From assembly GCA_021399445.1 (NCBI GenBank), contig JAJTUQ010000001.1, positions 992,001 through 1,056,000 on the forward strand: a DNA stretch of 64,000 bases, read 5' to 3'. The stretch is from Xylogone sp. PMI_703. Taxonomy: Eukaryota > Ascomycota > Leotiomycetes. This document shows, one piece after another, positions 1 to 64,000 of this stretch. Each line of letters opens with the position of its first letter. Within the stretch, counting starts at the first letter, position 1. Position numbers and translations under genes: made by a program. The notes below the pieces were generated by a model. The model ran no database searches. It saw only the letters and a list, made by a program, of their open reading frames with translations, and was not told the DNA's origin.

Positions 1-91
1 CCTTAGGTTAGATCACCTAGAGCAACATTTCTTTGGTTGCAATTGTTGGAGATAGTATTTGGTTACAAGCTATTGGTATGCTCAGTTCGGC

Positions 92-1972
92 ATGAGTGAC
101 AAAAGGCTTGACGTTGAAGTCGCACCTTCCCCGGCGGGTGGTGAGCGGGATGCTAATGCACTGCATGACGATCATGAAGGAGATTTTGTGACGGAAAATG
201 AACAGCGAGACCTTGCTAGAGGCCTGCATCAGAGGCACATCAGCTTGATCGCATTGGCTGGTGCAATTGTACGGTAACATTCCTCTCCATATAATGTACT
301 ACTACCATGCGAACCGTTTATTCACCACGCGACCATCTAGGGAACTGGGCTCTTCTTGGGCCTAGGAGGCTCCATCGAGACTGGTGGTCCTCTAGGTGCA
401 CTACTCGGCTATGGTACGATTGGTCTTATTGTTTGCGCAGTGCAGTTTGCTCTTGGAGAGGTTACCACTCTTCTCCCAGTCACCGGCTCATTCGTGCGGC
501 ATGCTGAATTCCTCGTGGATCCTGCCATGGGCTTTGCAGTTGGGTATTTAACCTCACCATTATCATTGATACATTTCAGTGTACTGATCTTGTCTAGATA
601 CAACATCGTCTATGGAAATTTATTCTCTATTCCAGCTGAGATCTCGGCCATCTGCGTCCTCTTTGAATTATGGACAGATGTCAACTCATCCGTGTGGATT
701 ATTGTCTTCATTATCCTAACATTCATAGTGGGTATAGCGTTTGTTCGTATCTATGGTGAAGTTGAGTTTTTCTTCGCAATCCTGAAGATTCTGCTCGTTG
801 TTTTCCTCATCATCCTTGGCTTGGTTATCAACCTTGGTGGTGTGCCAGGTCACCCTCGAATTGGTTTCAGATATTGGAAAACTCCTGGTCCACTTGTTGA
901 GTATATCGGCACAGGCAGTTGGGGACGTTTCCTCGGATACTGGGCTGTCATGAGTAATGCAGTCTTCAGCTTCGCCGGTGTTGAGAGCGTCGCTATGGCA
1001 GCCGCAGAAACGAGAAATCCTCGACGAGCTATTCCCATGGCGTGTAAAAGAGTCTTTATCCGTGTCACACTCTTCTATATTCTAGCCGTCCTCATTGTTG
1101 GAATGTTGGTTGCTAGCGATGATCCAGACCTTGATAACGAGTCAGGCGATGCTACACAGAGCCCCTTCGTCATCGCAGCAAGCAAGGCTGGCATCAAGGC
1201 CATTCCTTCCGTAGTCAATGCTATTGTCATCACTTCGGCGTGGTCATCGTCAAATCAAGCGCTTCTGGCTGGAACTCGTGTCTTATATGGATTGGCTTTG
1301 AAGAAGCAAGCTCCCCGTATATTTCTTAGAACAACATCATGGGGCATACCTTATGTCTGCGTGCTTTTATATACAGCATTCATGTTTCTTGCCTTCATGA
1401 GCTTGACCAGTGGGGCGTTGACAGTGTTTTACTGGTTTGTCGACTTGACCGCCTGTGGTGTTCTTATATCATGGATTGCTATCCTAATCAATCACCAACG
1501 CCTTATTCTCGCTATGAGGAAGCAAGGCTTGCCGCTGTCAGCTCTACCATGGCATAATACCTGGACAAGTAAGTAGAGATTATTGGGGACTAATGTGTTT
1601 CGACTTCTGACCTATTGTGGTAATAGCTTACTCAACACCAGCAGCGCTCGTTTTGTGTATCATAATCCTACTTACAAATGGCTTTACCGTCTTCACGAAG
1701 GGTAATTGGTCGCCTAGTTTCTTTGTATCATCATATCTGTGAGTGCTCTATACACGATTACACGCCGAGATCAATTTTTAACATTGGCATAAAGGGATAT
1801 TCCTCTTGTTATTGTGGCATATGTTCTTTGGAAATATGTTAAAGGAACCAGAATCATTCCTTTGGATGAGATACCATTGCAAGCTGCTCTCGACGATGTT
1901 GCACGGAATCCGGAGCTCCCAGAACCGTATAAGGGTAAATGGCACATAGCACTGAGTATTCTATGGGATTAG
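92..1972 (+). CDS. Amino acid permease (APC superfamily, fungal YAT type)
   Basis: Proton-coupled amino acid uptake protein of the plasma membrane. Exons 92-268, 341-1568, 1627-1738 and 1795-1972 join in frame to 564 codons. The ATG at 92 is used because the longer reading frame opens with TTG. After a hydrophilic N-terminus come the signature RGLHQRHISLIALAGAIGTG and GLFLGLGGSIETGGPLGALL across the first splice junction, then about twelve hydrophobic segments and a cytosolic tail ending KGKWHIALSILWD. These match the yeast amino acid transporter family closely. Substrate specificity cannot be read from the sequence. The gene is transcribed toward the FAD hydroxylase, with 580 bp between them. 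Confidence 0.9.
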
Positions 1973-2553
1973 TGTCCACACTGCCTATAGGTAAAACGAT
2001 TTATGGGGACAAATATCCATGTGTATAATACAGTGCTCTTCGATAAGTTCATAATTAGTTTATGACAAACCGACATATAACTTCATAAATAGCATGATTG
2101 TCAAACGATTTTTCTGGCCTTAACGTAATTTTTGTACAACCGCATCAATAGCCATACCCTAAATATGATTTAAGCTACGTTTATGCAAAATATGAAAACT
2201 AAAGAGCTGAGCATAATTCATTTGCCTGAACGCCTTCATCAGGCTGATGAAGCCAAACTCGCATTCGCATTGGTCAAGACATCATTTCCCCAGGTCCCGC
2301 AGGTCGGTCCCGCACCTCCGCATTTTCGATGACTTGGATGCGGGACGACTCCCTAACAATGGCACGCAGTAAACCTACCAAACGCCCCGCATAATTGGGT
2401 CCTCAGATGATCTTTTGGCTTAATCAACTCATCGTATATGAGTTTTACATTCTACACATGACTTATATTGTTGCGTTTCCCCTCGTTGTGGACGGACTTA
2501 AGACGCATAGCGGAGACCGATGCTTGTAGAGTTTCTAAACAATAGCGAACACA
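1973..2553. other. Intergenic, permease to FAD hydroxylase
   Basis: No reading frame is supported here. Around 2285-2350 there is a GC-rich patch with several CCCGCA/CGGG triplets in an otherwise AT-rich spacer. These could be sites for zinc-cluster regulators of the downstream hydroxylase, but no clear pair stands out. Confidence 0.4.
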
Positions 2554-4751
2554 ATGGACTGGGAAACAACGGATGTCTTGATCTGCGGATGCGGTCCGAC
2601 AGGTGCAATGCTCTCGGGGTACCTCGGTCAACTTTCCGTACCAAATGTTGTACTCGAGAAAGAGCCTGCAATCACGACTGATCCCCGTGGAATTGCCCTG
2701 GATGAAGAAGGTATCCGATTGGTGCAGGGACTTGGTATTTATGATCACATATACAAGGATATTGGTACATGTAGGTAACGTACTGGTACTACGGAGTATT
2801 AGGTATGATGCTAATTCGGTTTGACAGGCATGTACCAGTTCCAGTTTGTTGGTGGCAGAAAACATGAGTTGAGCAGGAAACCGTCTATGCTTATGGACTA
2901 CACAACAGTATTGAAACCCCCCTAACCATTAAATACGACCTCTTTATTAATCTTTGTGCTAGACTGAAGGTGGTACTGGCCATGTTGGATTCATCTGTCA
3001 CAAACAGCCTTCTCTGGAAAAGTATCTCCGCGAAGCTATGGCTTCAACGCCATTTTCAGAGCTGAGATCTAGTTGCACAGTAACCAATATATCCGAGGAC
3101 GAAGACTGGGTATACTGCCATTATCGTGCTGCTGATGGAACTGGGCGCCAAATACGGTCCAAGTTTCTAGTCGGCGCTGATGGAAAGACCGGTTATACAA
3201 GGAAAAATTATCTAGAACCCAAAGGAATAAGGATGGAAAGGGCTAGCAAGTATGTATATATAATACCCAACGCTTCACAATTAAAAGAGATAATTTAGTA
3301 ACATTTCCTAAGCATGACATACGAAGAGACCTGGGTTGCTCTCAACTGGAAAATCACTCTCCCAACTGAAAAAACACACCCTGACTTCCCACTGTGGAAA
3401 TTAGGATACTCACCTGAGGATGTGTACGATCTCTTCTTCCCAAGCAATTTCCGATTTCTGTGCAATCCTGATAGACCATCTGTATGTGGACGATTCGGGT
3501 TGCCATCGGATCGGTTATGGAGGTTTGAATTTGTAGTTTTGAAGGATGAAAATGGGGATGTGATGGCGTCACCCTCGATGATAAAGAAGGTGGTATTTCC
3601 TTATCTCAGGCACAAAGGTAGTCGATACGGGTAAGTTATCATCAACGTATTTATTCGGCATTGGATTTTGACATAATTCTTATAAGATTACGTGATGATG
3701 TCGCATATCCCGAAGACTGCATCGAGGTCCTCAGATGTCGTCCGTTTAGCTTCTCGGCACGAAGCTGTAATCGGTGGGCCGAAGGACGAGTAATCCTCTG
3801 TGGTGATGCGGCGCATGTATTTCCCCCATGTGAGTAATAATTAATCTGGCCTGATCCTCAAATCTCATCCTAACGTCTCCTACAGTCGGCGGCCAAGGAA
3901 TTGCTTCGGGGTTTCGAGACGCTGTATCGTTGGCATGGCGGCTAGCATTTGCGGCCCGGTTACCATCTTCAGATAGAGCTACCATTGAAAAGATATTCAC
4001 CGCGTGGTATATGGAGCGAAAACAGCAGCTAGAACGTTCCCTTGCAAGTACCATCGAAAATGGGAATTTCGTAACGGAGGGTGATCCAGTGAAGATCTTC
4101 TTCCGGGACTGCTATCTCTGGCTGGTCCAGCTAATTCCAAGTTGGAAACATAACCTTCATCTGGGAAATAGGCGGGAGGGCATGGTACGGTACCATCACC
4201 AATTGGGAATGCCCTTTATCCAGGAAATGAATGGTGGTGTATGCCTTCCGCAGGTGTACTGTCGCCGGTTGGATCAAAAAGACAATTCTATTTTCTTTAG
4301 TGATTCCATAATTTGGCGCAAAGAGGCAACCGGGTTATTTAAAATCGTTGTCCTGGGACAGAAGTTCGAAGACGTGATGTCTAGCATCCCTTTACTCGAT
4401 GACATTGAGCGTATCTCTGGTGGTCATATCCAAAAAAGTGACATAACGGTTATACTTGAGGATCTATCCTTTAAGTTATTGGACAAAAAACCTGATGAGA
4501 ACTGGGCTGATAAAACCTATCAAGTAGCTAGTGGAGAAGAATTCTCCGCTTCTCCTTTGTGTCGTGGACGACCCGAGCCCCAAGGTTACGATGCTTACCG
4601 TCTCGGCAAAGAAGTGAAGAGGAAGCGATTCATCTTCTTGCGACCGGATCGTTTTGTCTATGCGGCTTGTGACTCTAGAGAGGAGATAGAGCGTGTAGCT
4701 GGCCAAGTACAAGAACTGTTGAAGGGATATGTTTCATTACCGACCGGATAG
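2554..4751 (+). CDS. FAD-dependent aromatic ring hydroxylase (PheA/TfdB/MhpA type)
   Basis: Single-component flavin monooxygenase that hydroxylates an aromatic substrate with NAD(P)H and O2. Six exons join in frame: 2554-2770, 2828-2907, 2963-3249, 3313-3630, 3687-3829 and 3886-4751, giving 636 residues. The N-terminal GCGPTGAML is the Rossmann FAD dinucleotide site. FLVGADGKTG is the second flavin contact (DG motif). GDAAHVFPPFGGQGIASGFRDA, split by the last intron, is the third FAD-binding motif typical of this family. A C-terminal domain of about 200 residues follows, as in phenol hydroxylases. It lies 0.9 kb upstream of an aldehyde dehydrogenase on the same strand, which fits aromatic catabolism. 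A role in a polyketide pathway is possible, but no synthase is nearby. Confidence 0.88.
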
Positions 4752-5651
4752 ATTGAGCAAACAGGCACTGTCTAATATTAATTACTTGAAGTCATATCTC
4801 TCTATTTCCTTGTGATACATTATGTCTATTGATCTATAATATACAAGGTAGCAAGAGTCACAGGCAGCTATCATTCAACATGAGAATTCTTTTGCGAGGT
4901 TATTTGGACGTCATGATTGGGGCGCTATGATCAATGATTTTTCATGCACCACTTATCGGAATCTTTTCCGACTTTTAGCAGATATAAAATATCGATATTT
5001 CTCGCTGGGTGTTATGTCAGAGGACTAATTCATTAGTTAACTCATTCCAAGAGACGGGTCGAGCCTCGTAGTATAATTCTACTGCATAATAGCTCGTTCT
5101 AAGAAGAGCTAATGGGCCAATGAAAGCTACTCTGCCATATAAAGTGTGCCGCAGTATTAATGCAGTTCTTTCCCAAAAGTAACCACGCTAATCAGCCTTC
5201 GAGCCTTTACTTACGCTTTCGAGTTGGTATTGTCAGCTCTTGCTCTCGGTAACCATACTGTAGATCGCAAGTAAATGCGGCAGTTCAAACACTTACATAG
5301 AACATCGCAAACAATTCAACATCACGCCCATTTCTGTTGTTATGTCTTCGAACTCATTCCATAGTCAGATTCACTTCCCTGGATTTCCCCGGTTTCTCCA
5401 TCTAAGCTTCTGTCCCGCTTCCAAAATAGTCCCGCCATTGAAGATTTTCCACATTGTTACCATATCTTGTTTGGGCATCGGAGTTAGGACGAAACCCCGC
5501 GGTTGGCTACCTCCGTTCCTGCCCTGGACTGAGTATTGACGATGCGTGTTAGTATCTATATCTATATAATAAGTATATTGTCTTAGTAGTATAAAGCCAA
5601 AGAATTGAATAATTGCGCCTTAAACTCCATCGTCTCCCAGATTTGTTCAAG
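4752..5651. promoter_or_regulatory. Spacer and promoter of the aldehyde dehydrogenase
   Basis: 900 bp. A TATA-rich run (TATATCTATATAATA) lies about 85-95 bp before the start codon. A TCCCCGGTTTC motif near 5388 resembles one copy of the element found in the salicylate promoters at 41.5 kb, but lacks its second CCG. The 65-codon ATG frame at 5342 has no recognisable features and is not called. Confidence 0.35.
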
Positions 5652-7130
5652 ATGTCATTTATACAAGGTCCCAAGGGCGAGAACGTTATCCCTATTAAAA
5701 TCAATGGAGCTGTAGAACCTCTTGACCTGAATCGGATTTTCCCAGTTATATCCTCCGCTCAGGATAAAATAGTCCATTATGCACAAAGTGCGACACCCGA
5801 ACAAGCCACCCGAGCCGCAGAGTCATCCTATGAAGCGTTCTTAAAATGGAAAGAAACTACTCACACCCAGCGTCGTGATTTCCTATTGAAGGCGGCAGAC
5901 CTTATCGAGTCTCGAAAAGAAAAATTTGTCGAGATCCAGATCCAGGAAACGTCTTGCCCTGAGTCATGGGCACACTTCAATGCTACTCTCATAGCTCGCT
6001 CTTTTCGTGAGATAGCTTCAAATATCTCTTACGCGCTCACTGGCGAGTTACCCCCACTGGAAACTCCTGGTGCTTTATGTCTTGTCTATCATGAACCTAT
6101 TGGACCAGTCCTTGCCATTTCGCCTTGGAATGCAAGTATGATTATATCCGGTCGTGCATTAGCTGCACCAATTGGTGCCGGATGCTCTGTTGTATTCAAA
6201 GCGTCAGAACTGTGTCCTCGAGTGCATCACTATCTGGTGGAAACGCTTGAGGATGCCGGCTTACCTTCTGGACTGGTCAATATTCTTCAGGCTGCGCGAG
6301 AGCACTCGCCGGTGGTTACGGAAGCACTTATTGCTTACCGAGCTATTCGTAAGGTTGAATTTACCGGCAGTGCAGCGGTGGGACGAATAATTGGACAGGT
6401 TGCGTCCAAATATCTGAAGCCGGTACTTATGGAACTTGGTGGAAAGGCGCCAGCAGTTGTACTCAAAGATGCCGATGTAAAGTTAGCAGCTTCTAAAATT
6501 ATCGATGGTGCACTTATCCACCACGGTCAGGTTTGCATGTCAACTGACAGGATCGTTGTGGTTGAGGATATCGCAGAGGCTCTGGTTAAAGAGCTCAGGA
6601 CGTACCTCACAGCTAACTATTCGAATGGGGTTGGATATGCGGTCACCAAGGCGCAAGCAGTGAGGGCTCATAACCTCCTTCAAAGCGCTCATCAAGGGGG
6701 TGCAAAGTTTGTTGTAGGTGATGGTACCTTGAACGGTGCATCCTTGACACCGACGATTATTACTGGGATAAAGGAGACAGATGCAATATTTCGCGAAGAG
6801 ATATTTGCTCCAGCGGCAATTCTCACTATTGTTAAAGATGAGGAGGAAGCGATCAAAGTGGCTAATGAGACACTCCATGGCATGAATGCTGCCGTCCACT
6901 CGCGGGATATTTTGGCTGCATTACGTGTTGCTAAGAAAATTGAGGCTGCGCAGGTTCATATTGGCACTATCACTGAATACGATGAGGTAAATATTCCTAT
7001 CGGTGGTACAAAGGAGAGTGGATGGGGACGGAATAATGGAAAGTATGCTTTAAGGGAGTTTTTGATTGAGAAGGCGATATCGATTCACGATCCTTCGGTG
7101 TCAGCCAACAACTTTGGTAGAAAGATATAA
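5652..7130 (+). CDS. Aldehyde dehydrogenase, salicylaldehyde/vanillin type
   Basis: NAD(P)+-dependent oxidation of an aromatic aldehyde to the acid. Intronless, 492 residues from the ATG at 5652; an in-frame ATG 13 codons upstream at 5613 lies in leader-like sequence. Visible motifs are the cofactor segment AISPWNASMIISGRALAAP, the helix FTGSAAVGRII, MELGGKAPAVVL with the general base Glu, GQVCMSTDRI with the catalytic Cys, and EEIFAPA. The order and length match the salicylaldehyde/vanillin dehydrogenase branch of class I ALDHs. With the upstream flavin hydroxylase and the convergent regulator it makes a plausible aromatic catabolic set. The exact aldehyde is not certain. Confidence 0.92.
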   Translation: MSFIQGPKGENVIPIKINGAVEPLDLNRIFPVISSAQDKIVHYAQSATPEQATRAAESSYEAFLKWKETTHTQRRDFLLKAADLIESRKEKFVEIQIQETSCPESWAHFNATLIARSFREIASNISYALTGELPPLETPGALCLVYHEPIGPVLAISPWNASMIISGRALAAPIGAGCSVVFKASELCPRVHHYLVETLEDAGLPSGLVNILQAAREHSPVVTEALIAYRAIRKVEFTGSAAVGRIIGQVASKYLKPVLMELGGKAPAVVLKDADVKLAASKIIDGALIHHGQVCMSTDRIVVVEDIAEALVKELRTYLTANYSNGVGYAVTKAQAVRAHNLLQSAHQGGAKFVVGDGTLNGASLTPTIITGIKETDAIFREEIFAPAAILTIVKDEEEAIKVANETLHGMNAAVHSRDILAALRVAKKIEAAQVHIGTITEYDEVNIPIGGTKESGWGRNNGKYALREFLIEKAISIHDPSVSANNFGRKI

Positions 7131-7436
7131 GACTGAGTTGCTCTTTAGCTACTCTGCTTTCTTAAGACTGTAGTTATAGCCGACAGGATTTCCGCTACTT
7201 GCTTGTCTACTACATACTAGCAATATAAACGTACATACTTTTCATATCAGTTTGTCTTCTAATAATCCTAAAATATAGTGCCCAGAATGACTCCATTTGA
7301 GTGATAGCTAGTTATCCTCGACTGATCGTGCATTTTAGTGCAACTCTTCTAATCACTTGCCTCAATAATAGTTGCAAGTCGTCTGAAGAAGTATGTATTA
7401 TCGCTAGGGACTGAGAGACCTCAGTTGTTGGCTACT
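7131..7436. other. Convergent spacer, ALDH and regulator 3' ends
   Basis: 306 bp of AT-rich sequence between two converging genes; presumably holds both 3' untranslated regions. Nothing else seen. Confidence 0.4.
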
Positions 7437-9979
7437 CTAACTAGAGTTAAACTGACGTATACTCTGCTGTGCTGCAATATTCACGGCATTTACTTCCTCA
7501 AATGGCATATCAAGAATCAACGATGACCGGGCACATGATCCACATGCCAGTCCCATATAGACTGAGAGCTTCTGGGACTGCTGAGATATATGGGCGTAGA
7601 TGGCTACAATGCAGAATGCGATGAGCTGAAGGCGCATTAGAGCCCTGCATAAGTTTAGCTTTGGAATTAAACTTTCATGCAATTGCGATGGCCTGAAGTT
7701 TACATACAAGGAGAATACAGTTGCCGTGGGGTCAATGGAACTAGTTAAGTCCAGTATAGCACATGCTGACTCAAGGTACTGCCGTTCACTGTCAAAGCTC
7801 CTAGCAATCTTGTCCTGGCTTGTGTTTGACGTGATCAAACGCCCGTGAATTAGTAACATCAACTCATGGAATTGGATGTGAATCGATAATTCAACTTCGC
7901 CCTCATTACTAGAGACATCGAGAGATGATGTAGGTCTTCCGTCTCCTACTACTTCCTGTTTCCAAGTATTGACCTGTTTATCAAGTCCAGTAACGGTAGC
8001 TTCTAACGCTTTACTGGGCTTTGATAAGCCCTCTTGGCTATAAAGCTGCTGGATAGTCGAGGAATATAATCGGGCAGAGGCACAGAAGATAATAAGTTTA
8101 TCTGTATCTTTGTTCATGGATGTCATATCAGGCCAGTGATCGATTGTCGCGTCCGTTAGCATCTAGTAATTGTAAGTAAATGCTGGTATCCAACCGCAAT
8201 TACTTACCGAAAAGTAACCAAGGCGAGCATTATGAGATTTTTCAATACTATAAAGTAGCCAGAATGCACGTTTGAGGTAACTCTGTTCTTTATTATTCAG
8301 TCCAAGTTTACCATAGGTCTGTGCTTGATTGAGCTTTAAATACTGTGCACAAGAAGTTGCTTTCGCCAGCAGTCTGCTGGCTTGGCTTGGCTTCCACCTC
8401 ATTACAAATATAGACTAAGGATACAATCCGAATTAGTCTTAGCCACTATTATCTAGATGTGGTTGGAAATTTACCATAGATAGAAGAGCCTACAGAATCG
8501 ATCAGTAAATACCTGGTGGTATGGTGACGGGAAATTGGAACTGGTCATACCTGAAACGCCGTGGTGGATACCGCCTCACTTACAGCCTCCGTACAGCCTA
8601 GTGCTATTGAAAATAGAACTGCAGAATCTTTTCTTGCCTTAGAAAAATCACGTCTTGCTGGTTGACTCCAGTATAGCTGGCAGCCTGCTGCCAATATTGT
8701 ATAAATTAGGGCGGTTTTAGTCTTATCAATTGTAGCTCGTGTAACTACTTCATTGAGTATTTGACTCAAGTATTCCGAATCCAGGAAGAGAGAGTATCTA
8801 GAAAGTATTTCAGTTAGTCCTGAGGGAGATTTGAATTGGGTTATTCGTACCGAAGAGTTTTGTTCATCGCAGCTAATAATTGTTAGAACTTGTTAGACGG
8901 CATTTTCGACATCAAGATATTCACCTGTAAAATAGCCTTGAAGTAGACTTGAATTGTCCAGAAGCTCTGTTTCGATATCCTGAGTAGTTTCCCATTTCTG
9001 ATCTATATTCAAGATATCCGATTGGAGGAGCTTATGTAAAGCTGTTTCCGCATCTGCTGACACGCTAGCGCTGCATTTCTTATCATCAAGTAAACGGGAT
9101 GCAAGAGACGTTGTGGAAAAGTCAATAGTAGTAAATGCTGTTATTCGTTTTAGTGAGTACTCCAATTAATTATTCGATTTTCATACTCTGATAAATTGAG
9201 TTAGAGTGTGGGTTGGGTGTTAACAAAGAGTTCCTCGAAGCGGTATTATCAACCTCAAGTTGTGTTGAGGATTGGCTACCAGCTGCTGTATTACTATTAT
9301 GTTCCGGTTCCTCTAGTTGTGATTCATAAATTGGGTATTGGCTCTCACAGAGACTTGTGAATATGTCACTGTTGTCTATATCGAACCACTGAAGATCCTG
9401 TGGCGGGCTCTGTGCAATATTTGAATCAACATCCCATACAGGAAGCTGCGTCAAGTTTCCAGCTGCAGATGAGGACCCGCTTGAGTCACTACTGTGATAA
9501 TTGGATATACTGAAGACATCGGAATGAAAGTGACGGGTGTTAGGAATCTCATTCTCTGTATGAGCTCGTCGAGTTCCTCCTACCTAACTTTAATATGGAT
9601 GACAAATCGATTGACCTTATTAAACCTCACCTGGTCTTCCACGATTCTTAGACTTTTTGTAGATGCAAAGTATGCCACGATCCTAGTTTGTAATTTCCAT
9701 AAGCAATTAAAATCCTTTTATGGCATATCTGAAGAGCTTACTTTGCATGTTAGACACATGGGTCTGCCCCCATTACCTGTGTTACGAAGACTTTTAACCA
9801 GAGTTCTCTGTCGTGGGGGAGGAATGTATACATCTCGACTTCCTACTTCGACAGCCCTCACATGCCCCAGGTCTCCTCCTCGCTACTCGGTTATTTGAAG
9901 TGGACAATGCCGTTAAACTGGTGGAAAGTATAGGAAAAGGTGGTGATAGAATAACACTATCGTTTGAGTCGGTACTCAT
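7437..9979 (-). CDS. Zn2Cys6 transcription factor with fungal_trans domain
   Basis: Nuclear DNA-binding regulator. The start is the ATG at 9979 (MSTDSNDSV). Five exons at the 5' end can be followed: 9979-9832, 9776-9742, 9682-9631, 9579-9187 and 9137-8935. Splicing restores a full zinc cluster: CEGCRSRKSRC, then NGGRPMCLTC, then KDRGILC, that is C-x2-C-x6-C and C-x2-C-x6-C. The third Cys codon is split by the first intron. The later exons (around 8769-8545, 8402-8163, 8162-7437) carry a fungal_trans domain including RAFWLLYSIEKSHNARLGYFS and LMLLIHGRLITSNTSQ; their exact junctions were not all resolved. It faces the aldehyde dehydrogenase convergently and may regulate the aromatic genes. A fragment of a related regulator lies at 29.3 kb. 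Confidence 0.85.
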
Positions 9980-10956
9980 TGTTAATTGAGAAATTTCCAA
10001 GCTCTGCAAAATAATCAAAACCAGAGAGCATGCATTCACAACGAGATAATAAGAGCATCTTTTGAAATAATTCAAGTTAGTCAGTGGAAAGACTAATAGT
10101 AAGTACGCGCGCACCCTGGATCCCTGCCCTGCTACCTTCATCACCGATCTGGAAGTGGGTTAATGTAAAATTGTAGATTATAGCAGAGCCCCACCCGCTC
10201 CAATGATGCCCCCTCAAGACGTGAGTGGCCGGATTTTGTAGTGGCGTAGTGCACCAAGTGATCGAAACCAAGTGCTTCAAGTCAGCACTAAAATACGGTC
10301 TATGCATTACCTTGACTGGTTGAAGTAGCTTCCAGTACTGCTCTCAGCCAGTGCCGGGATGGCTGCACCTAATAGCCAACCGGACGTAGCTCCCCAGCTA
10401 CTGTAGATACAAAACGCCACTTGAATAGGGAATATTGCGACTTATTGGGTCATAATTTGACGATCTAGAATCAAATGCTTGTTTTCTTTACTTGTTTTCC
10501 TTCGGAATACGCGTAAAAATCTTAAGTCTAACAAAGATGGTTAACACGGGCGTTTCTCACTTTGAGTACGGAGTATGTTTAACGGAATCTAGCGTTGATG
10601 CTGTGTACAGCGCGAAGAATATGTCTCTGCTATTGCATTCATATTAAATCTAGGGCCTCTAAGAAACCCAAAATCGATAGTTTTATAACGGCTTCATATA
10701 GTTACCGTTGCATTACTATTCTTCCTCCACGGCTAAGTTGGCAAGAGGAGGTACTCCTATCACTTTACCGCAACTTTAGTTATCCGAAAGCCGCCATTAT
10801 TGGTTGAACAGCGAGGTCTAGATCTGCATCTCGGAAAGGCTTGCAGTTGTCCGTGCCGAATGATCTGCTTTGTGATGGAACCAGTTCCCTACTTCCTACA
10901 GCTGTGATGTAACCTCCAGGACGCCGCTTTCTGGCACGGCCCAATCCTCCACTGTG

Positions 10957-10976
10957 CAGTACAGTACAGTACAGTA
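10957..10976. repeat. Short (AGTAC)n tandem repeat
   Basis: Four tandem copies of a 5-bp unit read as CAGTACAGTACAGTACAGTA. A simple repeat with no function evident. Confidence 0.8.
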
Positions 10977-12337
10977 TCATTCGTCGGCGTTAAACAGGCA
11001 TTACCCTCCATGGGATTCAGCAAGCTATGAGCAAGAGCGAAAGCGAGCGGGGAACGATTTCCTGATTATCCATCTCTTCATCACCAGGTATTTCCACACC
11101 TACTTAGAAGTCTATCTGGGCATATATTTCAGTTCAATCAGCTATCTTCTCGACTTGGCAGCTGAACTTGGAACCTTTACAAGCCACGAATTTCTCAACC
11201 GTTGTAACCCCACCTTTATGCAGGCTTTCTCAGATCCGAAATGCATGGATCTCTTCTTTACACAAGTATGCATGTCTTTACACGGCTGCACGAGCGGGCT
11301 GAAGTACTAAACTCTCACTCTCGCTACTATTGTGCAAAATCGTGCTCCACAGTGTTCAAAACTCGAAACAGATGATAATATCAGCCGAGAACGCCGGAGC
11401 GTAGATTATTCCTATTTGATGGGCGACTTGGCCATGCGCAGGTTATTGTAGCTTCTCGCATTTGTACTCTATATCCCGTTGTAAGATTTTAGTTGTCTAT
11501 TACATGCGAACCTCGCAAGGTATCAATAAGTAGCGCAAGCATGGCAAGTACTAGATGAGGATCTTACTCTCTTGGGTGAAGGTATAGCTGAAAGCTACCA
11601 CGAGACAATTTATGTTCAGGAATAAATGCGATATAGTATAGTCTGGCGTTTTTAGCACCAATATGACTAAAGGATGTCGTAATCCGACGGTGGCAGATAA
11701 GATGTCTGTTTCGTGCCAAGTCATGCAGCTCCTTCAACGGCCCTATAAATAGTAGGCAGAATCGAGAATTACGGATCATGCAGGCCTTGCAGAGTATGAT
11801 TGAAGTATAAAGTACCCTCGGTTATCAGATCTGTCGCAAATATTGGCCCGCAAAGCTACGCACTATCTCATACACCGCTCCGCGGTGATTCGGCGAGGTT
11901 TTGCTGCCGACCAGATGCTCCATAGGGAAGGTGAGGAATGCTTGATACTGCACATACTTAGCTGCTATCTCCCCACCACTGAATGCTTATCACCTCCCGC
12001 TGTGAAGGCTGCAAGTGGACAAGGTTTCTACTCGTAAGTAGGATTAGACAGGGATCGAGCAGGGAAAGGAAGGATCTTATAAGCTCACTAGGGCATTCTA
12101 TTGACTCTCTTACATTGTCTACCGGGGTCTGAGCGACTTGGCATCAGAACAAGGGTCTTGCGGAGAGATGGAAGTCTTCAAGAGGTGGGATAGTACGGGC
12201 TGGGCGCCGTACATCTGCTCAATAACGCGGGGCAATTGTGATTGATGGGGCTATTTCCCGCACACTTCCGCGGGTTCAGCAAGGTTGTGCTACTTCTGTT
12301 GGCCCTGTCATCTCAGCACTGTATTACCTACCGAGTT

Positions 12338-12448
12338 GTAAGGATAAATAATCCATCCCCTGCTACTATACGTGGCACTACTGCAGATTTCAGCTCTTTA
12401 TGGCGCGACAGATAGAATTTACTAGGGGATGGAGTTGTTTATCCTTAC
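12338..12448. repeat. Foldback (MITE-like) element
   Basis: A 111-bp inverted repeat. The left arm starts GTAAGGATAAATAATCCATC and continues CCCT; the right arm read in reverse complement starts GTAAGGATAAACAACTCCAT and continues CCCCT. The arms pair over about 25 bp with a few mismatches and are separated by roughly 60 bp. No clear target duplication was found. It could be a small non-autonomous DNA element or only a hairpin. Confidence 0.5.
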
Positions 12449-13525
12449 CACCAAGTACCAATGATCAATTCGGCGTTTGATGGTGAGAGGATGCAGTCAT
12501 CGCAAAATCTCAAATTTAAGGTACTTGGGTAACACGGATTTCTAACGCCGTCGAGTTACTTTGCGAGCTATTCTGATAGGTTCTCGTCAGCACTAGGGTG
12601 AAAATCATAACCCAGAAAGCTAGTTTAAAGGACCTTAACCCTGAGGCGCTATAGTATATTTACGTGAACTTGCCTCTCTTGCATACTGATATACGGAGAG
12701 AGTTACGTGCGTACTTCAATGCATATACCGTATACTCTCACCGAGCTACGAAGATAATGTAACGCTATACGTTATGTATTGTCGGCACGAGAAGGCCAAT
12801 CATCCGGCAAGTATGCCATATAACGTAATACAGGAGCTTGGCTTGATAACCATTACCGTGACGATTTACGGTACATTTTGTACCGGAGTATAATAATGCC
12901 CGAGGTCATCATATGACAGAAAATAAGCCACGTAATTCTGTTATCCCATTAAGCACCGGATTTTTAGGCTCTCAAGGCAGAAAATCATCTGTCCAATTAT
13001 ATTCTTCGTTTTGCGTTGAATATCCAATAGACATAGCCGAAAACATAAGGCAATAACGCTAAAATAGGACTTATCGGACTCTAAGGCCTAAAGGGATAGT
13101 TTAGTTCTCAATGTTATTAGCTAAGGGACATTGGAGTTATGAAAGAGTTTTCCTATGGCATTGGACGCTTAAGTTATTAGGGCAGCTTTTGATTATAGAT
13201 CTCTTGAATAAACTAGTATGAAAGTGGATACTTGTCTGGATAGGGCCGAGAAATCCGTGTTATTATGCAAGTCAGTATTTAGTTCCGACAAAGATGCTGT
13301 TGTGGCGTGCTAACGGATGTGTACAGGCTAATTTCCTCTCCAAGCACAGCCCGCCGATCCCTGAAAGGTACAACCTACAGTGGCTGCACATTGCCTACTG
13401 CTGGTAGTATGTGAACAAGTCCTCACTACCTATTCATAATACGGGCAAAGCAGATAAGCTGTTACATGTATTACTGGTTTCATCTATGCCTGTGATGGGA
13501 CTGGAGAAAGTAGTTTTGGACTACC

Positions 13526-15472
13526 ATGAAACAAGGACTTAGCAATGTCCTTATACTTCTGTTCGGTTGTTTTGTAATCGTCTGCCCGAGACCTGAGCTG
13601 AGGAAGTTAACCAGTTTTGAAATCCCAGTAAAGGCCTGGGGCTAATAAATAAATCTAGATTCTATAGCAGTATATCCAGATCTTCTCGACATCAGCCTAG
13701 ATGAGATTACTGCTGGTCTGCAAAGTGGATACTGGACTTCAACAGACCTTGTTACGGTAATACATTGGCTTTCAGGATATAAAACCAAACCAATGCTAAC
13801 TAAGTGAAGGCCTACACTTTACGGATCCAAGAAGTATCGGCTTTGAATACCGTAACTGAAATCAATCCTGATGCCATCTCAATTGCACAATCTCTCGATG
13901 CTGAACGCTCGAGAGGGCACTTGCGGAGCGCGCTGCATGGGATACCGATAATGATCAAAAATAACATCGCCACAATGGACAAGATGAACAACACAGCGGG
14001 CTCGTACTCATTACTTGGTGCAACAGTGCCTCGAGACTCGACAGTTGTTGCTAAGCTTCGAGCAGCCGGGTTGATAATTCTTGGTAAAGCAAACATGTCT
14101 CAATGGGCCCAATTCCGCAGCAGTAAAATGAATACTACAAGTGGGTGGTCCGCCTACGGTGGTCAAGTTACTGGTGCTTACCATCACAATATGAGCCCCA
14201 GCGGTAGTAGCAGTGGAAGTAGCGTGGCTACTTCCATAGGCCTCACTGCTGTTGCCCTTGGAACGGAAACAGATGGTAGTACGTATTTTCCATCATTATT
14301 TTTCAATTTTTTCTGTGTCCCTGGCAGTATTGCCTATAATTGAATCTCATTCAATGATGAATCTTATTCCGTCAATTCTGACTCCTCAAAGGCATCATAG
14401 TCCCGTGCAGCGTTGGTAACCTAGTTGGTATTAAACCGACAGTTGGACTAACATCTCGATCTCTTGTTATACCATTTAGCGAGCACCAGGACTCAGTTGG
14501 TCCTATTGCCAGAACCGTTAAAGATGCAGCTTCCATACTTTCGATTATAGCCGGCAAAGATTTCCATGATAACTATACTTCTATCCAGCCTTTTGACACG
14601 CCACCGGATTATACTCGATCATTAGATTTCTTTGCCTTTCGCGGTGCAAGGATTGGAATACCCCGTAATGGTATCGAGAGAGCTGAAAATACTCTTCGTT
14701 ACCCTCTTCTTGACACATTTGAAAAAGCTATTCAAACCATTCAGAGTGCTGGAGCTACTATCGTCGATAACGCAAACTTTTCGGCATGGGATGAATATAT
14801 TATGGATAGTAAAGATCCGTATGGAAGTAAGAACATTGTCCTTGGCGCAGATTTTGTCTCTGGCCTTGCCAAGTATCTTTCACAACTCAGCTCCAATCCG
14901 AATAACGTTACATCGTTAGCAGATGAAGTGGTATTCACGCAAAACTCTCCCTTAGAAGACTATCCCAGACGAGATACATTATCATGGAATCGAGCACTGT
15001 CTCTAGGTTTTGATAATACGGATCATCGTTTCTGGCAAGCTTATCAGAAAAGACTGTATCTTGGAGGAGAAGGTGGTGTAAACGGGGCTTTAGAACGGCA
15101 TAACTTAGACGCTCTGATAATGCCTTCAGACCTCAGCCCCGGAATACCTGCGGCAGCTCGCGTTCCAATCATAACAGTTCCACTAGGATCCTATCCAAGT
15201 GACTATCCGATATATAGAAATTCAGAGGGCCACGTCATTGTTGGACCCAACGTACCGTTCGTCCTCCACACCTCATTATTCCAAATTATCATTTTGTTCC
15301 AAGCTGATAAGACCCTGCAAACAGATTCGGTATTAGCTTTATAGGACCTAAGTGGAGTGAGGAGAGACTTATAGGATTCGCATATGCATACGAGCAAAGA
15401 ACATTCGCACGGCAAAAAGTAAAACCCGTTATTCTACCAGAAACTCAAATTATCGATGTCTTAAATGGCTAA
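13526..15472 (+). CDS. Amidase-signature family hydrolase, probably secreted
   Basis: Hydrolyses amide bonds with a Ser-cisSer-Lys triad. Well-supported exons: one ending at 13756, then 13810-14275, 14392-15256 and 15325-15472. The catalytic Lys is in GIPIMIKNNIAT; the Gly/Ser-rich segment SPSGSSSGSSVATS holds the cis-Ser, and the nucleophile segment continues across the intron as GTETDGGIIVPCS. The C-terminal PFGISFIGPKWSEERLIGFA is restored by the last splice. The start at 13526 opens a hydrophobic leader (MKQGLSNVLILLFGCFVIVC) typical of a signal peptide, but the junction from it to the exon near 13665 does not resolve cleanly. It is convergent with the first UstYa-like gene, so it may be the left edge of the RiPP cluster or an unrelated neighbour. 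Confidence 0.75.
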
Positions 15473-15736
15473 CTAGAAAAAACATTGATGAAACTTCATG
15501 TACAAGTAACAGGTAAGAGGTTATTTGAGTTTTAATAATATATCGGTATGTAAATGTAAAATTAAAGCTCATAATGTTCGAAGGTAGCACATATTAGCAA
15601 TATTTATTGTTCCAACTTGCTCTTTTACAAAGTGACCTTTCATACACTTATCCTAGTTTTAGGTAAATTAAAGTTACATCCAACAACTTTAGTATCTCAA
15701 TAAAAGCCTATTCTCAATTCTCTCAGACTAATTATC
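15473..15736. other. Convergent spacer
   Basis: 264 bp, strongly AT-rich, between the amidase and the first UstYa-like gene. Nothing beyond presumed 3' untranslated sequence. Confidence 0.4.
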
Positions 15737-16363
15737 TTAACAAGCTCCGAATCCAATATTCACATCAGTTCCAATTGCAGACATATTTGCTGGTCGATAC
15801 ATGTCCGCACAATGAAGCGTATGCTTGTAATAAGAAAGGCCTCTATCAATCCTGCGACCCTCTTTCAAAGCTCGGTGCATTTTCATCCATGAATATCCAC
15901 AATGCATGCGGTGAAATTCATTGGTAGTGTATGACATGACAGTCTTCTCAGACAGCTCAGTCTCAGAAATCTCCTTCGTGCCGTTTGAATCTTCGTAAAA
16001 ATGCCATACTCTTACTGCCCGAAACTCCTCGTTTAGCTCAGAGTCATGACACTCCATAGGCATCCAAGAAACTGTCATCAGTTCAAAAACACATCCCAGC
16101 GCTTTGGCTTCCTGTGCATTCTTCCCACACCGGAACTTCTTCTCTACGTGGAACGGATATTGTGACCTCCATTTCACTCGTAGGAATATATCCACCCCTA
16201 TTGCCGTTGAAAGAATTAGAGCGGTGATAATACCGCCTATTAAGAGGCGCCTTAAGGAAACTTGTTTCCTCGGTGAAGGCGTGGTTGTGGAGGCGCTTTG
16301 AAGTAGAGATTCTTTCTCAAAACTGTTTTCCGTATCATCATCAAAAGAATGACGCACACTCAT
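15737..16363 (-). CDS. UstYa-like membrane protein, Cys-rich HxxHC subtype (copy 1)
   Basis: Probable peptide-modifying oxidase of the UstYa/DUF3328 group, anchored in the secretory membrane. Intronless, 208 residues from ATG 16363. A polar N-terminus is followed by one membrane helix (LLIGGIITALILSTAIGVDI). The luminal domain has FRCGKNAQEAKALGCVFELM, a Trp-Pro-Cys stretch (SWMPMECHDSELNEEF), and two HxxHC motifs, HRMHC followed by YSWMKMHRAL, and HTLHC near the C-terminus. Paired HxxHC motifs are the proposed metal-binding and catalytic residues of UstYa proteins. Family membership is inferred from topology and motifs; this Cys-rich subtype has no assigned reaction that I know of. Confidence 0.75.
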   Translation of the reverse strand: MSVRHSFDDDTENSFEKESLLQSASTTTPSPRKQVSLRRLLIGGIITALILSTAIGVDIFLRVKWRSQYPFHVEKKFRCGKNAQEAKALGCVFELMTVSWMPMECHDSELNEEFRAVRVWHFYEDSNGTKEISETELSEKTVMSYTTNEFHRMHCGYSWMKMHRALKEGRRIDRGLSYYKHTLHCADMYRPANMSAIGTDVNIGFGAC

Positions 16364-17166
16364 GGCTTTGGCGTAATGTGAGTCTAGATGATACTAAACG
16401 CAAAGAGTGATATCAATTGTATACGTCCTATCTTAGGTGTATAATCTCATGGCCCATGGCTTCAACATGAATTTGCACGCATGTGTAGATGGCATGAAAT
16501 CTAGACTGTAATCACTGTCTGGTCTACACAGAATCATCTGATCCGTAGCAAAACAAGTGAATCTCAACTTAGGCGACGGCTGTGTGTAGGTGGTCTCCGT
16601 GCGACGCCATTTCCGGATAGTTACTACTTGCAGGATCTCTTGCCGCCGGATCTGAGATTTTAGCACAACAGTGGGATGGACGATCAACCGCGGAATGTTA
16701 ATTGTACTATATTTTCGCCGATTCACTGAGCTTTCGGGCGGTAGAAGTTAGTCGCCTGCGATAGGACCGGAGAACTCCATGGAGGATGCATGATATCCCA
16801 CTTATAATGGCATCGAGCTCAACTATCTGCAGATCATTCCAGAAAGGGTATGGACACTTCATACGGCTGTATCCTTACGTACATAGATGACCCAGTGGGG
16901 TAACTATCCATACGAAAGAGAATGTAGATCGTATGTGCTTACGAAATATTGTAGCAACTATCACCGGGTCGACAGCAAGGGGTGTATTGTGCGGATACGT
17001 AGAGATCAGCTGGTGTGACTACATCGATTGTGTCACGCTGTGTTGCGGGAGCTCAAAAATATCGTATCTTGCAGTACGAAAGAGAGTAGTATTATGAAGA
17101 ATAATAAAATAGCTAGGGGACGCATATATGGTAAAGCGACTAGAATTCCTATTCTACTGTTACGTG
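16364..17166. other. Intergenic, between UstYa-like copies 1 and 2
   Basis: About 800 bp. The 97-codon minus-strand frame at 16433-16726 has no recognisable motif. Presumably the promoter of copy 1 and the 3' end of copy 2. Confidence 0.4.
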
Positions 17167-17986
17167 CTAATAATCGACTTCCTTCTTAAAATGAAATACA
17201 TGATTTCTCATCCCTACCTGACTAGAGATGGTACCATTATGATCCTCATTTAAAAGAACCATTGAGCAATGGTGGACATGATCCATAGTCCCCATCCGTG
17301 GTTCAAGATATGCCTTGCTCATGCCTTGCACGATTCTGTGAGTCTTCTCCCAGTAATACAAGCAGTGCTGGAAATGCCAATAAGAATCCGCAAAGAAATA
17401 ATCTCGAGTATCGCCAAATTGAGCAACTTGGTCCGCTGTAAGTGGCTTTGTGCGATTAAAATCCGCCCAATAATGATAGCCCCCATTTGGCCCATTTCCC
17501 ATAGTTGCGTACTTTCGATCTAACTCGTCATCTGTGCAGGCTGGTGGCAGCCATGCTGGTGCCATTTGTGAGTATTTGCAACCCCTTGACAGAGCTTCAG
17601 CTATAGACTTTCCGCAATTGCAGACGTCATCGTTGGGTACCCGAGTCGATCGGACCGGTCTTAGTGCAATATATGCTGAGCTCACGATTCCCTGAACTAT
17701 GAGGCAGACAATCGCAAATTTGAACAAGTAGTTAAGGGGTTTTGAAGCAACAAGTCGTTCTCGAATGGAGTGTTTTCTAGGATATTCTTCTAGTTTTTGA
17801 TGGCTTTCTGCAATAGAATCAGCTCTAGTTTCCGAGACTAAGTATAGAGTATTAGTACCCCGTAATAACTCATCTAACGTGGCCTCGTCATTCTCAGGAG
17901 AACTTAACACACATTTAGCACAGAGCACACTGCCATGAAATTACACCAATAACTTACACTTTCTGATACTTAGTAATGGCAGCCAT
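17167..17986 (-). CDS. UstYa-like membrane protein, Cys-rich HxxHC subtype (copy 2)
   Basis: Probable oxidase acting on the secreted precursor. The long frame has no usable ATG. A 29-nt first exon (17986-17958, MAAITKYQK) with a GTAAGT donor and CAG acceptor joins 17929-17167 in frame, giving 263 residues. It has one membrane helix (FAIVCLIVQGIVSSAYIAL), then CNCGKSIAEALSRGCKYSQM, APAWLPPACTDDELDRKY, the first motif HFQHC followed by LYYWEKTHRI, and the second motif HVHHC. It is divergent from the precursor gene across 589 bp, so both may share a promoter region. Confidence 0.75.
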
Positions 17987-18575
17987 TATCTCTGTATATG
18001 AGTTGACTTCAAGAAAAACATAATACTCTAATGATGAGGCCTCCCAAGGAAATAGTACCCCAGAAGCTCTTGAGTTACTCCCAAGCAACAGAAAATAGAA
18101 TTATCAGATATGTGAAAGAATATTCAATCGGCAATGCAACAAGCTAAACTTTTTTTCGGCTAAGGGGATTAGTAGCCTGTATTCGGATGGTATAGAACAC
18201 ACTGTTAGGCTAATTCTATAGTGATAGAAGCTATTGCATCCTCAGCCTAACTAGAAAGGAAATATCTACCGGAGCCTACTATTTGCCACATCCGTTGGAA
18301 AGACACGGAAAGGAAGTTTCCTTATTATCCGAGATATCAAGCAGGATAATAACAGTACCAGAAAACTTGATTCATGATCTTCTGGAGATGTAGCCTGAGT
18401 TTAGGAGCAAAAAAATCCGGCATACAGATTATAATCACATTCAAACCTTCTTAAAAGATACATATAAAGCATTTTCATCGTTTATTGTAACTAGATACCA
18501 GCCGTCCATCATTTTAGTCTTTAAAACTCTACTACTCTAAAAGTACCCGGGCTTCCTATATCCTCTTGAATCACC
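17987..18575. promoter_or_regulatory. Bidirectional promoter of UstYa-like copy 2 and the RiPP precursor
   Basis: 589 bp between divergent start codons. TATAAA at 18463-18468 lies about 113 bp before the precursor ATG. No palindromic zinc-cluster site could be singled out by eye. Confidence 0.5.
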
Positions 18576-19148
18576 ATGAAGGCGACACTCGTTCTCTCTG
18601 CATGGCTTGTGGTCACCGCCACTGCAGTGCCACTGCTCAACTCCAAGCGCGATTTTGCAGAGCCTCTCCTCGGTGAAGCTGTCAGCAAGGTTAAAAGGGA
18701 CTTTGCAGAACCATTGCTAGGAGAGGAAGTGTCTAAGAGAGACTTTGCCGAACCGTTGCTAGGTGAAGCCGTGTCCAAACGTGATTTTGCAGAGCCTCTA
18801 CTTGGAGAGGATGTATCCAAGAGGGATTTTGCTGAGCCTCTTCTGGGAGAAGAGGTATCCAAGAGGGATTTCGCTGAACCCCTTCTAGGCGAGGATGTTT
18901 CCAAACGTGACTTTGCAGAGCCTCTACTTGGAGAGGATGTATCCAAGAGAGATTTTGCTGAACCACTTTTGGGAGAGGCTGTTTCCAAGCGTGACTTCGC
19001 TGAGCCTTTACTCGGAGAAGACGTATCCAAGAGAGACTTCGCAGAGCCTCTTCTAGGAGAAGATGTTGGTAAGCGCGACTTTGCCGAACCTCTCTTAGGT
19101 GAAGCGACCTCAAAACGAGGATACGTCGCCTCTCCTCTCCGAGTCTAA
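18576..19148 (+). CDS. RiPP precursor with 11 Kex2-bounded repeats (dikaritin-like)
   Basis: Secreted multi-core precursor, 190 residues, intronless. Residues 1-17 form a signal peptide (MKATLVLSAWLVVTATA). From residue 24, eleven units each start with Lys-Arg (Kex2 site) followed by the invariant core DFAEPLLGE and a variable tail (A/E/D, then V or T, then S or G). Units 2-11 are exactly 14 residues; the first has two extra residues (KV). After the last KR comes a different tail, GYVASPLRV, which holds the only Tyr after the signal peptide. The layout matches ustiloxin, phomopsin, asperipin and victorin precursors, and UstYa-type genes surround it. The core has Phe as its only aromatic residue and no Cys. 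The mature product is unknown. Confidence 0.92.
   Translation: MKATLVLSAWLVVTATAVPLLNSKRDFAEPLLGEAVSKVKRDFAEPLLGEEVSKRDFAEPLLGEAVSKRDFAEPLLGEDVSKRDFAEPLLGEEVSKRDFAEPLLGEDVSKRDFAEPLLGEDVSKRDFAEPLLGEAVSKRDFAEPLLGEDVSKRDFAEPLLGEDVGKRDFAEPLLGEATSKRGYVASPLRV
18645..19112 (+). repeat. Coding tandem repeat, eleven units of about 42 bp
   Basis: The units encode the same core but differ at many synonymous positions: the Leu-Leu pair uses eight different codon pairs in eleven copies. Units 4 and 7 are almost identical over more than 35 bp, pointing to a recent internal duplication of three units (126 bp). Confidence 0.9.
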
Positions 19149-20041
19149 GAACCAACCATCTCACGAATACTTCTCGTGATTATGGAAGTGAGTATCTAAA
19201 CTCCTTACCGATTGAAGTTCTATAGCATACTCAGTTTGTAGATAGCTAACCTCAATAGCAGCTCTTGATCTCGAGTGGATAAGATCTCTCGGACTATTGG
19301 ATGAGAATCGCAAACCGAAAGGATATCAAGTCTAGGAGCAGGGAAAGGATAAATGTTTCCAATCTTCGCATTTATAATGATTTTTGCCTCGTAGCTCCTC
19401 TATTAAGTCTCTCAATACAAAATCAGTTATCATCAAAAATGAACACATTGAGCAATTTCCAGATCCGCATCCCACAACTTGAACTGAAAAATAATTTAAT
19501 TGATATATTATTAGTAGACAGTCAAGTCAGCTTTAACTTTTAACAATTTAATCAGTCTCTGTCTAATATGCTAGGGTCCTAACTTTGCAATACTTCGCCA
19601 TCTAATTTGATTCAAGTCAGCCAACTGAATACAGCATATCGCACAGTATTTTCGTAACCTGTCGTTTATGCACTGCTCAAAGAGCTCTCATCGCCTAATT
19701 AGCGCCATACACTTCAATTTCCGTAGCCTAACCCCTCTGCATACAAGCTTACTGCGGGGTATGGCACTGTGGCAGGTATTGTGGACGGCGGTAGAGAAAG
19801 CTACTACCGGGATCAGCTCCCGCCGGAAGCTGTCCTTCCCTAAACTAAGAAAATTAGGAAGGTACTACTCTCCCTGTATCCCGTCTTCCACATTCTTATC
19901 ATATGCTGTAAACCTTCGCAATACAGTGCAGGGTTCCAAATACTTTGGAGAGCCTAGTCAGCTCAGAGACACTGAGATCTAGTATTTGCTTCCATCTTAA
20001 TAATCTTATCAAATTATCTTCCACAATTCTACTGTAACAAA
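19149..20041. other. Intergenic, precursor to classical UstYa gene
   Basis: About 890 bp, AT-rich. Frames at 19301 and 19668 show no domain or signal peptide. Taken as the precursor 3' end and the promoter of the next gene. Confidence 0.4.
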
Positions 20042-21037
20042 ATGGGGAATCACATGTGGATGACCCGGCTTTTCAAACCGTCCCTTGATCCAAAATACTC
20101 ACTTATACAAGAACAAACCTGTCCACGATGTGGCATAAACGAAACCTCTGATAATAAAAACTATTCACGCCATAATTTGAAGTTATTAGTGCTTGGTTTT
20201 ATTGCAGGCACTCTAGTCTCACTTCTGGTTTCTGCGCCAGCTATCTACTGGTACATTTCTCACATTCGACATCGACCCAATGCAGCATACTACCCTGCTG
20301 ACGTTGTGTTTGGAAAGAGTAAGAAAGAGCCCAATAGAAGATTTGCTTTCTGTGTCATACTAAAAAATTCTAGTACCAACAAAAGCAGTGATCTTTGAAC
20401 AAGACCCAGCCTTTGTCGAATCTGACCCGTTAGATGGTCGCTGGGATGGAGGTCCAGCTGTACTAAACGGGAACAAACGAACGCCGTGGGATGAGCTTTA
20501 TCTCAGTCCGTGGGTTGAAATACCAAACCCATCGTCAGCTAGCACAAACGGTGGGGTACCGTTGCAGAAATTCTCAGATGATCCAGCTTGGACTTCCTCA
20601 AGCCAGGGATTTGTCCCTTCAGTCCTTCATCAACTTCATTGTGTGGTATGTAGCTTCTTCGGGCTGGCAGATTGTATGAAGGTGTTAATTGCAAATTAGG
20701 GAATCATAAAACATGCCCTTATGCGTTTTGAAAAGGGAGACTATGACTATAACCCATATGAAGATACAACACACTGTTTGGAATATTTAAGACAAGTATA
20801 CAAAAGTGAGACACATGATCAATGAACAGTAACTGATTGATTCCATAGACCTTAATGTGCCACGGTGACCTTACTTTGGAGAGGCCGCGTTTCGTCACTG
20901 ATAAGACATTTGGAGGGCCAACAGGTTGGGGTGTTACTCATCAGTGCCGAGACTGGTCTGCTATCCACTCATTCATTTCGAAACATACCGTTACCTTTTC
21001 AGGCGGTAAACCCATTCTTTGGGTCCCACAGAAATAA
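20042..21037 (+). CDS. UstYa family oxidase, classical HQLHC type (A)
   Basis: Candidate oxidative cyclase for the precursor. Exons 20042-20318, 20374-20645, 20700-20795 and 20849-21037 join in frame to 277 residues. A cytosolic N-terminus precedes a membrane helix (LLVLGFIAGTLVSLLVSAPAIYW). The luminal part has FEQDPAFVESDPLDGRWDGG, the first motif HQLHC split from GIIKHAL by an intron, and the second motif HCLEYLRQ followed by LMCHGDLTLE. These are the hallmarks of UstYa/UstYb (DUF3328): HxxHC plus HCxxxLRQ. Family members oxidise peptide side chains to form ether or C-C bonds. It is one of two classical copies in the cluster. Confidence 0.88.
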
Positions 21038-21816
21038 GTTTATAGAATTACTGAATAAAAGCTATTTCAGTATAAATATTACAATGTACAGTTCCAATAC
21101 ATATAACGCAATAAGTGGTCACAACTTCAATGTGTAAATGATGTTCAAAACTGCGGTGGATGACTGAAAGACAGCGAGATAATCGACTCTGAAAATTATC
21201 AATATATACTTCAAAATTACTACTAGAATCAATTTTAATCTGAATCTTCTCATTTCGAGAGCTTATTTCAACACCGGGAGATGATTTCCATTTCTGTACT
21301 ATTGTGTAGTCTGCTGTATAGACTGGCTCTGCCAAGCCGAGCAAGTTTTTATTCAGTCTACTCTCGACAATCTAGTTCTACGATGATATTAGATGGGAAT
21401 CTATTGCTTTATCGAATGATCGCTGCCGGCATCCTGCATTAGTTAGCTGATCCATCGGCAAAGCCACTGCTTCCTACGGATATTTACATGATCGGATGCC
21501 GCGGTAAAAGGGCGGAAATTTCAGCTCGCCTACTTTCTCGAACGCATGGTTTGCGGCGGCAGTAATATTTCCGAATGCACAAATGCAGGCATCATACCCA
21601 AAATGAATAGTCACGGGTGGAGGTAGGCTTAATTCAAGATACAGCGTCCTTTCCTCTACCCACAGTACTCTTTTTTCCAATAATTCTCAAGTTGGTAGAA
21701 AGCAAAACAATATCTAAAGTGATACTAGCTTTCTACGAGTTTTTGTCTAATTTGCATACTATAATTGATGAGCTAAATTCTGAAGGCTGTCTTTTGTGTA
21801 TTGTATCTCATTCGAT
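21038..21816. other. Intergenic within the RiPP cluster
   Basis: 779 bp, AT-rich. Short frames at 21474-21680 and 21617-21820 have no recognisable features. Contains the promoter of the next UstYa-like gene. Confidence 0.4.
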
Positions 21817-22618
21817 ATGAAGGAGTAGGTTAACCTGAACCTATTGGAAGATATAATGTCTAATTAATGCCAGGGAAACGGGATCTAGTGCTTCGGAGTC
21901 ATTATTGGAGGGTAGATCATCACACACGAGTGATGAATCTGAAATTTTGAAGGAGCTAGGTTACGACAGGAAGAAGAAATCTTGGTGGGCAAGAAGATCC
22001 GGTTTCTGGAAATTCGTTATTATCTGCATTGGAATTGCGAGCTTCGATCTTTGTCTACGGGCAACAATCTTCTTGGTGCAGAAAGTCTCATCATCCGATG
22101 CCTATGCCGACAGTGCAAGGCTTACCAACGTTGAGAAGTTCAAGACTAGAACTGGGGACTGTTATTGTGGCCACTCAATTGTAGAAGCAAAAGCTCTTGG
22201 TTGCAGTTATGATGCGCTAGCAATTGCTTGGACTCCACCTGAGTGTACAGACCGAGAATTAACAGATGAATTCATGCATGCTGGACCAGGTCCTGATGGA
22301 CGCTGGGCTTATTATGCGGATCGAAACGGGACAATCCCGTTAACCGATTACGAAGTCTCTATGTTTTCGGATACTAACAACTTCTTCTATGCTAGCCATG
22401 AGTGGCATTTAGTCCACTGTAACTTTTCATGGAGAAAGTTATTCCGTTCGCAGATGAACGGTGTTGTAATGGACAAACAAAAACTTAGCTTGGAGCATAT
22501 AAGTCATTGCGGTATGCTGGAGGGGCCCAAGTATCACCATTTGGCACTTGATGCTATCGCCACTAGGCTTCGTAATTCACTTTTACCAGGCTTTGGAAGT
22601 GACCTTGGGCCGGTTTGA
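21817..22618 (+). CDS. UstYa-like membrane protein, Cys-rich HxxHC subtype (copy 3)
   Basis: Probable oxidase. The open frame begins at TTG; an 8-nt first exon (21817-21824, ATG AAG GA) joined to 21874-22618 through a CCAG acceptor gives an in-frame start and 250 residues. It has one membrane helix (FVIICIGIASFDLCLRATIF), then CYCGHSIVEAKALGCSYDAL, AIAWTPPECTDRELTDEF, the first motif HLVHC followed by NFSWRKL, and the second motif HISHC followed by LALDAIATRL. Copy 4 at 24.3 kb is its closest relative here; the two flank the LanC-like gene. Both HxxHC motifs are intact in this copy. Confidence 0.75.
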
Positions 22619-23036
22619 TTAGGTTACCAGATATTAGAAAGGGAAGTTGGCTAGGTGATGCTTGATGTTTTTAGCAGAGCCTTATATCTCACTGAACATA
22701 TCTTAAACTATACAATAACACTAAGCATATCTTGTAATTGATATAAGCTATAAGTGATATGTCACAGCCAGATTGACTATGCTCTGCGAATAAGGGTATT
22801 TGACTTGGCGGATACAGTTGACTATTGTACCATGCATCATAGAAAATCACCCCGCCCTAATAGGACTTGCAGGGGTATGCTTTTCTCTCCGGAACTCTTT
22901 GAAGATAAGAACAGCTTCCATCTTAAAATATAAAACACTGCGTTTTAACTCCCCCGCTCCGTAGATTTTGATGAATACGTATTACTCACTTCAATTGCAA
23001 CTTCGTTCCTTTATTCATTGACTTTTCATTGAACCT
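22619..23036. promoter_or_regulatory. Promoter of the LanC-like gene
   Basis: 418 bp. TATAAAA at 22929-22935 lies about 102 bp before the start codon. No other site is clear. Confidence 0.45.
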
Positions 23037-24176
23037 ATGGCATCTCCTCCGAAATATATACCTAATACCGCGACTGCTGAAACTTTGGAAAGTTTACCAG
23101 ACACACGAGACCAGTTGATCAAATCGCTCACTACCATCATTGTTGGCTCCCCACCAAGAAAACCATGGTCAGATAGCTTCAAACCAAATCCTCAAGGACT
23201 CTGGACTGGCCCTTCGTCGATAGCTTACCTCTTCTTCTGGCTTTCTAAAACACATCCAGACATGCTTATCAAGGGGAAAACCCCAACAGACTGGTGTCTT
23301 GCCTACCTTGATTGCGGCTCCGACATGCATCCGGTTGCAGGCAATGGAATTGGAGTCAAAAACGAATATATGGCTTTTAATGCTGTTAAAGCTATTGCAA
23401 CGAAGGATATAGCAGCTATTGAAAACCTAAAAATTGCTGCTGCGGCAGCTAACATAGAAGCTGCTGCAGTTGATAACGAGTTTTTATCAGGTCGAGCAGG
23501 CACACTTGCACTTCTACGTATTGTCAGACGCTGGATCCCAGAAGTAAAAGAAGAATTGGACAGTGTCATGGAGCCAATAATCAAGCATATTCTAGAACGG
23601 CAACCATGGTCCTTCCATAATGTTGCCTACATTGGTGCTGCGCATGGTAGTATTGGTATTATTACTCAGATAGTTCTCTGTAATCCAAGCTACGCTACTG
23701 TGCTCGAACAAAGTCTAGTAGAACATTTAGACGCTCAAAACGAGAATGGTAATTGGTTTGTACGCGCCGGTTTACCTGACTCTGCAAACCTTGTTCAATT
23801 CTGCCATGGCGCACCTGGCTTCGTGCTGTCTTTGCTAAAAATGAGACCGTACTTCCCAAGCATACATGATAGAATTGATAAAGCGATCGAACTTGCGAGG
23901 AAGTGCATCTGGGAGCGAGGAATACTTAAAAAAGAACCAAACCTCTGTCATGGAGCCACTGGAAATGCATTAGCTCTAGAAAGCCCCCAGCGAGAACACT
24001 TCATGAGCTATGCAACCGTAGAGAAAATTCAAGCAGGGATCGAAGATGGAACATATATAAAAGGGGATGATAGGTACGGCTTACAATGGGGTGAGGCTGG
24101 GAGAGCTTGGGGTTGGATGGTTTTTGATATAAGTGATGTTCAGGAGAAAGGTTGGCCTGGATACACCGACGCTTGA
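23037..24176 (+). CDS. LanC-like zinc protein
   Basis: Member of the lanthionine synthetase C-like family, intronless, 379 residues, close to the length of eukaryotic LANCL proteins. The alpha-toroid family features are visible: LWTGPSSIAYLFFWL near residue 55; SGRAGTLALL near 151; GAAHGSIGII with the catalytic-type His203; FCHGAPGFVLSL with Cys256; and LCHGATGNALAL with Cys304 and His305. The two Cys and the His match the zinc ligands of NisC and LANCL1. In bacteria LanC adds Cys to dehydrated Ser/Thr; mammalian LANCL proteins add glutathione to dehydroamino acids. It sits inside the RiPP cluster between UstYa-like copies 3 and 4. Its reaction is unknown because the precursor core has no Cys. 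Confidence 0.9.
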   Translation: MASPPKYIPNTATAETLESLPDTRDQLIKSLTTIIVGSPPRKPWSDSFKPNPQGLWTGPSSIAYLFFWLSKTHPDMLIKGKTPTDWCLAYLDCGSDMHPVAGNGIGVKNEYMAFNAVKAIATKDIAAIENLKIAAAAANIEAAAVDNEFLSGRAGTLALLRIVRRWIPEVKEELDSVMEPIIKHILERQPWSFHNVAYIGAAHGSIGIITQIVLCNPSYATVLEQSLVEHLDAQNENGNWFVRAGLPDSANLVQFCHGAPGFVLSLLKMRPYFPSIHDRIDKAIELARKCIWERGILKKEPNLCHGATGNALALESPQREHFMSYATVEKIQAGIEDGTYIKGDDRYGLQWGEAGRAWGWMVFDISDVQEKGWPGYTDA

Positions 24177-24301
24177 ATTTACTAGTACTAAAATAACTGA
24201 CAAGATTTATGATATTTACTGGTAGAGTTTCAAATTTATGTGGCACATATTAAATTGAAGATCGAGTATTTATTAAATAAACAGAATTGCTCAGCCAGTT
24301 G

Positions 24302-25068
24302 CTAAACATATCCAAAAGTGTTATAAACACGAGTACTAATTCCGTCCAGAGCCAAGGACCGATATTTGACTCCTAGATCACCGCAGTTCTTTGTATGTGC
24401 TTCATTATTATTCCGTAAATCCATTATCACTCCTGTCTCAAGTGTCCTTAATAGTTTTCGCCAGTTGTAGTTGCAATGAACCAAATACCAGTAATGAGTA
24501 GTGTAGAATGGCTCCCCAGTATCTGAAAGAAGTGAAACCTCCTCTAGAGTCAATGGCTGAGTAGCTTTTCGATCTGCAAAATAAGGCCATTCTGTATTAT
24601 TTGGACCAGCAGTATGAAACTCTTTGGTCAACTCTTCGTCACGACATTGACGCGGAAGCCAGCCTATCGCAAGCTCATCATATACGCAGCCCATGCCTTT
24701 TGCCTCTGCAATTGACTTTCCACAACTACAAGCATCTACTACAGTGGAACGATTACCAGTATCGGGGCCCACTCGGCTGACATCAACCTGTAGCGGCATC
24801 GGAATAACTTGAAATATGAGGTCAAAACAAAGCACAACTAAAAACCCGAAGATATATTTCCATAGTCTTGACGTTCCAGCAGGCCATATTTCATGTATGC
24901 GCTCATATTTTTGGAACTCGAAATCAATATCAAAAATATCTCGATTGCTGGGCTCTGATTTTGCTAGAGATTCTCGTGAGTCCGCATATTCACTCTCCTC
25001 GTGTATGGCGCCAAGCTTGATATTTCGATACCTTGAACATCTTAGTTTTATCAATAATATAATACAGT
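24302..25068 (-). CDS. UstYa-like membrane protein, Cys-rich subtype (copy 4), degenerate motifs
   Basis: Paralogue of copy 3. The open frame covers about 250 residues and has no in-frame ATG, so the 5' end is unresolved and the start given is only the frame limit. One reading is that the ATG is split by an intron, AT then G, using GTAAGT just upstream. It has one membrane helix (IFGFLVVLCFDLIFQVIPM), CSCGKSIAEAKGMGCVYDEL, AIGWLPRQCRDEELTKEF, and the tail LALDGISTRV shared with copy 3. The motif positions read YLVHC (His to Tyr) and HTKNC (His to Asn), so each HxxHC has lost one His. It may be a non-catalytic partner or an altered enzyme. Confidence 0.65.
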
Positions 25069-25716
25069 TCTAAACTTACATGTTTAATAAATTATATTAT
25101 AAGAGATATGTAGAAACACAATTGAGTTGACTACGAAATGGAGCTGAGACTGCATTTGATAATCTTAGGCTAGTCACGCTTAAGATTATGGGAGAAAGCA
25201 CAGGGTGGATGTAGTCAAAGCTTGAGTCCTGCAAATCCCAGTAATCTCTTCGCCAGAGATCTTCAATACGCAAGTCCCGGCAATTGACCCAAGAATACTC
25301 AACCTGGGTACGAGTATGGGTAGTGGATTGTCTGTTCCATTCTTGTTCCGCTTGCGAAAATGGCTATTTTCCTATTTTCCGCGCTTAGCCTACCCCCATC
25401 TTATAACTTCCACATAATTCGGGACAAACGAACAAGCTCTAAAGATGGAAATTAGCCCCCGCATAGTAGAAATGGTATGGATGTAGGGATAAGGAGGGGT
25501 AAGTAGTGAGAATAACCTAGTGTAAACGGAATTCCCCTCTTTTGACTTTAGTGCTAATTTCTGTGCCTAGCATATTCTATGCCACATTAACCATATACAG
25601 CATGTATGGGTTGGCTATACCAGTTGACTTCCAGCTAACCTGCAACACCCTATGAGCCAAGGCAGGTGAACGTATCTCAAGCACACCGGTGCTTCAGAAC
25701 TTCATAGTGTTCAATC
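25069..25716. promoter_or_regulatory. Divergent spacer, UstYa-like copy 4 and MFS transporter
   Basis: About 650 bp between diverging genes; presumed promoters of both, plus the unresolved first exon of copy 4. No clear regulatory element was identified. Confidence 0.4.
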
Positions 25717-27453
25717 ATGATACATCCAGATAAAGCTTCAGAAGAAGTTATTACCTGGCGGTTATTGCCAGAGAAGAAGCAGCTATGCCTTCTTTTTTTT
25801 ACACGATTTGTTGATATCTTCCAGACAGTCTCAATTCAATCATACGTCTTCTATTATCTGAAAAGCTTCAATAAGTCTCTTCCAGGTGCTACAATTTCCT
25901 CGCAGGCTGGATTATTGATTGGGAGTTTCACGGGTGCTCAGTTGTTAACGACACTTCTGTGGGCACGAATATCAGATAGAAAAGGTATTGGCCGGAAGGG
26001 CGTGATACAGGTAGGGCTCTTTGGTACAGCTCTGAGCTGTTTAGGGCTCGGTCTCTCTAGAAATTTCAATCAAGCTTTAGCTTGCAGAATTCTAGGTGGA
26101 TCATTGAATGCAATCCCTAGTATTATGTATGTTAGCAGTACAGTACACAAATTTCCTAAGAGCTTGCTAATATTCATCTTAGCGGGGTTATGACGTCTGA
26201 GATTGTAAGTGAGAAAAGGTACCAAAAATTCCGATTCCAATTTGAGTTTGATGTGTACTCATACATCATCAGGCTGCAGCCACTTGCATTCTTACTACAA
26301 CCAATGAGTTTTGGAGTTGCAGCATTCCTTGGTCCAGGTAAAGTGTCATTAAGAGCAGCTTAACTATAAAATTAACAGATTGATAATTAGCTATCGGAGG
26401 ACTTACAGCTGATCCTATCTCACATTATAATGGCCTCTTCGGACCTGGTTCACTGATTGGCGGAAAGAGTGGCGTTGAATGGATGATTAAATATCCATTT
26501 GCTCTGCCTAATCTTCTGAGCACTAGTCTTATCCTTTTATCTGGGTTATGCAACATGATATTTTTGAAAGAGGTGAGCCTTTAGCATTGACTACAGTTAG
26601 TAGATATCATATTAATGGAGCTTAGACGCTGAAGCTGGAATGGTCACGAACAGATGTCGAGATGAATGGCTTAGATGCGGAAGTATTCAGGCGTGATCTT
26701 CCATTTCCAGACGAGAAATCATCAGCAGATATTGAGACCAAAAAGATCTGGACTGCCAAGTTCATATTCACACTCTTTTCACTTGCTAGCTTTGATTTTC
26801 ATACCTCGTAAGTATTCCTTCTATCACTGGAGATCCTAAATTCATAAATTCAATCTAGCGCCTTTAATACCATTTTACCACTATTTTTATCAACACCACC
26901 CACGAGTCCTACTGCATTTGAGAAGCATAGCCTTCCATTCATATTCAGTGGTGGGTTAGGCATGTCTCCAAGTAGTATTGGAGTAGCTACAGCTCTGATA
27001 GGAGCAGTAGGCTTGATCTTTCAAACAACAATATACCCGAGAATCCATCATCGACTTGGTACTCTTAACTGCTATCAGAAATTTGCTTCGTTCTTTATTG
27101 TCGCCTATGCACTTATGCCATACTTAGCTTTCTGCGGCTCCTATACAGGCCAGTCAGGATTTCAAGCATGGATTTTCATTATTCTATTGCTCCTGGTCCA
27201 CGTGATAGGTCGGACGTTCGTGCTTCCCACGGGAGCCGTGCTCTTGAATGATTGTTCCACGTCGCCTTCAACATTAACTAGAGTACATGGTATTGGCCAA
27301 GTTACATCATCAACATTTCGCACACTTGGTGGCGTGGTGAGCGGTTATTGGTACGGAGTAGGAATACAACATGGTATTGTTGGAGCCGCATGGTGGGCTG
27401 TCAGCTTCGTGGCTTTGTTGGGTTGGTTGTCGTCTAGACGCATATTACATTGA
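25717..27453 (+). CDS. MFS transporter (DHA1-like drug/metabolite exporter)
   Basis: Likely plasma-membrane exporter of the cluster product. Exons 25717-26126, 26183-26218, 26273-26337, 26391-26572, 26626-26807 and 26859-27453 join in frame to 489 residues. The start is MIHPDKASEEV. Visible features are a first helix region FFTRFVDIFQTVSIQSYVF, the MFS loop motif WARISDRKGIGRKGVIQVG between helices 2 and 3, FLGPAIGGLTADP after helix 5, and a long hydrophilic central loop (LEWSRTDVEMNG) before the second six-helix half. A 36-nt and a 65-nt exon lie among short introns. Its position in the RiPP region suggests self-protection or secretion; the substrate is inferred. Confidence 0.87.
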
Positions 27454-27854
27454 TCGGTTGCTTTGAAGAGTATATTCAACCGATCTGTTACAAATATTTG
27501 ATAGAAAAGATTAGTATTTTGTTAAACCAGTCCCTATTTTATAAGAGATACATTGAAGTATGGATCGAGAAGCCGTAAGTATTTGATGATCAGATAGTAT
27601 AAGAAAGCAAGACTATATCTTATTACTAGAGGCTGTCTTTAAATAACCTAGCTCTAATACAGCTTTAACAATTTCAATAATTATAACAGTCACAGTAAGC
27701 TATTCTCATAGATGGTCTTCAAAACAAAAAGTTCCTCGGACAAATTGTTTACCATCAGTATCTTTTCAGTACACTTTCCAACTTATAACTAGCAAATTAC
27801 AGATTATCAAGCAATCAGAGACTCTTAACAACATTGAATTATGCTATATAATAT
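27454..27854. other. Convergent spacer
   Basis: 401 bp, very AT-rich, between the MFS gene and the second classical UstYa gene. Nothing beyond presumed 3' untranslated sequence. Confidence 0.4.
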
Positions 27855-28976
27855 TTAAAATACGGAATCAAATTCATGTACCCCCTTTTTCGGCCGTGGC
27901 ACAAACAGAGAACCATTGAATCTCTCTTGCACGTAATTTCTAATCGGCTCAAACTTTCTACAGGTATGTACTACATCGCTTTTGACATATTCGTGGTGGT
28001 ATCCCTCGAACCATTTGTTCGGCGTGACGGCAGTGCTGCCCCAGCACATAATTGCTTGCCGGATATGGTTAATACAATGTTCTTGAAGTACAAATGGAGT
28101 TAGTCTCTGCTATTCATTTTGATGGGTCAAAATAGCAAATCAAAACTAACCTAGGTGGACAACTCCATGAATTGGAAACTCAGGATAATAGTCTCTATGG
28201 AGTGCTTGCCGAATTTGGTTCTAGAATTCAATCCATCTATTAGAGCCGAATCCGTGGAGCACTACTGACTGTGAAGATAGTCACGTACCAAACAATGCAG
28301 TTGATGGAACATATCAAATCTATTTGAGAAGTTTATTCAGTGACTTGTTTTACATGATAAGTGAAGAATGAGTTGTTGGTAGAAGAACTACTAACCCTCC
28401 GGTAAATCCAGACTTTTCCCGGTCTCGGAAGTCCTCATAATTATCTGGCCACAAACGCTTAGCTTCTTCCTCTGATATGGAAAAGTATCGCCCCCATAAA
28501 AGTTCGTGCCATGCATGATCGATCTCTGGACTTGGCGTTCCGGTGTAAACCTTGTCATCTGGCTCCATAACTAGATATTCTTCACCATCGTCAAGACGGA
28601 AATCGACTGGATATTTGAAGCGTCTTTGTTCAAGCTGGACTAGAGATTGTGGAACTTGTTCAAAAGATCAGTATCTCTATAACGAAAGATGAGGATTCGA
28701 ATACCTACGGAGTCTTTCTTCCTGGAAGCCCGTCTCATATGACCATTTCTGCTCCGTTTTAAAATGTGTATAGCCATTGAGATACGTAATCAGAATGAAT
28801 GTTGACACTAATGCTCCGGACAAGAATAGAATAAAAGCTACAAATATATACAAATATATATTTCGAGGCCTGAGATAAGAACTCGGTATCAGCTCCCTTT
28901 CGATAGGTTCCTTTGGTTGATGTGAAGGATACTCTTCTTCCGGATAGGAAGGAAGTATATCGTAATGTTCAGCCAT
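27855..28976 (-). CDS. UstYa family oxidase, classical HQLHC type (B)
   Basis: Second classical UstYa protein. Exons 28976-28709, 28654-28396, 28319-28289, 28220-28151 and 28081-27855 join in frame to 284 residues; the third exon is only 31 nt and encodes most of the first catalytic motif. Start ATG at 28976 (MAEHYDILPSY). It has a membrane helix (IYLYIFVAFILFLSGALVST), the family block YTGTPSPEIDHAWHELLWG, the first motif FHQLHCL, and the second motif HCINHIRQAIMCWGSTAVTP. All conserved His and Cys residues are present. The pair of classical copies (this and 20.0 kb) resembles the UstYa/UstYb pair that cyclises ustiloxin. This gene marks the right edge of the cluster as I read it. Confidence 0.88.
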
Positions 28977-29643
28977 TATATGTTTCAAAGGCCATACAGA
29001 ATCTTGTGCAATAGGAAAAGAGATAGAATGTGCGAAGTTAAGTGTATGAAGATCCAACCTTGCAATTACACAACGGATCGTGAGTATTCTATCCTCAAAA
29101 TATTGCGATATAGTTTATCTCGCACTCACTTGACTAAATCACAAGTCTACATCCCAAATAATCGGATAGAATCACCCCCATCATGCAAGGACGGAATTTT
29201 GCGGCGTGCTTGTAGTATTTGAAACCTTCCTAATACGGCCACTTCCAATTATGGTACCGATTAGGCTACGGCTACTTAAGGGCTTTGCCGAATCCCAACC
29301 TGAACTACCGCATTATTGCCCTGGCTTGAGTGTGACGTGATTAAACGCCCGTAAATTATAATTTGGTGTCCATGGATAAAGTGCTGGTGCCTTTAGCTCA
29401 GGCCTTACATTTCGCCAGACACACATCTAGGCTTGCGCTTATACGTCGCATACCTCTGGTTAGCCGGCATCCCGTCTGGATGCGATTGACTATCCCAACA
29501 CTCGCTCGGAAACCCCCGCGAGTTTCATAATCAAATGATTTTGCATTTTTGCGTTATTGCAATAAGTGCCTTACGCATCCGTGTTGGCAAAATTTTAGTG
29601 AGAAGAATACACGTGCCTCCTTTTCAGCTAATCTACTAATCTA
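28977..29643. other. Intergenic with a regulator-gene relic
   Basis: About 670 bp between the last UstYa gene and the SNF2 pseudogene. The only feature is the short relic at 29318-29391, listed separately. Confidence 0.4.
29318..29391 (-). pseudogene. Relic of a Zn2Cys6-type regulator gene
   Basis: On the minus strand this stretch reads IIIYGRLITSHSSQ, closely matching LLIHGRLITSNTSQ in the regulator at 7.4-10 kb; the DNA from GGGCGTTT to AAGCCAGG is also almost the same. No zinc cluster or longer open frame surrounds it. I read it as a leftover of a related regulator gene, or of a partial duplication of that gene. Confidence 0.6.
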
Positions 29644-31072
29644 TTAGAAAGGCCTAAGCTGAATCCACCCACGGCCCGATGTTAGTAGCAACAGGCTTTC
29701 CAAGCTGCAGGCCCTACAGGGCTTGCTTATAGGACTTAGACTTGTAAGCAAGCTAAAAGAGCCAACGGTCGTAGGGCGTTGGCGATACCGTACAGCCCAT
29801 ACTTGGGCTTGTCCCTCCGTTCCGTCGAACCTCAGAGCCACTATGCCAGCGGTTCTTTTCAAACTTTCATACACAATATCAAGGAACTTTAAGTACTGAG
29901 GGAAAATGACTATCTTCTGAGAAGGATTTATTCTTCGTAGCCTTTTGTAAATCTTGAGTAGATGAAGTACTCTATCGGATTGAGAACAAAGATCTTCACT
30001 CTGTTGTATCTTCTCCAGCCAGACTTCTCTATCCAAGCCACTTCATGCTGTTTTGTTGGTCTCCACATAACCGTAGATTGGATCTTCTTCGTCAAGGTCG
30101 ACAAAGTAATCAGACTTTGCCGTATTTTCCACCAATAGAGGATGTAGTGACATCAGCTGGGCCATGACTGCATAGCCCAGACTGGCAATTTCCGCGTTTC
30201 TATTGTTCTCTGGTTCCGAGCCTTACTAGAAGCTGCTTTCTTATACACATAAACAAGATTGTCTATTTCCTCTTTATAATCAGATCTTAATGAGAAAAAG
30301 GACCTGTATCGGCTACAGCTCTTTTTTGGAGAATCGAGGCCGGCTGAGCGTAAATGCCTGAAGAAATCTTTGGAGGATGCTCATCCTCGCTATATCTAGG
30401 TTGCCTATCTTACCTTCTGAACAAGTAGTGGAAAATGCCCTCAGAAACTATTTATGTGTTCCGAAAGGATGATTAGCTAGGAAATCGATATAGTCCGAAA
30501 AGTCGTGCCACTTATTGTGAGCCAAGGTTCCAGATAGCATGATAACTGTATCGAAGTATAAATCCTTGACGGCCTGATGTCTAACACCCCAACGTTTATT
30601 TACTAGCTGGACTTCATCTAATACCAATCGTTTAATTGGAGGGTTGATTCCCCTCCAGAAACTTGAATGAAGCACCGCGTTCGGACGAGTCGGCGGCCTA
30701 GGCAATCCCCCGTTGACAACACAGTGAATTTCATCGATAAGTGCTCTTCTGCTACGTACAGACGCTTCTACTGGTCATAAGAAGCTATGACCACATCAAG
30801 CCCCAAAGCTAATAACTTGTGGGCTGTAATATTGGATGAGCCCTTAAGGACATATGCTCTCATACCATTGCTCCGCAGCATGTTAATCGGTGGCGGTAAT
30901 TTCTTGGACTTAAGACTCACTGGTTCCCAGGAATTCTCTATCCACTCTTTCCATTGATTACACAAAGACTTGGGTGTAACTACCAAAGAGAAACCTGGCT
31001 GGTATTTCACTATATGCATTACTGCAATAGCCGTACCATATTCGCTGATCAACCGGTTAAGGGGGTTGTCCG
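29644..31072 (-). pseudogene. SNF2-type helicase pseudogene, main fragment
   Basis: Three broken frames on the minus strand carry SNF2/DEAD-like helicase segments in order: GFSLVVTPKSLCNQWKEWIE (motif Ia region), RLVLDEVQLVNKRWG (DEAH-like box), VIMLSGTLAHNKWHDFSDYI (motif III), DYFVDLDEEDPIYGY, and SQKIVIFPQYLKFLDIVYES with ALRFDGT (C-terminal helicase domain). Frames are interrupted by stops and shifts, so it is not a working gene. The ATP-binding end lies beyond the inserted hAT transposon at 33.7-33.9 kb. Confidence 0.75.
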
Positions 31073-33724
31073 CAGTGATTCTATCCATATCCCATATCCC
31101 ATACGGCCTCATATGGAGTATGGAATGTGGATCAATCTTCATATGGGTTCATATTACATACATATGGAATACAGAAACTGACGTCATACATCATCTCCAA
31201 TCTCTACCTGTAGGTTTTCAATACCCCCTGTAGTAGCTACACCTTGCCCAACTAACTCGGCTGCTACTCCCTCTGCTACTCCGCTGCGTATCCAGCTCTT
31301 CAAGCACTCGCCCTTCTCAACCGTAGACGCTCCAAGCTGCACTCTTTCCCATGTAATTGTACGACGTGCGCCTGAAAAGACTCGCTCAGGGTCAGCAGAC
31401 ATAGCCGGGATTGAAAGAATATCTACTGCCATCTTTGATAGTCGCGGAAATCGTTGTCGTTGCTCATCAAGCAGCCACCAAGTAAGCGGAGAACAATCGA
31501 TTTGAATCGGTGTTTGTGAAATATAGGCTTCGTACTCGTCAATATCTATGGCTGTGCCAATAACATCAAGCTCTTGTGCAAGGAGATCGTATTCATCCGG
31601 CTCTGCCTTTGGCTCTAGCGGCGGCGTAGGATCCATCATTAACAGCCCTTTATAGCTATCATCCCAGAGTCTCTTAACTGCACTAAGCGTTTGCCGATGC
31701 CAGCTCTTTGGCCAGTTCTTCAGAATATATGCTTTTCGACGTGATGGGTGAAGAATCAGCGCTGCAGCGTACGCTGGCGTCTCGTCTGACTTCATATAAT
31801 ACTTGTCAAAGACATGCCAGCTCGTAAGGATACAACTAAGAAGCTGTGGATCGTTCTTAAATTTTTCAAAGGCTTGATTATAATGCTTCACAAGGATATC
31901 CATAGTAAAGAGCGTTTGATCAAGCGTAGCGCAATAGTCCTGGGTCCGTTGAGTAGCCTTCCAAAAGGGCTGCAGAAAGCTACGTGTATTCTTCAGCATT
32001 AGCCAGTCCTGAGGCGTCAGATAATCGTCCTTTAGCTGATCATAGTACTTTTTCTGATACCACTCAACATGCTCTTGTTTCTCAATTACCACATCAAGGA
32101 GAAGATACCACGAATTCCAGCGTGTATCATTATCGAGACACAACACTCTGCCAGCCTTATCCTTAAAGAGATTATACCGATAATTATCGGCTCTTATATG
32201 AATACAGGTGTTATGAACCTTACCAAGAGGTCCCATTTGACGCCAACCTAGAGATTTTCTCTTCTTCCACTCCTCGATTAGCGTTATATCGTATTCAGCC
32301 TCATCACACTCCTCCATTTGACGGCAAGCAGTATCAATAGCTTCCTTCGATTCAGTGAAGAGAAAAGCTTGAATAGCAAGGTTAATAATATGGCCGTGAC
32401 AGCGGATTCGATGGTCTTTAGGCTTCCATTCCTTGCCTTTTCCCCTCAGGAAATCGCTCAGGAGACGGCAGAGCACATCATTAGAGCCGTGATTATCGCC
32501 TGTAACATAGCCAATCTTATGTGAAACATTATAATCCTCAATTACACGTTCCAGGAGCTTAAACTGCTCTGCGCCGCTATGGCTCCCAGGCCCGTCAAGG
32601 CCAGGCAGCTCTGGCAGAGCAAGTAAGGCTTGACAGGTTTTCTTTAACTCCTCATTAACAAATTGCGCACAGACTCCAAGGAAAGCTTTGCGATTTGGCG
32701 AAGTCCAAACGTCGGCGGAAAGATGAATGAGAGACGGCGTAGCTTGAAGTTTCTTTCGCAGGATATCTTTATAGATAGAGTAAGAATTTGATACAAGCTT
32801 TTGAATTGAACCATGCGAGAGGCTAATAAGATGATCTGCAGCAGGATTAATTGTAGCTATAAAGGCATGAAATTCTGGCCATTGGCTGATATTATAGGGG
32901 AGATTTCGAACCGTTACTAGCTGAACAAGAGCCTCGATAGCTGCCTTGCGGTTTAGTGAGTTCTTCAGCACCTCCTGCTCATGCGCTTTAAGCTTCACAG
33001 TGTTCACTTCGCCGGCCTTTGCAAAAGCATCTTTTAGGAGGTTATTGCAAGCCTTCTTCACAGGGTGAGTCTCCCCACTTTCCAACTCAATATTATGTTC
33101 CCTGAGTAGATGGTTACGGAAAGTAGTTGATACAGTAGTACTGTAGGAGCGGCTAATGCAGTATTTGCAGTAGTAGAACTTTTCTTTTCTTCGAGGGCAG
33201 CGCTCAGGCTCCAAACCTTGAGGCTTGCGTGCATGCTCCCACGTGTTCGCAGTGAGTTTCCGTTTACGAGTTTTATTAGTGGTGAAGGAAGAGCTCTGGG
33301 TACTTGCAACTATATCGGAGGAGGCATCGGTTAATGCGATGACAGAGGTTTCACACTCACTAGAAGCGTCTGTAGTAAAGGATGTGATAGAGCCCATTAT
33401 ATGTTATATGTCAAATATGTAAGGCTCGAGCAATTAGCTAAGCGCGAAGCAGTCAGGGTAATTCAGTGTTGCTTTGAAATTTACGGAATGGGAACATCAG
33501 CCTAAGTGCAGCTTTGGGAAAGCGTAGAAAAAGATAAAGAAAGAAAAGAGTGCTCTAGGCAGCGAGAGTCCATGATCGTAGCCTTGAACGGAACCGGAAT
33601 AACTGTTGTTCCCATGTATTCCATACTTATTCCATAAGCCTGGCCTATATGGATATGGATATGGAGTATGGATTAGTTCCATATGCCATATGATATTCCA
33701 TACGCTGTATGGATAGAATCACTG
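31073..33724 (-). mobile_element. hAT-family DNA transposon, apparently complete
   Basis: A 2,652-bp element. Both ends carry the same 17-bp terminal inverted repeat CAGTGATTCTATCCATA, starting with the CAGTG typical of hAT elements. It is flanked by a perfect 8-bp target duplication GTTGTCCG at 31065-31072 and 33725-33732. Subterminal regions hold many CATATGG/CCATATCC repeats. It encodes one intact transposase. It is inserted into the SNF2 pseudogene. Confidence 0.93.
31184..33397 (-). CDS. hAT transposase
   Basis: Cuts and pastes the surrounding element. Intronless, 737 residues, no stops. The N-terminus has a BED-type zinc finger (YYCKYCISRSYS, then FRNHLLREH). Acidic catalytic positions are LSADVWTSP and GYVTGDNHGSND; RCHGHIINLAIQ is the conserved CxxH region; and the C-terminal dimerisation block holds SADPERVFSGARRTITWER with the catalytic-type Glu. 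With matching TIRs and target duplication the element could be active or only recently silent. Confidence 0.93.
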   Translation of the reverse strand: MGSITSFTTDASSECETSVIALTDASSDIVASTQSSSFTTNKTRKRKLTANTWEHARKPQGLEPERCPRRKEKFYYCKYCISRSYSTTVSTTFRNHLLREHNIELESGETHPVKKACNNLLKDAFAKAGEVNTVKLKAHEQEVLKNSLNRKAAIEALVQLVTVRNLPYNISQWPEFHAFIATINPAADHLISLSHGSIQKLVSNSYSIYKDILRKKLQATPSLIHLSADVWTSPNRKAFLGVCAQFVNEELKKTCQALLALPELPGLDGPGSHSGAEQFKLLERVIEDYNVSHKIGYVTGDNHGSNDVLCRLLSDFLRGKGKEWKPKDHRIRCHGHIINLAIQAFLFTESKEAIDTACRQMEECDEAEYDITLIEEWKKRKSLGWRQMGPLGKVHNTCIHIRADNYRYNLFKDKAGRVLCLDNDTRWNSWYLLLDVVIEKQEHVEWYQKKYYDQLKDDYLTPQDWLMLKNTRSFLQPFWKATQRTQDYCATLDQTLFTMDILVKHYNQAFEKFKNDPQLLSCILTSWHVFDKYYMKSDETPAYAAALILHPSRRKAYILKNWPKSWHRQTLSAVKRLWDDSYKGLLMMDPTPPLEPKAEPDEYDLLAQELDVIGTAIDIDEYEAYISQTPIQIDCSPLTWWLLDEQRQRFPRLSKMAVDILSIPAMSADPERVFSGARRTITWERVQLGASTVEKGECLKSWIRSGVAEGVAAELVGQGVATTGGIENLQVEIGDDV

Positions 33725-33860
33725 GTTGTCCGGTTGACCAGTGAATACTGGTTAGTGTTTTCCCAACGCCCATCCCATCTCCAAGAATAAATCCACGGAA
33801 TCGAGAACGACAGCTCCAATCCGCTTATGCTGCTGCCTTTAATTGATGATAATATAATGG
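33725..33860 (-). pseudogene. SNF2 pseudogene, ATP-binding fragment
   Basis: On the minus strand this reads FRGFILGDGMGVGKTLTS, a Walker A helicase motif I. It continues, across the hAT insertion and one target copy, into the fragment at 29.6-31.1 kb. An upstream in-frame stop shows it was already decayed. Confidence 0.7.
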
Positions 33861-34325
33861 GATGGTCATATTTTGGGGTTGTTTTAGTGACTCAATTGAG
33901 TATAATCGTTTCTTTGATTTGGTCTGCACATGTTAATTTGCAGATGATATTTATACTTACAATATAGTTAATCCATTTACAACCAACATATTTTGACGCG
34001 TGGACATGTTCGCCGTCATCAGATTGAAAGTAATTCTAGCTGAACGTGAGATCATCTATGCCATCGAATTCGATGGTCTCTTCGCCACTTTTTGTAATAT
34101 AATTGTCCCAATTAAAGCAGAAATATGGATCCAAGTTTTGGGAGCTGGATTTGGCATGAGAATCGCAACTTGCGAGTGATAACCGTATAATCCAATGACT
34201 GTATGAAATGAAGAAAGTAGCCAACGATATATTTGCTAACGACTTTCCTGACCAATTGTTGCTTATTCTAACATATTTATGAATAATGATAGTGAGTGAT
34301 AATTGATGAATTATCTACTTGAGTC
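33861..34325. other. AT-rich spacer
   Basis: About 460 bp between the SNF2 remnant and the 3' end of the flavin oxidoreductase gene. No supported feature. Confidence 0.4.
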
Positions 34326-36312
34326 TTAATAAAAGCCTTCCCTGTGTATATTACTATTCGGAACTCCGGCAGCTCGTATTCCATCAACAGCTGCATCCCC
34401 AAATCCACCAGGACCACAGATAAAAGCGTCCCTACCTTCAGCGACCTCTTTCCAATACTGGGGCTGTATGCGGCCTCTGTGTACCGAAACTTGTAAATTT
34501 CCATGTTCGAGGTTAGGAGTGTAGGTACTATCCTTGTTAGTAAAGAGGTCAATCCGAAGTCTAACGCCGGGACTGATTCTCTGAAGTGATTCTTGAAGAA
34601 GCTTCGAAAAGATTTCTGGCTCCCTTGTAGAGAGAGCTAGAATTATGTCATCCGAATCTTTGCCGTCGCGCTCAACCAAAGCTGAAAGCATTGACATAAA
34701 GGGTGTGATACCAATACCTCCAGCTACCCAGAGCATCTTAACACCGCCGTGTCCCATGTAAAAATCGCCGGTAACACCCACGATGTCAGCAGCAATATTC
34801 AATTTATCAATATCTACGGCATGTCCTAATTCATTGTTTGGTGACTGTTCTCTCAAAACGTTGAATAAAGCGCCGGTTACTGCACCACCTTTCATTTCAC
34901 GCATTGTTAACTCAAACCATGTTATATCATGGCCTTCGTGAGCACTCGATACCGTCCAGGTACGCACACGGTCATCGTTAATTGACCCAGGTGCTTCGTT
35001 TGCCATATGGCGATACACGGGAGGCCCAATCCAGTCCATAAAATCAAGGACAATGGCTTGTCCGGGTCGGATTTTGAGGCCCTCTAAACCAGGTTTGGAG
35101 ACAACTGCAAACCTGAGTGTAGCAATGTCAGGCCCAAATGGAGTTGCACCAATCAATCGTGCCTTATGTCCGCTAGATGCTGTTGCTTTCGACTCAGGTT
35201 CGTCATACAGATATTTGATCTTAGGGCTATACGGACTGCGGCCAACATCAGATCCTGGCTCCTGGCGAACAGGTAATGCATTGCGAATGAATTTAAATCC
35301 AGTGGTTGTTACACTGGTGAGGCAAGCTTGCCTTGGCATGATCTTAAAAGCGGGTGGACCAACAAGTACCTTCGCCGAGCCGGTTATATATAGGATATCG
35401 CCAGTAGTGAATGACACTATTGTCAAACCAGCTACACCGGAAGATTCAATATTTCCCAGACTGGACACAAATCTGTTTCCTGAGAATTCCGGTACAACAA
35501 CGGTGCGACCATCAGTGGGACTGACGCGGATAAATCCCGGTAGCCCACCTCGAGCATTCATGCCAGCATGCGAAGGATACTGCTCTGCAGTGGCAGCATC
35601 GGAATTATACACAGATGCAATAAATATTGTGTCAGCTTCGGTAATAAATTTGATCACTTCATCCGACAATCGTTCACCAGGTTGCATATGCAGGTTTTGA
35701 TATGCCACTGAGGGATTGGTATGGGGGTACGGGACCAGCTTTCTAACATTGATATATTTAGGGCAATTTCTAAGATAAAAACTCGTGTTAGTGATGGAAT
35801 CTTTCTAGTTGAACGACTGCCACCTACCCTGTAGTTTCCGTGATCCGTAAATGTATCTCACAGTCAAGCTTACTGCCCCCTTGTTTTATTTCGGTTATGT
35901 GTGCCGCAAATTTATTCCGTCTTCTTGTAGGGAATTCGATCCCTAAGCCTGCAGTCAGGAACCTCTCTGGAGAAGCCGTCTGCCGCATCTTTGGGTCTAT
36001 CCATGCCTGGGATGTGTTTAAAAGTGGCTCTCCTTCCCACAGTCGAGCATTCACTATCAACGTATGGAGATCAGGGCCTCTTACGAAGCCAATATCACCG
36101 GTTGCGCCAGCCACTATCGATGCCCAAGGTAGCCCGTTTTCGTCAATAGCAGTTATTGGAATAAAAGGAAGATTTGACGTATGAAAGATGCGATGCTGCT
36201 CACGCATCGCATCTTCAATAACCATCCATCTATCGCTAACGGCTTCAGCATAGCCTAGTTTGCGCTGCACAATCACCTCGCCCGGATGCCATCCATGAAG
36301 AGCTGCAGTCAT
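34326..36312 (-). CDS. PNPOx-like/ferredoxin-reductase fusion flavoprotein
   Basis: Predicted flavin oxidoreductase using NAD(P)H. Exons 36312-35828 and 35769-34326 join in frame to 642 residues. The N-terminal half is a pyridoxamine-phosphate-oxidase-like split barrel (NLPFIPITAIDENGLPWASI; GFIRVSPTDGRTVVVPEFSGNR). The C-terminal half is an FNR module: RTWTVSSAHEG for FAD binding, GGIGITPFMSML for the nicotinamide nucleotide, and FICGPGGFGDAAVDGI near the end. No [2Fe-2S] ferredoxin domain follows. It is divergent from a Zn2Cys6 regulator across 576 bp. Function in the fungus is not known to me; electron supply to an oxygenase is possible. Confidence 0.83.
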
Positions 36313-36888
36313 ATTTGGTCACAAGTAATATTCAATAGCCCGTGAAAATGTCTTTTGCATACTTCATTTCTTTTCTGCAACTTACTAATTATATCGTCTT
36401 ACCCTTGACTGATGTGGGGTGAGAGCTAAGTAGAGAGTTACCTGAACCCGCCTATCATAATGCGTATGGCGGAGCTCTAAAGCACGAAGCTTCCTAAGCA
36501 AGACGCAGTTACACATCTTTTCAAAATAACCAGTGATTGCCATATGTTTTGTGCTTTGTTTAGAGTTCTAAAACCTTATTAGATTTCTACCAATAGATAG
36601 GAATCTGGTCCTCCATTAGCCTGCAGACCTTAAATTAGAGTCCTGTATGTGCAGGGGCGAGATATTACCAGAACAAGGTTAGTAAGCAATGTAAGCGCCG
36701 AAGAAGCGAAATACCGAAGAACCGAGACACAACCTCATCTGTAGAACAGTGCAATTTGGTGGAACATCAACTCGGGCTTTTACTCTGATATTCGCGCCAC
36801 TTCAATCGGTATTTACCCTGACTGTCACGTATTCAAGCAGCTGCTATACTCGAAGGGCTGTTGGGATTCCATAGCATACCATAGCCAC
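36313..36888. promoter_or_regulatory. Divergent promoter, flavoprotein and regulator
   Basis: 576 bp between divergent start codons. No repeated element was found, and the CTCCCCG element of the salicylate promoters is absent. Confidence 0.4.
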
Positions 36889-39547
36889 ATGTCCACTCCC
36901 CGCAAAACTTGTGATGTATGCAAGGCCCGCAAGGTCCGATGCATCAGTAAGCCACTCCCGCCATGAACTCGAGGTAACAAAACTCATACCGTAAATCAGC
37001 ACCAAGTGAGAATGATCGGAATTGCACAAACTGCATTGTAAGTATCCGTATCCTCCCACGATACTGCACTCCACTTTGCCAGAGGATTATCTAATCATAC
37101 GATTCAGAGGCGCGGCGAGACGTGCCATTTCAGTAATATAAAGAAGCGGCGAAAGCGCTTTGAAATCGCGAATACATCGGCATTGAGTAAGTTTATTGAC
37201 TATACTTCGTTTCCCTCCGATACGTTTCTGACTATATGAGGTAGCACCCAACACCGCCTTAAGCTCAGAAATCCCGTCACTTCCGTCAATTCAGCTACGA
37301 CCATCTTCGCAGGACCAGGAGATTATTGAGTCGTCAATAGCTGATTCATCTGTATATGATGCTTCTGATGGCTTGCACATTGAACGAAGTCACTCGCCGC
37401 CTCTCATATATCTTGATCTACTACTCGAGGATAGGACTGTCGCTGGACGGCAAAGTCACGAGCTGCTGTTCAAGGTGGGCCACTGAATTAGCACTACGAA
37501 TCATGCTGACCCCAAGGAACTATTAGAGAAACGAAAGATTCGGTATATTATTACACCTATTCCATTTGCAATGGGCTAATGTAAGAGAAAAGTGAACAGT
37601 TCAAGTATCGCATTTTTTTCCGAGAGCCGAGTGAGGTCGTTGAATACTCGTCTCGGTCATGCACGGGTTCAACAAATTCTTGATTCTCTCGAAGGCTATG
37701 TGAAATCTCGTCTCTCAGGAACTAGTGGGACCCGAGAGATGATGAATTTCCGACGTTCTCAATCTCCCAATATTGAAGATACTTCACAGCTTCGTAACTA
37801 TATTAAATGTACGTATGCCTGATCAGCCGAGGTATAGAACCACAGTTTCATGGATTATAGCATACTTTCTCCATATACACCCAGTCTACCCATTTTTAAA
37901 TCGAGCACGTTTTGAGTCTCGAGCGTTCAGTCCCAATCTGCGACAGTCTTTGAAAGTTGACAAAGGCTGGTCTGCCCTCTACTTCACGGTGCTCGCCCTA
38001 GGATGCCAATACCATGGAGAGGGAACCTTCGATCAAGGCAAAGGAAAGCCGTGGGAGTATTTCCAAATTGCTCTTGAGAACCTACCTGATATCCTTATTC
38101 CAATGGACAACCTAATAAATGCCCAGGTTAGCTTTTTGACCCCATTTCGCTGACGAGATACTAACGGTAAAAAGGCTATGGCTGCCATGGTGTGTAGTAT
38201 CGTTCAACATGTATCAGCGCCGGTTGAATAACTTGCTTTCTATAGGCCATATTTTCACTAAACTTTTCCTGCATTGAAGTTTTGGAGCTGCTGGCTACTG
38301 AGGCAGCAAGAATTGCGCTTGCGATGAACTTGCATCAATCGGTCGAAAATGCCGAGGCACAGAGAACATTCTGGGTTATTTACTGTATAGAAAAAGAGTT
38401 CTGCTTTTACGTTGCAAGAGAGTCTGTAAGTTAATGACGCCTTGCTTTGATACCATATCTGGACGCGGGTATCTGACGTTGAAGTAGACGATCTCGGACT
38501 TTGATATTGGATGCCCAGTTCCAGACTCCCCTGAAGACTCTTTTGGCAACTTTAACTGGCTACTTTGCTATGTCCGCTATGCACGTATATTATCCAAGGC
38601 CTATGAATCACTCTTTTCTATCAGTGCTACAGTGAGCTCAACCTCGGATTACGGCGCGAAGATAAATAGAATCCGTAGTCAATTGGATGCTTGGAAAGAT
38701 TCAATTCCATTAGATTTCCGGCCTGGGCAATCTGTTCAGAGGAATGATAACTTTTTACCGGTCTCAAAATATCTTACCGTTAAGCTCCACTTCTCTTATT
38801 ACCACACTGTCATCGCGTTATCTCGCTTAAAGTTGCACGTCTTTAAAGATGGTGACGAGGAGATGCTCCTGGCTTGCAAATCTGATTTAATGCATTCGGC
38901 TCGATGTATCATTGACCTTACCCAGCATATTGAAATGGCCCACTATACAGCTCTGTGGTAAGTACCCTTACACCTTTATCCAATATTTATAGCTAAAGTT
39001 AAAAGGGTCATGGGAACTATACCTCTTGTTGCACTATTCATCCTCTTTGATTTCGTTATTCACAATCCCCATCATCCTGAAACGAAGAAGAATTTAGCAT
39101 TTCTGGATATTGTAGCGGGGTATTTTACACGTCTCGACTTCACATCTGAAGGTTCCATTCCCGGCTCATTACTTGCCGAGTTCACTCACATAGCCAGGCA
39201 GTTCGTGCAAGAAATCCAATCAGTTCCAAATAATCCTGTGGACAATGAAATAGCACAGAGAAATGACTCGCAAATACGACCTAGCATAATAGTGAGTTAA
39301 CTACCTTATATCTTCACCTATTCTTGATTACACTGAGTGTTCACACTTCCAGGGATTATCTTCTCCCAGCATCACTCCGAATGATCCTATTTCTCAAGGA
39401 TTTCTTACCTATCCGAATATGGAACACTTCGGAACTACGCCCGAGGGCCATCCTGGGTTCGACGTCTCCAATCTTTTTGGATGGAGTCTAGCAGAGTTCA
39501 ATATCACAGGTTTCGACGCCGTGATGGATTCAGGGTCCCTTGACTAG
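36889..39547 (+). CDS. Zn2Cys6 transcription factor
   Basis: Nuclear regulator. Start ATG 36889: MSTPRKTCDVCKARKVRC. Two introns interrupt the zinc cluster; splicing gives CDVCKARKVRC, then NCTNC, then IRRGETC, a complete six-Cys binuclear cluster. Further exons carry the fungal_trans middle homology region: LFLHIHPVYPFLNRARF near 37.9 kb, GWSALYFTVLALGCQYHGEG, and AARIALAMNLHQS and FWVIYCIEKEFCFYVARES near 38.3-38.4 kb. The end at 39547 (VMDSGSLD) is read from the last exon. About eight introns are needed; not all junctions were fixed. It may control the divergent flavoprotein gene or the neighbouring salicylate genes. Confidence 0.82.
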
Positions 39548-40019
39548 GGAACTCTATAAGACTCACACAATCTCTGATGACCGCTCAAAGAATTGATGAT
39601 TCCTTGGCTACTTTGGAATTTAGAGCCAACAAATAAAAACTAACTGTATGACTTGGGAGCCATTAAACCACAATTCAAATTAGATAGACGGGAAGCCCAC
39701 AGATCACTGGAAGCTGTACCATCTGGATTAATGGATTAGGCTTGAATGGCCCATTATAACAGCGTTTGAAATCTCCGTAAATTAACATAGAGACGGCGGA
39801 AAGAACAAATGGCTTTGAATGTATTTATAAAGATAATCTGAATTTAGTGATTGGGAAATGGGATGTTGACAATGTGTTCAGAATTTACTGGAAACAAATA
39901 TATTCCCTTGGTACTAAGGGTTTTCAAATCAGAAAGCTGTAAATTTTAATGAAAAGATACTAGTGTTAAATTTGTTACAGTTGACCACGTTGCCATATGC
40001 AAAATCCTATTAATATGTT
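39548..40019. other. Convergent spacer
   Basis: 472 bp, AT-rich, between a regulator and the salicylate hydroxylase gene. Nothing recognised. Confidence 0.4.
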
Positions 40020-41374
40020 CTATTTACATGCTGCTTCTTCATATATTGCATCGATATTCTCTTTCCAAATCCAATTCATGCGATCCTTTAGTCGATTCCG
40101 AATTTCTGGTACACATTCCTCGAGCGTCTTGCCTTTCATGTCATCTGCCTGCAGCTCGTATACTATCCCAGCTTCTCTAGCCGTCCGTTGTGCTTTTTGG
40201 GCTCGTGGGAGCCGTACATCTTGATATACCTGAGTCCACTTTTTCAGGTCCATACCGGTACGGAGATAGTCCTGCATTGCCCGTCCGAATATATAACCGT
40301 CTTCTATGGCTTGTCCAGCGCCGGCTCCTGCGATTAAAGGGTTAGGAATGCTAACATTAGGACAAAATGAGAAACACTTGCCTTGGTGTGGTAACATTGC
40401 ATGCGCTGCATCACCCATGAGCACAACTTTCCCGTCACAAAATACCCACTGCTCTAGGGGGTCACGATCGTTTATCAGCCATTTCCCCGGACGGGATGGC
40501 ATGTGCGTGATAACCTTCCTCACGACCGGATCGAAACCCTTGTATTCATTCTCAAGCTCAGCTCTATCCGCAGTAGTTGTCCAACTTTCCTCCAGCTCAG
40601 GCATATCCTCTCTATTCTTGGTGACGAATGCCACAATGTTTAGTGTTTTATTTTGGCTTACCGGAAAAACCAAAAAATGCTTGTCTTTATTTAGCCAGCT
40701 AGCTGAGTAACTAGAAAGCGGCCAGAATGACTCTATTTCATTTATGGGGACCAGTCCACGGTATGCAATTCGACCGCTATACCTCGGATTATCAGAGACG
40801 AAATGCCCTCTTACAGTGGAGTGAATACCGTCACATCCCACAACCACATCAGCAGTAGTCTCTGTGCCATCTTCGAAGTGTAGCCAGACTTTATCTTCTA
40901 TTTCCTATGGCCTATTAGTTAAATATAATTAAACTCTACACTCGACAGGCTTACTTTGATCGTCTTAAGACGCTTATTCGTGTGAAGTGTGGCTGCCCTT
41001 CTCTCAACCACAGCTGCTTTGAGCAAATCCAAAAATTCAGCTCTATGCACAGGCATCTGTCGAATTGGATTGCTATCATCTGCTGCAGGGGTCACTATCT
41101 CTTCTCCAGTATCGCCTCTTCGGAAGGAGATCCAGATGCCGTTTCGGCGCCCAGCAATTGCATTGATGGCTTCTCCGAGTCCGAGTTTGTGCAGCAATTT
41201 TGCTGCATTAACTCCAATGCCAATTCCAGCACCGATTTCCTTGTATTCTGGCGCCTGCTCATAGACATCGATGTGTATGCCAGGACAGTGGTGAGCGAGG
41301 GATAGAGCGCAAACTAAACCTCCAATCCCTCCCCCAATGATGGCGATATGATAGTTTACGCTGTGCGAACCCAT
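40020..41374 (-). CDS. Salicylate hydroxylase-like FAD monooxygenase
   Basis: Flavin monooxygenase of the salicylate 1-monooxygenase type, expected to convert salicylate to catechol. Exons 41374-40955, 40904-40382 and 40327-40020 join in frame to 416 residues. Motifs are IIGGGIGGLVCALSLAHH (FAD), VVGCDGIHSTVRGHF (DG motif), and VVLMGDAAHAMLPHQG then AGAGAGQAIEDGYIFGRA. The last intron uses a GC donor (GCAAGTG...CGCAG) and is 54 nt with no stop, so a retained copy would only add 18 residues. It is divergent from an MFS gene over a 380-bp region with three copies of a shared element. A different hydroxybenzoate could be the substrate. Confidence 0.87.
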
Positions 41375-41754
41375 CGTGCTTTGATAACCTAAGAAAATGA
41401 ATTACTAAGTTTACATGTCGCGTCGCGTCTATAAATTCATTGATCGTTTTTACATCTTTAGCTTAGTTATCTCTCCCCGTGTTCCGGACGGAAATACTGA
41501 GTGACTACTAAACTCCCCGTCATCCGAATATTTTGTTGTCTCCCCGGTTTCCGAAGCCAAGAATCCATAAGACTGTGGAGAATAATACTACCGTGGCAAG
41601 CAGCGCGGCTCATGATTGGTAGCTGAGAAGTATAACACTCAATCTACCCCGTACCCCAGATTCTATTGTTTGCAAACTCCAATCCGTCGCAGATCACTCT
41701 GCAGAAATCACCATCAAATGATCTCAATATCACGCGGTTTTGAAACTGGATAAC
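41375..41754. promoter_or_regulatory. Divergent promoter with three CCG-N4-CCG elements
   Basis: Between the hydroxylase and the MFS gene. Three copies of a CTCCCCG-N4-CCG element occur at 41473-41488 (CTCCCCGTGTTCCGGA), 41513-41528 (CTCCCCGTCATCCGAA) and 41540-41555 (CTCCCCGGTTTCCGAA). Direct CCG repeats with fixed spacing suit a zinc-cluster regulator. Confidence 0.65.
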
Positions 41755-43426
41755 ATGATGGATTCGAAAGCTGCGGATACCCTGGCCGCCCCTGAGGCGA
41801 TGCATAAGGAGTTCAGTTCCAATGATATCGATAGCTTGCATATGAGCAAGGCCGAGGTCGAGGGCTTACAGCTCTCTGGAGATGTGCAGGAGGAGAGCAT
41901 CAAGTTAGACCAACATGGAATGCCTTTGGTTCCTCAGCCGACAGACGACCCTTTGGATCCCCTGAATTGGCCCTCATGGCTTAAATTCACGACACTGATT
42001 CAGGTATCCCTAATAGCGTGTTTCGGATTGCTCGGTGCAGCTCTAATCGTACGAGAAGACTACCTGTTTATGAGTCTACTACCTGCTAATATATATTCCT
42101 AGACTCCTGCATTCGTTCCACTATCCAAATTCTTGCATAAGTCCCTTGTCGGCACAGCATATGTCACCAGTGTCTTCATCCTCTTCACGGGGGCCTCACC
42201 CATCCTGCTAAATCCAGTGGCCAATGTATACGGACGCAGGCCTGTGTATGTCTTTTGCACTTTGCTCTCAGTGGCAACTGCTGCAGGCTCAGGTGCTAGC
42301 AAGAATTATGCAAGTCTCCTTACGCTGCGAGCTCTGAATGGAGTTGGAGGAGGAGCTCCAGGAGGCCTGGGGTCTGCTACTGTCTGTGACCTTTACTTCC
42401 AGCATGAGAGAGGTCTTTATATGGGGATATTCACCGTTTTCTTAACAAATGGTGGCCATCTTGCTCCCATCATTGGCGGCTTCGTTGAAAAGAACCTTTC
42501 TTGGCATTGGTGCTTCTATCTTCCCGCAATCCTGACCGGTGGCCTATTCCTTACATTAGTCTTTTGCCTTCCTGAGACCTTATACTATCGTTCACGGGAG
42601 GCTGTCAACTGTCCTCGAAGGACTTGGAGGCAGAACTTTTTGATTCAAGGAAAGGTTCACCCAACCAGGAAATTGCGTGCGGTGGACTTCATCCGACCTT
42701 TCCAAATGCTCGTATATCCCAGTGTCATCATTCCAGCATTATACTACGCTGTGAGCTTTGCATTCGGAAGTATCCTATTCATCATCTCCTCTGCGAATTT
42801 ATTCAGAGAGGTATACGAGTTTGAACCATATCAGACAGGCCTTTTACTTGGCATTCCTCTGACGGTAGGCACTGCACTAGGTGAACTGGTATCAGGTGGT
42901 TTCTCCGATTGGGTTGTGTACAGGTATGCTAAAGCTAGAGGAGGACACACAATCGCGGAAGATCGATTAATGGCAATCTGGCCAGCCTTAATCATTCTAC
43001 CTGCTGGGATAATAATTGAAGGTGTCTGTATCGAGAAGGAAACGCACTGGATTGGACCCGGTCTTGGCATTGGTATTGCCAGTTTCGGACTCCAGATTGC
43101 AACTACCGTCATCTATGCTTATACTGCTGATGTGAGTTTTCTATCCAGTTATGACCTACAACAAGTTATAATTACCTAATATCCTTTAGTGCTATAAACC
43201 ACAATCTGCAGAGATTGGAGCAGTGCTCAATGCAGGACGCAATTTCATGTCTTTCCCGGTAGCGTTTTATGCCGTACCTCTGGGAGAGCGGATTGGCTTT
43301 CAATGGGCATGGGTTTTATTTGCTCTCCTCAATGTATTATTCTTCTCACCAATGATTTTGTTGATGTTTAAAGGAGAGAAATGGAGACGATCCTTCAAAG
43401 TTGTCAATTTCCACAACGACTTGTAA
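41755..43426 (+). CDS. MFS transporter of the salicylate group
   Basis: Membrane carrier, probably for uptake or efflux of the aromatic substrate. Exons 41755-42048, 42103-43131 and 43190-43426 join in frame to 519 residues; ATG 41755 is taken because the longer frame opens with TTG. A hydrophilic N-terminus ends in DDPLDPLNWPSWLKF, common in fungal DHA1 carriers. NVYGRRPVYVFCTLLS is the helix 2-3 loop and LNGVGGGAPGGLGSATVCDLYF lies in helix 4-5. The last half has GLLLGIPLTVGTALGELVSGGFSD and NAGRNFMSFPVAFYAVPLGE. Twelve helices are expected. It shares a promoter region with the hydroxylase. Confidence 0.88.
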
Positions 43427-43949
43427 GCGCATATTGGTTAACTCAGATAATCCAATCAATAGATCTACTGAGATATATGAAATCATCGACTCATAAAATA
43501 TCTGATCTATAAGTAAAGAAATGAAGGAATTCAATCTTATCACTTGAGGCAATTTTCGGTTTATGCCTAAGGTATCAAATGTTAACAATTATCGAAATGA
43601 AGTCAAGCATAAATTGGAGAATAAACCCGTATTGACATGATTCAAATAATAAAAATGCTTATTGACACTGTTAAAAACAGTGGTTGGTGTTATAATATTA
43701 GCAAGCTTCTTTTCGTCAAGTTAAAACTGGTTGAATATCTGATTGTTTTTTGCTCCACTTGTTAAGGTACACGTAGCTCCCCGTCTTCCGATGTAGCTTG
43801 GTCACCACCCTAGCGTGGTCAGGGTAAAGAGCTCTTATAACCCACTCTCCAAGATTCATTCGACAGTGAATTGTAGATGTAAATCGTCCTCATTATTTGA
43901 GTTCTGGATTAATTTATTCTTTATTCCATACCAGCAGCCGTTTGAAACT
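43427..43949. promoter_or_regulatory. Promoter of the decarboxylase gene
   Basis: 523 bp. One copy of the shared element, CTCCCCGTCTTCCGAT, lies at 43777-43792, starting 173 bp before the ATG. A CTTATAACC box near 43835 could be the TATA element. Confidence 0.6.
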
Positions 43950-45135
43950 ATGCTCGGTAAGATTGCTCTCGAAGAATGCTGGACGATTCCAGAGGAGCTC
44001 AAGCGGAATAATCCCGCCAAGTTCGTTCCTGCGGGTACAGGAGATGTTCTCACAAACAATTTGCTCGATGTCCACGGACAACGATTGCAGCAGATGGATG
44101 AGAACGGGGTAGAACTGATGGTGCTCTCTTTCAATGCTGCCGGTGTTCAAGGAATTGCCAAACAAGCTGAGGCTGAAGCTCAGGCTACTCTAGCGAATGA
44201 CAGACTGGAAACAGAGGTGCTAAAGAACCCAACGAGGTTTGCAGCTTTCGCCGCTCTGAGTATGCATGATCCACAACAGGCAGCTAATGAGTTGACACGT
44301 TGTTGGACTCAGAAGAAGGGCTTCGTTGGTGTTCTACTAAATGATTTTCAGAGTAGCGGTCTAGATGGAAACACAATGCTATTCTATGACCACCCCCGAT
44401 ACGATGTCTTCTGGAAAGCTGCCAACGATCTTGGTGCGCCAGTATATCTCCACCCCAGACTACCTACACCTCTTATACACGAGCAGATGTGGAAAGATCG
44501 ACCGTGGCTCAACTTCTCTGCATTGGGTTACGCAGACCGATTGAACATGCACGTCCTGGGGATAATCACTGCTGGTGTATTGGACCGTTTCCCTCAATTG
44601 AAGCTTATTATTGGCCATATGGGAGAGCATATGTATATTTCTCTCAATCATAATCGTTGTGTAACAAGGCAGCTAATCTATTATCCCCAGTCCATTTGAT
44701 ATGTATCGCATCGATCATAAACTCGATCGGGCCCGGTTCCCAGACATGCCAATGCGAAAGGATAAGCTTGTGCGAGATTATTTCGGTGAACAAGTCTTCA
44801 TTACAACAAGCGGTCACTTCTCTACCCCAGCACTGCTCTGCGCTATGACGGAGCTAGGGGCACAATCAGTCATGTTTTCTATTGACTATCCATTTGAAAG
44901 CATACCCAATGGATGTGTATGGTTTGATGAGCATGTTCCGATCAACCAACACGATTTAGTCAATATTGGACGAAATAATGCTCTCAAGGTCCTTCCCCGG
45001 CTGACTGAAGCCCCACACAGTCTTGTTACCAAGACACCAAATGAGTGTTTGGTTGGTGGGTTGCGAAATGGTAACCCGACTTACGGCATGTATAATGAAC
45101 ACTGGAGTAAACGGATGACTAAAGAGTATAAATAA
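43950..45135 (+). CDS. 2,3-dihydroxybenzoate decarboxylase-like amidohydrolase
   Basis: Metal-dependent non-oxidative decarboxylase of the amidohydrolase superfamily, expected to give catechol from 2,3-dihydroxybenzoate. Exons 43950-44632 and 44691-45135 join in frame to 375 residues. Motifs are IALEECWTIPEE (metal-binding Glu at the N-terminus, replacing HxH), YLHPRLPTP (His), IIGHMGEHIPFDMYRIDHKL across the intron, and SIDYPFESIPNGCVWFDEH with the catalytic Asp. The order is that of fungal 2,3-DHBD and gamma-resorcylate decarboxylases. With the hydroxylase it gives two routes to catechol. Its promoter carries one shared CCG-N4-CCG element. Confidence 0.88.
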
Positions 45136-45677
45136 TCCAGCTTAGTGGTTGTCATAGTTAGAGCCATATTTGACATAGGAAACTCAGATTTGCTCTTTAT
45201 TGATAAAGATGAAAATAGCTCTCACTGCGCTCTTCTTATGTTTGCGACAAGAAATGTAAACCGCCGTCCAACTTCAAGTATGTGTACGATTTAACACGAT
45301 CATATTTCGTGAATACTATACTATTCGATTTATTAGCCCTTATCCATTGATCTCATTCAATTCGCATAATGTAGCTTTGGCCAGATTGGTGAGTGCATGA
45401 AGCTGGCTCACTAATAGGAGGGGCTAGCAGTATTGCATAAGTAAGCCAATCGGCTACAACTAGCTGTACCCCGCAATTCCTAGCATATAAGGGCTTCCCT
45501 TAACTCCCCGTCTTCCAGTATCTCCTATCTGTCTCTCCTTTGGATCACTGCTCTGGTGTTCAGTATCCACACTCTCATCAATTGACAGATCCACTCTACC
45601 CGTGCAGCCTCACAGCCCACAAGTTCCGTGGTAGCGCAAAATAAGCTTCCGGTCCAATCGTTTGACCATTCTCGACC
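45136..45677. promoter_or_regulatory. Promoter of the salicylate-group regulator
   Basis: 542 bp. One copy of the element, CTCCCCGTCTTCCAGT, at 45504-45519 starts 174 bp before the ATG; its second CCG has become CCA. This may reflect autoregulation. Confidence 0.5.
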
Positions 45678-47960
45678 ATGGATCCTGCAGATCCGCCTCC
45701 AGAGGCTCGGGTTCGTAAGAGACGTAGAGTTGGGGTTGCCTGCTCTAATTGCCGTATACGTAAGACTAAATGTGATGCTGGGAAGCCTACTTGTTCGACG
45801 TGTCTGTCATCTAAAGAAGTCTGTCGATACACTTCTGTAGGAGTCCCTAAAGGCACCAACGTTTTGATAAACCAAGAGTGCGTTAGGTCTGATGTTGAGA
45901 TATTCTTTCAATTTATGCCCCTGCTTTTTTTACAGCTTTAGTCCACATTAGGAAATAGGCTAATAACTATTCGATAAAGGTACCTACAGTCTTTAGAAAG
46001 AAGAATTCAGTCTATTGAAGACATGACACCCCGAGATCACACACCAAAGCATACTTCTATTACTCCAATCCAAACGCCACCTAGTGCTTCTCAGCATGGC
46101 GGAGCAACGCATATTAGAGCAACTTCTTCGGATATTAGCCAGTATGCTATTCCGCCCACTCTACCCGCAGCTCCTCCCGTAGCTCCTGACGAGCATGAAC
46201 AGTCGCGGACAGATTTTGTGGCTACAGACCCGGATATTTTTGTCGGTGGTAGCTCAGGTGTCTCTTTCACTCAGCTGATTCTGAATGCCATGAACGGTGG
46301 TAAATCGGGCAAAGTCCAAACAGAACCATTTTCAATGCCTCGACGTTCTGAATCGGGAACGGAAGACCAAAATCTTTTCAACTTACCCTCGGATAGTGCA
46401 GACCTCCTACAATATTTCTTTAGACATCATTTCCCATTAACTCCAATTTTTCACGAGCCATCAATTCGGAAAACCTTTGAAGCAGTTCTACAATCTGATA
46501 TGTCAGCTCGACATCAGCATATATACACCTTAGCACTTATGAATATGATATTTGCTTTTACCATATCACACCGCCAACCGTCTATATCTGCCGTGCGGCG
46601 TTATGCTAGAAGGCATTATGAGATAGCAATTGCTCTAATCCAGCCTCGACTGCTTCTGGATTGGGATATTGAAAAGGTTCAGATCCTCCTCCTCGGCTCC
46701 CGCTATCTTCAGACTTCAAATTCACCCGATGAGTGTTGGAATGTGCTTGGACTAGCCATACGTATAGCATACGGCCTCGAGCTACATCGGAACCCAGGTG
46801 ATGAATTTGATTATATAACCAAAGAAGTTCGAAAACGCGTCTGGTGCAATCTGTTTATATTCGACAAACTCCTTAGCATGATTTATGGTCGGCCATCTGC
46901 GACATTAGCCACCGATTCTAATCTTCTTCCAGAAGACCTCGACGATGATTGCATTGAGAAACACCGAATCCTATATCCGTCTCCAAAAAGACCTTCTTTC
47001 ATGTCATTCTGCATTCAAGTAGCAAAACTTTACCAGCTCTTAGAATCGGCATGCCGTCTCTCTGATTCGGGAAATATGAAACGTGGTAATCTCGCTTTTG
47101 CAATGGCATCCCTTGACGAAGAATACGAGGAGTGGCATCAAAATTTACCACCTCATTTGAAAAAGATTAAACCTTATGTTGATGACCCGAAAGAGCAAGC
47201 TCTTATCCTCGCATTAAGAGCAAACATGGTTCGAATTTTGATTCACCGACAATCTCTTGCTTTCCCACTGCACAAGCTTTCAGGAAACAACAGTCAAGAG
47301 CAGAAATCCGCCGCACTTGGAGGTATGAAAGGAAATATGTTCCAATTTAGTCGGAATATTTGTGTTTCTAGCGCAATGGAAATAATTAAGCTGGTAGGAA
47401 TGCGTTACTTGAGGAATGCAGACGCTGTGGGTCCAAGCTGGTTTAACCTATATTATTGTAAGTTCTATTGCTTTACCTTAGACACTTTACTCTATGGTTC
47501 TAAAACATGATTCCTAGTATTCAATGCAATTCTGGTGGTCATATCTCACGTTATTGACCCCGCATATCGAGATGACAAGGAGGCACTTCGACAACTTGAC
47601 TTTGCCATGTCCATGATAAAGAGAATGTCCGCGAACCACGATAGTGCCCAAAGAGCCTATCTATTCCTGCAGCAACTTCTTGGTTATATGGAGAAGCTTC
47701 TCAATCGTGGGGGAGCTCGGCATAGTCATGGTGGACCTGTGGAAACATCGGCATCACAATCAATTTACCCTCATCATCCTGGCCCAGGGGAGAGCCACCA
47801 GGCATCTTCCAGCACGGCAGCGGAATTTGATTTGTATGCCTTACTCGACATGACCCAGAACCTCACCGACAATCTAGGCATGGATCTTTCTAATTCCGGT
47901 GGTGAAGTCTGGCCGTGGAGTGAAATACCTCAGTCAATGACTCCAGAAACATTTTATTAG
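45678..47960 (+). CDS. Zn2Cys6 transcription factor of the salicylate group
   Basis: Nuclear regulator. Exons 45678-45886, 45980-47457 and 47518-47960 join in frame to 709 residues. The N-terminus has a basic run VRKRRRVGVA and a complete zinc cluster CSNCRIRKTKC, CSTC, LSSKEVC. A short coiled linker follows across the first intron (YLQSLERRIQSIEDM), as in Gal4-type dimerising regulators. The fungal_trans domain covers about residues 210-560 (LQYFFRHHFPLTPIFHEPS; KRVWCNLFIFDKLLSMIYGR). Its own promoter has a near copy of the element found before the three structural genes, so it is the best candidate to bind it. Confidence 0.9.
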
Positions 47961-49337
47961 TCAATGGTTAATAGACGGCGCAGATCGAGCCTGGCCTTCG
48001 GAATCTTATCACGCATGCTGAGGCAAATTTGAGACGTCTGAAGTGGAAAGAGCTTATCAAAGCATCGAGCGTAGTCACCTGCCGTCACTCTTCATTTGGC
48101 AACACGCCTGACTTTCGGTCCTTAGTATTATTGCACTTTCAGGCAGCAATAGCAACTAAGTAGGAGCCATTTATATTACATTGCCTGGATATTTTCTGAA
48201 AGCGAAGCCTCAGTGGAAGTTTGCACTAGAACCGAGTCTCGGAGATACCTCGTCGTTCTTGGCATTCTTATTCATGGATTCGATGGCCGGTTAAGTCACC
48301 GGGATACAATATCACAAGGCAACGCTATTCGTGGAATGAACTGCTCAGTAAAATCCTATTCCTAGTAAATCGAGAAGAGCTCCTACCAAAGTTAGAGTAA
48401 CCAATCTTATTCGCAGGTTAATTCATACGATACTAAATAGTGTATACCTGCAGTAATAGGTATTTTCAGAAGTAAAGTACAATGGGCCAAGAAAGAGAAC
48501 TTGGAGAGTATCAAATGCATGGGAGATATCTTCCAAATGTAGTGATCCAGAATTTTAGCATTCATTCCCAAGATGTTTCCGACGTCATATTATTTCGAGC
48601 TCGCCGTACTGGTATCAACAAGCTAGTTCCCTTCCGTGAAATTGTCCTCAATTGCCGGATGTAGCTTTCTAAGAAGCATAGCATGCAACCAAATATGACT
48701 CGACAGTAGAGTGATGGTAGAGTTCGCCGCCAATTGCTATCACATTTTGTGATATTTGCTCTCTTTCCGCTGTATGTATATCTGATCGAGATGTGTTGCA
48801 GACAATGGGAGGTAAGAATCGCCGAAATGAAACATTTATAGCAAGAGTGGATTGCGGAGGAGAAAATATCGCGGAGACTGTCGTGTGGTCAAAATCTCCG
48901 AGAGGTCCTTCCTTAGCCATTCTGAATTTGGAAGTAGCCGCCTCAGTCTCCAGCAAATTTCCTGTTTCGGCCCCGGCCGGCAGGTGTAGCCTCGACAGAG
49001 AGGGAAATTTTTCGCCGAGAATTTCTTGATATGAATCCAGAACTACGAAAGTCTATGTTTCCAATATTGTTCTTGGCACAGCGGGGGTAGAACAGGTATT
49101 ATCAAGGCATTTACGAATGATTCTCATATCAACGGTTTTGGTGGTTTATGGCGGAGTCGTCATTCGTAAGAAGTTAAACAATATGCCATAGTTCTTACCT
49201 CGACAAGTATATAATGGCGGAGCCTACGATATTAGAGCCTAGATCACTCACTCTGCTTCCTTCAGTGCTTGACCACTAGATTCTATATTTACATCTAAAG
49301 ACAACAACTCCTGGGCTCGAATTTATGAAATTCAAGC
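47961..49337. other. Intergenic, 1.4 kb
   Basis: Separates the salicylate and inositol groups. Small frames at 48482 and 48793 have no domain or signal peptide. No repeat or RNA gene was recognised. Confidence 0.45.
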
Positions 49338-50321
49338 ATGGCACCATCGGCGGCAATAGCTCCTCATGCCGACCGTGATGGCTTAGCCCTCGAGAGTCTC
49401 TCAGACAATATCGATACAGTCAATGTTCTTAAATCACAGATGAAAGAGAAAGGAATGCTGGAGCAATCCGAGTTTGATGCCGAGAAGGATAAGGCACAGT
49501 TCCGTCAATACGAACAAGCCTGCGACCGTGTCAAGAACTTCTATCGAGAGCAACATGAGAAGCAAACAGTCGCATTCAATCTGAAAGCTCGCAATGATTT
49601 TAAATCAAAATACCGAGGAGAAATGACCATCTGGGAAGCCATGGAGAAACTCGACACTTTAATTGATGAATCTGATCCCGACACCCAGCTCTCTCAAATT
49701 AATCACCTCCTTCAATCGGCCGAAGCCCTTCGACGAGATGGGAAACCTCGCTGGATGCAACTCACAGGCTTGATTCACGACTTGGGTAAACTTCTATACT
49801 TCTATAACGCACAAGGCCAGTGGGACGTGGTTGGAGACACGTTTCCCGTTGGGTGCGCCTTCAGCGATAAGATCATCTATCCTGATACCTTTACGAACAA
49901 CCCAGACTACGGCCATGATATCTATGGTACCAAGTACGGAATTTATAGCCCAGGATGTGGCATGGACAACATCATGCTATCTTGGGGACACGATGAATAC
50001 CTGTACCATATCGTTAAAGATCAATCCACCCTGCCACCTGAGGCCCTTGCAATCATTAGATACCACTCGTTTTATCCGTGGCACAGCGGAGGTGCATATA
50101 CTGAGTTTATGAACGAACACGATCAAAAGATGCTCGCCGCTGTCAAGGCATTCAACCCATATGATTTATACAGTAAAAGCGATGATGTTCCAAGCGTCGA
50201 AGAACTAAAGGTGAGATAACAACCTCTTCTTTTTATGCATACTACTGCTAACATAACTCGCTAGCCATACTACATGGAGCTCATTGATGAATATTTCCCA
50301 CAAAAGGTCATTCGATTCTAG
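49338..50321 (+). CDS. myo-Inositol oxygenase
   Basis: Cytosolic di-iron enzyme that cleaves myo-inositol with O2 to D-glucuronate. Exons 49338-50210 and 50265-50321 join in frame to 309 residues; the small second exon supplies the conserved C-terminal PYYMELIDEYFP. Visible family motifs are YRGEMTIWEAMEKL, LTGLIHDLGKLL (His-Asp iron ligands), QWDVVGDTFPVGCAF, YSPGCGMDNIMLSWGHDEYL (His ligand), and IIRYHSFYPWHSGGAYTEFM (His and Lys-region residues). All expected ligands are present, so the enzyme is probably active. A transporter and a dehydrogenase for inositol lie 6-11 kb downstream. Confidence 0.96.
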
Positions 50322-53149
50322 GGTTTATCCAAAGCCTAATGGCACATAATATGAAATGGTTATGTTGAAATGAGCTTATCTGTATGGTACCTGCGATGAC
50401 ATATTTAGTTTGTATATTTATACATTAAAAAGAATTTATAGAATCATATGAATAGCCCACACTATGCACCACAATAGATGCCCATTCTCTAAGATCAGGT
50501 ATTATATTTACAGTTTCTAATAAGTGTAGTATTATCTCCGCATAGTAATTAAGTAGTACATACATCAGTTGGATCTTATTACAAGCCAAGCTAAAATAAG
50601 TACTTCCTTGTTAACTAGCTCCGGTAGCTTATCACATTCCTCCCATGACTCGTACACAATTTTGTAGCTTCTGCACAGGAAGAGTTCGATATTGCCATTT
50701 ATCGAAAGAGAAAACAGAATAGAGGAAGTAATAACAGATATCAGTATAAGTATCACGAAATAATATAAATAATACTTGGTCCGCGCGCTGTTTTGAGAGA
50801 GTATATCGGAGTAGCTAATGTATCCTGTGTGTGACGCCAGTTTAACCAGGCTGACAATAGGCCCAACTACTTATACATGCTTTGCTTCGCCTCACCAACA
50901 TTACAGTACAGCAAATTCCAAGGGGTTGTACTATAGTATTCAGAACTGTAGGCTACCATATGAACTTTGATATAACATAGTGGAGCAGGTGTATGGTCGA
51001 TTGTAACACTTCGTTAATAATCTATATATCGTATGATTACGAGTGGTCCCACATGAACCACCTACATTGGACAAAAATCCACTTGTTTTCACTAGTAAAA
51101 ATGTAAGACCCTCGAGCAACTCACTCAAATCACCTAGATGCGCTGTATACCGTAAGTACGTATAGTTCCCAATATTTCGCTCTCGGTTAAAATATATAAC
51201 AACCACTTGAGTTAATATTCAATGTATTTTCGTATATTTCTGATACCAATCTCTTTAACTCCATGAATTGGAATCATTTAAAACTCGATTGAAATTTTTA
51301 TAATGGCGGCGTTGCTAGTGCGGGTGACACCGGCGAGCTGGATTTTGTTTCGACGGAAGTTGATTTAGGTGAGACCTTAAGTAAGCTGGCCCTAATCGAG
51401 TAAGAGCCTGTTCACCATTTTCCTAGCGTAAACACTGGACATTTGTGGGCAGAGTTGTACCTGATACATAGGCAATAGACAGAGTGCAGTATCGACCATG
51501 CATTAGATTAACTCTGGTATATGTATTCGAGTAACTACGGTACGTAATCAGCGACGTCAAACGCTTCATTTTCCAACTCGAGTATAATTGATCTGCCTGT
51601 TAGCAGCTTATAAGAACCAATCAAATCGCGGAAATATCCGAACTTTTAGCTAGCTTCTATTTAAATCAACTCGGTAAGGCTTGTGGGGCGCCTCCCGGAA
51701 GCCACCCGGCCCCAGTACGCACTTTGCTACGGTATCTGTGTTTGCGCAATATAGACCCGAATATGGCAAGGTTGTAGAGAATTGATCGAATCAATTATCC
51801 TGCAATTCACTGTGGACGCCGCACCACTATAGTGGATCACACGTTAACTCACAGCAGGATTTTATTGACTAGGCCTATTGAGGTTATACGTGCTTATTGT
51901 CCGTATGCGCAACCGCAACTGTCCTGAGGGGATTCGAGCTTAATTAATTCTTATTAGTAAAGAAAATTTAGTATGGATCTGGTAGTCTCTCATTACTATG
52001 CTGTAGTAGTCTGTCTCTGTACAACTTTGAGAGCAAATATGGCTCTGGTCGTGGCCCTGCACTACAAGCGCAACTCACCATCTCCTTTCGCCCCCTTCCC
52101 AACGGAGTAAAATGCTGTGATTTAACCACCGTTAGGTTTAGTTAGGTCGCGAATCTACTCTAAATAGCTTTTGTACATCCAAGGAAAGGGATAGCCATAT
52201 TCTATGGCACTCTTTTGGATCGTTAGAAGTGTCGAGGTAGAACACGGAGCAATGCAACCGTGTTAATAAGGTGCTCGTTTGCATACGAGTACCCATAATA
52301 ATATATCATGGCTGACACCCTAAACTAAAAAACAAGCTAATTAGTAGATATTATTTGCGAGTTGCTTACACTTCCCCGCTCACAATTGCTCCGAGGATTT
52401 GCCCGAAGCAGTCAGGGGCATGACATCGTAGTTAAAGTTGTTAAGTAAGTTATATAATGGCATATCTACTTATAATGTTACAGAAGGCAAGTGACTTGGC
52501 CGAATGTAAGCATTGCTAAGTTCTACAAGGTAGCATTGAGTTATTGTAATCCGATAACCAATTGTAACTTTGTATATTGTAAACAGCTCCTACTATGGGG
52601 ATTCAGTAAGCCGGCTCGATCGGTTCGCTTTAGTTGCATGGATTCCTAATACCAAGGAGATCTACTTATTTGTCGTATAAGGCATATAGGTTTACCAAAT
52701 ACATTAATCTACGCAATGTAACATGGATTTACTAGAAGGGTAAATGATACCCCACGCAACCGGTTAGAAGGTGGCAATTATCTGCGTTTACTAGCCATCT
52801 GTGAGACCTTTGACTGCGTCAATCATGGAATGCTGAGCAACTCATGACGACTCTTACAGGAGATCAGCTGTAAGCATGCTGCAAGTAAGATATAGTGTGG
52901 TTTCATGGAATGGATATCCAGTAGGCAGAATCAGGTATCACCGAGACGAGTAGAAACTAGATCTGTTGTAAGATATTTCTGAGTGTATATATATGCATAT
53001 GTAGCTCCTCTTCACGTATGCTCTATTTTCCATCAACATCAACATCGACTCTAAAAGAACTCGCCTGAATCTCCAAAAGTGAGTTGATACCTCAGTAGCT
53101 AAAGTGGGCTTACCTTAAACATACCATAGCCTACCTTTAACTAGTCATT
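50322..53149. other. Gene-poor 2.8 kb stretch
   Basis: No supported gene. AT-rich with scattered short frames lacking domains. The last 200 bp contain a TATATATATGCATATG run near 52986, which could serve the small secreted-protein gene. Confidence 0.45.
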
Positions 53150-53299
53150 ATGGATTTCAAGACCATCGTTACTTTCATCGCTCTTGCGGTAGCTGTTGCC
53201 GCTGCACCTCAGAGCTCGTGCTGTGCCAACTGTCTTGCAACCACACCCCAAGGCAGCTTCGAACAAGATGCCTGCTTGGCAGGCTGTGGTTCCTGTTAA
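53150..53299 (+). CDS. Small cysteine-rich secreted protein
   Basis: A 49-residue intronless frame. Residues 1-19 are a clear signal peptide (MDFKTIVTFIALAVAVAAA). The mature part of 30 residues or fewer has six Cys in the pattern CC-x2-C-x13-C-x3-C-x2-C and ends at the last Cys. Six cysteines in so short a chain suggest three disulfides, as in small fungal effectors or antimicrobial peptides; metal binding is another possibility. No family is recognised. The only support is the signal peptide, Cys spacing and clean stop, so expression needs to be shown. Confidence 0.6.
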   Translation: MDFKTIVTFIALAVAVAAAPQSSCCANCLATTPQGSFEQDACLAGCGSC

Positions 53300-54028
53300 T
53301 TTAATAGGCTACTTTCTCCTGAGTACGTGTCTATCAGACACTATAAGCATATATTGTGCTAATACTAATAGTTACTCCTTTACGATTCATGACAGTAGGC
53401 CATAATCAATCGAAAATAGCGAAGAAATAGCCGGAAAATGCGAAGTATCATGGATGTATTAGCGTTAATCAATGGACTTAGCTTAGCTTCAGAATACAAC
53501 CATGGCCGTTAACTCTTGTTCGAGTATCCCCATGTCTGTCTCGTTCATTTGCGTTTCTATCTCGATGCGGTTCGAAAATGAGATGTGACTGCTGATAGAG
53601 GTTAATAAGTCCACAAGCAGAAATGGTTCTTAGATTTGATCCTGTTTCATATAGATACGAATAACTACGTTTACGGAGTAGGTCTTTGTATAATTATAAT
53701 ATGTGTCCTATCATCACTGATCTTTGCTGGAGAATCATTAGCGTTATAGTGATGAACGTAGTTCGTACTTCGAGACAAGGTGCTCGCAGTATTTATATCG
53801 CAAGGCTTAAAGTGGTATACCAGTACCACAATATGGTTTGAAGCTCAGATAGTATCTGTTGAAGCGATATAGGAATATTGGATTAGTTGTAGTGCTTTCG
53901 CTATGGGAAATTAGCCAATGAAAGTGTACATATTTAGCGACAGGGTAATATAATTCAGGCTATCTCAAATCGCCGTCCATCACGGATTTCTTGTAAGCTT
54001 TTGTCTTCTCGCCATTGAAAGATTCCAA
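53300..54028. other. Intergenic spacer
   Basis: 729 bp with no supported feature. Confidence 0.4.
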
Positions 54029-54844
54029 ATGGACTGCTCAGAACCTCTTCACGAAACTTTATCTGATGTAGAAATTGTTCAATGTTGCAACAGCCCAAAT
54101 CGTCGAGTTGTAGGCAGCATCGCTGAGGATAATTTCGTCGTTGTATTATCTGAAAAAGCGGTGGTGAAATTTGGCTGGGGAGTGACATCTGAAGAAGTGG
54201 GCAATCAAAGATGGGCGTTTGAGCGACTTAACAGTGGAATTCTTCGCGTTCCTGAAGTTTATCGCTATTTCACAGATCAACCTGATGAAAACCTGTCCCC
54301 TGTGGGGTACATAGTTATGGAATACATTCACGGAAAAGTTTTCGAATCACTCAACGATGACCAAGTCGCCAAAATTGGCGACATCCTTTCCCATTTTGCA
54401 ACCATATCTGGTCAGTGTCCTGGCTCGCTACAGCAGGGCATTGCACGTGGGCTTCTTTGGCAGGATAACGGAGAGCCAACTTTCAAGAATACGGAACAGA
54501 TGCAAAAGTGGTTGAACGTTAGGTTACCGGACGTGGAGGATAAATTGTCTTTCATGAAGTATCCACTGGTTTTATGCCATATGGACCTTGCCCCTCGCAA
54601 TTTCGTATGGTTGAATGATGGGTCGGTGTGTCTTCTTGACTGGGCTTCAGCGGGCTTCTATCCTAGATTTTTTGAAGTCAGCTTATTGAAGATCATGGAA
54701 GGTAACCATGGCGACTACGAAGTTAGGTTAATAGATAAGCTGGAAAAGTTGACGGAAGATGAAGAAACTCAAGGGTCACTACTGGCTCGATCATTTTATA
54801 ATGGGATTAGGTATTCTTTTGTAAGTCAAGACGTTCCATTCTAA
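54029..54844 (+). CDS. APH-fold phosphotransferase (aminoglycoside phosphotransferase-like)
   Basis: Kinase-like protein of the APH/ChoK group, intronless, 271 residues. VVKFGWGVTSEE gives the Lys of the nucleotide-binding lobe and YIVMEYIHGK the hinge. LCHMDLAPRNFVWLNDG is the catalytic HxDxxxxN loop, and CLLDWASAGFYPRFFEV the metal-binding Asp. Such proteins are expanded in filamentous fungi and phosphorylate small molecules, but substrates are mostly unknown. Its place between the inositol oxygenase and the inositol dehydrogenase could be chance; phosphorylation of a sugar-like compound is conceivable. Confidence 0.88.
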   Translation: MDCSEPLHETLSDVEIVQCCNSPNRRVVGSIAEDNFVVVLSEKAVVKFGWGVTSEEVGNQRWAFERLNSGILRVPEVYRYFTDQPDENLSPVGYIVMEYIHGKVFESLNDDQVAKIGDILSHFATISGQCPGSLQQGIARGLLWQDNGEPTFKNTEQMQKWLNVRLPDVEDKLSFMKYPLVLCHMDLAPRNFVWLNDGSVCLLDWASAGFYPRFFEVSLLKIMEGNHGDYEVRLIDKLEKLTEDEETQGSLLARSFYNGIRYSFVSQDVPF

Positions 54845-56698
54845 AGAACAACTAATAAGGTGACACAAGTCCTCGATCGATATAGTCTTGGACGGTTGAT
54901 TACGGACAGTACGAACTTAGCTTTTTGTGAATGTGCATTCACTATGGTTATGAAGATAGAAACATCTCCTTTACGCCTGTCCCAAGTGGTTCGAATCCAG
55001 AAAAGAGACGTGTGGGACCAATGAAGACCATCAGACTTTACAGGTGGTACTTTGGAACTTATGCTGAAATATCACAGAACGGGCTTGGAGACATGATATG
55101 AAGACGTTACCGCAGAATTTGCGCCAAGTTCATGCATTCTACAGGTCTGGCTTAAGAGCTAAGGGATCTTATTTAGTCATCAAGATCTGGGGCCATTTAC
55201 AGGGACCTAGAGAGACCGTAACATTATGTACGATGACATGAATAATGCATTTGATAGAGTGATCAACTATACAGGCAAAGAATGATAGCTGCGAATTAAT
55301 CTGTGCTGTCACATAGTTTCTATTTACCTTTCTCCTAATCTTACTCCATATGACCTCTACAATCTTCAATTCGGTAGCAATCATCGTATTTTTGTTTGTT
55401 ATGCGTCAGAGTTAAAGCTTAGTCAACTTTAATGCTCTGAATAGGAGTCGAGCGGGCAAGTAGGAAAGCGTTTAGTGCTCGCGTCGAGCCGACCCGAGTC
55501 AAGGTCCTAGCTGTATAGTAGTTAAACAGTGTACCCATGTAATAAATTGGAATTATCAAGTTATGCAATAGTGGGATAGAATGTCATCGTTCTAGCTACA
55601 TCTAAGATGTGCATGCAATAAGATATTGTATTATTTGACGAGTTCGGGAACCTGGGGCTGACCAATATCCTGGTGAGCACTGTCTCGGCAGCAGTAAGTA
55701 AAGCTAACTAAATGGTGTTTACCATAATTGAGAATCGCATTTCTTCAATTTGGAGCATATCCGTAGATAATAATCGGAGTTATATGAGTTAAGGAAATTG
55801 AACTGGATGACAGCTCCCCGCGACGCCTCATGGGGTTCCATTTTGTACTTGACTTAATACTTCACGCTAAAGCTCTAGCTGTGGCCCAGTATGACCCCGT
55901 CTAGATGCGCCAAACACCGTTACTCACATCTATATACTGCAACAGACCTATTGGACGTGTGGAGTAATTGACTACCACGCGGCAAACCCAGAAAATCAAA
56001 AGCGTGACGTGGAAAGAAGTATTTAAGCTATGAGATTGAAAATTGCCATATTCGGACTTGCTTTGGAAATGAAGATATTGTTGGTACACCTCTGTTGAGC
56101 CGAGGTCGCTCATGCCTACCGCGTCAGCCTATTTCCTCAGGAATCCAAAAAAAATTGCCTATTTTGGCACTCTCGCCAGACGGCAACTTCAAAAAATTGC
56201 CTTCTGGGGATAAGCGAGGCCCCTGCTCCTTCCCTTCCAAGGACCCGTGCAGAAACATCATTACCACGAACAAACTCAACATCAAAGAGAAGGAAAGTCT
56301 TTCTAGCGCATTGTCTTCTTTGCACGAATGCTGGGGATTAAAGTTGGGCTGTATTTGCAGGTTACAATGGCTAGCTGCAGATACTATGTGTGGGGAGATA
56401 CCTGTTTGGTTCGATCGAGTTAGCTACCGTGGGGAGGAGCAGACTTGCTAGGGAGAGCTCTCCTAGCTTTAGGAGCTCTGTATCAATCTACTCTTTAAGC
56501 TTACCTTGTCCTTCTTTCCCCAGGAATTTTTGCGTGTGACATGAATATATAGAGATCTAATTTCTTCTAATTTCTCTATCTTCGTTTCTTCAATCTGGGT
56601 TGCTTGTGACTGCAAGATCTTCGTACCATAAAACGAAGAGCAGGGCTTCATACCACCGCTGGAACGCAAGGTAACCACTGACCGCTCCTCTTTGCAAA
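54845..56698. other. Intergenic, 1.85 kb
   Basis: No supported gene. The frame at 56095-56451 has low-complexity composition and no domain. A GGTTCGAATCC string at 54988 resembles a tRNA B box but has no matching stem or A box. Confidence 0.45.
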
Positions 56699-57828
56699 AT
56701 GGCACCTCGAAGACTAAGGATTGCTTGTGCCGGTCTTGGTCGTATGGGCAAAAGACATGTCCTTCACCTACTCAATCGTACTCCCCGAGCTGAGCTCGTA
56801 GCGGCAAGCACTCCAGATGATACTGAAATTCTATGGGCAAAAGAGCATCTTGAGCCATTCGGCGTACGGTTATACAAGGATTATGATGAGATGTTAAAGC
56901 ATGAAGGCTTAGAAGCCGTCCTTATCGCTTCAGTAACAACAGTACATGCAGAACAGGCCATTAAAGCCATAGATGCCAATCTCCATGTTTTATGTGAGAA
57001 GCCTCTCTCAACAAGCGTAGAAATAGTGAGTCTTCCTCGACAGTTACTTTCAAATCGAGGAGTTACTAAGAATTATCTCCCCCTCAGTCTCAAACAGTTG
57101 TAGACGCCGCAAACAAGAAGCCGCAGCTCAAGGTAATGTGCGGCTTCTCTCGACGCTTTGATGAATCTTACCGTGACGCCTGGAACAAAATGAACTCCGG
57201 ACTTATTGGCCAACCCTCAATCTTCCGCAGTCAAACCTGCGACAAGCTCGACCCCAGCGGTTTCTTCGTCGCATACGCAGAGTTCTCCGGAGGAATTTTC
57301 GTTGACTGTTCCATCCATGATATTGATCTCGCTTTGTGGTTCTTCGGCCAGGATTCCAAAGTGAAATCAGTAGTCGCAAGTGGTATCACTGCCGTTCAAC
57401 CCGAGCTACGAAAGCACAATGACAGAGACAATGCCGTTGGTATCGTAGAGTTTTACGACGGCAAGATCGCATACCTATTCTGCAGCAGGATGATGGCTGC
57501 CGGCCAAGATGATGCCACTGAGATTATTGGCACTGAAGGAAAATTGACTGTTAATGCGCAACCACAGACCAATCTCGTCCAGATATACGAACCAAGTGGT
57601 ATCCGGAGGGAGATACCTGCGCATTATTATGGTCGCTTTGAGCGTGCGTTTGTTACCGAAGCGAACGAGTTCACGGCTTGTTGTTTGGATGATAAACCGT
57701 TGCCAATGAAACTCACTGGCGCGGTGCAGGCGGTTAGAATTGGCTGTGCTTTGCAAGAATCATTGAATTCTGGAAACAAGATCTGGTTTGATGAGAGCGG
57801 GAATCGTGTGGAGAAAGCGGTCCTATAG
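56699..57828 (+). CDS. Gfo/Idh/MocA-family dehydrogenase (inositol 2-dehydrogenase-like)
   Basis: NAD(P)-dependent oxidoreductase of sugars or inositol. Exons 56699-57025 and 57088-57828 join in frame to 355 residues. The N-terminal Rossmann fold opens with LRIACAGLGRMGKRHVLHLL; HVLCEKPLSTSVE is the family EKP motif with the catalytic-type Lys. MCGFSRRFDESYRDAW and GGIFVDCSIHDIDLALWFFG follow, the latter with the DxxxHD-like active-site residues typical of inositol dehydrogenases. It is convergent with an inositol-type transporter 440 bp away, which supports a role in inositol use. Other polyol or sugar substrates remain possible. Confidence 0.88.
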
Positions 57829-58270
57829 ATAGACATCTCGGCATTTAAGGGAGTTTGACTGGTTCATTCTAAATGTTGGAGATCCTAGACCTGTCATTTT
57901 TCTATACAAAATAAGCATTGAAGTCATGATAGGTCGGATAAGCCAACTTACCACAGTATCAAAGAATCATTAGCGCTTAGTCTTTGTTCTTGAAAATTAT
58001 ACTCAATTTCGTGCGGTGAGCCGCAGCATAAATCAAAGACCATACAAACTAAATCTCTTACTCTACTCAATACGCTGATGTACTCACCCATGACCTTCCA
58101 ATCACATATAATTTATTCACATCGAAATAGAGAATACGTACGTATCACTTGAGATCCATATTTCCGATGGCAAAATGAAGTTATAAGTTGTCAGGTTATT
58201 GGAGAGCTTATGAGGGACTCATCCATAGATGTGAGTCTATTTCTTGATTGTCAAGTAATCGGCCCTTATA
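57829..58270. other. Convergent spacer
   Basis: 442 bp, AT-rich, between the dehydrogenase and the transporter. Nothing recognised. Confidence 0.4.
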
Positions 58271-60127
58271 TCATACAGTAGCAGTACCTGCCTTCCTCAT
58301 CTTTCTTTCCTGTGCCTTCACCTTCTGCAATTCTCTTGCGTATTTGACTCCAAATCCATGCTTAAAAACTTCCCTAATATCCTCCAATGTCATCCCCTTA
58401 ACCTCTGGATAACAGAAATATACAGCAATCCACGTGAAGAAACAAATGGCGGCATAGAAACCGAAGGCACCAGACGGAGTTGTATTTTCCATCTGAGTAA
58501 GGAAAGTAGAAGCCACAATGATGTTGGCACCCCAGCAAGAACAGGTGAGCATCATGGTACCGTAGGCGCGGATCTCCATGGGAAAGAATTCGGAGGAAAG
58601 CCAGGCCATGTTGCCGATTCCGGAGGAGTAGAAACCAACAAAGAGGATCATGCAGACTAGTACTACGTAGGCTGCCCAGTTGACTTTGTTGCTGGCAAGA
58701 CTAAGATCATGATTTATCGGGATCCAGTGGAAGGCTACTGCAGCCAAGGCTAGGAAGAGTGCCTATATCGAACGAGATAAGTTAACAAGCCTCACACATA
58801 CAAAGTTATAGAAAGTAGCCTCATTTACTTACCATTCCCCAAATAGTCGAGAGCAGTACCCTTCTGCGTCCAGCTCGGTCAACTAAAGCAAAGTTTACAA
58901 TCGTAAAGAAGAAATTCGTCGCTGCAATGATCGTGCCAACAGCAACGGGATCATTGAATCCAATGAGTGTAAATAACGTGCTTGAGTAATACATCAGACT
59001 ATTGAACCCAGTAAGTTGCGATGCAGCCATTAATCCACATGCCGCAATTAGAGCTCTCAGGTTCCCCGGCACGACATAAAGCTGCTTAAGCATCCACTTC
59101 CTGCCTTTCTCTTCGCGCAGAGACCTCGCTGCTCGCACATGGCCCGTAATATGCAAGACTTTCTGCTGCACTTGCTCATCGGTACCCTGAGGGAATATTC
59201 GTCTGATGACAACGGCCGCTTCTTCTGGTTTGTCATGGTAGATAAGTTGTCGCGGGGATTCAGGACAGAAGGGAAGGAGGCAACAGAGGATGATGGCAGG
59301 CACGGCACCGAGGGCTACCATGGCGCGCCAACCATGGTCTACGCTTGCGAGAGCAGCACCAATGCCATAGGAGATAAGCTGTCCTCCGGTGATGGACATA
59401 TTGTCGAGGCCTATCATTCGGCCGCGAGCTTTGGCAGGAGAAACTTCTGCGATGTAGAGCTGATGATGTGTTAGTTTGGGGGTATTCTAGTTGATCTATC
59501 TTCTGGTTCTCCATCTCCTCATTTTCAAATATGGAGCTCCTATTTAGGGAACTATTTGGATCACTTACTGGAACAATCATAGCAGCAGATCCCACCCCAA
59601 GACCCACGACACATCTACCCACAGTCATCTGTGCCAGTGAATATGACGCAGCTTGTATGACGGCACCTAGGATGAACAGGACACAACCAAAGTAGATTGC
59701 CCCTTTTCTGCCGTATCGATCAGCTGTGAGACCAGCAATAACAGCACCGATAAAAGCGCCGCCGGAAGTAATAGAGGTGATGAGCTCCTTCTCGCTTGAA
59801 TTGAGGATCTTGCCGAGGTCATGGTCGAGGTAGACTAGAACTGCAGATATGATGCCAGTGTCGTAACCTGTAATCCACTAGTTAGATCGAGGTTATGGTG
59901 ATAATGACGAGGTGAGAGTAGGTCTCACCGAACAGGAGTCCTCCAACGCTGGCCGTGATGCTCACTAGCCACACAAACTTGCTCGCCGGCGTCTGCTCAA
60001 TGCTATCGAGCTCATCAAGGTTGTCTGTATCAAAGATGCTGCCCTCCGACTTGGTGGACAGCTTATCGACATGCTCGAGATGGGTGGCATGGTCTTCGGT
60101 CTTCTGGTCTGGATCTGTAGCACCCAT
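58271..60127 (-). CDS. myo-Inositol/sugar transporter (SP family, ITR type)
   Basis: Proton-coupled sugar-type carrier in the plasma membrane. Exons 60127-59929, 59867-59569, 59459-58833 and 58762-58271 join in frame to 538 residues. Signatures are GGLLFGYDTGIISAVLVYL at helix 1, TADRYGRKGAIYFG (helix 2-3 loop), VGLGVGSAAMIVPLYIAEVS, CPESPRQLIYHDKPEEA (PESPR), QLTGFNSLMYYSSTLF (helix 7), VDRAGRRRVLLST, and WLSSEFFPMEIRAYG, with PEVKGMTLEDI at the end. GYDTG and the helix 7 pattern fit inositol transporters of the ITR group. Near an inositol oxygenase and dehydrogenase, inositol is the likely substrate. Confidence 0.9.
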
Positions 60128-61910
60128 AGCTGAAGACTGGTAGTATAGTTTCCACTAAGACACTCTCAAGATAACTGCTACTGGTTATAAGAACCAAGTA
60201 AGGTGAGTTGTGTATGATAGCTGCAGTTACACACAGAAGAAATTGGGGAATGGCGATGAGGACACGAAAGCGGGAAGGAAGGTGGGACTACAGCGTTTTA
60301 TAACCTGGAGGAAGAGAAATATCTGAGGTCATTGAGGCTGTTGTACGGCCTACCCCAGACCTGGCCCCGTGGAATCAAGAATGCAGCTGTTAGTACTGCG
60401 TGTCAGTGTTCAGGATGTGATGATGTTCCTTGCATTGCAATACATAACAGCAGATTTGTCGGGACGGCGAATCACCAAAGAGGCAAATGTGGGCAGCAGG
60501 GCAAGTAGCCATGGCGGTGCTAGTTCCAATTGGAGCAAGTGAGAAGCTAACGATCTAGTGTTTATTTTCTTACTTCTTCCCTTTAGATGTCTCCAGGCTC
60601 TTCCAGCCACCGGCTGAGCCACCCGGCTGATGCTCCAGGTGAAGAAAAGCGTCAAACGCCGCACGGCGGGTTGCGGGGACCCCGCACAAAAGGGCAGCTT
60701 CCCCAGTTGGGGGCCAGTTCACTAAATTTCCTTCTTGGCTCAATCACAGGCAATTTCCCTCTCCGCAATTCTTCTTCATTACTTACTCTGGATGTATTGA
60801 ATACCTCGCGCTCAGCAACGTCAATGGTCAATCCATATTCCATGTGGCAGCGAAGGATTCCCGTAGCAGGTTTTCTAATCTCGCAAATGGAACCACCATC
60901 AGACCAGGAGTAATAGCACAGCAATATGGACTTCAATGCAGATAGTAGGAATCATTCAAGTGAAAATGGCAAGTTCTTGCTCCTCTATCTTACCATGAGC
61001 ATGGATATCCGGGTGGGAGCGAATACCTACACGCGAGTTCCACGTGGTAAGCATTTGTCCATATCCTTCATTTCCCGTCAAAGCCCTTAAATTTGCGTTT
61101 GTTCTACATACCGTGGTATATTCCTTTAGCAGGATCTTAGTGATGCATATTGAAAGATGAGGACGTTAGTTCCGGAAAGAGGTACTGAAACAGATCAAAA
61201 ATGTTCCAGTTGCACTTTCTTAATTTTAGCGATGAGTTAAACGGAAACTTTCTGTGTAAACCCTCCCCATTCGCTCTTTTCATCTCAATCCTTATTAGAG
61301 AGTCGATATACCACACACATATAGACAAAGGTGAAAGCCAAGTTCGTTCTAATATAAGTTGTATTATTGGTGGTCAGCTCATTTTCATCCTGTTACATAT
61401 GAACCACAGCGTCTACTTTTGTCTTTTTCTAGTGATGCGGCATCTTTTATTAGTATAGCCTAGACTATTCTCTCTACTGTAAAAAGTGTTGAAAATTATA
61501 GCCCTACTCTTCAGTATAGCTTCGCATACTTCTCATTCTGTGTTCCCCACCAGAGTTGACCACCAAAACTAAGATCCATGTGCGTACCTCTCAGCTATAG
61601 CATGTTCTAAATTCCAACAGATGAGACTGTAAATCCTTTGACATGGAACACAATGCAGCCTAGCTTCATAGGTTGGATCCTTATGATGTTCCTGAACTGG
61701 ACAGCACAAGTGATCCAAAATAACTGTCGCCATGCTGTAAACGGGCATCAGATTTATGACTTCCATGACCTGTTACACTGTTGTTAGGCCCTTTATATGA
61801 CCGCGTTTCCGAATTATAAGTCCAGCAGTAGTGAAAGCTATACAGACGATACTTCGGACAATTTCCATGACCATTGCATCTCTCTCGAACCGGCACCTGA
61901 GGCAATCCTT
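60128..61910. other. Intergenic, 1.8 kb
   Basis: Transporter promoter and an unassigned stretch. A 108-codon plus-strand frame at 60587 and an overlapping minus-strand frame at 60652-60936 both look protein-like in places, but neither has a domain or supported start. Confidence 0.4.
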
Positions 61911-62599
61911 CTATGGGCCATTAATCCCAAGAGATACCATGTGTTCTAGCCGTTTTTCGCAAGGACCTTGACAGGATATTGCTGAATTTGGGGCAAGAGT
62001 GGGTTCTTGTACCTCACTTCTGGGAGGATTCGCAAGGGCACTGAAGAGATCAATGGCTACACGACCACCCCCTCTAACTGCATCGAGAAACCAATCCTCC
62101 TTAAAAAGGTTGGGATTCTCTTTGGCCGCATCTCTGGTTTTGTTTTTAAAGTAATTGCGATAGTCTTGATCATCAAACGGCAAAAGCGTATTATACACCT
62201 CAATTGCGACATCGAGCACATCCACGTAGGATACATCGACCATCCCTGTCACGTATCCAAGTGCTAGCTCTTTTAGCTTGCCTAGCTCGTACTGGCAAGC
62301 AAATACAGAGTTCTTCTACGCTGGATGTGCTGGCTCGTTCTCCTTCGTCGTAATCATATTTCCCCGTGTAAAGGAAAGTCAAGAGATAATCGAAAATGGT
62401 GGAATCAATATCCAATTCCAGCACGTCATCTTCAATACAAGATTGTAGCGTGGCATATTTGGAAAGTACTCCCTTGTGGATATAATAAGAGTTTGAGTCG
62501 CTATCTTTGCAGAAAACCATGTCGCTATTGTAAGGACTAAATTTAGGACATTAGTCTTCAAGAAGAAAGTAGCGTTGAATTTAGAAATTACCACGCCAT
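61911..62599 (-). CDS. BTB/POZ domain protein with probable frameshift
   Basis: Fungal BTB protein, usually a protein-interaction or Cul3-adaptor module. An 8-nt first exon (ATG at 62599) can join the exon beginning near 62535 in frame, giving MACPYNSDMVFCKDSDSNSY. The BTB core follows: YYIHKGVLSKYATLQSCIE, ELDIDSTIFDYLLTFLYTGK. Near 62300 the reading must move by one base to continue as YELGKLKELALGYVTGMVD, which is the normal BTB continuation. No intron of credible length fits there, so this is either a frameshift mutation or an assembly error. The rest runs to 61911 and ends VSLGINGP. Confidence 0.65.
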
Positions 62600-63144
62600 G
62601 ATGGATACCTCCTCAGATCTATTTTATTACCATTAATTAAAGAAATTCTCACAAAATCTCGTATACCGGGTCGTATAAGTTGTGTGGAGAATATAAGGGT
62701 GAACTTACTGAGAGGCCGGTTCCCTGTATCAACAATCAGATTATCGCTGTTTTTCTTTTTCTTATTATAGCTATAATAGATGGTATTTATTAACAATGGG
62801 GAATTTCTCAAGCCGCGATTACACGGTGTATTAATAGTTTATTCATAAGTTACGGAAATATGAGCTCATAAATGTTGAGTCCTCACCCTGATGGTTGCAC
62901 TCCATACCAAGGTTAGGGAGCGGGAGCGGTTATGTAAACTATAAAAATTATACTTTCAATTAGAACTTTACTTTAAACAGAGTGAAGGGACCGCACTATC
63001 CTCTTGGGGAATAGAGAACTAGTACTTGATATTAGGGCGGATGCAAGCGTAAAAGGAGAAATCATGAGGCACTGGATGCGTAGTAGCCGCAAAGTTTATT
63101 TATTAAGTTATATGCTCATTGAGCTAACTATTGAGTACCCGTCT
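62600..63144. other. Intergenic spacer
   Basis: 545 bp, AT-rich, no supported feature. Confidence 0.4.
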
Positions 63145-64000
63145 TCACGTAATTCTCTCTTCGTCAGAGTTGTGTGTATACTCTTGTTTCTTCCATCCAC
63201 TTTTCAATCCTAGAAGCTTTCCGGTTGCTATTCCTTTAATAGTAAATACGGTATTCACAATGGCCATAATAACCAACATGATAGTTAACGCAGTTGACCA
63301 AACGTTAAATGCAGGCGAATCCATCAACGTCCCAAGTTGTACTGCTGCATTCGTGTACACTCCCTATGCTTAAAGGTTAGCTTAAATTTCATATTCAAGA
63401 TGTCTTTCAATGAAGGCACTTGCTTACCCATGGAAATACTAACGACCACGTAGGCAACCCGAAGCTTAACGCTCTAATGCTTCTCTTGCTGTATGCCTCG
63501 TGTGCGATGCTCATGATAGCAAACGCCCACCAAAACGTCCCTTGACCCCATGCCAATAAGCCGCCAAAAATGCTAGCGTATCCAATAGGCTGAGCGGCCT
63601 GCGCAGTCAATAAAATTCCTTTCCCATACCCAGCAAAACTTCCTTTCAGCACGGCCTGGCCAAGCGATTGTAACGCAAAGCTTCCTTGCCCCCATGGGCC
63701 GCAAAGTATCATATCCTTATACAACTGTATCCCTGATGGCGACGAGCGATCAAAGAGACGAGTGAGAAAAATGGTGTCAAGGCCGAGAGCTAGTGGCAGT
63801 CCCATACCCACCATCAAATAAGACACAATAATAACGGGGACTTGCAGGCGGTCGCTCAGAGCTCCATATTGACAAATGACACCTCCACCGGCTGCAGATG
63901 TCAAAGATGCTATCAAGGGCAAGTTGGTTCCCGCTGTTATATTAGAGACTCCTGGTGGCTCGTATTTGACGTATATGTATGGGACTCCAGTGCAGACGAC
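63145..64000 (-). CDS. TDT-family transporter (Mae1/Ssu1 type), 3' part
   Basis: C-terminal portion of a tellurite-resistance/dicarboxylate transporter family protein; the 5' end is outside the window. A last intron (63427-63364) joins FPWG to VYTNAAVQLGTLMDSPAF, a family landmark. Before it come several helices with LPLIASLTSAAGGGVICQYG, VSYLMVGMGLPLALGLDTIF, GPWGQGSFALQSLGQAV and FGGLLAWGQGTFWWAFAIMS. The pattern fits the malate permease and sulfite exporter group. Whether it moves dicarboxylates or sulfite cannot be decided from this part. Confidence 0.82.

What the first reader, a model, noticed from the sequence alone, without database searches (positions are those of the whole stretch)
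13526..28976. Candidate new dikaritin-type RiPP cluster with an unusual enzyme set
A Kex2-repeat precursor with a signal peptide sits among six UstYa-type proteins, a LanC-like protein, an MFS transporter and an amidase-signature enzyme within 15 kb. Characterised dikaritin clusters (ustiloxin, phomopsin, asperipin, victorin) pair such a precursor with UstYa proteins. I know of none with this core sequence, with a LanC-like member, or with this many HxxHC proteins. Seen: gene order and motifs. Known: the role of UstYa in ustiloxin. Inference: all belong to one pathway.
Basis: partly seen in the sequence, partly recalled or inferred. Interest (0 to 1): 0.93.

Follow-up and report, generated by a model that had tools for sequence, protein, structure and literature searches.

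The report
Fungal peptide cluster with LanC-like enzyme
A fungal gene cluster that appears to cut one protein into about eleven copies of a small peptide and modify them with copper enzymes, unusually together with a LanC-type thiol-adding enzyme, and partly hidden from standard annotation because four of its six oxidase-like proteins belong to a divergent branch.

Summary
In 13.5-29.0 kb of a 50-Mb fungal genome (probably Xylogone sp. PMI_703) lie a precursor with 11 Kex2-spaced copies of DFAEPLLG(E), six UstYa-type membrane proteins, a LanC-like protein, an MFS transporter and an amidase-signature enzyme. Two UstYs pass Pfam's UstYa cut-off. Four do not, but profile comparison ties them to UstYa through both copper-binding HxxHC motifs. 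That divergent family has 41 hits in this genome, 31 within 10 kb of a classical UstYa hit; at two loci it sits beside a Kex2-repeat gene with no classical UstYa detected within 20 kb.

The core is conserved in a second, unnamed source and under strong purifying selection. The precursor has no Cys and the core no Tyr, so ordinary lanthionine rings are unlikely. The LanC keeps its zinc and catalytic residues and apparently shares contigs with orthologues of oxidase A in three other assemblies.

Best reading: a dikaritin-type RiPP pathway, a new variant of a known kind, in which UstYs desaturate or cross-link the octapeptide and the LanC adds a thiol to a dehydro-residue or protects the producer. 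The LanC step and product are inferred. Six UstYs is not exceptional: phomopsin has five.

The parts
13526..15472 (+). Amidase-signature enzyme, 561 aa in a 5-exon model, hydrophobic (signal-like) N-terminus; the TDGSII block (nucleophile Ser by recall) is present in the chosen splice
   Evidence: gene model; PF01425 on one exon, E 2.4e-20
15737..16363 (-). Gene A: divergent UstYa-like protein, 208 aa, HRMHC / HTLHC
   Evidence: (P0003); orthologues P0005-P0008
17167..17986 (-). Gene B: divergent UstYa-like protein, HFQHC / HVHHC; NCBI model P0002 (247 aa) removes one further intron
   Evidence: AlphaFold2 model
18576..19148 (+). Precursor: signal-like N-terminus plus 11 Kex2-spaced repeats, core DFAEPLLG(E), spacer mostly [ADE]VSKR; no Cys
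   Evidence: relative P0135
20042..21037 (+). Gene C: classical UstYa (PF11807, 73 bits), HQLHC / DTTHC (second motif has Asp for the first His)
21817..22618 (+). Gene D: divergent UstYa-like protein, HLVHC / HISHC
23037..24176 (+). Gene E: LanC-like protein, 379 aa, single exon, no signal peptide apparent by eye; His203, Cys256, His257, Cys304, His305 invariant among 38 aligned relatives
24302..25081 (-). Gene F: divergent UstYa-like protein, 243 aa, both motifs degenerate (YLVHC / HTKNC); start codon split by an intron in the model
   Evidence: (P0001)
25717..27453 (+). MFS transporter, several exons (not fully modelled)
27855..28976 (-). Gene H: classical UstYa (PF11807, 135 bits), HQLHC / HLEHC after splicing

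Best explanation
This is a dikaritin-type RiPP cluster. The precursor enters the secretory pathway and Kex2 cuts it after each KR. Copper UstY enzymes of two branches (classical C and H, divergent A, B, D and F) oxidise the released DFAEPLLG unit in the Golgi lumen, by desaturation, hydroxylation or side-chain cross-linking. C and F, which have lost copper ligands, probably act as partner subunits. With no Cys in the precursor and no Ser/Thr in the core octapeptide, the LanC-like protein is unlikely to close ordinary lanthionine rings. It more likely adds an external thiol such as glutathione to an alpha,beta-dehydro residue made by a UstY, either to finish the product or to disarm product that re-enters the cytosol. 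The MFS protein would export the product and the amidase would trim or hydrolyse an amide. Inferred: each enzymatic step, copper use, the product and the role of the LanC.
For: Eleven amino-acid-identical cores against 0.86 differences per synonymous site, with spacer position 10 free to vary. A second source keeps DFAEPLLG with a different spacer (P0135). C and H pass the UstYa Pfam cut-off. The divergent family aligns with classical UstYa by hhalign (E 3.6e-5, score 42.3, probability 71.5) across both HxxHC motifs; 100 column-shuffled controls reach at most 17.6. In the model of B both motifs lie on helices, as in CctR, where HxxHC...HxxHC is a binuclear copper site and His/Cys mutants are dead (PMC12435403, passages). 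Family hits cluster with classical UstYs genome-wide: 27 of 37 outside this cluster within 10 kb, chance fraction 0.023. LanC orthologues share contig lengths with A orthologues in 3 of 7 cases against 0 of 112 other listed LanC relatives (compared by eye; Fisher). UstY homologues PhomYc-e are inferred from gene inactivations to make dehydro-Ile, dehydro-Asp and dehydro-Pro in phomopsin (PMC10880069, passage), and the core holds Asp, Pro and two Leu. LanC enzymes add thiols, glutathione in eukaryotes, to Dha/Dhb (PMC9934072, passages).
Against: No product or expression data. The core has no Tyr, while 65.6% of repeats beside DUF3328 genes contain one (PMC7329392 section 7). The LanC has no apparent signal peptide, so it would be in the wrong compartment for a Golgi substrate. 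Four of seven LanC orthologues show no listed A or B hit on a contig of the same length, two of them on long contigs (Scytalidium lignicola 238 kb, Bisporella sp. 945 kb). The only other precursor found lies on a 1.3-kb contig and cannot be tied to a LanC. Characterised LanCL enzymes act on Dha/Dhb, whereas UstY desaturation of Asp or Leu would give bulkier dehydro-residues, on which LanC activity is unknown to me. D and F had no close relative among the 14 listed hits outside this genome.
Confidence: 0.6

Rival explanations
1. The precursor, A, B and other UstYs form the pathway, and the LanC-like gene is a self-protection or repair enzyme in the cytosol, not a biosynthetic one: it conjugates glutathione to electrophilic dehydro-peptide or damaged protein in the producer. 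(This is one branch of the best explanation, so the two confidences overlap.)
For: No apparent signal peptide (sequence), catalytic residues and LanCL-like fold kept, and human LanCLs remove dehydroamino acids with glutathione (PMC9934072, passages). Conserved linkage fits a resistance gene as well as a biosynthetic one.
Against: No evidence yet that the product is electrophilic or re-enters the cell.
Confidence: 0.4
2. The LanC-like gene is an unrelated neighbour; only precursor plus UstYs matter.
For: LanC-like proteins are widespread (463 hits among 5000 scored candidates, best 120 listed, the named ones fungal), and this genome holds a second one with no UstYa seen nearby. Four of seven orthologues show no A or B hit on a contig of the same length.
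Against: Only two LanC genes were found in 50 Mb, and the clade of this one (99% SH-aLRT, 8 rows) recurs on contigs of the same length as A orthologues in three assemblies, two of them 43.5 and 274 kb long (Fisher p 1.3e-4, which ignores that the seven are close relatives).
Confidence: 0.15
3. The repeat protein yields an unmodified linear peptide (a pheromone-like signal), and the oxidases act on something else.
For: Most Kex2-repeat genes are not beside DUF3328 genes (22% are) and mating factors almost never are (PMC7329392, abstract, section 7).
Against: This precursor lies between UstY genes, 0.6 kb from B and 0.9 kb from C, and at four of ten other loci examined the same oxidase family lies within about 1.3 kb of a Kex2-repeat gene.
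Confidence: 0.12

Closest known systems
Dikaritins: ustiloxin, phomopsin, asperipin-2a (victorin described beside them in PMC9233826, passages)
   Same: Signal peptide, multi-core Kex2-repeat precursor, adjacent UstYa/DUF3328 proteins with two HxxHC motifs. Phomopsin also has several (five) UstYs.
   Different: Core DFAEPLLG has no Tyr. Four of six oxidase-like proteins are a divergent branch below the Pfam cut-off. A LanC-like gene is present, and no tyrosinase or peptidase was found among the cluster ORFs scanned with Pfam.
CctR and other DUF3328 copper oxidases
   Same: HxxHC(x)nHxxHC, N-terminal hydrophobic helix, both motifs on helices in the model of B.
   Different: A, B, D and F carry a conserved Cys-rich block (CG...GC...WxPxxCxD) upstream of the motifs; a counterpart in CctR was not looked for. 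F has lost ligands in both motifs and C in one.
Eukaryotic LanCL1/2 and bacterial LanC
   Same: Same fold (Foldseek TM 0.74 to LanCL2 and LanCL1, 0.72 to plant GCR2); zinc ligands and both catalytic His kept by alignment.
   Different: Encoded in an oxidative RiPP cluster, with no dehydratase found and a Cys-free precursor.

Membership tests
Dikaritin RiPP | Precursor with ER signal and repeated cores bounded by Kex2 sites | tested here: met
   11 repeats, dibasic KR between them, hydrophobic N-terminus by a simple hydropathy rule; no dedicated signal-peptide predictor was run
Dikaritin RiPP | UstYa/DUF3328 protein with two HxxHC motifs beside the precursor | tested here: met
   H: PF11807 135 bits, HQLHC/HLEHC; A, B, D with both motifs
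Dikaritin RiPP | Core with Tyr that is cross-linked (ustiloxin, phomopsin, asperipin type) | tested here: not met
   No Tyr in the repeat; Tyr is common but not universal in such cores (65.6%, PMC7329392 section 7)
Dikaritin RiPP | Macrocyclic, side-chain-linked product | not testable with these tools
   needs mass spectrometry or NMR
UstYa family PF11807 (genes A, B, D, F) | Score above the curated Pfam cut-off | tested here: not met
   no PF11807 match for A, B, D or F; relative P0011 reaches 16.8 of 25 bits
UstYa family PF11807 (genes A, B, D, F) | Homology and both HxxHC motifs in register | tested here: met
   hhalign E 3.6e-5, score 42.3 against a shuffled maximum of 17.6; motifs intact in A, B, D, degenerate in F
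LanC / LanCL | LanC fold, zinc ligands Cys-Cys-His, catalytic His | tested here: met
   PF05147; H203, C256, H257, C304, H305 invariant in 38 aligned of 120 listed; residue roles by alignment and PMC9934072 passages
Lanthipeptide pathway | Precursor with Cys and Ser/Thr to be joined, plus a dehydratase | tested here: not met
   precursor has 0 Cys and the core no Ser/Thr; no dehydratase among the cluster ORFs scanned with Pfam

The most novel reading that the evidence does not exclude
A eukaryotic counterpart of lanthipeptide chemistry built from unrelated parts: copper UstY oxidases, not dehydratases, create the dehydro-residue in the core, and a dedicated LanC clade then catalyses thiol addition to it. 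In addition, the divergent UstYa-like family is a Pfam-invisible class of RiPP oxidase that serves Kex2-repeat precursors alone at some loci, so that some fungal peptides now taken as linear are in fact modified.
Probability: 0.2. Interest if true: 0.85.

Novelty: new variant of a known kind. Interest (0 to 1): 0.62.

Why it matters
Two things become testable. First, whether LanC-type enzymes take part in fungal RiPP pathways, either as tailoring enzymes or as protection against reactive dehydropeptides. Second, whether genome mining by the Pfam UstYa model misses a whole branch of peptide oxidases: in this genome the branch has 41 hits at 24 loci; six of these loci show no PF11807 hit within 20 kb, and two of those six carry a Kex2-repeat precursor close by. 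PMC7329392 (abstract, section 7) reports that only 22% of Kex2-repeat genes have a DUF3328 neighbour; a hidden branch would raise the share of precursors with a candidate oxidase.

Tried and rejected
Rejected: classical lanthipeptide (no Cys, no dehydratase found). Rejected: that A, B, D and F are ordinary Pfam UstYa members. Rejected: an early reading by eye that gene H has a broken second motif; the spliced model gives HLEHC without any base change. Weak Pfam and NCBIfam matches of the precursor (Frankia_peptide and others) lie below the curated cut-offs and look like repeat artefacts; the LanM match of the LanC in NCBIfam (54.8 of 304 bits) is the shared LanC domain.

Led nowhere: Foldseek and VIA-align of the gene B model found no PDB relative, as did a profile search of the PDB (best E 0.12). 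The precursor search scored only the 7994 candidates sharing most words and found one relative, so wider absence is not shown. Six of ten other divergent-family loci examined showed no Kex2-repeat gene. The Kex2-repeat scan found nothing in 47 kb of window flank or in L009; L049-L052 were also clear but are flanks of UstY loci, so they are weak controls. A random-stretch control could not be fetched.

Rows dropped: A2 holds 12 of the 15 family sequences in hand (P0012-P0014 left out); the LanC tree used 114 of the 120 listed relatives (rows under 340 aa dropped) plus the second LanC of this genome; the LanC alignment and model used 38 of 120; one search printed motifs for 13 of 18 loci given, its pattern missing five.

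Recalled, from no call: that Pfam UstYa is a usual mining model, that the Ser of TDGSI is the amidase nucleophile, which LanCL1 Cys residues match C256 and C304, and the SNF2 label of the remnant ORFs.
Full report
What is there. The window is part of a 9.08-Mb contig of a 50.1-Mb, 25-contig fungal genome. Gene B matches NCBI protein F5884DRAFT_825911 of Xylogone sp. PMI_703, which is listed on a contig of the same length, so this is probably that Leotiomycete (for the genus). Between 13526 and 28976 lie an amidase-signature gene, oxidase genes A and B, the precursor, oxidases C and D, a LanC-like gene E, oxidase F, an MFS transporter and oxidase H. To the left, no ORF of 160 aa or more lies between 8.16 and 13.80 kb; to the right are ORFs that look like a degraded SNF2-type helicase (read by eye; the one scanned had no Pfam match) and a hAT transposase.

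The precursor. 190 aa, no Cys, a hydrophobic start, and 11 units of the type DFAEPLLGExVSKR. At the eight core positions all 11 copies encode the same residues while pairwise synonymous differences are 0.86 per site; spacer position 10 is A, D or E. The small non-synonymous value printed for the core (0.026) comes from multi-step Leu codon paths, not from amino acid differences. One relative, P0135, on a 1,332-base contig, has a similar signal region and six copies of DFAEPLLG, each followed by AEKDV. The octapeptide is therefore the conserved unit and the spacer is not. No paralogue was found elsewhere in this genome (two rows, the gene itself and its antisense frame).

The oxidases. C and H are classical UstYa (PF11807, 73 and 135 bits). 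A, B, D and F give no UstYa match even at a loose threshold. They are 26-41% identical to each other and share CG...GC...WxPxxCxD...HxxHC...HxxHC. A profile of 12 family members against five classical UstYs from this genome gives hhalign score 42.3, E 3.6e-5, probability 71.5, covering both HxxHC motifs. One hundred column-shuffled controls reach at most 17.6 and the reversed profile 16.8; the four window proteins alone give 39.0. AlphaFold2 places both motifs of B on helices (mean pLDDT 76.5, about 90 over most of residues 100-200), in line with the copper site of CctR (PMC12435403, passages). A preprint holds that the two Cys form disulfides rather than bind metal in the related halogenase (PMC12871659, passages). 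Motif state: A, B, D and H intact; C has Asp for His in the second; F has Tyr for His in the first and Asn for His in the second. Of the 13 family members that one search printed (of 18 loci given), F is the only one with broken motifs. In CctR, Ala in place of these His and Cys abolished activity, so C and F are more likely partners than independent catalysts (inference).

The family is larger than this cluster. Searches with D and with B each find 41 hits in the genome at E up to 0.1; those merge to 24 loci. Of these 41 hits, 31 lie within 10 kb of a PF11807 hit, where 2.3% is expected by coverage; without this cluster it is 27 of 37. Of the other 23 loci I read longer stretches at ten and found a Kex2-repeat gene at four: C21 5.393 Mb, C20 0.219 Mb, C19 0.863 Mb and C19 2.207 Mb, each within about 1.3 kb of a family hit. 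The C19 0.863 Mb gene has three copies by eye, two by the program, and was found only at the relaxed setting; the C21 reading frame shows no start or signal, which may lie on another exon. Six of the 24 loci have no PF11807 hit within 20 kb; all six were among the ten, and C20 0.219 Mb and C19 0.863 Mb are two of them, so the tally is 2 of 6 without and 2 of 4 with a classical UstYa. The other six stretches gave none; two of those were only about 6 kb. Short flanks (about 1.5 kb) at six further loci, read in L014, L017, L023/L040, L024, L037 and L038, gave none. Unrelated sequence (47 kb of the window, 9.9 kb around the LanC paralogue) gave none, and 0 of 220 shuffled stretches did. PF11807 searches are exon-wise and can miss genes, so 'no classical UstY' means none detected.

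The LanC. Gene E is a full LanC-like protein (PF05147) whose model (pLDDT 93.5) matches plant GCR2, human LanCL2 and LanCL1. Among 38 aligned relatives H203, C256, H257, C304 and H305 are invariant. By alignment these are the zinc ligands, the proton donor (LanCL1 His219) and the enolate-stabilising His277 described in PMC9934072 (passages read). It has no obvious signal peptide. Its seven closest relatives (69-78% identity) form one clade with it (SH-aLRT 99). The only other LanC gene found in the genome lies on another contig; no PF11807 hit lies near it. Co-occurrence: of four A orthologues three are on contigs of lengths 43544, 274481 and 4085240, each of which is also the contig length of a LanC orthologue; the fourth is on 2.7 kb. 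Seen from the other side, 3 of 7 LanC orthologues show the match and 4 do not, two of these on long contigs (238 and 945 kb), against 0 of 112 more distant listed relatives (compared by eye; Fisher p 1.3e-4). That test ignores kinship: the oxidase search listed only 14 proteins, mostly close ones, so distant pairs could not have scored. In Phlyctema vagabunda A and B bear consecutive tags PVAG01_03804 and 03803.

How it may work. Kex2 releases the octapeptide with a short tail. UstY copper enzymes oxidise it. In phomopsin, gene inactivations point to PhomYc, PhomYd and PhomYe as the enzymes making dehydro-Ile, dehydro-Asp and dehydro-Pro (PMC10880069, passage); Asp, Pro and Leu are in this core. 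An alpha,beta-dehydro residue is the kind of electrophile that LanC enzymes meet with a thiol, and eukaryotic LanCLs use glutathione (PMC9934072, passages). With no Cys in the precursor the thiol must come from outside. The obstacle is topology: the LanC appears cytosolic and the oxidases luminal, which makes self-protection as plausible as a biosynthetic step. Every step after the gene content is inference.

Known or new. The layout is that of dikaritins, and Kex2-repeat genes beside DUF3328 genes are common (1758 counted, PMC7329392 section 7). Phomopsin has five such oxidases, so six is not remarkable. New here, as far as searched, are the core, the divergent oxidase branch as a repeated neighbour of Kex2-repeat genes, and the LanC. 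Listings seen: UstYa with LanC (2 of 2 papers), LanC-like with UstY (25 of 289), DUF3328 (31 of 32), HxxHC (15 of 15) and the fungal names with RiPP or UstYa (10 of 36). No title or start of abstract there describes such a cluster; most of these papers were seen as listings only, the main text of Umemura's survey was read in one section, supplements were not open, and subscription papers are not covered.

Noticed in passing
L043 6418-7005 (C20 about 218.9-219.5 kb): Kex2-repeat precursor, eight copies of a KTQSAPFRVE-type unit by the program, near two divergent UstYa-like hits with no PF11807 hit detected within 20 kb.
   Followed up: partly
L044 3295-3555 (C19 about 863.3-863.6 kb): Small three-copy Kex2-repeat precursor (DDGSIRIPVTGVPPPQ type) 0.9 kb from a divergent UstYa-like hit, again without a detected classical UstYa within 20 kb.
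   Followed up: partly
L041 5616-6086 and L053 4850-5341: Two further Kex2-repeat genes (AETEILGDNDSYTLSP, 8 copies; SSGTAVGPVAEEVVETYD, at least 4) at loci with both oxidase branches.
   Followed up: partly
whole genome G000: 108 PF11807 hits at 48 merged loci: this fungus appears rich in UstYa-type clusters; no comparison genome was searched.
   Followed up: no
window 31184-33403: Long open hAT-type transposase ORF (Dimer_Tnp_hAT) bordering the cluster, next to ORFs that look like degraded SNF2-type helicase at 29.6-31.1 kb (read by eye).
   Followed up: no
window 49329-59877: Myo-inositol oxygenase, GFO/IDH/MocA dehydrogenase and a sugar transporter within about 11 kb: looks like an inositol-use cluster.
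   Followed up: no
window 24302-25081: Gene F seems to have its start codon split by an intron (AT|G); the database model P0001 begins the same way.
   Followed up: partly
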